A stretch of DNA of 64,000 bases from Plumapathes pennacea (taxonomy: Eukaryota > Cnidaria > Anthozoa > Antipatharia > Myriopathidae), in the NCBI GenBank assembly GCA_964036295.1, contig OZ038466.1, forward strand, positions 21,938,597 to 22,002,596, in the 5' to 3' direction. Shown here one piece after another: positions 1 through 64,000 of the stretch; position 1 is the first letter of the stretch; every line of letters starts with the position of its first letter. A model generated the notes under the pieces. That model was not told the origin of the DNA and searched no databases. It worked only from the letters and a program-made list of their open reading frames with translations. The translations under genes and the position numbers were made by a program.

Positions 1-75
1 AAGAAAAAGACTCGCGTGCAAGCACCCTAACACCAATCTCACGGCACCATAACTGACACTGTAAAAGCTATTGCT

Positions 76-350
76 ATCATCAACACCATCACTACCACCA
101 CTATTTTCAACATCACCACCAGTCACCAACACCATCATTATCAACATCACCATCACCATCACCATCACCATTATCATCACCATCACTATCAACATCACTG
201 TTAACATCACCATCATCATCATCATCACCATCACCATTACCATCACCATCACCATCACCATCACCATCACCATCACCATTACCATAATCATCATCATCAT
301 CATCACTATCAACATCCGGCATCATCACCATTATCATCACCATCACCACC
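76..350. repeat. CAT/CAC-rich microsatellite
   Basis: Imperfect trinucleotide and hexanucleotide tandem repeat of CATCAC type with CATCAT interruptions. It gives artificial low-complexity reading frames on both strands (Ile/Thr on plus, Asp/Gly on minus). It lies beyond the last recognisable exon of the adhesion GPCR, so it is probably in that gene's intron or 3' flank. The same motif, on the other strand, forms the huge repeat near position 61.5-62.3 kb. Confidence 0.9.
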
Positions 351-504
351 ATTATAACAGTTACTATCGCCATCGCCAACAATTGTACAGTATCACCAAT
401 ATTAACACCAACACCAATATTCTAACAAACTAAAGACATTAAAAATATTCCCTGGCAATCAATTGTTAATAAATAACCCAATATGTGTTAACTCCTGTAC
501 TGAC

Positions 505-2854
505 CTTCTTGTTTAATACACAATGGAAGATGAAGATCACAAGTCCTTGAAGAGAATTTAGAATGGTGAAGATGTATTTGAACGCAAGCGTGTCTTCGTT
601 GAAACTGAGTAAGCCGAACACCCAAGTGACCCCCAAGATCGGAAGAATGACAACAGACGCCCAAATACCCGAGCGGATCTTGTCCGCGCGATATTTGTTT
701 CGCTCTGCTCTTGTCCTCGCCCTTTGTCGAAAGACCAAGATAAAGACGAAGATATTCACCTGAAAATAGGAAATTAGTGTAGGATAGAGATAAATAATCA
801 AACTGAGTGCTTTCGTAATAGGAGAGGAGGAGATCAAGAAAAAATAAAATGGAGGGTAACTAGACAAAACGCAACCATAAAAGAGAGAGAGAAAGTAAGT
901 CACTTACAGTGAAGAAAAGAAGACAAAGAAGAAACAAACTAAGAACAGGGGAACAAGACAAAAGCGAGGTCCACGAGAAGAATAACTGACCAAAATGACA
1001 ACAGATGCTGGACCTATGAAAGCCCATATGAGCCCACTGTCAGTCGAGAGCCAGCAGACGTCCGCCGTGCCGTAGCCTGAGGTTTGGGTAGTACCCAGGG
1101 ACACTGCGACAACTATGGCGGGAAAACCTGACCGAGATTTACGAGATAACGGCATATTAGAGACACATTTTGAATGAAGTCCTAGGGCAACCATTAAAAC
1201 TATGAAAAAAAAAAGTTAGACTAAAAGAATGCGTTTTATCACACAATAAATCCTTCTATGGTTGCTTTTCATGGCATCGAATATTAAAACATACATTTCG
1301 ATGGACAACATGCCTTATGATGAGTGAATTTTGATATCGCGTTTAATTGTTTATCTGTTCTCAGGTACAAAATATTATTTGTTTCCGCTTCAAATATAAC
1401 ACACAGCTATAATCATAACTCACCCCAACCGATGGCGTAGAAATACTTAGGAGTTTCTTGGACGCCTCCCACAGTCATTTTCATCACGGCAATATAGAGA
1501 AGAATTCCTTCACACAACATCCAAGAGAACATTGCCAACAGAGAGTAGTGAAGCAGAGCAGCGACAACTGTGCAACTTGCCTACAAGGACAGTAATACAA
1601 CTGAATATCCTTTAGCACACTTCACAGAAACAATTACTGTAAATCCTCGAATAAGGGCCCAGGGCGTTTATTTCAAATTTAGGTTTAAGCGAGATCGCTT
1701 ATTTGAGGGGAGCTTATTCGAAGGGGGGCGCTTATTTAATTTTTCTCTAACCGTGGCCAGATGGTCATTTATTTTTGTAATGCGTAACAATTACCCATAA
1801 ACAATAACAATATAAACGTGAGCCGTTCATAGAGTTCTAATAGCGACACACATGTACACCGTATTCACAAAACGTCACGTAGATTTTGCTGGTGTTAGTT
1901 TACCGTTTGTGCAAAAGCAAAAAATAAGAGGGAAAGGGGAGGAGGAGATTATCGAGGAGAGGGGGCGCTTATTTCAAATTTTGACTGGGAGAAGAGGCTC
2001 TTATTCGAGGGGGACGTTTGTTCGAGGGAGAGGAGAGGGGGGGGGGGGGATTTTTAAATTGATTTAATATTTTATGTAGTTGGTAATTTACCTCGTATTC
2101 ACGTGCCCAACTTTCTCCTATAACGAGCGTGCATGTAATGGCGATGGCAGCACAGATGTTTAATACGACTATGGTTTGCGTACGTGGTTTCTTCATGAAC
2201 CTCCACAAAAACAGCGTGACTCCAACGATGAGGAGAACGGCCACCGTCGAGATAGAACAGCCCACTAAGGATATGATCTCCAGGTCACGTGAAATCTGTA
2301 AAATAGTAAAAACAGGTCCAGCTGATGAAATATAATGGACGAGGGGGAGAGGGGAGAGAAGATGAACAGATTGATGACAAAGACGTTTTAATAATCTGCA
2401 TTGCTGATTCATCTCTACTTCAACTGTAAACTACTTTGACTTTTCTGCATGCCTGATTGAAAGTGTTTTCTTACATCCCTTGTGATTTGCGCTGTTAATT
2501 AGTTTGGTTTTGGTTTTACAAAAGTTTTAGTTTTTAGCTCTGCACGTTTGATTCAAGCACACTCACCGATTCACCACCACCGTAAGGATCCATCAGAGAA
2601 GCAAACATGGTCAGGTGATCACACTCACAGGTAATGACGTCATCCGACGTACTGGCTACCAGTCTGCAGCCGTCAGTATGCCATGTCCTGGGAAGACCCA
2701 CACGCCAGAACACGCAGCTTCTAAGAGGAATGGTGTTGGGAGGTAATTGATCCTGCATTTGACAAAAACAATAACAACAATCAAGCTATACTGTCTAGCT
2801 CGGTTGAGTATATTGATAAGTTATTTTACTGTTACAAAAACATGTATCACACAC

Positions 2855-2917
<63 letters not shown>

Positions 2918-5900
2918 CAACAAGTAACTAAAAAACGAAAAATAGTCTTTTCTGTTCACTAATACCTCTTTCTTTTCCAGAACTATCTTGACCGGTGATC
3001 GCAGCTGACGAGGTGGACTGGGTTCGACTGTACTGGACACAATAATACTACTAGGGAAGACGCTCAGGTTTCGGCCTCCCGCTATATCATCGGACTTGTT
3101 AAATGATAACTTTTCATGTAGGGTCAGATAAATTAAACTGACAGCACGGTTGGAGCCATTGGACTGGAATACTTCTGATGGTAAAAATATTTTGCTGCCT
3201 TCGTGGGCGAAGAGCAATCCGTCTGTTTTGATCTAAAATAAAAGATAGACTGCTGTTTGCAACTACCAGTCAATCAACATAAGAAACAAAGCACATCGGA
3301 CTTATAAACTTCCATTGGCATCCCCTTATATAGATGCATCTTAGTGTGACGACTGCATGTGCCCAAGATTTTTCTCCCAAGAAAAGAAAAGAGAAGAGCA
3401 ACTTGTAGTAAATTAGAAGGTGCAAGTATTTTAAGTGTTCACTGCAGTCTTGGTCTTGACCTTTTTGGTATGTTGCAAGCTGAGGCGTGTCTGTGCGTAT
3501 TTAATAGCTCTACTGTGTGTATGTCGTGTGTGTGACGTTTAGTTGAGGCGTGTGAGTCTCATCTGTGTGTATCTACTTTTAAGGGGAGGGAGGGTGGAGC
3601 CAAACCTGTAATATTTACCTGATTATTATGTCCAACATTATCCAATCTCATGACTATATTTGGTGTTTCTACCAAAGCATATGATTTAATTCCTTCACCG
3701 TCGAGGCTGCCAGCTACGTTCAAACCATAGTTGTCCAATGTATCCACCAGGATGGTGGATAAACTATTGTCTTCCTGCAAAAAGAAAAAATAGAGTTTAG
3801 AAGGTAATTAATAACCCCTTATGTGTTGCTGAATGTGTAACCGATACACGCATAACAGGAGGCAGCGTGGCCGAGTGGCTAGGGCGCTGGACTTAAAATC
3901 GGATCGATCCAAGTCCCGCTCTGACCGCTAGCTGAATTTGTAACACGCGGCAGCCCCGAGTTCAAATCCTCGGCCACGTTTTGTTGATAGCCAACTGGTT
4001 AGCCTCCGACCAGTTGTGATTCTTAACAAATTTACGTTCAGTTTAATACGGCCCCGCCAGCTCTGCTAAAACACTTCCCGTGTATAAATAAAGATATTTT
4101 ACTTTTACTTTCACTTAGCCTGCGTAGCTGGCGGTCTCATTCGATGCGATTGAACAGTGTTCACGGGCGCCATTTTGTGCTGATGGCGGATGGGAGACTG
4201 AGGTTCCGGCCCCCTCCCTCCGCCCCGTAATTTTGTCACTCGACCTCAGTCTCCCATCCGCCATCAGCACAAAATGGCGCCCGTGAACACTGTTCAATCG
4301 CATCGAATGAGACCGCCAGCTACGCAGGCTAACTTTCACTTTCATTTTTGTATGGTATTGTAGACGGTGACTTACCTCATCCAGTTGGCACCATGACTTA
4401 AAGTTGGATTCCTCTAACAAGTTGCTCGCAGCTAGAAGAAACTTTTCTTGATTTTCTGGGTTGCTCAAACTTCCGTTTCCTTTTCCTGAATTAAACTTTG
4501 CCAGATATGCCAGGATTTTAACTGAAATCTTTATATCGCCGCCGTAGATCTCATCCGGATTTCTCTCGTTATTTTGTGATGGTGTCGTTATGTTTGTTAA
4601 GGCTTCAAGGATTTCTGGAGCACTTCTATTTGTTTGAGAACCTTCAACCAGCGCTCTTGCCTGAATAAAGACAGGCAATGTTAAAGGATAACTCCGACTC
4701 CCAACCTCTGTCCCACGGACTTTTCCTTGTGTTTTCAAGGAAAAAGGCCCTAGAAACGCGCGAGGTTGACCGACTCCTTATAAAAGTTAATAGTGCACTT
4801 ACCTCCTTGCCCAAATCCACACATTGCTTAGAAGTGCAATTTACAAAATTAATGGAACCCCAAACTGCATATCCGCTCATCTTCAGGCACGCCCTCGTAA
4901 CCTTCCCTGGAATTAAAACGCGAAACACATACCGGGATTAATTTCTTAGATGCCTGTTGCCTCTGTTTCAAAACGAGGCCTTCCTAGCTTTCTTATAAAA
5001 ATAATTTTGATTTGCGTGAAAATATAGATTTGTAAAACATTTTCGTAGGAAAAAGAGCTAATCGGGGTCTTGGAACTCCTATTTTTTTCTTTAGTATTTT
5101 TCATGGATTAAGACGCAAATACATCGAGAGAACTTATCTACCATTAGCAGGTGCAGGGCATGGCTTGACGTCACGTGACCCTTGATTTGTCGTGGACCAG
5201 TCAACTCCATCTTTGCTTTCTTTAGGACACGGAGGAAGCTCTTCCACGTCAGGCTTTGGCTTAACTGGAGAGATAATACCTGTTTTACTTTAACACTTGT
5301 TGACATAACATTTTTACAAGGTTATACACCTAAAACAGTACTTAATTTAGTACTTTCATGGAGACAACACCATAAAATTATTATACAACTAATCTATCTA
5401 AAACAATGGAAGAATACCAAGTAACTCCATTCGCTAAATTTATAGAACTTTGCTCAAACTTGGGAAACTTTTAACTTAAACTAGACTTGTCATGTGAAAG
5501 GTGTAGTTTAATTTCTTTTACACTCTTTTGTTTGTATGCAGTATAGCTACAAAACCCACCGGAAATTGAGACGTTGCCGCTGACTTGGAAATCTGTGGGC
5601 GGATTAAGCGCCATCTGACCACGGAACCAGCATGTATAAGTCCCACCTTCTTCTGAATTTATATTATAAATAGATAAATACGCTCTCAAAGTTCTTGTTT
5701 GGCCATCAGGATTAGGGAAATTCACTCGCTGCAAAACTTTGCTCTCCTTCGTCCATAAAATTTCTTCAAACTTCACAGGCACTTGTTGTGAATATCTTGT
5801 CACGTTACAATTGAGCAAGATATTGTCTCCAGATTTAGCGACAACATCACCAGTGACAACTAGCGTTGGTATTAACGGCCCTGGAAATAAAGTAGTGACT

Positions 5901-7472
5901 GCTGGTACTGTTGTGAACGGCCCTGGGAAAAAACAGAAGATCGGAGTTATTGGCTGACCAATAAAGTTTTTCATGAGACTCCTGCACGTGTTAGGTTATA
6001 ATTTAGAAGTCGAAACGGCGTGATATAGGCATGTGCAGTACATGCCGAGGGGCTTAAGGATTGCTACTACTGATTATATATATATATATATATATTTACA
6101 CAGAACATTCCATGAACTTACTGGGGACGACAGTGACGCCAAATCCATGGATTGCAGTCGGTTCCATTTTTCCAGCTTCAAAAGCCCAGCATTCATATTT
6201 TCCTCCTATCTCATCATCATCAATTTCTTGCACATACTTTATGTACATTGTTTTCCTCAGTTTCATGCCTCCCACTGCAACAAAAACAAAAACAAAAACA
6301 AAAACAATAGAAAAACAAAGTTTGTGCAAAAAAACAAATAAATGATAAACTTGTAAGACTGGTGGTCTTAATACACACTTGGTAAACAAAAAGTACACAG
6401 TAGTACAAGATAGTGTCTATACTCCCATATAAATATACACATACTCTACCCACACGTTCATACTCACCCTCTCTACTTGAGTTAAAGGTCACACGTGGCT
6501 CAGTGATGCTATGGTGTTGACCATAGTCGTCTCTTCGCACAAAATCAATACGTGCTGGCCGTGTCTTGTTCACTGCGTCGTCAAACGCGACACAGGTGAC
6601 TTGTGTATTAGTGCCTTCCATTGGGAACACGTTCGATGGGAAAGGCTGGACAATTTCAAGACTGGCTGCATATATATATATATAAAGAGGATGAAGGTAA
6701 AATCTGAGGTTAGGCAGGACTGCCGGAGCTGGCCAAAATGTAAACACGTCACCCTAAAAATATCAATCCCCTTGGCACCATCTCAAGAGCAAGTTGTAAA
6801 TTCAAACAGGAGTAGATAAATTCAGTGCCCCAAACACATCTCGGCAGCATGGAACAAAAAGCGACTTTACTCATCGCCTCCCCCAGCGCAACGTTTTTGT
6901 CACTCGCCCCACGATCTTGCAAAATGACAAACTGGCTACGTAGTTTTTTTCCTCGTTCCCAGGCTAGGAACGAGGATGCGTAGTTTTTTCCGACTCGACA
7001 GAACTATGGAAGCGTTCCATTTTTTGCCGTTACAGTTTTTATTCAATTCTTGCTTTTAGGCAGATAAAATTTGTTTAATTAAATGTCACGTCAAAATATT
7101 AACTTTGCAAATATCATCATTTTGACATTATACTGCAGAATATCCTACCACACTCTTCTAGTTCAGCCGCGTTCTGTTTAATACTCCCTGGAAAAAAGAG
7201 TTGTCAACGGTACACTTTCTGAATCATGGTGCAACGTTTGCAGTTGATTTTGTGATTTCGTTCTCTATATCCCTAACTTACCGCAGGCGAAGCCACTTAG
7301 TATTAAATCTCGGTAGAGCACCTTTTTACTTTATAGCCTGCAAATACAGCCACCTCCCGTCGGAGCTGCCCGACGCGAGGCGGTTGTATTCACAGGCTAC
7401 CTTTTACTTACCTTGTCCTTGTTCGGCCGAGAGCAAAAGCAAAACGATTGCAACGTAGACGCTGTCAGCCAT
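505..7472 (-). CDS. Adhesion GPCR with two Ig-like domains, HormR, GAIN/GPS and 7TM (3' end outside window)
   Basis: Fourteen exons join in phase: 7412-7472, 6468-6665, 6122-6274, 5560-5922, 5142-5264, 4803-4906, 4376-4660, 3619-3774, 2966-3232, 2567-2752, 2092-2295, 1424-1580, 991-1127 and 505-759, about 883 residues so far. The start at 7472 opens a signal peptide ([14 protein letters not shown]...). Ig-like regions follow at about residues 22-137 and 150-255 (Cys in VTCVAF and YECWAF; LNCNVT and YTCWF). A hormone-receptor domain spans about 260-334 ([22 protein letters not shown]). The GAIN domain ends in a complete GPS (C583, W586, W594, C599, C612, C614) with the autocleavage triplet HLT at 616-618, so family knowledge predicts cleavage after L617. 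The secretin-type 7TM starts near 640; WMLCEG lies in TM3 and GVTWVFG in TM6. The cytoplasmic tail lies beyond the left edge. Ligand unknown; domain order recalls ADGRA/ADGRF-like receptors, but orthology is not claimed. Confidence 0.93.
2857..2913. repeat. (CA)n microsatellite
   Basis: Uninterrupted CA dinucleotide run inside the intron between exons 9 and 10 of the adhesion GPCR. It is noncoding; the apparent Cys-Val reading frame on the minus strand is an artefact of the repeat. Confidence 0.95.
3861..4106 (+). repeat. tRNA-Leu-derived SINE-like element
   Basis: The left part reads like the 5' half of a tRNA-Leu(TAA): an A-box region GTGGCCGAGTGG and an anticodon-loop region GGACTTAAAATC. 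A B-box-like GAGTTCAAATCCTC lies about 100 bases downstream. The 3' acceptor strand does not pair with the 5' end, and a non-tRNA body with a TA-rich tail (AATAAAGATATTTTACTT) follows. This is the layout of a tRNA-derived SINE rather than a working tRNA. A shorter relative with the same tail sits at about 56,770-56,840. It lies within an adhesion GPCR intron. Confidence 0.65.
4116..4331. mobile_element. Fold-back MITE (TAGCCTGC family) with 9-bp target duplication
   Basis: Two nearly perfect inverted arms of about 88 bases (4116-4204 and 4243-4331) flank a 38-base spacer. The element begins TAGCCTGCGTAGC and ends with its exact complement. The 9-mer ACTTTCACT flanks it directly on both sides (4107-4115 and 4332-4340), a clean target-site duplication. 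Nine-base duplications with long inverted arms suggest a Mutator-like (MULE) origin; that class is inference. It has no coding capacity and lies in an intron, beside the SINE tail. Confidence 0.85.
6951..6978. repeat. Short palindrome flanked by direct repeats
   Basis: The motif CCTCGTTCC, spacer CAGGCTA and GGAACGAGG form a perfect 25-base hairpin. It is flanked by the direct repeat CGTAGTTTTTT (6939-6949 and 6979-6989), as expected for a small transposed fold-back unit. It lies in the first intron of the adhesion GPCR. A half copy of the motif appears near 8,890. Confidence 0.55.
7334..7399. mobile_element. Short fold-back element, TAGCCTG termini
   Basis: A 66-base imperfect palindrome starts TAGCCTGCAAATACAGCC and ends in the near complement ending CACAGGCTA. 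It shares its termini with the fold-back MITEs at 4116 and 56360. The flanks contain similar TTTTACTT strings, but not a clean, directly abutting duplication. It ends 12 bases downstream of the first exon's splice donor. Confidence 0.55.
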
Positions 7473-7570
7473 CTTTAGGCAACTTAACTGTATGCCCTCA
7501 CGTTCGTTCAACTGCTAAGTAAACCGCAGCGGAAGTAACAAATACTTTAAATAGTCTGGCCACCAGAAAG

Positions 7571-7628
7571 TGACGTCATCAGTAGTTTCGAACCGCCCTT
7601 CGTATTGGTCTCTTTTTTGGTGACGTCA
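7571..7628. promoter_or_regulatory. Two full CRE palindromes upstream of the adhesion GPCR
   Basis: TGACGTCA occurs at 7571-7578 and again at 7621-7628, about 100 and 150 bases upstream of the adhesion GPCR start codon at 7472. This palindrome is the consensus binding site of CREB/ATF bZIP factors. Placement in the presumed core promoter suggests cAMP or stress responsiveness; that is inference. Confidence 0.5.
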
Positions 7629-7970
7629 CAGTAACAATGCACGTAGCGACACTCCTGAAAGAAGTGTTGGGCAGCACGGAAACGCCTCTTGTTCCGCGTC
7701 AAACAATTACAGTGTGACCGAAGGACAGAAAGAAACGAGGTGGTGCTTGGCGTAGTACTGAAGGTTGACGTGGTATGAAGTCAGTAGTTGACCCTTCTAC
7801 GGAGCAAGGCCTATTTATTTCAAACCGTTTGAATTGAGGCTATCATTTAACTTTCCGTTCATTTTGCTACTTTACCTATGCCGGCGCCTGACACTGCATG
7901 TATAAATAAAACGTGTTCTACTTGCATAGCAAAAACATGTTTACTTGAAAAGGCAAACGAAGACTAAATT

Positions 7971-7973
<3 letters not shown>

Positions 7974-8042
<69 letters not shown>
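7974..8042. repeat. (CA)n microsatellite
   Basis: An uninterrupted CA dinucleotide array of about 69 bases in intergenic DNA. The poly-Cys-Val frame reading across it is an artefact. Confidence 0.95.
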
Positions 8043-8047
<5 letters not shown>

Positions 8048-8182
8048 CGTCCAGAAAGCGCCCTCCAAGCTTTTCCCCCTGAGATTTCCCCACACGCCTC
8101 TACAAACTGTGACTTCAATTGAATAAGACGACCCGGTGTGTTTTTACACGCAAGAGGAAGTTCTTTTACGACCCACAAAATT

Positions 8183-8545
8183 AAACATCCGCACTTGTTT
8201 AAAGGGAAAAAACGTCTTGACATTCACTGTTAAGGATAATTATTCAGAAAGATTATCAGTTGTTTTCCATCAGTGACAGTAGTTCTTGCAATTTGCAGTG
8301 TCATTAAAGTTCGTATTTTGTGCATTAGTGATTCATAACACGTATGCCTTCGTAAAAATTTACAGATAAACATCCGTACTAGTTTAAAGGGAAAAAAAAA
8401 ACAAAAAAAAAAAGTCTTGACATTTTAACCGTTAAGGATTTTCAAAAAGATTATCAGTTTTTTTCCATTATTGACAGTAGTTCCTGCAATATGCAGCGTC
8501 ATTAAAGCTCGTATCCTGTGCATTAGTGATTCATAACACGTATGC
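8183..8545. repeat. Tandem duplication, two copies of about 170 bases
   Basis: The blocks 8183-8345 and 8365-8545 are diverged direct copies. Both contain, in order, AACATCCG, TTTAAAGGGAAAAAA, GTCTTGACATT, AGATTATCAGTT, TTTTCCAT, GACAGTAGTT, CAGCGTCATTAAAG or a variant, and GCATTAGTGATTCATAACACG. The second copy has gained a poly-A insertion. No coding content is visible. Confidence 0.8.
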
Positions 8546-10179
8546 TGCGATAACTCTTGGCATAAGCTCAAGGCTCGGATTATTAATCCTCGGCGTGTTA
8601 CTTTAATCAGCCATATTAACCAATAAGTACTAGTCTACAGAGCTAAACTCACGAACCAAACTCAAATTTCAGTAGCAGTGAAAAGAGACCAATAACCCGG
8701 GGAGGGGAGGGGTGCGGCGTTACTTGATAAAAATTACTACTAAACTCTGACCTTTCTCAGGGGGGGACCCTGAAAATCACAATTACGACTACCCCAGGCT
8801 AAGTACGTTATTTTGTGAACATATGAACCCTAACCACAAGGCTATGCGAGCACCGAGGCTCAGTCCACAGCCGTCGGTGTTTCAGCCATCCTCGTTCCCA
8901 GGCTCTTACGGGACGGACTATCGAACTGTCTTCAGCCTCCAAGTTAATGCACTTGTATTAGGATGATTATTTTGCGTTTCAAATCCGTCTTTCTACAACA
9001 TTTCTCACCTGGAAACTTATGGTTTGTCAAGGCTTGAATGTTCGCGCTTGTGACTGATCCTAAACCCCACTAATCTAAGACCCTGTTCACACGAGCTAAA
9101 GCGGAATGCCGACACCGCGGAAATACGTTTTTCGTACGTGCGGTCACTTGCTTTTTAGTCAGCGGTTATTGCACAGAATCGTGGATTCAGGTGCAAATTT
9201 TGTAGTTAAATGTAACACTCGTAAAACCTCAAGACTTAACCAAGAAACTCAATAGTAGGACTCGGCACTCAACTGCAAGTTAGTTCAAAGCACTTTCCAT
9301 AACTTAAGTTGTGAACAAGAAAAACGAGGCTTGCCCACGATGTAAAATTTTAACTCAAATTATGAGAAGTTCCGCGGCGTCCGGAATGCCAGTCCGGGTC
9401 AGTTCACAACCAAGGGTTTGGAAACATTAACGTTCACATGAACCCGGATTGCATCTCATTCGAGGAGCACTGATCCAACCCGGAGCCACCCGCGAGTCGG
9501 CCCATATTTCCACTCGTACGTAAATGACGCTAATTTGTCGTTCTGCTGTCCGCCATCCTGTCCCCACTTTTAGGAATGGCGGAGAAACAGAAAGAAAAGC
9601 AACATTTTACATTGACCCGGGTAAGTGCAATTCGGCGAATTGCCAACCCTTCTAGACGGTTCAACCCGGGGCTCCAAAGTGGTTACCCGGCAAGCCGGGT
9701 TGACCTATGTTAGAAACTATATTCATGTAAAGATTTTGGCTGGAGAAGGGTGAACCTGCCGCGACTGGCATTAAGCCCAGGCTCGTGTAAACAGAGTCTT
9801 GAGGCCCGATTACATGAGCCAGACTGGCCCGGTTTGCCGATTGATAACCATAAATCAAATGTAGATTACATGAGAACCTCATCAGCCTTGTTTTCATGTG
9901 AGACCGAAACAGTCCCGCTGGCTCAGACAATTCTCCTAACAAAGCTGTTGAAGACTCTGGATATCACTATTTCGTGAGACATGGGCTGTTCTTCATTTTG
10001 AGAGCAACTTCTAAATTACGAACTAAAAGAAAAGATAGTGTGACCAAATCGGGTTTTTAACCCTTTCACTCTCAAACTAAAGAAGAAAGACGAAGTTGAA
10101 CACAATATTGGGAATAAAAGGGTTAAAATAGTGTACTTTAGAAATGGCTTGGCTGTTCTTGGTCTTCCTCGCATACGGT

Positions 10180-13100
10180 TTATTTGCCTGAAGGAAAAGA
10201 AAGGCGAAACTTCAGACAGAATTACATGGGTAATGGCGGAAACCGCTGACCAACGGAAGTGACGTCAAGGGCGTAAATATCACGTTTGTACTTACGGCAG
10301 CCACGTTCATCGCTCGCGTCTCCACAATCATCAAATGAATCACATTTAACTTTTAGTGTTACGCAATGCCCATTGTTACAGGTAAACTCCGACGCCGGAC
10401 AAGTGGACACTGAAGAAGAGAAGAGAATAACAAGTTATTTCTGCCTGTAAATGCACGTGCAGTGCAAATGGTGGCAACTCACCACAGCCCTTTTCGTCGC
10501 TGTTGTCTCCACAGTCGTCTTTTTTGTTGCATCGTAGCCCCTCGTCTACGCATGCGCCGTTCTCGCACGTGAACTTGGAACAAGTTGGCGCGCTTGGAGC
10601 TGAAGACAAAAACGCACGTTTTGTCGTTGACCTGATATTTAAGCTTACAAATGATTGGTTAAAACCAAAGTAATTACAGCATCAATCACAAAGAGCAAGA
10701 ACCAGCCAAAGGCAAAGGTAAGTTGTGATTGGTTCAGTTTTACTTTAATGAAAAGACCAATCAGCAGTACGATAAAAGTATCCCTAGATGCATACAGTCA
10801 ACTCTCACTAAGCAGACACCTGTCATGCAGATTTGGTCCTTGCCGATTTTCACTTGTTTTTCTGTAACTGAACTCTCTCTAAGGCGGACACTAAATGCTA
10901 GTCCCGAGGGTGTCCGCCTAAGAGAGAGTTCACTTTATTTTGTAAAAACTCCTTTTGGATGGAAGTTTGGTATACCAAGGGAAGAACTTTATGTTTTTTA
11001 AAGTAAAGTTAGTCAAACTATATAGTACATTAAATTATCCCTTATGCACAGTTGGACTTATAGCAGCTTGGTATGCACGATGGATATTCATGATACGTCT
11101 GGATGAATTAAGACAGCATACCTTCGCATACTGGCATTTTGTTACTCCAGCGTTTGTCGGCTTCACAAGTAATGATCCTGGCACCCACTAATGTGAAGTT
11201 TTTCTTGCAGCTGAACTGAACGTATCCTTTATAGTAGAAGCTTCCGACCACTTTTTCTTTCTCTCCATTTCTTGGAATTCCTGGATCTCCGCAATTGACC
11301 GCTAAAGATGAGACGGAAACAGACGAGGAGTTACCGGTATCCCGAAGGTCTTTGCGCAAGGAATGGTATCAAACTGATGTTACTTAATTTGTCGCTAAAG
11401 GTCTTCACTGGGCATGTTTGTGGTTTGCGTATGGGAGTAAGTTGGGAGAGGGTGGGTTAATTATTGGAGTAGGTTTTGCGTCTAAGATGTGGGGGCTCTT
11501 TTGGGGGAAGGAAGGAGGGAGGGTGGGGGGTTTCACGATATTGCCGAGCTCAACATTCTAGTTCTGATCGAGGCTAGCATTCCACTGAACATTGTAGATC
11601 AATCAGAGAGCAGCTCCATGCACGGCAAGTGACAATTGCAACAATAAGATAGTCGTATTTCTTATGAGTGGGGCTTTTGAGTTATAAATAACATCATATT
11701 AGTGTATTGTGGGAATGTGTACTGCTCTGTTTTTACACACCTGTACAATTTGGCGTTTTGTCGCTCCACTGGCCATTCAAGCATTGAATAGCGACGACGT
11801 CTGCAAGTTCATAGCCGTCCTCACAAGCAAAGAACACAAACTCTCCATGCCCCGTGTTGTTATTCAAACGTCTTCCCTTGAGCGGACGACCGGGATTATT
11901 ACAGGAAGCTGAAAAAAAGAAGCTTTATTTAGGAAAGAACCATAGATTATCATGGCAGAAATCTGGTAAACAGTTGACAACGTGCTCTAATTGAACAAGA
12001 GAAAGCACTCCTCTGTTACAGACCCGGTAAGATCTGGATGTTCACAGGTTTTCGGCAAAAACTTCGTCAGGTCAGGAAATTTTCCGTCAGGTTAAAATTT
12101 CTCAGTTTTATTCCATATTCCACCGGGGAGGTAAAAAGTACACCAGGATACCAGGGAGGATAAAAACTATAGACAGGTAAAATAAAAACGTTAACTAAGG
12201 GCCCAGGTAGGCTAAAATTTCCCCAGGGAGGGGAAAAAATCTCACCAGGTCGGGTTTCACCAGGTCTGTTGCAGAGGGGTGTGAGAAAATTACCAAGGGA
12301 ATTCAATCTGATTCCATCGTACTGTCTTTGGCGTTAGCAGTGTGAATGTCCCACTTAATAATGCTGTAACGACCTTGTACCTAAACACTATATCAGTATA
12401 TTCAAGCACAGGTTTTGCCTTAACAAACAGGATTCGTACGGCCTCTCCAAAACAAAATTCAAGGACTAATCTGATTTCATATAAACCTTCAAGACCAATG
12501 TGAATGTTTTCAAGAGCTTAATATTATGTGACCCCCCCCCCCTTCCAAAAAAAAAAAAAAAAAAAAAAATTAAAAAAATTGAAGATTTTCTCCTCAATTG
12601 AGAGAACCTGAACAGTTTTCTCTAAAGTTGTTTTCCGAAAAGCGTTTGACTTTCAGGGACTTTTCAAGGACTGCTACTATGAAATCCAAAGGACTTTTCA
12701 AGACATCATTATACGAATTCAAGGACTTGTGATTGAGTGAACCTTACATCCCCTATCACAAATGAAGTAAATCTCACCGCAGTTGGCTTCGTCACTTCCA
12801 TCACCGCATTCTACTGTTGCATCACAAATCCACTTTCGGTCAATGCACGACTTCTGGTCAGCGCACATCCACTCGCTCATATTACAACGCAGCGGAGCAA
12901 CAGTTGCTTTCTCAGTGGGGACTGGGGAGAGGAGTACTGTGAGTTAATCACTTGAGTAAACAGTGATATTTTATACCTTTCTCGATTACAAATCTCTTTA
13001 GTTTTCTATGTGCGTGAAAAGAGGTGGCGGTGGAAATTTAACGACGGATCGGGAGAACAAAATACGCTGTTTTTGCCAAAGACGTGCGGCACGTCTTTCT

Positions 13101-14161
13101 TGCAGAACAAAACTTAAAAATCCGTTTGTGGTACGACAAAACAGTTCTCTTTCAACCGGTTAGCGACGGGAGCGCGTAAAAGGGGACTCAGCCGGGACTC
13201 AGGCGAAATGTTTCGCTCTAGTTCCATTCCGTACGTGCGCTCGCGTCGCTGCGGAAAAAAAGGGGACTGTTTTGCAGTCTACAAGCAGCGCGACTTAAAA
13301 GTGACTTGTAACATATTCTGAAGCAATCTCAGCTTACCCATGGTTTGGCAGTTGTCTTCATCAGATCTATCGGGACAGTCTCCGTTGCCGTCGCATTTGA
13401 ATCGCTTAGGAATGCAGTTGCTGCTGGAAACACACTTGAACTCGTTGTTTCCACACGCGCCTCCCTCTATGAAGGAAAGATAAAAAGGGTGGGTTAGCTA
13501 TGTAGTTACCACAAACTTTCACGCACACAAAAAAGCAGAAAATACCAATTTTCCCGTCAGTTGCACAACCCACTAGACCATCTGTTTTGAGATGGTGTGG
13601 CTGGATATTTGAGTCAGTCATACATCATGAGCTAAGCTGTATAGCGGAGCAAGGAAAGGAGGAGACAGGGGAGAGGATGTGCCGCCACGCTGGTTAATCA
13701 CGCCAGGCGCGAGCTCCACGCGCAATGCAACATATGACATGAGGACAGATGTCCCGGGTCAGCAGTGAGATACAAGTGCATATGAGTACGTACGGCATCC
13801 GCGCTCGTCGCTGCTGTCCCCACAGTCGTCTTCATAATCACACAGGAAGTCACGTGTTACGCATTGGCCGTTGTCGCACTTGAACTCTGATTTGGAGCAA
13901 GTCGGGGCTGGAAGTGAAAAAGGAACTTAATAAAAAAGGCACTGAAAGTATGGGTGCCGTGGGCATTAAAAGTTACTAAACTTGGCTTTGTTACACTAAG
14001 ATTATGACATGACGAGAGCGAAGAATGCTCAAAAGTTGAAAGTATACGCTTAGTGTTCGCTGTCCGAAGATTTCCTTGTCAGATTGTATTATATTTTGAC
14101 TAGAGCTGTACCCCGCCGTCTTCAAATATTTTGACATAATTTCAGAGTGGTGAAGGACAAA

Positions 14162-14195
<34 letters not shown>

Positions 14196-15912
14196 CGAGA
14201 GAGCCTTGTAGTTCCCACTTTGCCCGTTTTGGTGTGACTTAAGATCAGCCTTTCAAAACTGGATAGTCTCTATTTGCTGTCCTGCAGGGTGGTCGGCTAA
14301 CCGGAGTGAAACTTCAAAGGTGGTCGCGGTGAGGGTCAAGGTCAATTATGACCAAGAGGTTTCAAGTATTGTGGTCGAAGATCACTTCGGTATTTTGCTC
14401 AAGGAAATTCCGGTTTCCCAATTGTTGTTGAGCACGCAGCAGTCGACTCCTGGATTTGCCTTCGTCACTGCAGCTCAATAGAATGTTGAACTGCCCGAAC
14501 CGGCCCCAATGCAACATGGAAGACAGAAATCACAAAGTGTGTTGTCTCCTTTCTTCTTTGGGTACACGTCAGTTCAGCCTTCAAAGTGATTCGATTATGC
14601 CTACCGCGATTACATCGCTCTATAGCGGACAGCATGCAGATTTGGTCCTTGCCGATTTTTATTTGTTTCTCTGTAACTGAACTCTTTGCAAGGAGGACAA
14701 CTCTCTAGGACGGACACCAGATGCTAGTCCGGAGGGTGTCCGCCTTCGAGAGAGATCACTGTAGACTGGTCAATTTGGATGCGTACCACGTTAAACTTAG
14801 GGAGCTGGGGTATCTCAATGGTCTTGTACTTCGGCTCTCTTGCTTTTCAAAAAAAAAAAAAAAAAAAAGCCCGACTATCAGGTTTTCTGACTCTGAATAG
14901 CTGTTGCGTGAAAACGGCCTTCGAAACTTTTCAGCACTCACGCGGATTCTCAATTTCCGATTGTTCACTGTTTTAAAAATACTCTCATTGTTGACCGACC
15001 CGACCACGGCAATTTACAATAATCCAAAATATCATGCCACCGTCAAACAGTCGTGGATAATTCTGCTGATTCAGTATTAATACGCGTTGAGTCTGCGGAA
15101 GACACAATCCCCAAAACATACACTTCACATGTGGTTGCGACATCTGATCCACCCTCTGGCAATTAACCAGCCTTCTATCAAAATGTTTTCTTGATAAAAT
15201 GAGAAATTCAGAGAAAAGCTATCCTCCTTAATCTCTTTCCCAACTCAGTGTGCTCAGAAATTTATGAAAGCGAAACTCATATATTGCATATCAAAAGTTT
15301 CCGAAATTGCAACACAGCTGCGCACATTTTGGCTGACATTTGGCAGATCAACTTTTCTTGGAGTGTTTTCCTGTCACGGCGCCAGGTCATGATGGTATTA
15401 TTTGCAAGGTTCTTTTTACTGCTGTCGTAACATTCTCGAATGGATTGTCCGGACTTCTGTCTTTCCACAAGATAAATGCCGCAAATGTCATGGGTGGGGT
15501 GGGGGGCGGGGTGGAGGTGGAGCGAAGAAAAGAATGTCTTTAGAGCGGCCCAGTAAATCTCTCCAGCTTTGCTCCAAAAGCAAAGGCTCAGGTTTCATGC
15601 TGGCAACTAAGAAATATAAACATTGGTACGTAAACTTGGCAGAACAGAAGATGCCTTTCAATTGTTGACTGGCTGAAAGTTTGCCACGAACATCCCTCCT
15701 ATTAACACAGTTGAATGCTTAGATTTCAATTGATTCTGCCCTAACGACAGTCGAAAATGGAGATGACACGGATTTATGGGAATTTCGACGGGTCCGTTTC
15801 TGCCTAAAGCTGCGTTAAATCTGCTCTGACAAGCCCCCAAACGTCACATACCTGATGCCACAACGTGATAAAACAAGACGTAGTAGATCACAAGAAAGAA
15901 ACGCGTGCCCAT
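10180..15912 (-). CDS. Secreted modular protein: 3 LDLa, 2 sushi (CCP), 2 LDLa
   Basis: Nine coding exons join in phase into 344 residues: 15852-15912, 13794-13907, 13338-13466, 12778-12921, 11741-11908, 11122-11301, 10483-10599, 10296-10409 and 10180-10187. Exon 1 encodes a signal peptide ([20 protein letters not shown]). Modules follow at residues 21-58, 59-101 and 102-149 (LDLa), 150-205 and 206-265 (sushi/CCP, four-Cys pattern with a late Trp), then 266-304 and 305-342 (LDLa). Calcium-binding signatures such as [12 protein letters not shown] and [12 protein letters not shown] are intact. Every internal exon is a multiple of three and starts and ends in phase 1, the classic layout for exon shuffling. 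The last exon carries only the final codons and the TAA. There is no transmembrane segment, so it is presumably extracellular, possibly a lectin-pathway-like or lipoprotein-binding partner; the function is not known. Confidence 0.9.
10797..10932. repeat. GTCCGCC-family MITE copy 1
   Basis: The copy starts CAGTCAACTCTCACTAAGC and ends GTCCGCCTAAGAGAGAGTTC, so the CTCTCT-rich ends are inverted repeats. Copies of the same family lie at about 14,600, 18,050, 44,872 and 57,855. This one is in an intron of the LDLa/sushi gene. It is noncoding. Confidence 0.7.
12540..12570. repeat. Poly-C and poly-A tract
   Basis: A short C run followed by about 22 A within an intron of the LDLa/sushi gene. Nearby intronic sequence at 12,000-12,300 contains repeated AGGTAAAA/CCAGG words of uncertain origin. 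Confidence 0.6.
14164..14194. repeat. Poly-A tract in intron
   Basis: A run of about 31 A in the long first intron (13,908-15,851) of the LDLa/sushi gene. No SINE or LINE body recognisable to me precedes it. Apart from this tract and the MITE at about 14,600, I see nothing else in that intron. Confidence 0.7.
14607..14766. repeat. GTCCGCC-family MITE copy 2
   Basis: Contains GCAGATTTGGTCCTTGCCGATTTT and CGGACACCAGATGCTAGTCC-type sequence shared with the copy at 10,797, ending GTCCGCCTTCGAGAGAGATC. It lies in the first intron of the LDLa/sushi gene and is diverged. Confidence 0.65.
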
Positions 15913-16010
15913 CTTCACAAAACCAGCAACACTCTCTCCTCCAACCTTCGCAAACAACGAGACTGACGAACTGACAGAGCGGACGGAGTCTCACATCATA
16001 TCACGCCACA

Positions 16011-16018
16011 TGACGTCA
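16011..16018. promoter_or_regulatory. CRE palindrome upstream of the LDLa/sushi gene
   Basis: TGACGTCA lies 99 bases upstream of the start codon at 15,912. This matches the spacing of the proximal CRE in front of the neighbouring adhesion GPCR. It is a consensus CREB/ATF site; use in vivo is inferred only. Confidence 0.45.
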
Positions 16019-16982
16019 TTTGCACACCACAGGACACTGGCGCCCCCGCTCATGAGCCTCGGTGTTTACTAAAGCCAGGAGACTGGGCTGCCTGTGGTCA
16101 CAGAGGCAGTGTCCGAGAGCCCTCGCTTGCGAAAAAGAAAATGCCCACAAAAACAGGATGGCATCTTAATTTGCGCTCCGCGTGAATGCATGCATGGAAG
16201 TCATGCCAAAAACACACCGACGCAGTTTTCTATGCAAAGATCCGGAAATAGAAAGCCCGTATAAAGTTGCTTTTAAATCGGACACTAGAGACAGCAAGTC
16301 TAAGATCTGCATTAGGGCTTATTTATAGAAGCGTTGTATTTTTGTTTACATTGAAAGTACGAGAAAAAGTAATACAAGGATTATCTCCTTCTTTTAATCA
16401 GCATTTTCTGAATATCTCAGGATACGGACCGGTTGCGATGAGTGACTGTCCACAAATTTCCCACGGTTGGATGTGTGAGGAGTATTAACTATACAGCAAA
16501 ACCACAAACATCGGAAAAGCACTCCCACGTTGCGGAACAACACAACGCTGAAAAATGAACATATATAAATGAAAATAACAATAAAAAATAGACAGGAATT
16601 TTGAAGTTTTAATACAAAGGAATGTTTCTGAGCCTGAACTTTGGTGAATGCGATTTTTTTGCAACACGACCAATTGAAGTTTTTCAAGCCGGACTCAGCT
16701 ACAGGGTTGATCGTCTGTGTTAGAACTCCTCTAACCTGCGAAAATACTCCTGGCCCATCCCTGGGCTGATTTCAGACAGCTGTTTTCGCAGGCTCACCTC
16801 GGAGACCCAGGAGCAGATCGTAGGGCGGCGGGCAAAAAATGGCGAAGGGAGAGGGGAGGAGAGAACCATAACCCTCTCTACTTCCCCCTCCGCCGCCGTT
16901 TTGCCCGCCGCTTCACGATCTGCCCCTGGGCGCTATGTAGTCCGCTCACTTTAGGACATCATTGGCGTATCCTTCCCGGGGT
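16019..16982. other. Intergenic region, no gene recognised
   Basis: The gap between the LDLa/sushi promoter and the BRX1 stop codon. Apart from the MITE-like repeat at 16,733-16,937 I see no exon, RNA gene or conserved signal. The short frames here lack domains. Confidence 0.6.
16733..16937. repeat. MITE-like inverted repeats
   Basis: Two overlapping inverted structures. One runs from ACCTGCGAAAA to TTTTCGCAGGC. The second pairs CCAGGAGCAGATCGT and GGCGGCGGGCAAAA with TTTTGCCCGCCGC and ACGATCTGCCCCTGG. No coding capacity. It lies just 3' of BRX1. Confidence 0.65.
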
Positions 16983-19900
16983 CTATTTTCTGCCTTTCCG
17001 AGCCGCAGACTTGCTGTCAAGATCCGATTGTGTGATGGTATGGAACACGCTGTCCACATCTTCGTCGTTGTCAAACGCGTCTTTGTTGGCTTCTCGCCGG
17101 TATTTCAGCGCCTGCTTTGATTCCACTCTGTTGATATACCGCTGAGCTGCTTCCTGGCGCACCAAGCGTCGATGCTACAGCAGCGGGAAAATAAAAATAA
17201 AGAAAACAGTTTACGAGAAAACAAAACAACAGATTGCACGGTACAGAAGCAAGATAAAAAAGCTAAAATACACCGAACACCTTGTGGATTAGCTTTAGCC
17301 CGTCGATACGAAGAGCAAACGACGACTCTTTCGATCTTCCGGCCGCAGAGAAAATTGGGGTGAGTAAAAAAATGGGGTGGGGGTGAGAGGGGAAGATCAG
17401 GCATTTTTATCTTCCGTCTACACAAAACGATAGAATATTCGATGATGAAACGCTCCGTTCTGTTTCCGTGACTAAAAAAACGCGATTCTTTTAAAATAAA
17501 ACTAGTCCGTGTAAACCCGACTTCCATGCAATCGCGAACGTTCAAAATTGTCTTTGGGTCTGTCTGACTGTGAGACAGAGATTTAATCTGTCTGTATGAT
17601 CTCCGGATTACAGGCATTGCGGTGAAGCAAATACGCGATTGAAAATCGCGTGATGAGTTCCTTACCTCGTTGGGGGACTGGTAATTAGGGTTGTCAAACA
17701 GCGTCGGGTCGCCGAAACTTCCCTCGAAGATTTTGACGAGGTTGAGCACAAAGCGTGGCCCTAAACACAAGGAAGCAAAACAGCTCAATTGTAAGACTAT
17801 GCACAACGACACCATGCGAAAATGAAGACTGAAGCAAGCACAACAAAACAGGAATGCAGATGCAGAGAGGGACAAAAAGATAATCCGCAGAAAACTACGC
17901 AGTTAAGAAAACAGACAAGTTAAAGCCACTACGCATTCCAAAGTTTAACCTCCGTAAAACTTTTTCCACTGCACGACTGTTTAAGCGTGAGGACCGAGTA
18001 CAGCAATCAAAGTTTAGAAATTTTGTAAGCTGACACCCTTGGGAAGCAAAAAATGTATCCGTGAATGGAAATGTCCGCCTACGAGATGTGTAAATTCAGA
18101 ACTTGACTAAGCTAGAGTTTTAACGGGGCTTCGTACAGGTGTCCGTTTATAGAGCTGTCCGCTTACGAGTGTCCACCCGAGAGCTTCGACTATAACGAGA
18201 ACGGAGGCGTGAAAAAGCAATCCCTTCTGACTATAGCACAAATAGGAAGAGTGGAGAGAACACAGTCAAAGAAACTGACCTATTTCGAGCAGTGATCCAT
18301 CTTCTTCAACAATCTGAAACCCAAATGACACAGATTCGTGTTAATAGAGAAAGGTCAAGTAGATATACAGAGGACAGTAGACACACAAAGAAACGGAAAA
18401 TGCAGGGAACGCTCATGTTATGTAGACAGACATGCAAAAAAGAAGACTGAGTGCAGGAATCAAACCAGGCTGCTTTGGTGATTATGTCATTTGATCACCA
18501 CAGACAACAGACTGAAATATATTCAGAGATAAACAATTCAGAGAGTGTTGACTTGAGGTACAGTATTGGCCTTCTGTTTCTTTATACATAAATCTAAGAC
18601 AGAGCAAGGAAAAATTGACAGACAGAGACTAGAAAGCCGGACACACATACAGAGATAAACAATGTAACGAGAACTGCCTCAAGAGACAGCCACATCACAT
18701 GCAGACACACATGCGACAGAGACAGAAGATGTGCAGTGTACTACACAGTGGAGGGACATGCCAGTCAGAGGATGGACTTCACCTGGAAGTTTCTGAACCA
18801 GATCCTGTTATCTTCCATAGAGAAAGACAAAATATGGTCCACAAAGGGCTTGCTTTTTGGATGATAACATGGTGTACTAAAAATCTGCAGCATGAAGGGA
18901 GAAATACAAAATGACATACTGTACTTGACTACTAGGGTGTGCAGTTGTGTTCAGTGAGAGATTCTAATACTCGCACTGCACAAGGATTAATAATGATGGT
19001 GACCATACAGACTAACTTACTTGGGTCAGCATTTCCTTTAACAAAGAGTAATGTGGAGTGACATCAAAGCCCTGCAAAATGTTAAATCACAGTCAATAAA
19101 AATACAAATTTCAATGCTCTAAAAAAAGAAAAACTAACACACACAGTAATATTTGCCCCGGGATGAGGGATATACACTCATGTTCTGCATGGATACAGTA
19201 TTATAACACTAGACCTCTCCCTCCATACCAGAACTTTCCTAAACTCAAGTGGGGACTTAAAAACAGTTTTCTCTGGAACCAGATGACTTAAACATCATGG
19301 TACTTTTGACAAATTACGAAACTTAAAGCATGTATCATCACCTTTTAACCAAGGTGGTAGGTTCCCATACATATCTTTGTCTATTTAGCATCATTATTTA
19401 CACAACATTTGCCATTCCTCGTTTCACTGCGGCTATTTGAATTACTGTTGGTAAAGGAGTATGCAGTTGTATATATTTACATGTAAGGTACCTTATCAAA
19501 TGATAAGATGGGTCTGGAACCCTTTAGGCAGTTTCCTGTTAGTTTCAGCTCATCCATAGTGTGTACTGGAGGAAAAAGAAGAAATCACCTTATTACAACA
19601 GCTAAAGAAACACAATCATGGAATTTCAACAAAATAAGTATTAACTGTACTTCACTTGCAGAAACACAGTCAATTAACACAACCAAGTTTAACCAATGGA
19701 CTTTCATACCAATCTTAACCAGGCTTTAAAGTAACAAAAAAAAGTTAAAAAAATATGGAAATGTGTTCTACTTACTGTTTTCCACTAAGAACTTTGCTGA
19801 TGGGCCATGTGGAGTACATGAAAACCTACAACAAAGAAGATGGGATTATTTATAGGTACAAATAATTAATAAAAACTGTACAGACAGAATATACTATTTT

Positions 19901-21587
19901 TTATCCTAACTACATTATTACCATGTAACTGACATTCAGCTCTGTTGACATTACCTAGAAGTCTGCTGTACAAATTTATGAGTTTCATAAGTCTTTTAGT
20001 AAAAGCATTCTCAACATACTGTACTCCACGCTCTAACCACTATCAATAAGACACAGTGTACATGTGGTGTACCCTTCACACATACCACATAAACAGATCT
20101 TGCTTCTTTCTCATCTCAAAGAAGATACATTTGTTGCAGTTTTTCATCTCACAGACCTGTAACAAGGATATTTAGCTATCATAAACTTACACGTACAACA
20201 TTGCACGTTTGAGTACGTGCATTTCTAACAGATTGAAGCAAGATTTGTCAGAAAAAAAAAAAAAGACAAGTAAAATAAATACTATACTGGACAATACTGC
20301 AGACATGCTTCTACTACAAACATCTACTATACCGGATTTGATATCAAAATATGTATATATTGTAGAACACGACTGGATTGTACCAGTACAGCAGTTATAA
20401 AACCTACCTCATTGACAACAAAGAGTTTATCTTTTCTGTCCAACTTGGTATCTAAAAATTTGCAATGAACAGACATACTGTCATACACCAAATGCACAGA
20501 ATATACAAAAGGTGTTACCAAGTGAATGCAGTTTTTCCATACAATGCACTCTACCAATGAATTGTATTTATAAGTTGCCAAGCCACTACGGCCCTTGAGC
20601 CAATCTCCTTCAATCTTCCCTACCAAAAAACAAAGACTACGCTCTTAACATTTTTGTTGAGCATGCACTAGCCTATGTGAAGGCAAAAAAAGCCCAAGTT
20701 CTAAGAACATTGTAGGTCAGCAAACTCCCTAACTATACACATTTGGAATCCCTAACTTGTATGACCAGTTTAATGAGACAATAAAACTGACTTGGCTCGT
20801 CTAAATTTTTGGAAGAGCAGCTCACCACATGCTTGATAAAGATCACAGAATTCACTGGAAAACCTTCTTCTATCCATGTTAACTTATTGTTTCTAGTAGG
20901 ACAGATTGAAAGAGGTTCTGCTTACAGGGTACCAAGTCACTTTTTATTTTTCGTATACTTTCATTTAAAAACAGTGCTCCAAAAAATACTCTGCATTATA
21001 TTTATTGAAAATATATTATTTGGAGCATCTATGTATTGATTATAGACAGTGCACATGTAACTGATACAGAGCAACAAATGCACTGCATGCGATGTATATG
21101 TCTTGTGTGCAGTTTGCACTCGCCCAGCTAGAATAGCTTATTAGTTACTCTTGGCTACAGCTATCTTATCCAGATTGATTTTACTGTCTGTGCTCAGCTG
21201 AAACTTAACACAACTCGACCTACAGTTGTAGTACGTACCTGCTTTTGAATGGGGCAACAGCGTCCTCATATCTAGCATCAAATGTCTGGCTCTGGATAGA
21301 AGTTGTATGAAATAACCTGTGAGTCAGGAGCAGACTGAACAGCTATCCAGCAGGAAGCGTACTATTGATTACCTGTGACTTATACCACGTGCGCAAAACA
21401 CCAACACGCGCTGTTTGTTCGTCCATTTTCCCTGCAAAGATAGGGAGTTTGTCTTGTATTATGCATCGAGATGTGCTATTAAATACCAAATTTACAAACG
21501 TACCTTTTTAGATTTCTTTTTGTCGGGCTCTGCGGTATCAATTGCGGTTGTTTCTTCAAGCTTTTCTCTGGGACGCTTTTTCGCCAT
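16983..21587 (-). CDS. BRIX1: Ribosome biogenesis protein BRX1 (Brix domain)
   Basis: Twelve coding exons join in phase into about 302 residues: 21504-21587, 21373-21431, 21239-21291, 20408-20451, 20086-20156, 19776-19825, 19492-19565, 19021-19071, 18783-18884, 18280-18313, 17666-17760 and 16983-17174. Diagnostic stretches in order are GKWTNKQRVLVF, RHLMLDMRTLLPHSKA, LDRKDKLFVVNE, NCNKCIFFEMRKKQDLFMW, PHGPSAKFLVEN, GNCLKGSRPILSFD, RIWFRNFQ and GPRFVLNLVKIFEGSFG, all matching eukaryotic BRX1. The family acts in the nucleolus in maturation of the 60S subunit, with RNA binding through the sigma70-like (Brix) fold. The N-terminus is Lys-rich (MAKKRPRE...). The protein is shorter than human BRIX1 (353 residues), mostly in its tails. 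The start is the first ATG of the only matching frame. Confidence 0.95.
18046..18195. repeat. GTCCGCC-family MITE copy 3 (degenerate)
   Basis: A degenerate relative of the GTCCGCC family (ATGTCCGCCTACGAGA, GGTGTCCGTTTATAGAG, GTCCGCTTACGAG) inside a BRX1 intron. The termini are eroded. Confidence 0.5.
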
Positions 21588-22052
21588 CTTGTTCCTTTTG
21601 GTAGCCGCTGACCACCAAAGGCGATTGCCTGCCGTCGCGGTTGACCAGTGCCCAGGCTACAGACTCCTGGCGCGGACCCCGGCCTATGCATTAAACTCAG
21701 TGATTCCCCCTTTTCTTACCCAAAATCGAGTAGATTCCCCCCTCCCTTTCCCACCCCAATGATAAATAATGACAGATCCCTTATTGAATGCAATGACGCA
21801 CCGTGTCGTCCCGACCTTCATTATTAACCCTTTTACTCCCAAGATCAAAATGCAGACTCTCAAAACTTTTTAAGAAAAAATGTATGAGTGATGTAGTTAG
21901 AATTGAAAGTTTAATCAGGTTTCATCTGAGCAAGGCATGAAAAGCCAAGTTCTTCTCACTCTATGATATCTTTTGGGTGAGAAACTGAAGGAAAAAACTA
22001 GAGCTGATCACTCTTGGGAGTGAATGGAGAAACACACAGGGCTCATTCTTGT

Positions 22053-22369
22053 GGGACTATTGAGTCTCTTCCTATTCCGGAATAGACGGCAATCGTGTGT
22101 TCTTTTGGACCTTTTTTTTTTTTTTGCCAGAATTAATGGAATAGTATTCCGTCCATTCTGCTCCCGATAGAAAAATAGACAGAACCATAGCGGTTTATCC
22201 GGTATGGACAACTGAATAGGCAATAATCGTCTCTTTTTTTTTTTTTTTTTTTTTTTTGCCATCAGCTTATCCGTTTTCGGAATAGCGCAAAGTCTGTTGT
22301 TTTGTTAACTGGTATTGAATCTGTATATTCTGCTATTACTATTCCGGAATAGACAGACAGAATAGTCCC
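22053..22369. mobile_element. MITE with GGGACTATT terminal inverted repeats
   Basis: The left end reads GGGACTATTGAGTCTCTTCC followed by TATTCCGGAATAGAC. The right end, reverse-complemented, begins GGGACTATTCTGTCTGTC followed by TATTCCGGAATAG, giving terminal inverted repeats of about 38 bases. The interior repeats GGAATAG words and two poly-T tracts. It lies between the BRX1 start and the 3' end of the neuropeptide-type GPCR. The poly-Lys frame on the minus strand across the T tracts is spurious. Confidence 0.7.
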
Positions 22370-22405
22370 AAAAAATACATGACAGCACATGGGGCCTATT
22401 AACGC

Positions 22406-23611
22406 CTAGTCTTGATGAAGCGATCTAAAGTGGACAAGGTTTACCGTTCCCTGTTCTCTTTGAGAGAATCTTGCTCTGGAGAGATTGGTAAAATTCAAAA
22501 CTTCAAGGGAAGCGACGCCTCGTGAAATTTCTTGGGTGCACAAGTTTACTTGACTAGGCTCACTCACTCCCGCCCGCCGCACAGTGATACGGCTAAAGTC
22601 ACTGCCCAAACTAGGGTATTTTTCACAACGTAGGATTCCCTTCAGTCCATTGCGGTAATTGCGATTAAGAAGAAAACAAATCCACGGATTTAACGTACTA
22701 TTCGCAAAGCTGAAGAAACGGCTGAAAAACCATACTACGTCCGGTGGACCACAGATCGAGTAGGTTGGCATAAAATAAAGCAGAAAAAACGAAATATGCT
22801 CTGGTAGCCAGCAAAGCGCAAAGCAGACGATAACTGCAACGATCATTTTCCCAGCTTTTTGTCGAGACTTTTGCTGTGAGCGTATAGTTGCTCCGGTACA
22901 ATTTCCCGGGATTCTTCGTCTCGAAATTACATAAAACACTTTGCTGTATAAAACTAGTATCACGCAGAGTGGAAGTAGATACAGGATAGCTAGGTACACT
23001 ATCGTGTAGTCTCGTGGAGCCAAAGTAGGGTCAAACGGAGAGGGCCATTCCTCTAGACACCAAACAGACCCTTCCTCATCATGCACCAAGTTGTTGGCAA
23101 TCAATTGGGGCGAGGCGGCTACGGCGGAGGCAAACCAAATGAGTGGAATCACAAGCCGGAGCCTTTTTATTGTCATGATCCTCTTGAGTGGATAGACAAT
23201 GGTGACATACTTATCCAGGGAAATGGCGACCAGTGTGAAAATTGAGCAACTAACTGAGACGGTTTGACAAAACGGCAGCAGTTTGCACAGGACCAAAGCA
23301 AAGGAGCCGCTGAACCACTGGTTTGTGCCAGTGATCTCAACTTTAGCTGCCTCAGGCATCAACATTAGCGTGATTAGCAGGTCTGCCACGGCGAGGTTGG
23401 CTATTAAGTAATGCGCCACTTTTCGGAGCCGTCTATTTCTGTGTATCACTTTAATGATGAGACTGTTACCGACCAGTGACAACACCAAGACTGCGAGTAT
23501 AGCAGCGGACTTAAGGCCGATTTCAAGTTGACTATCTTCTGACAGGGGGCAGTCTGCGAAACCTCCTTCGTCAATGTCACTGCCATTAGCAGTGCCGCTG
23601 GTGTTATTCAT
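22406..23611 (-). CDS. Rhodopsin-class (neuropeptide-type) GPCR, intronless
   Basis: An uninterrupted 401-residue frame with seven hydrophobic segments. Family A marks are all visible: GN at 48-49 (TM1), LAVADL at 73-78 (TM2), C109 and C185 for the TM3-ECL2 disulfide, DKY at 133-135 in place of DRY, W159 (TM4), CFALCWLP at 263-270 (TM6) and NPWIC at 308-312 in place of NPxxY. The N-terminus carries N-glycosylation sequons (NNTSG). This combination resembles neuropeptide receptors (orexin, NPFF and tachykinin-like groups), which are greatly expanded as intronless genes in anthozoans. The ligand cannot be told. Its 5' flank is part of the duplicated block at 23.7-25.8 kb. Confidence 0.9.
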   Translation of the reverse strand: MNNTSGTANGSDIDEGGFADCPLSEDSQLEIGLKSAAILAVLVLSLVGNSLIIKVIHRNRRLRKVAHYLIANLAVADLLITLMLMPEAAKVEITGTNQWFSGSFALVLCKLLPFCQTVSVSCSIFTLVAISLDKYVTIVYPLKRIMTIKRLRLVIPLIWFASAVAASPQLIANNLVHDEEGSVWCLEEWPSPFDPTLAPRDYTIVYLAILYLLPLCVILVLYSKVFYVISRRRIPGNCTGATIRSQQKSRQKAGKMIVAVIVCFALCWLPEHISFFLLYFMPTYSICGPPDVVWFFSRFFSFANSTLNPWICFLLNRNYRNGLKGILRCEKYPSLGSDFSRITVRRAGVSEPSQVNLCTQEISRGVASLEVLNFTNLSRARFSQREQGTVNLVHFRSLHQD

Positions 23612-23699
23612 GGTCGATCGTTCTCCTACAGATGATTAAAGTAAAGTAAAGGAACTGTTACAGTGTGCTATTTTCTCGGCAAATGTCCGCTCACTATTC

Positions 23700-25820
23700 G
23701 CTCAATGGAACACTAGTTTTTGGAGGAGTGCAACTGACTGAACGCAGCCTCAGAATGTTGCAACTTTGCTGTAATTGCGTTGTGTGAACTGAGTTTTGCT
23801 TCGTAAACAAACACGTTTAGAGGTCAGTCGCAGACGGGTAACATTTTACCCTTTGCAATTCTTTAGCAACTTGTCACTGAGTTGCTGAAAAAATTGCAGT
23901 GTAAAAATTCAGTGAAATTGATCAAAATTATCATACTTTAGTTTGCTATTCACCTGTTGTATGCCTATCCCTCATTAGGAAGTGGCGAAAAGTAAACACT
24001 CACTGAGACAGTTTCGAAATTTGTTTTACCTATCCAGAGCCTCCTCTGAATAAAGCGCATGAAACATTGTCACAGGACTGAACAATTGTGGTTTTTGGGA
24101 ACCCAGAGCCGAGAAGACAGCTTCTTCAAAGTTTTGCAGCAAATTTACACCACATTGTCGGCGCAATTAAATATACAAATTAAATACGTACCCGAGAGCG
24201 TGCTTTGAACAAACCAAACCTGTGCTATTGGTGATAGCTGTAAAATCGTCGGTTGACGTGTTGATCTTTCGGAAAACGATCAGTTTGCTCCCAGAGCTCC
24301 TTCGACATAAAGTGATGTTTAGATTACATTCAATTAGACAGTTGCACTATTTCTATGAGAAGAGGGCGTCAGTGCACACAATATAGCGGTTTTAGAATCA
24401 CTGCCAAACGTCATCGTCTGGTTGCCCTGGTTTTTCTGTCCTGTTCGATTGGTCCAAACAAATTTCTCGGCCAATCAGAAACAAAGCAAGCCAAAAGGTT
24501 CGTGACGCCGACAGCGTTTACTCGCGCTGCTGATTGGTTCGGCTTCTTTAAACTAAATCCAACATTGTGAATAGAAAAATGAGTGACGGCTATACTTTTG
24601 TGATTGGTTGAAAGTGTTTCCTAAAAGTGTTGTGATTGACACTGCAATTGTTTCGATTTTGGTTTTCGACAGCCATGCGAAAACCGTTCTAAAACTGTTC
24701 CTACTATGTCCCGCGACTTCGGACATACACTAATCATGTGATGGAAACAACAACGAGAAAAAAAAGAATATTGATACACAAGCATAAGCTTCCAGAATAG
24801 AGGCCATGTCAACACCAATTGAATAGTTTTTTTGATTAATGTTAAAAATACGCATTAGTGTGACCACGCAGCCTGAGGTAAACCGCTTATCAAAAAGCCT
24901 GCCGTATTTCCAATAATCTGCACTGTCGCTTCCTGTCTGGGAACTCATTAGCTCTGTATTGTTTTCACTGATCATGGCCTTGGTATAATCTGACACGATA
25001 AATTTTAATTAGAAGTAATGTCATTTTAAATTCAAAACACGAGAGAAAGTTTGTTACGAACAGGCAACAGTGTATTTGGTAAAAGCCTTCTGTACTACTG
25101 CACTTGCCCTTTCGTTAATAAAATCGCCAACTTATTTTGTCTTTTTTGTACAATATGACTCATTCAAGTGTCAAGCGCACAAACGATCAACATTTGAAAG
25201 CAAACGTGAATAAGAATACGTTTAATTGTATATAAATTTGAAGTTATATTAACAAATGTCGAAGAATAAAAAGCAAACTCTCAGCGAGGTGCTTTTCAAT
25301 ATATCTTAACTACATATTAACGTTTTCCTTAGATGTCAAAAGCAAATCAAAACGCATCGCGTTCGGTGTCAAACTCAAAAAGCGTCTTTACATTACGTAT
25401 TCCACCGATAATACGGCTATCGCCTATTTTATGCTTTCCGAGATGTCCGTTGCGTCAAAACGAGGCCAGTGTAAAACGTGATCGGCCGGCTGCAGGTGTT
25501 GTGACTTTTAATACTTATGTACAGGCGTAGTTGGCACTGAGGGGGTTATGTAATAACCCAACTCGACCTTAGAGGTCGCCAAAATTATGAACAAGAGAAT
25601 ATTAGATGCAATTAGGTGGCGCCATACTGCGACCCTCCGTGACTGAACTTTGGATTTAATATGGAATACGGTTATGAGTATACAGCAAACTTTATTCACA
25701 GAACAATACACAAAAATATGGGATTGAAGAAAGTACACACTATAAAATACATCAAAGTCAAACCGTTGAAGAATCATGCAGTAAAAAGGCAATTTTGATT
25801 TTAGGACAGGAACAACGAAT
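23700..25820. repeat. Segmentally duplicated block, copy A
   Basis: Nearly collinear, same-orientation match to 28,115-29,720. It includes the long string around ATTGATCAAAATTA, GCATGAAACATAG/TGTCACAGG, AGAAGAGGGCGTCAGTGCACAC, and further on ACTCGACCTTAGAGGTCG and GAAGAATCATGCAGTAAAAAGG. No coding exon is recognised; a 71-codon frame at 24,355-24,570 is shared by both copies but has no domain. The left part is the 5' flank of the neuropeptide-type GPCR; the right part is the 3' flank of the truncated LRR-GPCR copy. Confidence 0.85.
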
Positions 25821-25957
25821 GCACACGAACTAGGAAAAGTGAACTTGAACGTGCTGTTTTACCTTTTCGGCAACGACCGCTGACTCCAAGAAAGAAGGTG
25901 ACCGCGGGGTCGTAAAAGTACTTCCGCGAGGCCGCAACAATCTAATGTAATCCCCCC

Positions 25958-27105
25958 CTAGCGCAGTTCTAAGCATTCAGCTTCCGTGTGGAAGTAGCCT
26001 GTCATAGATACCCCCTCATTGCCGGCGCCCCTTTTGCGGCAAACCATTCTCTTTAGCTCACTAGTGAACTGGGCATTCCACAGGGCAAACAGTATAGGGT
26101 TGAGAAAGGCGTTAAACACCATGCACATCGGGGGGAGCCAAATGCGAACGAGGGCGTCTGCTATGGGTTTGGTAGAAACATTTAACATTCCCGCGGAAAA
26201 CGCCACGATCATGATATTGGGAATAACAAAGAAAACCGAGTTGGTGAGCACGATCAGACCGATTCTCTTAGCCAGGCGCGTTTCCCCTTTTACACCCGCG
26301 CCAGTCGAAGCGCGCTTAACAAAGACGCAGATGTGAATGTAAAGCGCGAATATGATCAAATACAGCAGCACCAAGAATACAATCAACCCCTGGGTGTACA
26401 AAATCCTGTTGGCGGTTTCGAAACTTTGGATCAGAATGCACATGAAGTTATCTCGGATGATGGCGTTGTCGAAGTAATCTATGACAAAGCACATCACACC
26501 GACCAGAACCCAGAAAACCCCCAGTAATGCAGCGGCTATTTTTCGGCTGATCTTAACGGACGGGTTTGAGAAATGGACGATCGCGAGGTGCCTTTCTAAG
26601 GTCAGAAGCAGCGACGTAATGACACCCATAGTCTGACCCACCACGAAGACAGTCCTGTAGTATGGACAGTGGGACACCCGCCAGCTCCTGAAGGATGGAT
26701 CGTGGTTAATAGCGTGACCCGTGGCTACCGAGATGGAGTAAACACCGAGCAACAGATCACAGAAAGCCAAGTGAGCGATCAACATGAACGATGTATTGCT
26801 TTTCAGAAGTTTGCTAAACAAAGTCCCCATAATGACTAGGAGGTTCAGGAAGATGACTAAGGCTCCGAGTGTGATCTCAGAAGCGCGGAGGTCCCGCACT
26901 TGGGCCCAGCACATGTCTTTGTAAATCTTCCTGACCGGATCAACGTCTGTCAAACTCAACTCGCATTCCTTTTTTGTACACTGCCTTTTGAACAGAATGA
27001 ACTTCGCCTGGTGTTCGTCAACAAATGACAAGTGTTCATCGGGAATGTGACTGGCATTTACGACGAGGCAGGAGTTTATCTCTGCTGACGTTGGTGCGGG
27101 AGAAA
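25958..27105 (-). pseudogene. 5'-truncated, frameshifted copy of the LRR-GPCR
   Basis: A 357-codon frame (25,958-27,031) covers the whole 7TM part and is about 95 percent identical in protein to the gene at 33,799. The relation breaks upstream. At the position matching the CQYIP codons of the intact gene (about 27,050) one extra base shifts the frame into a stop. Similarity ends at about 27,105, so all leucine-rich-repeat exons and the signal peptide are absent. An ATG (MSFVDEHQAKF...) could still start an LRR-less receptor, so a residual or new function is possible. The ERH motif and NPILF are intact. Called a pseudogene with caution, because the 7TM frame itself has no stop. Confidence 0.7.
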
Positions 27106-28114
27106 TAGCTCATATAACGTATATAATGTACACGATGATTCTATGTGACAAGGTACGCCGAAGAATTCACTAGTAATGCATCATACTAACTGCATATTAA
27201 TGAACACCGGTTTGGGCTGATTAGCATGTTTCTCCGACAAAACTTCAGCAATGGGATCACGCGACGTCACCTATTGTTATTAGTGTAACAACCAAAGATC
27301 TATTGGCTGCTAAAACAAAGAGTTCTTTTCTTACAGTTGGCAAAATTACAATAAAAAAAATAATAATGGTAAAAAGTGATTAACGCTATACCTAACAACA
27401 CAGCTGAAATGGACAAAAATTCTTGTCAAATCAAACGAAACTGTTGATTTAATGTCAGCTCCACTACTTTTCTGAGAACAATAAAACTATTCAGGAGACA
27501 CCGCGACGTCGAAGGTCAATCGTAAAGACGTGATCCAAACCCCGACAGGCAAACAACGGTTTCTAATATCCATGGTGATAAAAACGCTGATGTATCAACA
27601 GAAAATTGATATGGGCACTGTCTAGTACTGTTAAAAGCTGGTATTACACTGTTCATTATTCTAAGTTTGGCAACATTTGTAAACCGATATTGAAACCTAC
27701 TTTACATGGCCTTTTAACACAAAGACGTTGAACAGTTGCTCTGCATTGCTGTGCTACCGTTTTGTCGCGCGCACCAGTTAAACAAATAATTGGGCTCACC
27801 GGGTAAAACGATGATTTTCTCTATCATGCAGATGCTGGGAACTGAGTTCAACAACTTGCTTGGAAAGTCTTTCTTTCAACTGTCTTTCCTTGTAGACCTC
27901 TTTTGGAGACAAAATTTGAAAGATATCCGGCTGTCTTGAATAAAACGCCTCCCAAGAAAAATATAGCCTGCATCTATTAAAATATTGTCAGAACGTTATA
28001 CATATTTTATCCCCAGCCTAAACAAACTCCCAATTTTATTGGCTGATTAAATATCCAATTCTAAAGTCCTGATTCTTTTGTGTTTAGTTTCATCAACGGC
28101 TGCTGACTTTGAAC
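27106..28114. other. Intergenic region, no gene recognised
   Basis: About 1 kb between the truncation point of the LRR-GPCR copy and duplicated block A'. It is AT-rich and without recognisable exons. In the intact locus this position would carry the hinge and LRR exons; none is present here. Confidence 0.6.
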
Positions 28115-29720
28115 GACCGCTGACTGAACGCAGGCTCAGCAGCTTGCAGCTTTGCTTAAATTCCGTCTTGTGAACTGAGTTTTGCTTCGTAAAAAAATAC
28201 GTTTCGAGGTCAGTCGCAGACGGGTAACATTTTAACCTTTGCAATTCTTTAGTAACTTGTCACTGAGTTGCTGAGAAAATTGCAGTGTAAAAATTCAGTG
28301 AAATTGATCAAAATTAGCATACTTTAGTTTGCTATTCACCTGTTGTATGCCTATCCCTCATTAGGAAGTGGCGAAAAGTAAACACTCACTGAGACAGTTT
28401 CGAAATTTGTTTTACCTATCCAGAGCCTCCTCTGAATAAAGCGCATGAAACATAGTCACAGGACTGAACAATTGTGGTTTTTGGGAACCCCAGAGCCGAG
28501 AAGACAGCTTCTTCAAAGTTTTGCAGCAAATTTACACCACATTGTCGGCGCAATTAAATATACAAACTAAATACGTACCCGCAGAGTGTGCTTTGAACAA
28601 ACCAAACCTGTGCTATTGGTGATAGCTGTAAAATCGTCGGTTGAAGTGTTGATCTTTCGGAAAACGATCAGTTTGTTCCCAGAGCTCCTTCGACATAAAG
28701 TGATGTTTAGATTACATTCAATTAGACAGTTGCACTATTTCTATGAGAAGAGGGCGTCAGTGCACACGATATAGCGGCTTTAGAATCACTGCCAAACGTC
28801 ATCGTCTGGTTGCCCTGGTTTTTCTGTCCTGTTCGATTGGTCCAAACAATTTTCTCGGCCAATCAGGAACAAAGCAAGACAAAAGGTTCGTGGCGCTGAC
28901 AGCGTTTACTCGCGCTCCTGCTTGGTTCGGCTTCTTTAAACTAAATCCAACATTGTGAATAGAAAAATGAGTGACGGCTATACTTTTGTGATTGGTTGAA
29001 AGTGTTTCCTAAAAGTGTTGTGATTGACACTGCAATTGTTTCGATTTTGGTTTTCGACAGTCATGCGAAAACTAAAACTGTCTAAAACTGTTCCTAATAT
29101 ACCCCGCGATTTCGGATATAGACTTATCATGATGGAAACAGAAAAAAAAAAAAAAAAAAAAATTGATATACAAGAATAAGCTCCCAGAATAAAGGCCACA
29201 TCCACACCAATTGTACCTTTTCGATTAATTTTGAAAATACGCATTAGTGTGACCACGCAGCCTGAAAATGACGTATTCCACCAATGGTACGCGGCTGTCG
29301 CCTATTTTATGCTTTCCGAGATGCACATTGCCTCCGTTTCAAAACGAGGCCAGTTGTGAAACGCGCGGTCGGCCGGCTGTTGGTCTTGTGATGTTTTATG
29401 CGCGGGCGTAGTAAGTACTGAGGGAGATATGGAACAGCCCAACTCGACCTTGGAGGTCGTCAAAATTATAAATACGAGAAGATTATTGTGAACAGTTCTA
29501 CAATTAGATGGCGCCATACTGCGACCTCCCCGTGACTAAACTTTGGATTTAATATGAACACGACTATAAGTACACTGAACTTTATTTACAGAACGCTAAA
29601 CAAAAATAAAGGGCTAAAGCAAGTACACTACAAAATTACATTAATATTCAAACAGTCCTCGGTCAAAGTCAAGCAGTTGAAGAATCATGCAGTAAAAAGG
29701 TAGTTTTCCTTCTAGGAACT
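28115..29720. repeat. Segmentally duplicated block, copy A'
   Basis: Second copy of block A, in the same orientation, with scattered substitutions and small indels. One segment present in copy A (about 25,000-25,370) is missing here, so the join falls near 29,265. The right end matches the 3' flank of the LRR-GPCR copy, but no LRR-GPCR exon follows; unrelated DNA and a cGAS-like gene follow instead. Confidence 0.85.
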
Positions 29721-30035
29721 TAATTAACCCTTTGAAATATTTGTTCACCAACGATCGAAGGTGTATCACTATTAAACAGTATCTAGCTATGAACAGTCAT
29801 TATTTACACAACAATCCTTGATTCAAAAACTAAGTGATCGAAGTTGCAGTTCTAAACAATCAACTTATGGGAGTAGCGCGTCATGGATACCCTTTCAAAC
29901 AACATACTTTGCTTTTAGCCAATTGAATGAAATTTCCAGATCATGTGTCTCTTGAATAGGGTCAGGGTTTGAGGGCATCAGTGGCAACGCCCTACCTGAA
30001 CTTCAGCGAAGTGCCAGTCCCCCCACGTCCGAGGC

Positions 30036-32840
30036 TCAATCCAGTGGAATGTCGTCTGGTTTTATATTCATTGTAGGACAAGCTGGATCCACAAAAGTCA
30101 AAACTGCCATCACCAGGTCAGGTAGCCAGCCGGCGGGAAAAAACTGGCCGAAGATGAAGCCACGATTTGGATCTACAAGTCTTTGAATTATGGCCTGCGT
30201 ATCCTCAGGATCGAAGTCTTCCTCCAAAAGAATGTTGATCATATTTATGATCGTCTTCAGAAAGCCTAGAATGCGCTGCCTAGTATCCTTGCCCGGCGCT
30301 GAGATAGCAAAAGACGCGTAGACATCTGCAGTCTGACATTGTTTAAACACGTCTAGAAGGTCTTCCACCGTTACGTCGGGGTCTTCCCCAGACCAAGCAC
30401 GCACACCTTTCACCAACTCACTAAGAAGTGGATCGTCGGTTCTTACATCCGCGCCGCTTAGCGCCAGCGTAGCGATCTCTCTGACGGTATCCATGAAAAG
30501 ATCTTGAAAGTCGTGGTAACTCACGTAACTCCTACTATCCCTCCTCTCAAAAGGCAGGGGAGGGATAGTAGGAGAAACAAAATCGGTGTTCCCCGAAGCT
30601 TCAGATTGGGCTGTGGCAACAGCAGGGCTGGTGACCTCTGACGAAACTGGTCGGGCAGCCTCAGCAACAGTGGGATCTTCCTGGTTATCTGGTGGGATCA
30701 TTTGAGCAAAGGCATCCGGACGAATCCCTCCTTGGTCACCATCAGCTGTTTCAGCGCCAGGCTCAGATCTATCCAGGACCATCTCCCACTTAAAGCAGGT
30801 TGGATCCTGACAAATATCGTTCACCTTCGCAGCCAGTGACTCCAGAAGATCAGGGTGCTCACTTGCCGCGTGCTCGAACAGGTTACACGAGCGGATGAAG
30901 TAGTGAGGCAAAACCTTTCTAGACAACGCGTCCTGTAACTTGTCCAGTAGCGTTAGGACACAGCAGGCTCGATTATCTTCGCTCCAGACTTCCAGAGCTG
31001 AATCTTCAGCTGACCAGAGAAGCAAAGTCTTCAGATGGTAGGAGACCAACACTTTTTCATCAGTGCAAAGAAAGGCGCGGTGGAACAGCTTCAAACAGCG
31101 ATAGCACTCTTTCTGTACGGCGTTCATCTCCTTGCTCAGTAGATATTCTGCATTCGAGAACGATAAACGAAAATCGAGGTCGGGGTTTCCACCAGTCTTT
31201 GGGGTTTTTACTACGACGTGGAAGCTTTCACGGGTGATTTTCTCGACGACGTCATGTGAGGGCCATTGGCGCGGGCGCGTGCACCATTCTTGGGCAACCT
31301 CTGGCCATCCTCGACCTTGAAACGCAGGCACAAAATCAAATCCCAAGAATGCGGCTTCTGTGTTACTGCTATAACGCTCGTCCTTCGCGTCTGTTGAGGT
31401 AAGCTGTTTCTCTGCCGGTTTGCTTGCGAGACCGTCCGCGCTCAGCCTGGATGACTTGTCGCTGTTTCCAATTTTAGTGCCGCTTTCTTTGTTATTGCTG
31501 TAACCTTGCTCCTGTTGATTCAGTGGTTTTGGCTCCGATTCGGGTTGTGAAGGATTGGCAGTTTCTCTTCTTTCATTTCCGGCGTCCTCTGTCGACCTCT
31601 TGCCTTGGAAAGCGGGCACTGAGTCAGCTCTTCCGAGTGGTTCACGCACTGCGGTTTCTGTGCGTAACCTCTTATCCCTCTTCACGTCTGCGTCTGTGAC
31701 ATTTAACGCATGGTTGAGAGCACCCGGAAACAACGACATAACTAAGTCAACATTTTTCCACATTTCTATCACCGTGGTGCTTGGAAACTGATCCTCCGCG
31801 CTCAGATGGGTTGACTTGTTATTGTGCCTCTCTTCCAACAGTTCTCGAAATTCCTGAGACCTCAACAGAGTCTCTATCTCTTCTTCAAGGTCTTTTCCAA
31901 GCCCACTTCTGATGTTGTCGGTTTCGTTTTCGGAAACAGCGAGACTGGCCTGCAGCTCCTGATACAGTTCGTGCATTCTAATTCCACATACTTCCCTTGG
32001 CATTTCATCAATTAGTCGACTTACCAGATACGTGCTGGCCACACTTTTGAATCTGCGAAAAAAATTTGTCGCATACGACCGGAGATCCCCAGACACACGG
32101 ATCTGTTCCTTGACAAAATCTAAACTGCTTTTTAGAACGACACTTCTTTGTTTTATGTAGGGTACTTCGAGCTTTTCAGAAATCGAGGCTATGAAGGCTT
32201 CGACCAGTTCAAACGCTGCAGAGCTGTTCTGGTACTTGTTTTGGTACACGAAATTCCCCTTTTTCTTGGTGAGGGAACCAATTGACTGATTCATATCTAC
32301 TGTTATGGCAGGACCTTCGGGGCTATTTGTAATCTTCTGGATAGTGATTGAGTTTTGAATCGGTGATAACCCTAAAATGAATTTTTTTACCAGGTCAATA
32401 GAAGTCGACACTTCCCCGAATATCTCTGGGTGTAGGTTCTTCAGCGTCGCTGTGGCCACGAAGTAAGAGCCCTCGAACAAGCAGTTGTTCAACACTGGAT
32501 GGTTTACTCCGCGAATCCGGACAAATCCTGGTTTTCCCGCAATGTTTTCCAGCATGTCTTCGGTGACCTCCATTTGTTTGGCTTCGGAAAAAACCATCAA
32601 GTCGACATCACCGATATCGTGAGGCAGATAGCATTTCAGTCCCTCGGCCGAACTTCCGTACTGTGTGAAAGTGACCTGTTTTTCTGTAGATTTGAGCAGG
32701 TAGACAGACCAGATTTCGATTAGCTTGGCAAACGTAAGGTAGCCGTTTAAGTACTCGTCCCACTTCTTGCTCTCATCGCTGACTTCCGCCATACGTTTAA
32801 AAAACGCGTTTAGATCATGCTTATCGGACTTCGCTGCCAT
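30036..32840 (-). CDS. cGAS-like receptor / Mab-21 domain protein A, intronless
   Basis: An uninterrupted 934-residue frame. Nucleotidyltransferase motifs: YGSSAEGLKCYLP (GS at 62-63, EG at 66-67) and the metal-binding pair GDVDLMVF (D78, D80). The third acidic residue is D502 in FDFVPAFQGRGWPEVA, the start of a canonical Mab-21 C-lobe (about 500-690: QWPSHDVVEKI, DFRLSFSNAE, VSYHLKTLLLW, PHYFIRSCNLFEH). cGLRs use these acidic residues to make cyclic dinucleotides that activate STING; that this one does is inference. The spacing from D80 to D502 is about 420 residues, against about 90 in human cGAS; the insert is partly helical and partly Ser/Glu/Lys-rich and disordered-looking. No cGAS-type zinc ribbon is seen. 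A further C-terminal region (about 774-934) is shared only with the paralog at 38,029. The start is the first ATG of the frame; the paralog starts at the matching place. Confidence 0.9.
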   Translation of the reverse strand: MAAKSDKHDLNAFFKRMAEVSDESKKWDEYLNGYLTFAKLIEIWSVYLLKSTEKQVTFTQYGSSAEGLKCYLPHDIGDVDLMVFSEAKQMEVTEDMLENIAGKPGFVRIRGVNHPVLNNCLFEGSYFVATATLKNLHPEIFGEVSTSIDLVKKFILGLSPIQNSITIQKITNSPEGPAITVDMNQSIGSLTKKKGNFVYQNKYQNSSAAFELVEAFIASISEKLEVPYIKQRSVVLKSSLDFVKEQIRVSGDLRSYATNFFRRFKSVASTYLVSRLIDEMPREVCGIRMHELYQELQASLAVSENETDNIRSGLGKDLEEEIETLLRSQEFRELLEERHNNKSTHLSAEDQFPSTTVIEMWKNVDLVMSLFPGALNHALNVTDADVKRDKRLRTETAVREPLGRADSVPAFQGKRSTEDAGNERRETANPSQPESEPKPLNQQEQGYSNNKESGTKIGNSDKSSRLSADGLASKPAEKQLTSTDAKDERYSSNTEAAFLGFDFVPAFQGRGWPEVAQEWCTRPRQWPSHDVVEKITRESFHVVVKTPKTGGNPDLDFRLSFSNAEYLLSKEMNAVQKECYRCLKLFHRAFLCTDEKVLVSYHLKTLLLWSAEDSALEVWSEDNRACCVLTLLDKLQDALSRKVLPHYFIRSCNLFEHAASEHPDLLESLAAKVNDICQDPTCFKWEMVLDRSEPGAETADGDQGGIRPDAFAQMIPPDNQEDPTVAEAARPVSSEVTSPAVATAQSEASGNTDFVSPTIPPLPFERRDSRSYVSYHDFQDLFMDTVREIATLALSGADVRTDDPLLSELVKGVRAWSGEDPDVTVEDLLDVFKQCQTADVYASFAISAPGKDTRQRILGFLKTIINMINILLEEDFDPEDTQAIIQRLVDPNRGFIFGQFFPAGWLPDLVMAVLTFVDPACPTMNIKPDDIPLD

Positions 32841-33072
32841 CTAGCTTCTTGTTTACGTGTTTAGCCCGTGTCAGCTCAGGTAACGGGCTTCTTTACCTTT
32901 TGCTTGCTGCCTGAACGGTACGCAAACGTCAGAAACGGCTACACGTAGGCTATTTCGATATGTACCAAACCAAGGCGTATACGGCTTTTGTTCATTTTTT
33001 GGAGGTCAGTGAGCGAGTTTTGGGATGGACGCCAAATTGACTTCCGTCTTCTATTTTTGTAATGTACATAAA

Positions 33073-33090
33073 TGACGTCAGTTTCGGTCT
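33073..33090. promoter_or_regulatory. CRE plus ACCGAAACTG motif upstream of cGLR gene A
   Basis: TGACGTCA at 33,073-33,080 overlaps CAGTTTCGGT (33,079-33,088). On the coding strand the latter reads ACCGAAACTG, an IRF/ISRE-like half site. The same 10-mer occurs 88 bases upstream of the paralog's start (40,555-40,564). Both promoters also share GTACCAAACC nearer the gene. Function is inferred from consensus only. Confidence 0.35.
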
Positions 33091-33798
33091 CGATAAAAGT
33101 TGAAATTTGCACCTAAGCGACCAATCAGAACCAATCACAGAACAGCAGAGATAAACATTGTCGAGATGTTGTTGACAAGCGGAGTTGTGGGTTGGGAAAA
33201 GAATACTGAGTGGTGTTACCAGAGTATTTGCATGCAAGTTACATGATTCTGGTTGTTTGTTGACTTCATGGAAACAGAAAAGGCATCAACTGACCAAAAC
33301 ATATACAGACAGAAACATAAAGAATTAGTGTATGTGGAAGTGGATACGCAGTGGAATTAGACCACCCCTCCCTCCCTCTGGTTGCTCAAAATGATAACAA
33401 ACCCTCCACGAGTCTCTATTGTCCTTTGGCCTCTGCAAATACACGATTTCCTTCCAGGTCAGATTAGTCAAAATCAGAAGATAGAGGAACATATTTATTG
33501 ATTGTTTGGTTCAATAAACTGCTTTACTTCGTATTTTGATGTGTATAAATGACGAGTAAAGCACCTAAATATAATCCCTCTAAAAACGTTTAAGCATATC
33601 ATGAAGGCATATCCTTTCCCACCATGCTGCGGCAAAAATAAACGACACTTTACGAGCGTTGCGCACACGAACTACGAAAACTGAACTTGAATTTGCTGTT
33701 TTACCTTTCGGGCAATAACCGCTAACTCCAAGAAATATGGTGATCGTGGGGTCGTAAAAGTATTTCCGCGAGGCCGCAACAATCTAACGTAATCCCCT

Positions 33799-36493
33799 CT
33801 AGCGCAGTTCTAAGCATTCAGGTTCTGTGTGGAAGTAGCCTGTCATAGATACCCCCTGATCGCCGCCACTTTTGCGGCAAACCATTCTCTTTAGCTCACT
33901 AGTGAACTGGGTATTCCACAAGGCAAACAGTATAGGGTTGAGAAAGGCGTTAAACACCATGCACATCGGGGGGAGCCAAATACGAACGAGGGCGTCCGCT
34001 ATGGGTTTGGTTGAAACATTTAACATTCCCGCGGAAAACGCCACGATCATAACATTGGGAATAACAAAGAAAACCGAGTTGGTGAGCACGATCAGACCGA
34101 TTCTCTTAGCCAGGCGCGTTTCCCCTTTTGCACCCGCGCCAGCCGAAGCGCGCTTAACAAAGACGCAGATGTGAATGTAAAGCGCGAATATTATCAAATA
34201 CAGTAGCACCAAGAACACAATCAAGCCCTGGGTGTACAAAATCCTGTTGGCGGTTTCGAAATTTTGGATCAGAATGCACATGAAGTTATCTCGGATGATG
34301 GAGTTGTCGAAGTAATCTATGACAAAGCACATCACACCGACCAGAACCCAGAAAACCCCCAGTAATGCAGCGGCTATTTTACGGCTGATCTTAACGGACG
34401 GGTTTGAGAAATGGACGATCGCGAGGTGCCTTTCTAAGGTCAGAAGCAGCGACGTAATGACACCCATAGTCTGACCCACCACGAAGACAGTCCTGTAGTA
34501 TGGACAGTGGGACACTCGCCAGCTCCTGAAGGATGGATCGTGGTTAATAGCGTGACCCGTGGCCACCGAGATGGAGTAGATACCGAGCAACAGATCACAG
34601 AAAGCCAAGTGAGCGATCAACATGAACGACGTCTTGCTTCTCAGAAGTTTGCTAAACAAAGTCCCCATAATGACTAAGAGATTCAGGAAGATGACTAAGG
34701 CTCCGAGTGTGATCTCAGAAGCGCGGAGGTCCCGTACTTGGGCCCAGCACATGTCTTTGTAAATCTTTCTGACCGGATCAATGTCAGTCAAACTCAGCTC
34801 GCATTTCTTTTTTATACACTGCCCTCTGAACAGGATGAACTTCGCCTGGTGTTCGTCAACAAATGACAAGTGCTCATCGGGAATGTACTGGCATTTACGA
34901 CGAGGCAGGAGTTTATCTCTGCTGACGTTGGTGCGGGAGAAATAGCAGTTGCTGCACTCTTTAGAAATGGACCCACCTTTGATGACTCGTAGAGTTGTAT
35001 CAGCGAGAAGTGTTTCTGATAAAGTTAAGTCGGGATTTCCCTCTACATTCAAGTAGCTCAGTTGAGGAAGGGGCTCGGTCAGAATGCCGGTCCATTGCAT
35101 CAGAGAGTTGTATGCGAGACTCCTATTTATAGAAAAACATAACAACAGTAACTATACAATATAACAAACGAAAAGGATGCACTTCTCGCTCACAGCTAGA
35201 CTATAATTCATAAACAAACTCCAATCCTCCACTAAGCTTTACCTTAGTCCGATAACTGCAGTAACCTTTTTTAGTTTTTTAGCCGGACTTTTTCCCGGGC
35301 TATCCTGCGAGCGTTACCTTTACAATCATTCGACGTTTTCAGTTTGTTAAAATTCTTCCAACCACCCATGAAGACGCAGTATGGACGACACAAGAATATT
35401 ATAATCACATTAACTGCTTATAGTAAATCCGATCAATTCTCTATACCGTAACCCATGCACCTGTTCAGAGGATTGAAGGGGAAAATGAACTTTCACAGAA
35501 CACGGACTTACAGGTATCGAAGAGAAACTAATCCTTCAAATACTTTGCTTGTTAAGGTGACCAGCCGATTGTGGTCAAGAGACCTGCAAGGAAAAGCATG
35601 CAATAAGTTTGATTGCTGGATCTAATGGGGAAAATGTTACAAATACGTAAGGTCGATACATTGACATATCCCTTTTTTCCTTAACAGAGAAATAATGGCA
35701 CAGACATCGCTGTTTCTGTAGAATATCTACGTACAGTTCTGTGAGGTTACCAAGGCCGTGGAACGCTCCTTCTTCGATAACGCTTATGTTGTTGTAGTCT
35801 AGATACCTGTAAATCGAGAATCATTGTGCGTTGTGAGCATTCGAAGAACACTTATCTTCTTGTCTCTGCCAGTGTATTTTTTGTTTCTTTTCACACACAC
35901 AATGTGTATTGCACACATAAATGGAAAAAAGCTGAATCACAGCGCAAGCTCTTTCAATAACAATCAGGCGAAGCAAAGTGAAGCAAACAATCATTCACTA
36001 AAAATGACATTCAAACAAACAAGCAAACAAACAAGATACAAATGAAGGTCGAATCGAAACTGGGCTTCTCAGGTCCACTTACAAGTTTCTTAGCTGCGTG
36101 AAGTTCATCAAGGCAGTTTTCTGTGTCACCGCTATGATTCCATTTTTGGACAGGTTTCTACAAGAAAAAAAAAAAAAAAAAAGTCCTAAGCGATAATTGC
36201 ACCGCATATGAGAGCCTGGAACAGTTTGAAAGAAACCACCTCGACTGATTCACATTGGAAGTGTTAGATCACCATGGATAAAGAACTTACAAAGAGCAAA
36301 TCTCTCCAGCGTTCTTGATCAAGTTGACTTGACTGATGTTACTGAAGGTGCATGTCAAAGAAACGTTGTCAGGAAATTCAACTTGAGCATCACAGTCGGA
36401 GCAGGAGCACTCAGTCGGACACAATTCGCAGGAGCTCAGATAGAACGTCAACAAAAGGGCCAACGCCTGGACACACCCCAATGCAAGAGCCAT
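33799..36493 (-). CDS. Leucine-rich-repeat GPCR (LGR-like, short LRR type)
   Basis: Five exons join in phase into 581 residues: 36291-36493, 36083-36157, 35735-35806, 35512-35583 and 33799-35122. Exon 1 encodes a signal peptide and a Cys-rich LRR N-cap (CELCPTECSCSDC). Each of exons 2-4 encodes one LRR of 24-25 residues (LxxNxI/L pattern; for example YLDYNNISVIEEGAF), all with phase-2 boundaries. The large last exon carries another LRR, a Cys-containing hinge (SKECSNCYF, RKCQYIP) and the whole 7TM with ERH after TM3 and NPILF in TM7, as in glycoprotein-hormone/relaxin-type receptors. I chose the ATG at 36,493 because it places the hydrophobic signal near the N-terminus; another ATG 13 codons upstream (36,532) is possible. 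The ligand is unknown. It sits between the two cGAS-like genes, all on the same strand. Confidence 0.9.
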
Positions 36494-38028
36494 CACTTCT
36501 GAAGAGAAACAGTGCACTGCATCGATCAACATGACGTACTGACTACGGGACTGACTATCGGAGTCTTTAACATTCTCGCACTGTTAGAGTTTATTACGAG
36601 CTGAATAGCTTTCAGGGTCGGGCATACGAAAGAATCACAACATGCATGCGAGGAACATACCCCCCGTTGCAAAGCTCACGTTTGACCTGGGCAGAAATCT
36701 TCCCTCCCAAGCTCCGCTTTCCTGTTGTTAACCACCACAAGCAACTAATGCACAGTCACATAACGCGCACATAACGAGACCGTGAAATCAGAAGGATTGC
36801 GGCGGATTTCTATATTTGTTTGTGCTTGTTTCACATTGACGTCTGGAATTTACCTAAAAGCTACTTCAGTACTGCAATCTAGTTTTAAAAGAAGCTTCCT
36901 AGTTTGGTTTGAAATAAGAAAACTTACCTCGTTAGGAACGGATGGAAAGGCAAGAAGCTGCAAACCCTTTGTTTCCGAGTCAACTCACGGTTGAACGCTC
37001 ACACAATGAAACTCGAGGCCGAATGTCACATTCTCAAGTAGAGTGGAGAATGTTTCGCATTATTACCGAGTCACGGAGACCGTTGCTCGTCTGCTTAGCT
37101 CAGATTTCAAAGTCTTGATTTGTTATACAACAGTGGAAGCCAAGCATTTGCTTTTGCTTGACTGGAGCGTCGTTTGGCCCTTAGATTTTTACCGTGTTTG
37201 TATCGAGAAATGCTTTTAATAACTCGTAACCAAGCTGGCCAGTGCTTATAAAATTGTTTGATCAAGCTTCAAGCTTTTCTGACAGACTAAATTATAAAAT
37301 GAAATATGATCTAGATTCCTCGGGGACAAAAGAACAAAAAGTGAATCGTTTTTACAGTAGGTAACTTTAAAAATCAACAACTCCAATAGTGTTCTAATCC
37401 GACTTTTTGAAATTTTGGCCTCTTTAAAACTCTATTTTGGATAGCGAAACATGGTTACTGAAAAAGTCAATACTCCGAATATGAGTATGTAATATTGAAA
37501 AAAAATAAATAAATAAATAAATAAAAAAACGGCTGAGGCTTTTTAACTCTCTTTATTTAAGCATCTGTTCACAATGTAATTAATTTTCGTAGCGGGTCCT
37601 CAATCCCAAGCTAAATATTCTCCAGTGCTAAAACTGTAAAGGTCCAATTATCAACTGTAAAGGTCCAATCTGTCATCACAACTGTGCAACCGATTATATC
37701 CTGCTGCAAAAAAAGATTATAACCAAGCACACGCTACCAGGTGGTAGCCTTAAACTTATCGGCCGTAAGCAAGCCCACAGTTGTCCCTGCTGATACAGGT
37801 GAAGTATGAGAGTACGTACATCAGATAGGCCCTCAACAAAGCTTTACAAATTATTATACTCGTCACAAAGATACTGTTAGTCTACGCCAAGGTTATGATT
37901 TCGAAAATTGCATCGATCAGTTCCAGCTGAGTCCTCTCTCTCTGAGAGCGAAGTTGCAGTACGCATTCTAGTTTAACGACACTGTATTGCCTGGCTGTTC
38001 GAAGAGACGCCAGTGGCCTGGACACGAC
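36494..38028. other. Intergenic region, no gene recognised
   Basis: Between the LRR-GPCR start and the 3' end of cGLR gene B. It contains an A/AAAT-rich run at about 37,497-37,528 and otherwise unremarkable AT-rich DNA. No exon-like or RNA-like signal seen. Confidence 0.6.
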
Positions 38029-40467
38029 TCAGTCCAGTGGGATGTCGCCTGGTGCGAGATCCATCCCAGTCGTCGTAGGTTCCATAAAATTCAGAATTCC
38101 CCTCACCAGATCAACACCACATCCAGCAGGGATCACCTGGCTGAGATCAAAACCACCACTCGGATCAAAAAGTCTTTGAACAATGGCCTCTTCATTTCCA
38201 GGGGATAGAAGATCCTGGTCTGAGCAAAACTTGAACATCTTCATCCATCCCTTCAGCTCTCTGAGGATGCGCTGCATAATATCCGCGTCCGATGCCCCCT
38301 GGAATGCCGCGTAGGCCATGGTGGACGTGCTCTTGAACATGCGCACGAAGTTTTCCACCGTCAGTTCAGGGTGTTTCTCGTACATTGCTCGCATGTCGCT
38401 CTCCAACTCACCTAGGATCGGATCGTCGGTGGGCACTTCAGCACCGCTCAGCGCCAGGTCAGCGATTTCTCCGGCGGTATCCACGTACAGATCTTGAAAG
38501 TCGTGGTAACTCAAGTGGCACTCCGAAGACAGGGGAGGGTGAGCGGCAGAAGCGAGATCCGTGTGTAACCCCGAAGCGGCAGATTGGGCTGTGGAAACAG
38601 CGGGGCTGGTGATCTCTGACGAAACGGGTCGGGCAGCAGAAGCATTAGCAGCAGTAGAGGGGTCTTGCTGCTTATCTGGTGGGACCGATTGCGCAACAAC
38701 TGCAGAAGCACCTAAACGGACCCCTCCTTGGACATCATCAGCTGTTTTAACGCTAGGCTCAGATTTCTCCAGGACCATTTCCCACTTAAAGCAGGTTGGA
38801 TCCTGACAAATACTTTCCACTTTCGCAACCAGCGACTCCAGAAGATCAGGGTGCTCACTTGCGGCGTGCTCGAACAGGTTACACGAACGGATGAAGTAGT
38901 GAGGCAAAACCTTACTTGATAAGGCGTTCTGCAACTTGTCCAATAACATCAGGACACAGGAGGCACGGTTTTCCTCACTCCAGAATTCCAGGCCTGTTTC
39001 TTCAGCTGTCCAGAGAAGCAAATTCTTCAGATGGTAAGAGATCAACAATTTTTCATCAGTGCGGAAAAAGGCGCGATGGAATAGCTTCAAACAGCGGTAG
39101 CACTCTTTCTGTACGGCGTTCATCTCTTGGCTCAGGAGGTATTCCGCATGCGAGAATGACAAACGGAAATCGAGGTCGGGATTTCCACCAGTCTTTGGGG
39201 TTTTTACTACGACGTGGAAGCTTTCACGGGTGATTTTCTCGACGACGTCATGTGAGGGCCATTGGCGCTGGCGCGTGCACCATTCTTGGGCAACCTCTGG
39301 CCATCCTCGACCTTGAAACGCAGGCACAAAGTCAACTCCCCCAATTCGGTCATAGGTTGCGGCTTCTGCGCTATAACAGCTGCTCTCGTCCTTCACGTCT
39401 GTTTCTGAAACGTTGAACAAATGTGCGAGATAGGGGCTGTCTAGCAAAGCCGTTTCAATTCCGGTTTGGGAAGCTCCGCTTTCTGCACTTTGGGTTTTGG
39501 CGGCTTCGCTTTCTGCACTTCCGGTTCCGGTGCTCTTGATTTGGGTACTTCCGGTTTCGGCGCTTTCATTTCCTACGCTTCCGGTTTCGCTTTGAGGGAC
39601 AGCGAGTCTACTTTCTAACTGTTCCCGTAGCTGTACCAGTTCTTGCATCCTAGTTCCATACAAAACCTCGTTTACGAACCGAGGATACTCGGTCAGGAGC
39701 GACTGGCCATCCCCTGCAATACGTTGAATCTGTTCTTTACAATTCTCCAAGTAGGAGTTGAACAGGACAGCGTGCTCCCTGGTATAAGGCACTCCACGAC
39801 TCTCACACAGAAAAGCTGCGTAGGTCTCGAGCGCCGCAGGGCTGTTGTGGTAACAGCCCTCATCTCTGAAACTTTCGTCTTGTTTGATCAAGGAGTCAAA
39901 AGACTGAGCAAAGTTCATGGTTGCTGCAGGTCCGTCGGCGCTATTCGTGAACTGGGAAATACAGTTCGCTAGAATTGGGTTGTCTTTTCCTGTAATGGCT
40001 TCTTGGAGCTTTGCTGCGAGTTGAGCAAAATCCGACACTTTCCCAAATATTTCCGGATGCATCTTCTTCAGTGTCGCTGTGGTCACCAACTGCTCTTCGG
40101 AATCCTTGAATACAGATCTGTTCAATACTGGATGACCATTGCCATTGATTCGCACAAATCCTGGTTTGCCGTCGATGTTTTCCAGCATGTCTTCGGTGAT
40201 CCTCATTTCTTCGGTAGTGGGGAAGATAACCAAGTCGACATCGCCGATATCGTGAGGCAGATAGCACTTCAGTCCCTCGGCAGAGCTTCCGTATTGCCTC
40301 ACAGTGACTCCCTTTTCTGAAGTACTTTGAAGGTAAGCCAAAGCCTTCTGAATCCAAAATGCAACAATATTTCTGACATATTCTTCCCATTTCTTGCTTT
40401 CTTCGCTAACTTCCGCCATACCCTTGAAGAACTCGTTTAGGTTTTGGTTACTCGACTTTTCTGCCAT
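38029..40467 (-). CDS. cGAS-like receptor / Mab-21 domain protein B, intronless
   Basis: An uninterrupted 812-residue paralog of the protein at 30,036. GSSAEG lies at 60-65, DVD at 76-78, and the third acidic residue is D379 (GVDFVPAFQGRGWPEVA). The insertion between them (about 300 residues) includes a low-complexity Ser/Glu/Thr/Gly segment at about 292-335 (SAETGS, TGSAES, QSAESG). The Mab-21 C-lobe (about 378-568) is almost identical to that of paralog A, while the N-lobe is clearly diverged. The C-terminal region (about 655-812) again starts with SYHDFQDL and ends DIPLD. All three catalytic carboxylates are kept, so activity is plausible; cyclic dinucleotide synthesis and the activating ligand are unproven. 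Its start aligns with paralog A (MA-KS...LN-FFK-MAEVS). Confidence 0.9.
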   Translation of the reverse strand: MAEKSSNQNLNEFFKGMAEVSEESKKWEEYVRNIVAFWIQKALAYLQSTSEKGVTVRQYGSSAEGLKCYLPHDIGDVDLVIFPTTEEMRITEDMLENIDGKPGFVRINGNGHPVLNRSVFKDSEEQLVTTATLKKMHPEIFGKVSDFAQLAAKLQEAITGKDNPILANCISQFTNSADGPAATMNFAQSFDSLIKQDESFRDEGCYHNSPAALETYAAFLCESRGVPYTREHAVLFNSYLENCKEQIQRIAGDGQSLLTEYPRFVNEVLYGTRMQELVQLREQLESRLAVPQSETGSVGNESAETGSTQIKSTGTGSAESEAAKTQSAESGASQTGIETALLDSPYLAHLFNVSETDVKDESSCYSAEAATYDRIGGVDFVPAFQGRGWPEVAQEWCTRQRQWPSHDVVEKITRESFHVVVKTPKTGGNPDLDFRLSFSHAEYLLSQEMNAVQKECYRCLKLFHRAFFRTDEKLLISYHLKNLLLWTAEETGLEFWSEENRASCVLMLLDKLQNALSSKVLPHYFIRSCNLFEHAASEHPDLLESLVAKVESICQDPTCFKWEMVLEKSEPSVKTADDVQGGVRLGASAVVAQSVPPDKQQDPSTAANASAARPVSSEITSPAVSTAQSAASGLHTDLASAAHPPLSSECHLSYHDFQDLYVDTAGEIADLALSGAEVPTDDPILGELESDMRAMYEKHPELTVENFVRMFKSTSTMAYAAFQGASDADIMQRILRELKGWMKMFKFCSDQDLLSPGNEEAIVQRLFDPSGGFDLSQVIPAGCGVDLVRGILNFMEPTTTGMDLAPGDIPLD

Positions 40468-41059
40468 CTTTCTTTGTTTCGCCTAGTGGTTAGTCCAGAC
40501 CTTTTTTTGCTTCCGCTTTCTATTTATGTATTTTTAAATGTATTGTAAACCCCTCAGTTTCGGTTTGAAAAATGGGGAAATTGTACCAAACCGAGGTGCA
40601 TTAACAGGTTGATCAGAACCAATCACAGGACAGCAAAGCTTGACATTGGCTGACAGTTTTGATCATCACATAATTTAATATAATGCAAATTAAAAAAGCA
40701 ATGTTTTAATAAAAAACCGAGCTTGTAGGACCGGAAATATGTCACTCACGCTTCGCTTTGTCAAAATTATTTTTGCCGTCCGACTCTAATTCGCATGCCA
40801 CGCGAACGGTTTTATCTTTTTTTTTTTTTTTTTTGTCTGTTTGTCCGGGGAAAAGTCGAAGCACCATAATAAGCATGGCTATTCTTTGCAAGCTTTTCAA
40901 ACAACTAACAAATGAACAAATATTACACACTCCAGACATATTAGCATAAATTTGCAACACAAGATTCGGTGTTCTGATACATATTTACATTGCAATGCTC
41001 CAACTTTTTAATTGGGATAATGATATACTGTAACCAACAGAATAGACAATATATTGTTG

Positions 41060-41125
41060 GTAAAATATCAGACAGCAACAATCTGTTTATGTTGCTGTTA
41101 TCATCACAACTTTTGACTATTCCAT
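41060..41125 (-). promoter_or_regulatory. SECIS-like element in the MsrA 3' UTR
   Basis: On the minus strand, about 170 bases after the stop codon, the order is GTGATGAT (core ATGA at 41,101-41,104), a stem AACAGCAAC, an apical loop containing AAA, the returning stem GTTGCTGT and CTGAT. The non-Watson-Crick quartet partners (ATGA opposite CTGAT) and the unpaired AA 12 bases after the ATGA fit the eukaryotic SECIS consensus. Found by eye; a SECIS search program would test it. Confidence 0.8.
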
Positions 41126-41274
41126 ATGTGGTTATTTTTAAAATGCAATGAAAAGTTTATACAACAAAACACAATAAACTATTTTATAGCTAATGTCCTA
41201 TTGAAAATCACTGAATTTATAGTTAAATCCTTTTCAAATGTTGTTTATCTTTAAGGAAACCTCAAGAGAGGAAA

Positions 41275-42703
41275 TCACTCTTCTGAGGTTTTTGCAGACA
41301 TTTTGTTTAATAACTTGTGTATGTAGTCGTATGTTTGCTGACTAAGTCCATAGGAACTTATCTCTTGTTCTATGACATCCCTTCTTCCGAAGCCACCTGC
41401 AAGGCCATTTAGCCGTGTGGCAGCTTGTGATTCTTTTAGTTCTTCACTTGTGAAGTGTTTCAGGTCTCTAAAAAGCTGCCAGCTATTCTGCAGTCTGTAC
41501 TTTTGATGGTACCTGTGATTTATAAACCAATACACAATCTTTATTTAAGTTACCAACTGAGAATGTTGATCATTTCAAGAGTTATGATCTTTCAGTAATC
41601 ACTGGTGAGAGAATGAATTCAAAAGAGAAGATTGATTGTTATCAGGAGTAACAGGACTGGTTAAAGTATTGGTTATGAACATCAGCATATTACATGTACA
41701 TCGTATGTTGAGTTACAGATTAAAGTGTTTGGGAAGTTGCAAGAGCACTTAATTTCCAAGGAGACCCTTAATTCCCACAGTGTCACCAATCAGATTAGAC
41801 ATACTGCACTATCTGAATGAATATTAAGTGACTTACCCCTCTGCATCAAAAAACTGGGATGCATCTTCTATAACTGTAAGCACCTTTCTACTAAACGTCC
41901 TTTGCTTCTCCTCCAATGAAGAGCGAGCCAGTCTACGTTGGTTTTCATCATGTACGAAAATAGCAGACCGATACTGCCGACTTTGAACCTCAGTAGGATC
42001 ATGTAATGACCAGAATATATGCAGTAGCTGTTCATATGTTGTCTGTGAAGGGTCATACTCAATTTGGATGCTTTCAGTATGGTCTCCCCTGTAGACGGCA
42101 GATAAAGTATGTTAATAAGGCTTTGAAAGACATTATTACTGTGCATGAGGTTTTGTGTGAATGTGTGAAAAAGAGACAGACAAACAGACAGATGGAGTGA
42201 CATTTAGGGATCCAGGAATTCTCTCCCCCACCCCTCCCCTTGCATCAAGCTGGCCTAAGGGACTGAAGGAGCAGAAGTTCAACAGTAATGGGGAGGGCCA
42301 GGCAGCAGTAGATCTCAGTGAGATTTCATGAAAAATTTGTGGACATTTGACCGTGACTTTTAGTTTAGTGTTAACAACAACAACAACAAGAACAGCGACA
42401 AAGCTTAACAACAACAGGTTGGCCGAGTGAGTTACTGTATAAATACAAAGATCCTCACATAGATCTGTAAGTTGGAGTTGCCGTTGTTCCCCCACTGTAA
42501 CCAACTCTGGTCCTCAGGACACCTCGCTCGGACCCAAAGCGAGCGTCCGGACCCCAAAATCATCCGGCGGCGAAAGTGGCAACTTCAACGACTTTCGCTT
42601 CACCAAAGAGTGGTCCTGAATCTTCAAAATTCGAAGAAAACTGATGAGAAACAGGGCTAAGACAGTAGAAGAACAGCGCGACGCACAATATCTTCGCCGC
42701 CAT
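41275..42703 (-). CDS. MSRA: Selenoprotein methionine sulfoxide reductase A (Sec48)
   Basis: Three exons join in phase into 244 residues: 42459-42703, 41837-42088 and 41275-41512. The catalytic motif, normally GCFWG, reads G-TGA-FWG: the in-frame TGA at 42,560-42,562 is codon 48. MsrA sequence continues after it (PDARFGSERGVLRTRVGYSG, PTYRSMGDHTESIQIEYDPS, LLHIFWSLHDPT, SRQYRSAIF, YHQKYRLQ), so it is a selenocysteine codon rather than an end. A SECIS-like hairpin lies in the 3' UTR. MsrA reduces methionine-S-sulfoxide in proteins; Sec at this site usually raises activity. The N-terminus (MAAKILCVALFFYCLSPVSHQ) looks like a signal peptide, so the enzyme may work in the secretory pathway. Ordinary gene callers would stop at codon 48 or miss exon 1. 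The final TGA at 41,275-41,277 is taken as the true stop. Confidence 0.9.
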
Positions 42704-42822
42704 TTTGAGAATGATGAGAGCGCACTGAGTTGTGGGTAGGACCGAGCTTGGTAACCAAGCTATTTGAACACAAGTAAACACATTGAATTTTATGCAGTGC
42801 AATTCTTTTGATTTCATGAGAA
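42704..42822. promoter_or_regulatory. 119-bp divergent promoter between MSRA and SMIM7
   Basis: The two start codons (42,703 minus; 42,823 plus) are separated by only 119 bases, so both 5' UTRs and the core promoter must share this space. No TATA box at a usual position is obvious. Confidence 0.6.
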
Positions 42823-44351
42823 ATGGCGTTTATTTCAGACATACTTGTCGCTGGGTGAGTGTTATTTACTTCCTGTTTTCATTTATGCAAGTTCTGTGTG
42901 AGGTGAAAAGCTTCCAGGACTCAAATTTCGTCGTGCTATTATGGTGACACGTCAAAGTTTTATACCAGAAATCCATGGCTTGATCTTCGGGAACTAACCT
43001 GCTATAGAGCACAGGAAATGAGCAAAATGTCAAGAGTGACTTCTGTGTCTTAGTTATGCAAACTATAGATATTCTTAGATATTAGTTTGCAGATATTCTG
43101 CAAACTATAGAACGATGTACACTGTATGCAACCTTTATATTAATCAGAAAATTAATGTTGACATCATGGTTTTTTGAACAGCACTGTATCGTTCCTTTTT
43201 AGGACCCTGTTCATCAATGCATGTGCAGTGCTCAACTTTAAGCTGTAAGTGTATTTGAGTTGTATCTGAGCTGTAGCAGGTTGTCTGGTTTCTGTAAAAT
43301 GTTCATTGTTGGTGTACTGTACTGTCTTGTATTCTTGGGTTGCAATCAATTCTTGGAGATTCAGAACACAAAGACACAATTTCCTCAGAAAAGTATGGAA
43401 TCATTACATATGACCTGTATTCTACCATTTTTTTCTCAGCTAACATTTTCAATTTTGTTTTTAAGAAAAAAGAAATCAGCCACAGATAATTTTGGAGAAG
43501 ACAGTGATCAACCAACTTCAAGTAAGTTCTCGCATAATATTATGCAATAATGTTAAGCCCTGGCCAAACTGTACTGTCAACTCCAGCCAAGTTTACAAAA
43601 TCACTAAACTTGCATGCGGATGGCCAAATGAACTCCTGAGCCAACTCGAAAGGAAACCATTGAAATGCAATAACAAAAGCTGACGCAATCACCTTGCGTT
43701 GACCTTGGCTTGACTTGGCTTGAAGTGGCCCAGCGATGAAAATGTTGGCTTGAGTTGGCTGAAAATTTGAGCCAACTCAAGCCAACTTGGTGGTGAACTC
43801 AAGCCAAGTCGCGAAGTTGGCTGAAGTTAGCAGCACTGTTTGGCCAAGGCTTTAGAAATAGTGATATAATTTTACTTTTGCAACTGGAATGGGCCTTCTT
43901 GTTACATATTGGGTTGATTCCAGCTGCATGTAGAGATCTGATCCTTACACAGCAAGTGAAAATGACTTTGTTTCTGTCTTATCAGAAATACAGTACACTA
44001 TTCTGATCTTGAAAGTTCTGGCCATCCAACTTGAGAAAATAAATTAGGTCTTTTAGTTAGTTCTTGCTGATGACTTTTAACATGACAGGTTACATGGAAT
44101 TTACATTTTTAGTGCTTTTTGTTCATTCATATATTTATTATTTGTTGTTTGCAGTGGACAGGTTCAGGGAGTTTCTGATCAATCTTCGATACTTCAGGAT
44201 TTTTATTGTGATGTGGAATCTAGTTATTATGATATGCATGGTCATGTAAGTATTTTCATGAAAGGAGCTGTGGAGAAGTACTTGGTTTCTAGAATTTTGT
44301 TTTCTTATTCTTTTGTTTTCTTTTTGTTTTCTTAGGTTGTTTGGTGCATGA
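42823..44351 (+). CDS. SMIM7: Small integral membrane protein 7
   Basis: Five small exons join in phase into 78 residues: 42823-42854, 43203-43244, 43466-43521, 44155-44245 and 44336-44351. The protein begins MAFISDILVAGTLFINACAV, a first hydrophobic segment. NFKLKKK and an acidic middle (NFGEDSDQPTS) follow, then REFLINLRYFRIFIVMWNLV, a second membrane segment ending MLFGA. Order, length and motifs match metazoan SMIM7 (about 75 residues), a conserved small membrane protein of unknown biochemical role. The gene is easily missed because no exon exceeds 91 bases. Confidence 0.93.
43556..43851. mobile_element. MITE with TTA target duplication (copy 1)
   Basis: Terminal inverted repeats AGCCCTGGCCAAAC and GTTTGGCCAAGGCT, flanked by TTA on both sides (43,553-43,555 and 43,852-43,854). 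The interior is full of repeated CAAGCCAACT/AGTTGGCT words. A 3-bp TTA/TAA duplication is typical of PIF/Harbinger elements; class assignment is inference. It lies inside SMIM7 intron 3. Confidence 0.7.
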
Positions 44352-44871
44352 CAGTACATGGGCCTCCTACAAGGCTTTGAATGTTTAAAGTGGAGTTATA
44401 TTGAATTTTGTGGAACTCAAAGGGGCAATAGTGGGAACTCGAAAAGCAGCCCATGCAGCAACAAGGGGCTCATGTGATATACATCAATTACATAAACAGA
44501 GGACCAGAATACAGTGTATTTTCGTCACAGAAAGACAGACTGTAAATTGCTGTTTCTTTGCGTCACAGACAGCAGATAGGATATTGGGAATAGACATAAA
44601 GGGATTATTTTGTGTTCAAAAAAAAAAAAAGTTTGGTGTTTAAATTGGTTATCTTTTGAAGCTATTTTTGGGATCGATTGCTTGATTTTAGAAAGTTAGG
44701 AGTAAAGAAGCACGGCCAACAAAAAGTTGTGAAAAAAGCTGTGTACATTGTAACTAAGTTAGACATTGATAAATAACAGTGTAATATGAATATATCTACT
44801 GTAAGTCAACATGCTACTAGATGTTGACTTACGTGTTGTTTGAAGTGGGGTAAAAATAAATTTTTAAACAC

Positions 44872-45296
44872 AGTGAACTCTCTCTAAGGTGGACACCCTC
44901 GGGATTAGCATCATCTTAGTGTCCGCCTTAAGGCCTGGCAAAACGGGGACACATTGTGGTGGCAACATTGCTAGCAGGCGCATGTTTCCCAAATGTTGCC
45001 CTGTTTTGCCACGCGCGAAACATTTGTTGCCGACACAAAATTTGTCCTGGACACACGAAATGTTCCTTAAAAACCTCAGAAACATTTTGTTGTGTCCATG
45101 CTGTGTGCAACAATGTTGCCACTGTTTTGCCACCCTGGCAACATCGAAGGACACAATGTTGCTGCAACAATGTGTCCTCGTTTTGCCAGGCCTTTAGAGA
45201 GAGTTCAGTTACAGAGAAACAGTGAAAATTGGCAAGGACCAAATCTAAATGCTGTCTGCCTTGGAAAGGTGTCCATATAGAGAGAGTTGACTGTAT
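44872..45296. repeat. GTCCGCC-family MITE copy 4, interrupted by a second MITE
   Basis: The outer element starts GTGAACTCTCTCTAAGGTGG and ends ATAGAGAGAGTTGACTG. Its body is split at GTGTCCGCCTTA by the element at 44,931-45,193 and resumes with TTAGAGAGAGTTCAGTTAC. With the insert and one TTA removed, it matches the copy at 10,797. Confidence 0.75.
44931..45193. mobile_element. Nested MITE with TTA target duplication (copy 2)
   Basis: Terminal inverted repeats of about 30 bases (AGGCCTGGCAAAACGGGGAC at the left; the right end reads GTCCTCGTTTTGCCAGGCCT), flanked by TTA at 44,928-44,930 and 45,194-45,196. The interior repeats CAACATTGT/ACAATGTTG words. Same target site and similar terminal pattern as the element at 43,556. 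Confidence 0.8.
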
Positions 45297-45330
45297 GCCA
45301 CTTTCACATGCTACCATTCACAGTAATGTT

Positions 45331-45463
45331 AGGGCTAGTTCTCACAAGTAGAGCAAGTGCAAGCGCAAACACAAGCAACTGGTTTGCAGAGTAAGATTTG
45401 CAAACCAAGTACAAATGCAAGCACAAGAGAATGGAGTCTTGCTTTGCCATGGGAACCAGCCCT
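45331..45463. mobile_element. Small MITE, AGGGCTRGTTC termini
   Basis: AGGGCTAGTTCTCA at the left and TGGGAACCAGCCCT at the right form a 14-base terminal inverted repeat with two mismatches. The interior repeats AAGCACAAG/AAATGCAAG words. No clear target duplication. Confidence 0.6.
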
Positions 45464-46100
45464 TGCTGTAGTGTCTGCATTGTAAAATATCAAAATATAT
45501 AAGAACCTGGCATAAGATGGTATTGTCCATGTTGCCACTAGAAATCAATATTCATTTAATTTTTTTTTCCACCTTTCCCTTGCATAATATTAGTGGGTGA
45601 ATGTTGAGGTGAGATTACAAGAGAAGCTTATTGAATAGTTATTTAAACGTGGAATAAAAGGATAATATAAAGGGTGTGTGAGGGTTATAAGAGGAGACTT
45701 GCACACTGTTGTGTCACAGGTTCAAGTAAGGCCCACAAGTAAAATGCATTCAGTGGTCTCAAACAGTTTCTTTAGAAGTATATTTCATTTAGAGGAACTT
45801 GCCGACTTCTGAAAAGACCAAGCAATTCCTTTGTTCCTTGGTTACTGTTGGCTTATTGGTAACGGTGCGGTCTATATTACAAAAACGTGCTCTTTACATG
45901 TCCTCGTAATACTGGACAATGGTGGGGGAGTCTGTTATACTAAAAACAACAACCTTGATGTTACTTGCTGCAAAAGGAGAAGTACATTTAATTCTAACTA
46001 TTTTAGATTCTCTCACTTATCCTAGTCAGTCTCGCTGTCTTAAAGGCACTGGATTTTTTGGCTGTTAATTCTGCCAGTTGCCCAAGTAAAATATGTACTA
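45464..46100. other. Intergenic region, no gene recognised
   Basis: Between SMIM7-side repeats and the FZR1 stop codon. It probably contains the FZR1 3' UTR at its right end. No other feature seen. Confidence 0.55.
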
Positions 46101-47252
46101 TTATCTGATTCTTGAAAACAAATTGAGCTCTGACTTGGATTCCTGAAAGAAACAAAAACAAAACAATCAGTGACAAATTAAGTGTCGACAAGAGGCAAAA
46201 GATCAATAGAACAACATAGAAGAATGTAAATCAGCAGTGATCACTGAGGGCATGCGCACCTTCTGTGAGCGTACTTTACTGAATACATTCCAGAACCTCA
46301 GTGTTTCATCACCAGCTCCAGTCACAATCGCCTCACCGTCCGGCGAGACAGCCTGGTTAGCAAAAAAAAAAAAGAAGAAAAAAAAGAAAAGAAAAACAGC
46401 ATAAATTATTAACGTAGATCATCCCTGAGTTAACTCGAAAATGGGGAATCAGAATATGTTGGTTGGATACTTGGTATACTGTATGTTCAAATTAATTTGC
46501 TTTAATTTGCTTGGCAACAATTATAGCTCTACTTGCGACAAACAGCACTTCTAAATAAATTTGTTTGTCTTGGTTTCTTCATCTTCTTGTATGTTACTCT
46601 CTTTCTCCTTAGAATAGTTCATTTTTCTATACTTGGTCATTTTTTATGGTTTCTCCAGCAATACTTCACCAGAATTCGTTACTTAGTAAAATGCCCGAAA
46701 CAAATGTTGTGTTCTTGACAAAGATACAACACAAGCCGTTACTTGACAGAGCAATAAAACCTGACCGACTCAGTGACAGTAACTTACCAGGTAAAGAACT
46801 CTGTATGAGTGACCTGTCAGTTTGGCAACTTGTGTGAGTGAGGGGTATTTCCACACCAAAATCTGGTTCTGTGAGTAGCCATGTGTACTGACCTGCACAA
46901 ATTTTACACAAACTGTCATTAGGCATTATACTTCATATCAACTTGGATGGTGGCGCAGCAAAAATACCTTCCACAGCAATCAACAACTGAATAGCCATTC
47001 TATACTGTTTGTTATATACTTATTGTGCCGAGAGTAATTGTTACTTACCAATTCGTTCGAATGTTTGGACCAGGCGAGATTGCAGACCTACAGTACAATA
47101 AAACAATGGTTTTTAGAATCCTTTTACTTTGACCAATCAATCTAAAGACAGGAGAAGCAACAACGTAAGAGCATAAACAAGAAAGCATAAACAAGAATGG
47201 CATGAATGACAATGCTTAAGACAACAGTAAGATGATATCATACCACAATGCC

Positions 47253-47285
<33 letters not shown>

Positions 47286-48684
47286 AACAACACGTGTGTT
47301 GTTCTGCATTATCTGTTTGAGTATATCATAGTCTCACCTGTGAGCCTGTGTCTACACACTGCAGGGGCTGCCCAGTCAGAGTGTTCCAGAACCGGATGCA
47401 CCGGTCTGCTGTCCCACCTCCTGACGAAAGCAGACCGTGCTACAAAAAAACAAACAAACAACAAAAGGGGTAATTTATGACATTTAAGCAAATTTTGTTT
47501 TGCTTGGGATTAGTCTTTAGGGGAAAAATTCCACTTTTTGAGATAGCTCAAGTGAATGCAAAGTAATATTCGCGAGAGTGCGGCAAGTTGCCGAACATAA
47601 TCCTAATTGTGAAAATTATAGTGACACCATGCTGTGGTGGGCTTTCACGTGAAAACCACAGTTTTCGCCAGAGTTATGTTAGTTCAGCAGAATTGTTACA
47701 GAACAAACTTGAGTACATATTAAAAGTAAACTATTTGGTGACGTCACGTAACATTGCTGGCTTCTGCATGAAAAGCAGACACTTTCAACGGTTGGCTTTC
47801 GCGTTTATATTCGCCCGAGTTACTTGAGTTTAGTGCTCAGTTTCCTATGGTATTAAGGGTGTTTTAATGTCTGCTTACCGGCAGACAACAGCTGCCTGTG
47901 CTGTATCACCGTAAGGTTGGTATGTCGAACATGGTAAAAAATTAGTTGACCAAGTTTCGGGTGTTAAATCACGGCCTAAATAGGTACTTTGGAAGACGGT
48001 ACACGAGAGATAATCATTCAACAGAAACGTTACTGTCAGTCGGTTTCAACTGTTAACCCCTTCAACTGTACCTGATGGGGCGACCAAGCGATGGCTTTGA
48101 CAGCGGCCACATGTTCAGCGTACTGTTGGACTGGCGACACACTGGCCAGGTTCCACAGCAGCAGCTTATTGTCGTTTCCACCCGAGGCCAAGTGCTGGTG
48201 GTCTGGGGACCACTTTAGACCACACACCTGGAGAGCAGAACTTTATTATCAAACAGGCGAACATCACACAAATCACAATGGAATAACTGCATATAGTTTC
48301 GTAAAAACAACCACAACAATTACCCGACAGCATCTTTTCTTTAAGGGTTAAAGTGTACAGAATGCCCATTACCTCTTGTCTGTGTCCTGTCAACTTTCTT
48401 TCTGTAGGTGAAGGTGAGCGGACATCTCTTTGTAAAATTAGTCTGTCTCGACTACCAGACGAGAGTATGTCACCGTTCCAAGCCAAAGCGCCTAGAAGTC
48501 AGAACCATGAGTAATCAGAGACAGACTTCTCCTTTCAATACTCTTACTGTAGTCAACTTCATGTACTACCCATTCCCAAGGAGAAAATGGGGCAATAAAT
48601 ATCAGTGGCACATTCCAAGTTTGAAGGGCCACACTGTAAGTTATGACATAAGAACTGTTTAGTGAGAATGTGGTAAAAAAAAAG

Positions 48685-48715
<31 letters not shown>

Positions 48716-49970
48716 GATGCCCTGTGAGCCCTTACCAACTCGGGCTGAGTGTCCTTCTAGTGATGTAAGCCTCTTCTGTGCTCCTGCATCCCAGATTTGA
48801 ACAAATCCCTTGTGCGTCCCTACCGCAACCAAACCACTCTGCCAAGCAACAATCCAACATCAACTACATTCAACGAAAAAACAGTGTTCTGATGGTAAAT
48901 TATGTCATGAAAGAAAACAAAAGCACTGAAGTCTCTCTGATTACGAAAACATGTGAAATCATCTAGAGGAACTTAGACAATTGAGTGAACAGTAACAATA
49001 GAGTAGCATCTATTTACAGATATTGACAAGTACTTACTCTTTCAGACCAAGATACAGATGTCACAGAATCTCCATCAGAAGCCAAATCACAAAGCTTTGT
49101 TACCTAAAGTAATATATAGAAACAACACTACAATGATTCAAGGAGCCAATCAAATCTGTGTAAATATATTACATTAGTATATACCACACAAGTGAATAGT
49201 GCTTTTCGCATGCTCTGACTGGCTCCTCAATCTCGGAATATCAAGTACTATTCACCTCCCGGCAGCTTCCGGTAAAACAAAATGGTGCGTGAACCCAATT
49301 TTTGCCCACTTTTGTCAGAAATAAAATAGCTATTTGGGAGTTGGCTGTTAAACTTGTATGGTATATACTAAAACAATATTATTATTCACCTCAGTGTTGG
49401 TGAATAGCGGTGGATATTTACCTCGACAAAACAGCTCGGTAAATATCCACCAGTATTCACCTCCACTTCGGTGAATAATCGTTAAATATCAACAAGTGAG
49501 TGTGACATGATCAGTATGTTCAAGATTCACTACCAACGGAGAATGTTTTCTAAATAAGTCGGAGTAAAAGACTTCCACTACTGTGTCTTATGCATCAAAA
49601 TGTGTGAATGACATTACAGTACCTGGCTTGTGTATGCACTCCACAGGTAAACACAAGTTCCGAGACCAACACTCAAGATATTTTGTGCAGACCAGTCAAC
49701 TAAATTGAGGTAAAAATCATCCTAAAAAAAAAATGGAGACACAAATCAGGTGAAACAAAACTCACACCTTGGCTTTCAGTAAATTATATTTACATGTAGG
49801 TAAAGAGAATGCATGACTTAATTAAAAAATATTCCATAAGTCTAGCATTTCCTGATATACTGTTATCAAACTTAGAGTACATCCAATACTGATGGAATGG
49901 ACAAACATACCTGAAGCTCAGGGGCATCTAAAACTTTGAATGGTATTTTTGAGATTTTCCTAGTAGACTG

Positions 49971-50004
<34 letters not shown>

Positions 50005-52779
50005 GTAAAACAATTCCAACCTTGTAAAGGAAAAAATCAAAATAATAAATGTAGCACAGATTATAAAGGCCACATTACAGAGTTTCTTCAATTTGGCACA
50101 AATAGTACATATCAATAATATAATAAATACAAAAGAGTTTTGTTTCAAGAGAAGAATATTTAGACATGTGTGGGCAGGTGCTGCAGCAGTAACATTGTAA
50201 TACTAATAGCATCAGTCCATCAGTCTTACTTAGTATCATACCTTTCTCGGTGATCTAAGGAGTCTTTGACTGTAAAAAAAAAAAAAAAAAAAAAGAAATA
50301 AAGATTATAAATAATTATTAGAATGTGTTGGAAGTGCCCTTTTCTTGAAGTATTATTGAAGCAACCATACAGTACATTATGTATCATGGCATCTGAAACA
50401 TTGCCCAGACAAAAACAAACAAACAAACAAAAATATAAAAATAAATAAAAATAAAAATAAAATAAAAAACTCTCACCTCTTTTGACCAACTGGGGACAGA
50501 GAATAAGAGGCAGTGGAGTCTGCTTCATCCTGTTTACTTCTTTTGACTTGATACTGCATGGAACAGACAATAATAATTAATTAATCATTAAAGACTTCTC
50601 AAAGAGAGGATCTACAAAATACAGTTAGAACTTGACTTAGAGAGGGTAACTACACTATGCTACATGTGTGTTCTTTATTGAAAGTTTTGTTCCTTGTAAT
50701 GTCTGGAACCCTTCATGGTCCTGAAGCCCTGCAGCTACAATATTGTAAGGCTTACCTGAAAAATACTTTGGACATGATTGCTGTTACTTGATAAAACTCT
50801 TCTATCTTCTTGCTGTGCTTCCTGTTATGAAACAAAACAGACTTTAAGTGAAAGACTTAGAATGAAAATATAAGGTACACAGCTGGGAAACCTATAAGCC
50901 AGGCTGGTTATCTGCACTGCATAATTAATTAATTATTAATAGTATTAAACTGTACACAATGTAAAGTCTGGACTATAAATCATGAATGGGGTATACCTTC
51001 AGATCTTCTATTCCAGCACCAAGAAGCTCATTTCTCAACAAACACTGGTAAGCTAGACCTTCTGCAATACAACAAGAATTAAGAAATGTAACTTGTTCCC
51101 CCGTAATATAGCCTTTGATCGGCTCATCTAAACATGTGGGAAGTTGGGGAACCAATAGAAAACCTATGTTACATGGGAGCGTGTTATATTTTTCTTTTAT
51201 AACATATTAATTAGTCAGTAAAATACATTGCATATCATGTCAGCTTGTAGTATATTCTTCTCTCATCTAACAATATAATAAGCACAAACATTCAAAATAG
51301 CTTCCCTTGAAAGCATGAGGTGTAATGTCATAATACCGCACAGTACAATACATCAGAAGTTGACTAACCTTTAGAATCTGAGCCAGCTTCCCTATTTAAA
51401 TAAAGATTCCTCATTAAATTATAATTTACTTAATATTGGACATGCATTTTGGTAAAATATGAAAAATGAAAAAATAATATAAAATATAAAGAAGAAGATG
51501 CTGGACAGATGTACAGCACACCCATAGCTTTTACATCATTCTATACTTTACTTACCTTGCTACAGGACTATTTCTTTGAGGTTCATTGTTTTCCTGGCAC
51601 AGCAGAAAGAAATCTCATTTGTTTTACATTGAAACACTTACAAGGTATAATATTACTAGTAAACGGTAAAGAGAGCTAAGATTTAAAGTGAACATGGAAC
51701 AAGTGGTACTTTATGTGTTTACATACTGTCTCATATATCTTGTGTGTAACAGTGTGATCTCAATAGTGTTAGAAAATATAATTTGAGAATGGTGTAGAAA
51801 AAATGGAAATCATTGTTGAAGTTTATACAAGTCATGTATGTAGTGGTTTGCAGTCATGTTATATATAAATGTAAATTACTTCTTTTGCAACTCAAAAACT
51901 GTACAGTAATTCTTATGTTTTCTTCATACAGTCTGAAATGTTGGGAGTATCACACCAGTGCAGTTCATAACTCTATGTTTTTACCTGAACCATGTTAAAA
52001 TTTAGCTGCCAAGCAGGACTAAGTCGACTTGGAATAAACCTACAAATATGAAACACAGTATGTTACAATGCAGTGAGACTATGTACTTTCTTGAACTGTA
52101 AACACTGTACATTTTGAGTAAAGGCAAAAATAGGTACTTACCTGTCTCCAAATTTCTCCCAACTAGGAGAGCCAGCAGGACTACGAATTGGTGAATTAAA
52201 ACGTCTTGTTGTGCAAGGCTGCAAGAGAGTCTATGTGTTTTGACTATGATAGAGTTACAGTTCTAAATTATTTGCACTGTAGCGATTTGTGCTCCCTCTG
52301 CTCATTTTTCCCTAAAATCCCTACACTAATGTCCAAATTTGGACAGCCCCCCCTCCCCCCCCCCCCCCAAAAAAAAATATCCACTGGAAGTTAAGTAGGG
52401 AATTGATGAATATGTTGACAGTCCCTAACATGCTACTTTTGAAGTATCAATACAATGTGATACAGATCCTGTGAACTATCCCAGGAAATATCCCATAATC
52501 TTTCCATATGAAGACCCTATGAAGTTGATCATTTCCATAGGTATTTCATAGCATTTGCAAAGCTAATGCTATGAACTACAGTGTGAACTACTGATTGTGT
52601 TACAGTATGAAAACATTTCATGGGATATTTCATTTATATCATTCCATGGCCTTCATGTGGTATTCATAAGATACTGCACTTTCTAGCAGTGATATGAGAT
52701 ATAAGGCTAAGCTTACCGATCCCAGGGGGCTTCTTCCATTCGGCTGACGAAGAAGACGTCTCTCATAATCTGGATCCAT
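46101..52779 (-). CDS. FZR1: Fizzy-related protein / CDH1, APC/C coactivator
   Basis: Twenty coding exons join in phase into 490 residues: 52717-52779, 52142-52218, 51985-52039, 51556-51593, 51369-51391, 50997-51061, 50756-50821, 50477-50553, 50242-50269, 49911-49967, 49623-49721, 49038-49103, 48736-48838, 48373-48491, 48072-48227, 47338-47439, 47049-47087, 46788-46892, 46260-46352 and 46101-46142. Hallmarks: [12 protein letters not shown] at the start, the C-box DRFIPSR at 46-52, NELLGAGIE, the [20 protein letters not shown] entry to a seven-blade WD40 propeller ([37 protein letters not shown]-like blade), and a C-terminal Ile-Arg tail (LFSRIR). CDH1 recruits D-box and KEN substrates to the anaphase-promoting complex in late mitosis and G1. 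Several SP sites in the N-terminal third would fit CDK control. Length is close to human (496). One exon is only 23 bases. Confidence 0.96.
47247..47290. repeat. (AAC)n microsatellite
   Basis: A short perfect AAC array in an FZR1 intron. The poly-Asn frame on the plus strand is noncoding. Confidence 0.9.
48675..48713. repeat. Poly-A tract in FZR1 intron
   Basis: An A-rich homopolymer of about 37 bases with a single G, 23 bases downstream of the donor of the exon at 48,736-48,838. Similar A runs lie at 49,971-50,000 and 50,275-50,294 in neighbouring introns, both next to acceptors on the minus strand, where they read as T-rich polypyrimidine tracts. Confidence 0.75.
49170..49490. repeat. Dispersed repeat with internal hairpin
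   Basis: A block in an FZR1 intron with several inverted words: GGTGGATATTTACC opposite GGTAAATATCCACC around 49,411-49,454, and GTGAATAGT/ACTATTCAC at the left. It looks like an old MITE; its borders are uncertain. Confidence 0.5.
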
Positions 52780-53564
52780 CTTTTACTTCTTGCAAAGATG
52801 TCTGCAGCAATCAGCCAAGTGTCAAGGTGTGGTTGCGAAAATGACTACCACATGAATCACTTCTCGTTTACAACGTTAACAATGCTGAACTTTGCCCGAC
52901 TGAGGGTCCATTCAGTCCTAAATGTATTGTTTCTCGATGAAGTACGAATCGGAAGCAGGCTTGTCGGTCGTTGATTGGCAAACCACACAATTTCCTTGCA
53001 GTTACAACTTTGTAAATATTGCTCGAAAACCAAAAAGGAGCTAATGTAAACTCGACGAGCCCACAAGGAACTTGACTTGTATTCAACTTGCAAAACCCAC
53101 AGGACAATAACACCTCTTCACAACTTCTCGTGTGGCTGAAGCGACATGACTCTTCAACCAAAACAAACAACGACAACTTTTGAATAAAATCCCATGCGGA
53201 TCCAGTATCGTCTGTCAGAAGTCCTCCGCAGGTACACTAAAACTGAAATCCAGTGTTGCATGTAATGCCGTTGTTGTTAGGCTGGGAAGGAAAAAACTCG
53301 GTCCAAACAGCTGCTGGAAAGGTATCAGCCACACGTGTCTTCTTCAAACGTCTTCCAAAGCAGCAGATTCAAATGTAAACGACCCGAGAACGCGAAGTAT
53401 CACATCCGGGCAACCTCGTTGCGAACGCTTCCGATTGTAACACGACGGCAGGACGAAGTTTGACTAGTGCCAATCTTTCGCATATTTAGAAAAAGGCGTG
53501 AGGTCAGCGGTTGATCATTTTGATCATTTTTTATCGATACATTTTCCCGATCTTGTCCGGCACT
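52780..53564. promoter_or_regulatory. Divergent intergenic region between FZR1 and EIF2D
   Basis: The two start codons face away from each other, 785 bases apart. This region must hold both 5' UTRs and promoters. No protein-coding exon is supported; the short frames present are unrelated to either gene. Confidence 0.6.
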
Positions 53565-56500
53565 ATGTTTCACAAGGCGTTTCGAGTAAAGTCAAACACC
53601 ACCATAAGAGGTTCTGACAGGTGAGGGTGCATAGGTTGTGATATTTTTTACTAATATTCGATCGACGAATTATTAGGTTTGAAGGTTTGAAAATTAATGG
53701 TTTGAAAGAAAACAGGGGTATCCTTTCAAGTATAAAAACATGTTTAACATTACATAGAGCCCATCATGTTCTTATGTACTTATGTAGGGTAATTTTTCGG
53801 ATTTCAAATGTGAAATTTGCCCCACTGAATAATTACCAGACTGGTAATTGAGTACCCCAGTCCAAAAAGAAAATCGAAACAATTTTATGCAAAGACTAGT
53901 ATGTTTTATTATATAAACATACTAGTCTATTATTTTAACAATTCTTTTTTCTTCTCTGAGAGAAGAAAGCATAAAAATCACCAAGAACACAAAATGATTT
54001 CATTATAAATCTTGATTTCTGTTGCAGGGTTTGAAATAATCTGACTCAGTATTGTCTGGGATAAAGTGGACCACCATTAATTTCAAACTCTGTTACTCTG
54101 TGCCCTGTAGATTCAGAATACAAAGACATGTAACAGCTGTGTTAGTCACTTACAATAGATACTGGAGTGGTTTTCGGATGACTGCAAACACCAAAACCAA
54201 AGTAATCACACCACCAATCAGCACAGCCAATCGGAAGCCAAAGTAATTCGTGTTTGGCCTTGCATTTGGTTTTACTTTCCAATCAGCAATGCAAGTACAC
54301 ACCATCGCTTGCGTGAGAAGTGTTTGGTTTTGGTTTTGGTTTTGATTTTGTTTCTGATTGGCTGAGCATCAGTGCTCGACATTAAGGTTTTAGGTCTGGT
54401 TGCCCTTCGGCCTGTAGATTGACTTCAAGCAATAGAAAGTTTCATAGTTTCTGATTGCCCGGCCCAGAATTTACCTGCCCGACCAAAAGTTTTGGTTGCC
54501 CCGGGCAAGTGGGCAACCATTAATGTCAAGCGCTGAGCATGCTGACAAAAACTCGTGTGGACCAATCCAAAAGCGTAGCAAACGCAAAACCAAAGGAATG
54601 ACATGATTACTTTTGACAGTCATCTGAAAACAGCCCTAAGAAGCAATCTATTACAACTAAAGAACTTTGAATAGCTAGTGAAGACCGATAATATATTGGC
54701 TGTGTGTAGGTCCACATGTAAAGTAAAGATCAGCTATCTTTATTCCTGTTTTCTGCATGTCATGCAGACGCAAGCTACGATCAGAAGTGGGTCGAGCATT
54801 CCCTTCTCTCTCCTCTGAAATGCTCTCAGAAATCATACCAAGTAAAGAGGAAATGACAGTGATGCGGATCATGAGTCATTCAGGTCAAAATGCTGTGGCA
54901 TACTGTCTGTCTGGGGAACCAGTGTTTTTTGAAGTTGAAGGAAAAATATTCCCAACAGGTATGGCCATAATCTCCTTCCCTTTTCCATCCCCTTAAAAAA
55001 TTATTAAATGAAATATCCCTGGGCACCCTTTTGCTGCCTTTTGTATTTATCTGTACCCAGCTGGGTCCAGATTCAAGAACTTGCGTACAGATCAAAATAT
55101 TCTGACTTGTATGAATTATGCCTCCAAGACAATGACTTGCGCGTACTATCTTGCACAAGATAGTATGCATATTGTAGTCATACATTCCTTTTGAACATTT
55201 TTGTTTGTACACAAGTCTTGTGAATATAGGCCCTGGTCATTAGCTAGCTAGTACAGGTGCCAAATCAATCAAATTTGTAAATTTGTGTCAAGTGTCAAGT
55301 GTTTTTTCCTTTACAGTTTATACCCTGTGGAGGTACCCCAATATCGTGCCTCAGTTTACAACATGGCCACCGGTGTTTGAGAAACTCAAGGGAGGAGCAG
55401 GTACTATTAAAGTGCACATAAGCCCAAAAATGATATCTTTACAATGATCGAATCTACATGACGGAAATATGTTGACTATTAGAATAAGTCTGCGTTTTAA
55501 TGCTGCGCCTTTGAGTTATCAAGGTTTATATTTTGAATATGGTAATGACGTGACATCTATGGAAGAGTCATAATGGAAGAGACTATTCCTTCCAGACATA
55601 TTTCGTAGGTGATGGACAAGGCATGTTGGCTGAAGCATCTGAACAACTAGAATGGATTAAGTGTCAACACCAGGGATGTTACACTGTACTATTTAGCAGC
55701 TACAGAAAATCCGAGTGGTGATATTTTTAAAAATAATTATTTGTTGTCCACAGATTTGATGTTGCCTGGAGTCATTTTACCACTGCAAGGTCTTGATGCT
55801 TATGGAAAGTTTGAGAAGGGCACAATTTGCTGTGTTACACTTAAGGGAAACAGGTAAGGTAGTTACCTGGTTAGGATAAAAAGTTATGCTTTCTTACTAT
55901 TACCGGATGTTTATTAATCATAAAATCTAGAAGAGATCATTAATAATGTCTAGCACAGACCAAACCTATAAACTGATGTTCCAAGCTTTAGCCCTTTGTC
56001 AGAGCAAAGTTTCCTACTTAACATTAGATGTTGCTGAAGTCCTTGCAACAAAAAAATGGCCTAACATTTAAAACAGAAACAGTTGTTAAAATGTTAACAA
56101 TAAGGTTGTAATAAAATTACTATTAATTAAATCAGAAAACTAAACATGAAGCTGCCTGACATAGTACAGGATAAATAATATAAAACTTATTTTGTAATAT
56201 ATTATTTTCTGTGATTTGTGTGCTTCAGAGCTGCTGTTGCTGTTGGTGAGACAGCTGTATCCTATAAGGATGTGCTTGAAGATGGCATGAGAGGCAAGGC
56301 AGTTCTCATCAACCATATGTACACAGATTTTTTGTGGTATGCCAGGGCTGCATTCAGTCTAGCCTGCATAGCTTGGCCCTCCGGGGGAAGGGGTGGGGGA
56401 TGAAGGTGGACTGGAATAAGCCTCACCCCCCTTCCCCCAGAGGGCCAAGCTATGCAGGCTACATTCAGTCTGATGATCAATTATCCAATTACTTGTTCTA

Positions 56501-59500
56501 AAAATGTTTCCTAACAATAGCCTCTCTTTAGCTATGTATTTCCACAATGAAATGCAGTGTGCAAGTGACTAAATCACGCTTAAGTGTCAAAGAGAAAAGA
56601 AGGGGGTGAGGGTGGGGGTTAACTGATGGAGACATGCAGAGTGAGAGCAAGAGATTTCAATGAAGGGTCAAAGAAAAAAGGATGTTGAGGAAAAGGGAAT
56701 CAAAAGATTCCTTGATTAAAAGCCACACAACACAGACATGGCAAGGACGTACAGTACTAACTTGTTTTGGTTGAGGGGGCATGGCTGAGTGATTACCATG
56801 TACAAATAAAGATACTTTACTTGTTTTTTACTTTTTTTTAATTATTGGTTGTCAGGGCACAAGGCAGTAAAGTTGTCATTCCACAAGTAAGCGAACCTGA
56901 GACAGACTTAGAATGTGAGGACAGCGAAACAGCAGAGGCCACTTCAGGGGCTCCTGTGGAAGTTTCACACACTGAAACAGATGAGGAAGGTACGAAACTT
57001 GTAAGGGAAATAAACCCTTCCACTTCTGAACTCACAAAACAGAGATGACATTCACAACGGCAGCGAATCTGCTGCTGGACCTCTTGCCATTGTTGTAAAT
57101 GCCATCTTTGATTTCAAACTTGACAACATTGGGCAAATGTTTCCAAGATTCGACCAAATGCGCGAGCTTGCGAATCTCATGACACTGCCCCTTTAAGTTC
57201 CACATAATTTTGTCCAGGATTGTAGACTATTGTTTTTTTTTTCTTTTTGTTCTCAAAGCTTCTCTTGGGTTTCAACCAGAAAGGGTCAGTGATGCTTTTG
57301 AGCAAGATTTTCCAAAACTTGAGATATCAGACAACAATCAAGACTGCTGTTCAACTGAGGGTGAGGCTGACATGGAGAGCTGTTCAAACCAAGAAGAAGC
57401 TGAACAGCAGGCTGTTTGTACCAAAGGTGAGAAGAAAGAAGACACATTATGTGAGGTTACAGACACTCCAGAGGACTGTGACACAGAGGAAGCTGACACA
57501 TCAGCATACTTAGGTGAGGCGTGAGTCTAACAACACTCTATAATGTATAGAATACAAAGTAATTCATCAGTGATCTGGGTTCACTTGTACAAACCTTATT
57601 ACGGTAGGCTAGATGCCTGTCAATACAGCAAAACCTTTTGTTATGAGTTTGATTTGCATGAAAATAAACATGTGAGTGAAACTAACTTTCATAAGAAAAG
57701 TTTTGCATCAGAAGCAGAGGTTACAAGCATATTAGAAATGGTCTATTAACGGCCTCTTCTATAAGTTAATTTAAGATTATTTCTAAGTCAGTAATTGAAG
57801 AGTTTGTGTTAACTTAAGAAAAATTAACCCTTGTTTTCCAGAGAGAAATTTTCCAGTACAGTTAATTCCCTCTAAGACGGACAGCCTCCGGACCAGCTCC
57901 AACTGTCCGTTTTAGAGAGGTGTCCATCTTGAAAAGAGTTCAGTCAAAGTAAATGACTAAAGAAATGGCAGAGATCGCTTTCACCAGGTGTCCGGTGTCC
58001 TTTAGGAGAGAACTGACTGTGTTCAGGCTTTGCATTAGACCTCTTATACAATGCTTTGAACAACTGGACTCTATGATCTCTGCTGTGCAAGTGTCTAACT
58101 GTGTTACCAGTGCTTGACATTAACAGTTGCCCGCTTACCCGGGGCAACCAAAACTTTTGGTCGGGCAAGTAAATTCAGGGCCGGGCAACCAGAAATGAGT
58201 TTTTATTGCTTGAAGTCAATCTACAGTCCGAAGGGCAACCAACCTAAAACCTTAATGTCGAGCACTGGTGTTTCAAGGGCGTTATGGAGTTGTTTCCTTG
58301 CCATCGTTTACAGTATGTTGTCTTCCCCTACAGAAAACATGGACGATCTTCTGGAGTTTTGCTTCTTTTGTGCTCTGTTGAGAACAAAGAAGATTACAGA
58401 TCCAATTTTGACCAGCACATTTTTTCGGAGTTATGTTCTGCCAAGCTGGTGAGATAAATTCATCTTTTTTCCTGCTCTTGTATTCCGTTGTTCTTCTGCT
58501 ATTTTATCTTCTTTTCCTCTGCTTCTAGTTTTTCTATATAGTCTCTCCCTTGCTCTCCATTTTTTTCTTTTCTATCCTTTTTCGCACTCTTCTCTTTCAA
58601 TAACAGCGATTGTAGTTTTCTTCCCTTCCTCTGCACTTGTTTCTGTACTGTTCTCCCTAGTTCTTTACCTTTCTTCAATCTTTACCTTGCTCCAGTCCAG
58701 AGGGGAAATCTGTGGATATCAAGAAATCATCATATAAGAAGGTAGTGTGCTTTGTTATTGCCCCATTTTGTGCTCTGTCCGACAATGTCTTCAGTTTTCA
58801 TTTGCTTGAATGGTTTACAAATGAGGACAACCTTACTGATCGTTTCAGGTCTCCAAGTTTCTGCAAGTAATGCAAGAAAGAGGGTTTATTAAATTAAAGG
58901 AAGTCTCTAAAGGAGTGGACAGTATCGAAGCTTTTTGCTTAGACCACCCTGAGTAAGTAGAAAAACAAAAACAAAAACAAAAAAAAACTAACAGCATAAA
59001 TACGGCACTTACAGGCAGACTGACTGACGGACGGACTGAAGTACCGAGCTACAGACTCACTGACGACTCATGTGGTTTTTTACGCAAGTATTCAAACTTG
59101 CACGGACTTGCGTTTCATTTGGCCACCCACTTGCACGGACTTGCATTGACTTGCATTGAATTTGAACATGTTTTTCACCTAAAACAGCGAAGAGCGCGTT
59201 AGCAGGTCTAAACGGAATATATCAAAGGTAAAAGCCTACTCATTAAGTTCCAGCTCAAGCGAGACATCTGACTCAGATTCTCGGATTCTGTCTCAGAGCC
59301 AAAACTTGCATGAGCTTGCAGCGACCTGTGTCTCGTTTGGCCACCCTTTTGCAAGTCAGTGCAAGGTTTACCGTCAAGTCGAACTTGCATTGACTTGCAC
59401 CGACTTGCATCTCGTTTGGCCAGTCAGAGCTTAACGCCAGCTAAAACGCCAGCTAAACCACTCTAGGGTGTTCAACTTATCCACATCGACTTTTAGTTGA

Positions 59501-61503
59501 TTTATTACTTGCGTTTAACACATCAACCTTAGTTTGATACGTCGGATCAAGCATTTCACTCTCAACGTCGACGCTGTATATGCAACACAAGCCGACTGCC
59601 TGCGGACTGACTTATTGGCTGACTACTGACATAAATTCAAAGTTCACATATTTTGTTACATCGTTTTCTGCTTCTAATGTGTAGCGTTTTTCTATTTAGG
59701 CTGAAAGCTTTCAAGGCATCAAAACCGAAAACTGAGCTAAATATCACTCCCACAGCCAGTAAGAAGGAAAGTTCCTCAGCGGACCAACAGGTAGTTTCAA
59801 ACTGCAAAGGACGGTCTAAGTCTCGCACACATAAGCTTTCAATAGAGTAAGAGAGTGGTTTTAGCGGCATATGTTAACTCATTATGTTCGTTGAGTGTGA
59901 GAGATTATAAGGGATCCTGTTTTTCGGTGCCCTTATTATACCTTTCGATCTGTCCCAAGGTTATGATGAAAGTGTTTTTGTGAAATAAGAGAATTATAAA
60001 TTAACAATGTCACGAAACCGTACTTATCAACAACTTTCACTCGACTGTCTTTAGTTTTTGCCCGTGCGTAGAGAAAAACTGAGGTACTGCAACTTTTTCT
60101 CGTTTACTCGCAGGGTCCTGTAATAGAAGAGCTGTTTGCTGTGTCGGCCGCTTTGCTTCCAGTCTTCAAAGAATTTGGCTTTACGTGAGTTCCTTTTGAT
60201 AAACTGAGCAAGTGCATTGCTTGTCGTTGGCTTGTTGTTGCGTTGTCGTCGTTTTTGTTCTGCACTCTTGTGTTGCCGGCGCTGGGTTTTTGCGTGAGTC
60301 TGAGTTTGTAGGGCTGCCATTGTGGTTCTGTGGCTGTGTATGTCTGAGATTGTGGGTTTGAGGTTGTAGGCCTTCTATTGTAGTTCTGCACTTTTGTGTT
60401 GCTCTTACCTGTGTCTGTTGAAGATTGTGTGTTAGTTTGTACGCACACTTTCTTTCCTGGTATCTCCCCGTGTTCTCTCTTCTAAACGCTGTTCCTTTGT
60501 TTTTCTTCCTTGTAGCAAAAATGCCGTACTAACCCCATCCGAAGTGCGGAGCGTCATGACACAATATGTTAAGTCACACGAACTCGTGTGCCAGGAAAAT
60601 AAACGGTTAGTGCATGCAGCGGGCTGATTTAAGTGCGGGCCGTTTGACGATAAATTGAAAACAGCTGTACCATTAGATTTGTTCAATATGTTCGTAGGTA
60701 TATAAGACTGGATTCGTGTTCCTGTACTTTTAGAAGCCACGAATTTTAGTTAACTTTGATACTTTGTCAATCATTCATCGGTTTTTTAACTCATATATTT
60801 ATTCTTTCACTGTTCAGACTTGTAGTTCTCGACCCCGTTCTAACTAAAGCGTTGCTGAATAAGAACGAAAACACTGAACATTTAGCATGGGATGAACTCT
60901 TTGAAAAGTAAGTTTCAAGTTTTTTGTACTTTTTCTTGTCAAACAATACATACATCGCCATTGCTATCGACACGAGTACCAATATCGACATTGTCAGTGT
61001 GATCGTCATCGATATTTGACAACAATTGGCGCGTTCTTTCTTTTGCCTATTCCGGAATGACAATACAGGGAATTGGCGTCAACCGAATAACAACAACAAC
61101 AACAACAACAACAACAACTTTACTTAAGAGACACTCGTTTCTCGCAGGATAACAAACAAAATGAATTACTGCCACAAAATCACACTTGCAGGACAACAAC
61201 CAATCATCAGGTAATCTTTGTTTTGTTTGAGTGTGTGTTGGTGTGTGTTTTTGTTATTGTCTTGGGTTTGTTTTTTGTTTGTCTAATTTTGCTTGCTAAC
61301 GAAAACATTGTATTTCACAGGAAAGGAAAAATAGATAGCATTGATATAAAGATAGAGCAACGAATGGGAAACAAAAAGGTAAGGTCTTTTTCGCTTCGCT
61401 TTGGGGCTCGGGGGGATGGGGTTAGAGCAGATTGATTTTTCATAACTCAGTTAGGGAGTTTAAAGAGTGAGGATATATCTTCAGACTGGATGGTGCAGTG
61501 TCG

Positions 61504-61534
<31 letters not shown>

Positions 61535-63706
61535 TGGTGATGGTGATGGTGATGGTGATGGTGATGGTGATGGTGATGGTGATGGTGATGGTGATGGTGA
61601 TGGTGATGGTGATGGTGATGGTGATGGTGATGGTGATGGTGATGGTGATGGTGATGGTGATGGTGATGGTGATGGTGATGGTGATGGTGATGGTGATGGT
61701 GATGGTGATGGTGATGGTGATGGTGATGGTGATGGTGATGGTGATGGTGATGGTGATGGTGATGGTGATGGTGATGGTGATGGTGATGGTGATGGTGATG
61801 GTGATGGTGATGGTGATGGTGATGGTGATGGTGATGGTGATGGTGATGGTGATGGTGATGGTGATGGTGATGGTGATGGTGATGGTGATGGTGATGGTGA
61901 TGGTGATGGTGATGGTGATGGTGATGGTGATGGTGATGGTGATGGTGATGGTGATGGTGATGGTGATGGTGATGGTGATGGTGATGGTGATGGTGATGGT
62001 GATGGTGATGGTGATGGTGATGGTGATGGTGATGGTGATGGTGATGGTGATGGTGATGGTGATGGTGATGGTGATGGTGATGGTGATGGTGATGGTGATG
62101 GTGATGGTGATGGTGATGGTGATGGTGATGGTGATGGTGATGGTGATGGTGATGGTGATGGTGATGGTGATGGTGATGGTGATGGTGATGGTGATGGTGA
62201 TGGTGATGATGACGATGATGATGATGGTAACGATGATGATGATGATGATGATGATGATGGTGATGATGACGACGATGATGGTGATGATGATGAGGATGAG
62301 GAGAATGACGTTCTTATGACGATAACGTTCTTGTATCTTACTTCACTTTTCGTATCTTACTTCTTGCATCTTAGGTCACTCTAGTTCGTAATCTAGAGCT
62401 GTACGGCATAGATCCACAACAGTTCGCTCATACTATGCAGGTCAAAGCTGCTTCGAGCACCGCAGGTCAGTACAAACATATGTGACCATGGTCGACCATG
62501 GTCAGGGAAAACATGTGACCATGGTCAGGTAAAATATGTAACCATACTCGACCATGGTCAGAGAGTGTATGTGACCGTGGTCGTCACGAAACATGTGACC
62601 ATGGTCGAATATGGTCAGGGAATATATGTGACCATAGTCAATGTTGTATATTGACGGCTAGTTTGGGTGAGGCTAAAAGGGATGACTCAAACGGACTTGA
62701 CATCCTTTTGAGTCTTCCCTTTTTAACATGTATCTCCAAATTTCCAACCCTAACCCTTCGGAGATGTCCTTAACATCAGGTCCTTTTGAGGCATGGTCCT
62801 ATTGAGACATCACTTTTAGCTAGTACTGCCCAGCTTCTCCAACCATCATTTGTCTCAACTATTGATATGTCGCATATTGTACGTCACACGTAACGTCTCC
62901 ATTTTACATCGTGTTCCATTCCCCTCACTGAAAGTTCTTTCGTTGTATTTCTTCTAGTGAGCCAGTTGCCAGGCAAGACCCGTGCGCCAGCAATGCAGGT
63001 CTTAATTCAAGGGACTCAAGTTAAGCTTGTGGCAACTTCTTTACTAGGTAAGTCAAAGTCACCTATCTCGACCACGTCCTTTGCTGAATTGACATTCTTG
63101 ATCCGCCACTTTTTGCAAACCGAAATTCGAAAACAACTTGCAACCTATTTCCTTCCAGCTTTGTTTGAACATAAAGTGAGTCGTGTATCGTAGACATGAT
63201 ATTCACCTCTCTTATCAGTTATACATCAAGACATTTTTTGAGTTTGTTCGAACCAGCTTTTCGACTTTTTCACACGTTCGTGGATGCAAAACGTTCATCG
63301 CATAGGTGTAGATGGCCCCAACTGTGTTTTTAACTAAGTGACTCATAAAATAAAAGCAGTGTTCATAGAGCCAATTACTGGGCCGCAAATAAAAACGTCT
63401 TCGACCAATGAGCAGCTGGAGAAAAAACAACTTCGGATTTTTCACGTGGTCAGCCGTTGGAAACCAAAACATTGTTTGGTTTTATGCTTTGCGTCTGCTT
63501 GGCTGAGAAGACCAAGCCTCTGCTCTGATTGGTTGCAATCTACTTTTTCAAACTAATCGCAGAGTTACTTTCAAGAAAACAGCCTGCTTCATACTTGTTG
63601 CCTGGTAACCATTGCCGTTTTTTGCTCTTTTGTAGATGACTACAAGATTCCAAGAAAGTATGTAACTGGCTTAGAACAGATAAAGAGCAAGAAGAGGAAT
63701 AAATAG
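53565..63706 (+). CDS. EIF2D: Eukaryotic translation initiation factor 2D (ligatin)
   Basis: Nineteen coding exons join in phase into 635 residues: 53565-53620, 54768-54958, 55317-55400, 55754-55853, 56229-56336, 56856-56989, 57259-57513, 58334-58448, 58696-58741, 58849-58952, 59700-59790, 60114-60184, 60516-60605, 60818-60907, 61148-61210, 61321-61378, 62375-62465, 62958-63047 and 63636-63706. The N-terminus [20 protein letters not shown] is diagnostic. A DUF1947/PUA region follows ([30 protein letters not shown]), then an acidic spacer, a winged-helix region (about 310-400), a SWIB/MDM2 fold (about 428-481: [20 protein letters not shown]) and a SUI1 fold (about 515-612: [20 protein letters not shown]). 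eIF2D delivers tRNA to the P site without GTP and helps recycle 40S subunits. It is longer than the human protein (584), mostly in the acidic spacer. AATAAA follows the stop. Confidence 0.96.
54370..54535. mobile_element. hAT-like MITE, copy 1
   Basis: It starts CAGTGCTCGACATTAA and ends in the complement of CAGCGCTTGACATTAA, giving a 16-base terminal inverted repeat with CAG/CTG ends as in hAT elements. The word GAGCAT occurs on both sides, but an exact abutting 8-mer duplication is not clean. It lies in EIF2D intron 1. The copy at 58,108 is the same element reversed. Confidence 0.65.
56360..56461. mobile_element. Fold-back MITE (TAGCCTGC family) with 9-bp target duplication
   Basis: A 102-base palindrome: the left arm TAGCCTGCATAGCTTGGCCC continues into a G-rich run, and the right arm is its complement ending CTATGCAGGCTA. 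CATTCAGTC abuts both ends (56,351-56,359 and 56,462-56,470), a perfect 9-base duplication. Same termini as the element at 4116. It lies in an EIF2D intron, 24 bases after the donor of exon 5. Confidence 0.85.
57855..58022. repeat. GTCCGCC-family MITE copy 5
   Basis: The copy begins CAGTTAATTCCCTCTAAGAC and ends AGGAGAGAACTGACTGTG, with GGACAGCCTCCGGACCAGCT inside. It lies in an EIF2D intron. Confidence 0.65.
58108..58267. mobile_element. hAT-like MITE, copy 2 (inverted)
   Basis: Reverse-orientation copy of the element at 54,370: it starts CAGTGCTTGACATTAA and ends TTAATGTCGAGCACTG. The interior shares GGGGCAACCAAAACTTTTGG and TTGCTTGAAGTCAATCTACA. GTGTT lies on both flanks. It sits 66 bases upstream of EIF2D exon 8. 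Confidence 0.65.
59085..59430. repeat. Repeat rich in CTTGCA/GACTTGC words
   Basis: EIF2D intron sequence with many near copies of GCACGGACTTGC and ACTTGCATTGACTTGC, and of CGTTTGGCCA. The word CGTTTGGCCAGTCAGAGCTTAA at the right end resembles the terminus of the TTA-duplication MITEs, so this may be a truncated relative. Confidence 0.5.
61088..61117. repeat. (AAC)n microsatellite
   Basis: A short AAC array 30 bases upstream of EIF2D exon 15. Confidence 0.85.
61503..62305. repeat. Very long (GATGGT)n microsatellite
   Basis: A GAC run of about 27 bases opens into roughly 670 bases of almost perfect GATGGT hexamers, ending in a mixed GATGAT/GACGAT region. It lies in the EIF2D intron between exons 16 and 17. 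It creates long artificial Asp-Gly and Met-Val frames that should not be annotated as proteins. Confidence 0.95.
62473..62642. repeat. Palindromic minisatellite (GACCATGGTC unit)
   Basis: About six imperfect tandem copies of a 25-35-base unit containing ATGTGACCATGGTC, often followed by GACCATGGTCAGGGAA. Each unit contains the perfect palindrome GACCATGGTC. It lies in the EIF2D intron directly after exon 17. Confidence 0.8.
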
Positions 63707-64000
63707 TACAAATAAATTGCCACGAAATCGATCATCGTCATGAGTCGTGAAGTTTTTTCCAACGGTGTTTTAAAGCAATGTTTCGTCATTTCCTTAAACC
63801 AGTTATTACACTTGAAGTCGTGCAGTACGGCGGAGTATATAAGTCAGTTATATTTTTACGAGCCTGCAAGGCGAGAAAAATGTAACTGCCGAGTAAAAAT
63901 ACAAACTTCCACGGTTGGAAATACTGATTGTACGGGACACTCGGTTTCGTTGGGTAATGTAAGCCAAACACTCCGATATACAATATGCCCATGATTAGAG
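63707..64000. other. EIF2D 3' flank, no further gene recognised
   Basis: AATAAATTGCC just after the stop may serve as the polyadenylation signal. The rest of the window shows open frames of 68-84 codons on both strands but no recognisable protein motif. Confidence 0.5.

Follow-up and report, generated by a model that had tools for sequence, protein, structure and literature searches.

A probable selenoprotein methionine sulfoxide reductase A gene in Plumapathes pennacea that groups with bacterial selenocysteine-containing relatives

The window, i.e., the whole stretch of 64,000 nucleotides of Plumapathes pennacea DNA analysed here, carries a single minus-strand gene for methionine sulfoxide reductase A (MsrA), whose three coding exons encode a product of 244 residues with one in-frame TGA as the sole internal stop (Table 1). 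Its start codon lies in a good context (AAAATGG), both introns are of the GT-AG type (ATCTAT/GTGAGG ... CTACAG/GGGAGA for intron 1, AGAGGG/GTAAGT ... TCACAG/GTACCA for intron 2), and the frame joins across the exons without a gap. Homology to MsrA is found on either side of the TGA at codon 48 and continues through exons 2 and 3. The TGA at the catalytic codon of this gene is a real observation, as is the continuation of MsrA homology into two further exons, both of which had been claimed in a preliminary description made from the letters alone. A tblastn search of the 64-kb window detected no second MsrA copy besides these three exons (next best match at E 0.53).

Table 1. Features of the MsrA gene and its 3' UTR, in positions of the window.
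Feature	Position	Strand	Basis
Exon 1 (coding part)	42459..42703	-	Start codon, hydrophobic N-terminus, catalytic G-U-F-W-G; Pfam PMSR from residue 42
TGA codon 48, very probably decoded as selenocysteine at the catalytic site of MsrA	42560..42562	-	Alignment with Clostridium oremlandii MsrA and bacterial TGA relatives
Exon 2, mid-part of the catalytic domain	41837..42088	-	Translation, Pfam, PDB matches
Exon 3 (coding part), GYHQKY motif and C-terminal helical domain (residues 188-230)	41275..41512	-	Translation, Pfam, PDB matches
TGA stop codon	41275..41277	-	End of the exon 3 frame
SECIS element in the 3' UTR	41056..41110	-	Rfam SECIS_1 23.7 bits (sub-threshold), fold z -2.66, pattern control
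ATTAAA, possible poly(A) signal 3' of the SECIS	41007..41012	-	Sequence motif; putative function

The neighbouring genes are of animal type and include rhodopsin-family GPCRs, two nucleotidyltransferases of the Mab-21 type, and fragments that carry 7tm_2, GAIN, and Ig domains. The two nucleotidyltransferases are long open frames on the minus strand (30036-32840 and 38029-40482; 934 and 817 codons from stop to stop) that match Pfam Mab-21 and Mab-21_C and are 84% identical over 958 bases; judging from this similarity, the pair arose when a cGAS/Mab-21-like nucleotidyltransferase gene was duplicated in tandem. The frame at 38029-40482 shares its strand with the MsrA gene and starts roughly 0.5 kb downstream of that gene's ATTAAA. 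An exon of a rhodopsin-type GPCR is likewise present twice (25821-27109 and 33663-34946, minus strand; 95% identical over 1289 bases) at an offset of 7.8 kb, close to the 8.0 kb between the two nucleotidyltransferase frames, while a further pair at 23734-24876 and 28120-29265 (94% identical) has a different offset of 4.4 kb. Other repeats comprise an inverted pair of about 166 bp at 54370-54535 and 58108-58267 (90% identical; perhaps a mobile element) and hexanucleotide arrays of GATGGT (x127, 61533-62292) and CACCAT (x39, 117-348), in which several spurious long open reading frames fall. No tRNA genes were found in the 64-kb window.

The encoded protein matches the Pfam family PMSR over residues 42-176 (E 3.4e-43; 148 bits against a cut-off of 23.7), the NCBIfam model msrA TIGR00401 (132.4 bits against a cut-off of 108.1), and, over residues 188-230, the Pfam family MsrA_helical (E 1.8e-06; 28 bits against a cut-off of 23.7), which is entitled "Selenoprotein methionine sulfoxide reductase A, helical domain". 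This last model misses relatives because a prokaryotic locus that stands beside the MsrA of C. oremlandii (CoMsrA) in the tree described below, L008, has no match to it at E <=0.001; among the ten prokaryotic proteins tried, three reached this threshold (L001, L002, and L006), with the match of L001 lying under the curated cut-off. Among 30 matching PDB sequences, the top seven are those of CoMsrA or near-identical sequences (166.8 bits for the best), followed at a distance by 2j89 (103.7 bits), 1ff3 (99.2 bits), and 1fvg (86.5 bits). We take these three to be the MsrA of poplar, E. coli, and cattle, respectively, and 2l90, which is used below, to be a mammalian MsrA.

In a pair alignment of the window protein with CoMsrA (43% identity), codon 48 falls opposite the catalytic residue, in line with the catalytic position proposed in the preliminary description, and the two proteins have G-U48-FWG, Y79, E87, and Y121 in common. 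These tyrosine and glutamate positions presumably correspond to the active site of E. coli MsrA, in which we take the aspartate to be Asp129; the site of this aspartate falls in a loop that is absent from both the window protein and CoMsrA. The only cysteines of the window protein, C7 and C14, both lie within its hydrophobic N-terminus, i.e., in the presumed signal peptide, so the predicted mature protein would have no resolving cysteine.

In the 3' UTR, a hairpin with the features of a SECIS element is found on the correct strand and in the correct place and order between the stop codon and the ATTAAA motif. This hairpin is located 164 nt past the stop codon and, in the spliced mRNA, 755 nt past the selenocysteine (Sec) codon. 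Its core consists of ATGA, 12 bases, AAA, and TGAT, in agreement with the SECIS-like hairpin that had been noted from the sequence beforehand. Written as RNA, the core comprises AUGA, a 9-bp stem (ACAGCAACA/UGUUGCUGU) whose apical loop of 9 nt carries the AAA, and UGAU; free folding returns the 9-bp stem ACAGCAACA/TGTTGCTGT and a 9-nt apical loop containing AAA within a longer stem. A 101-nt stretch around it folds at -26.3 kcal/mol (z -2.66), and 2 of 200 shuffled sequences folded equally well.

The Rfam family SECIS_1 gives a full-length model match at 41110-41056 on the minus strand with 23.7 bits, which is below its gathering score of 35 and includes two pairs marked as non-standard. The E-value of 0.15 refers to 4227 families searched on both strands of a 2500-base stretch and therefore corresponds to about 3.5e-5 for SECIS_1 alone. 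In the Rfam scan of the window, all families stayed below their gathering scores, and the SECIS_1 match was absent among the 25 matches listed in the whole-window scan (E up to 10), which applied stricter filters. The other matches in the 2500-base stretch, to SNORA26, MESTIT1_2, and CrcZ, were far under their cut-offs and are taken as chance.

We additionally searched with a strict SECIS pattern (ATGA / AA / TGA with >=8 contiguous pairs), which matched once across both strands of the window, namely at the hairpin in the MsrA UTR. This pattern and a looser one were written after the hairpin had been seen and their figures are hence somewhat favourable: the strict pattern matched 21 times per 3 Mb of one strand simulated with local dinucleotide frequencies, i.e., a chance expectation of 0.0018 in the about 261 nt from the stop codon to ATTAAA, while the looser pattern gave 14 rows from 7 start points in the window (3 of the 7 in simple repeats) and 4.35 per 128 kb in 20 simulations. 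The SECIS hairpin in the MsrA UTR is more than chance.

For comparison with prokaryotic relatives, we scanned prokaryotic genomes and took the best 80 of 508 confirmed MsrA loci; 59 pattern matches for relatives on viral contigs yielded none that could be confirmed. Among these best 80 loci, the codon aligned to residue 48 encodes cysteine in 73 and is TGA in six (L001, L003, L006, L007, L008, and L019). A seventh TGA locus, L002, has a frame shifted by an indel, and its neighbouring frame reads ATFAMG-TGA-FWG. A maximum-likelihood tree of 84 rows, comprising 79 of the 80 loci, the window protein, and four PDB sequences, was built mainly on the catalytic domain. It assigns the window protein to a 13-row clade (support 98/93) together with CoMsrA, all six TGA rows in the tree, and five cysteine rows (L004, L005, L009, L011, and L060), while 2l90 and 1ff3 are grouped together outside this clade. 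Constraining the window protein to group with the mammalian row was rejected (p-AU 0.0096), and a constraint joining both with the E. coli enzyme was rejected too (p-AU 0.0355); the groups for this topology test were picked after the tree had been seen and included one mammalian sequence. The window branch is long (0.88) and the tree bootstrap had not fully settled, so that, together with the post hoc choice of groups and the single mammalian sequence, the tree evidence is good but not final. As a less expected result, the window MsrA resembles bacterial Sec-using forms more closely than it does the MsrA of mammals.

Beyond the catalytic domain, we also inspected the 11 prokaryotic members of this clade. 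Judged by eye and with start codons unassigned, 7 of the 11 N-termini are lipobox-like or hydrophobic (L001, L003, L005, L006, L007, L009, and L019), those of L008, L011, and L060 are not, and L004 is cut or starts short. Within 190 residues, nine of the 11 have no cysteine after the catalytic residue, and L007 and L019 have one each. In two members from Halanaerobium (L005 and L009), a cysteine-containing MsrA is fused to an MsrB-like domain, again as judged by eye.

With high confidence, we regard the locus as a functional animal selenoprotein MsrA gene whose internal TGA is very probably read as Sec at the catalytic site. The main alternative would be that a nonsense mutation struck a cysteine-type MsrA gene or pseudogene, or that TGC or TGT was turned into TGA by a base-call error. 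In its favour, a TGA codon is one base away from a cysteine codon, and five cysteine-coded prokaryotic rows belong to the clade of the window protein. However, the 244 codons and the splice sites carry no other lesion, six relatives within the same clade are themselves TGA-coded, and the SECIS-like hairpin in the UTR would have to be a coincidence for which only about 0.002 occurrences are expected, which together make this alternative very improbable. We consider it less probable still that alternative splicing avoids the TGA or that the codon terminates a short product. Several GT dinucleotides of exon 1 lie upstream of the TGA, including a donor-like TTG/GTGAAG at 42603, but with any intron that spans the TGA, the GUFWG motif would lose its catalytic residue, which the relatives retain.

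Sec insertion in eukaryotes depends on a SECIS element that recruits SBP2 and the Sec-specific elongation factor. Since the SECIS in the 3' UTR would recruit these factors, the ribosome would decode UGA codon 48 of the selenoprotein MsrA mRNA as Sec. Sec48 would then serve as the nucleophile that reduces methionine-S-sulfoxide. The likely mature enzyme, with Sec48 and no cysteine, would need an outside thiol, and by analogy to CoMsrA its oxidised Sec48 may be resolved by glutathione, glutaredoxin, or another thiol partner, while the C-terminal helical domain may keep the active site together as in a CoMsrA-like one-Sec enzyme. The N-terminus is hydrophobic, with its highest mean hydropathy over 11 residues (2.84) at residue 5, and this hydropathy predicts a signal peptide. 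It suggests, as a second less expected point, that the enzyme probably enters the secretory pathway and works there or outside the cell; no KDEL-like end is present at the C-terminus of the window protein. The secretory route of mammals is described in published work as containing MsrB3 and not MsrA.

The closest comparison is CoMsrA itself, with which the window protein has in common a catalytic Sec, a mature form predicted to be free of other cysteines, a short loop before QY, and a C-terminal helical domain. Unlike the bacterial gene, it has introns and a SECIS in the 3' UTR, while a SECIS of C. oremlandii MsrA would be of the bacterial type and lie inside the coding region. The window protein also differs in about 30 extra residues before the catalytic domain, which include the hydrophobic stretch (the CoMsrA match begins at query residue 39 and chain residue 7). 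CoMsrA, of which 4LWJ and 4W8C are structures (PMC4333827), has been described as an enzyme with one Sec and no cysteine that uses glutaredoxin and not thioredoxin as reductant, is 20-fold more active in its Sec form than in its cysteine form, and nearly loses activity without the helical domain (PMC4333827, PMC4479559). Mammalian MsrA belongs to the PMSR family together with the window protein, which would catalyse the same reaction, but the clade joining them was rejected as given above, and the bovine enzyme is reported to carry two resolving cysteines besides its catalytic one (PMC4479559).

Animal Sec-MsrA as such is already known from published descriptions of a sponge, a placozoan, a sea anemone, an annelid, amphioxus, and non-insect arthropods, and the window gene thus adds to a known kind. 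The preliminary description was right that Sec-MsrA had been reported in some invertebrates but understated its range, as it is called widespread in marine invertebrates and assigned to 5 of 6 invertebrate genomes, i.e., one in Amphimedon, one in Trichoplax, two in Nematostella, one in Branchiostoma, and two in Capitella (one being an incomplete gene without SECIS), with none in Lottia (PMC3473315). Additional cases are given for the centipede Strigamia, Daphnia, and Ixodes by a second study, which also lists amphioxus (PMC4244043). Compared by description only, the genes of Nematostella, Amphimedon, Trichoplax, Capitella, and Branchiostoma are likewise animal MsrA with TGA for Sec, and those of Chlamydomonas and other algae, where MSRA is among the most widely distributed selenoproteins, are likewise eukaryotic Sec-MsrA (PMC7539508). 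Our literature search found nothing on a signal peptide or helical domain of animal Sec-MsrA in the texts it covered, which is no proof that these features are unpublished.

Citing phylogenetic reconstruction, previous work has stated that Sec-MsrA was converted to a cysteine form independently in insects and vertebrates (PMC4244043). The rejection of a clade with mammalian MsrA questions this view for vertebrates and argues that, for the window gene at least, mammalian MsrA would not be its Sec-to-Cys descendant. Taken jointly, our results may reflect a separate, often exported lineage of one-Sec/one-Cys MsrA that this animal shares with prokaryotes and that would act in the ER or extracellularly, is not ancestral to the vertebrate cysteine MsrA, and was lost from vertebrates without any Sec-to-Cys conversion. 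We put this reading forward tentatively, with the balance of probability slightly against it.

The work adds a well-supported animal Sec-MsrA gene and assigns the MsrA lineage to which it belongs. If its proposed location holds, the enzyme would be an animal methionine-S-sulfoxide reductase of the secretory pathway. The tree renders the published account of a Sec-to-Cys conversion of vertebrate MsrA testable, and a separate lineage lost from vertebrates would, if true, contradict published statements on this conversion.
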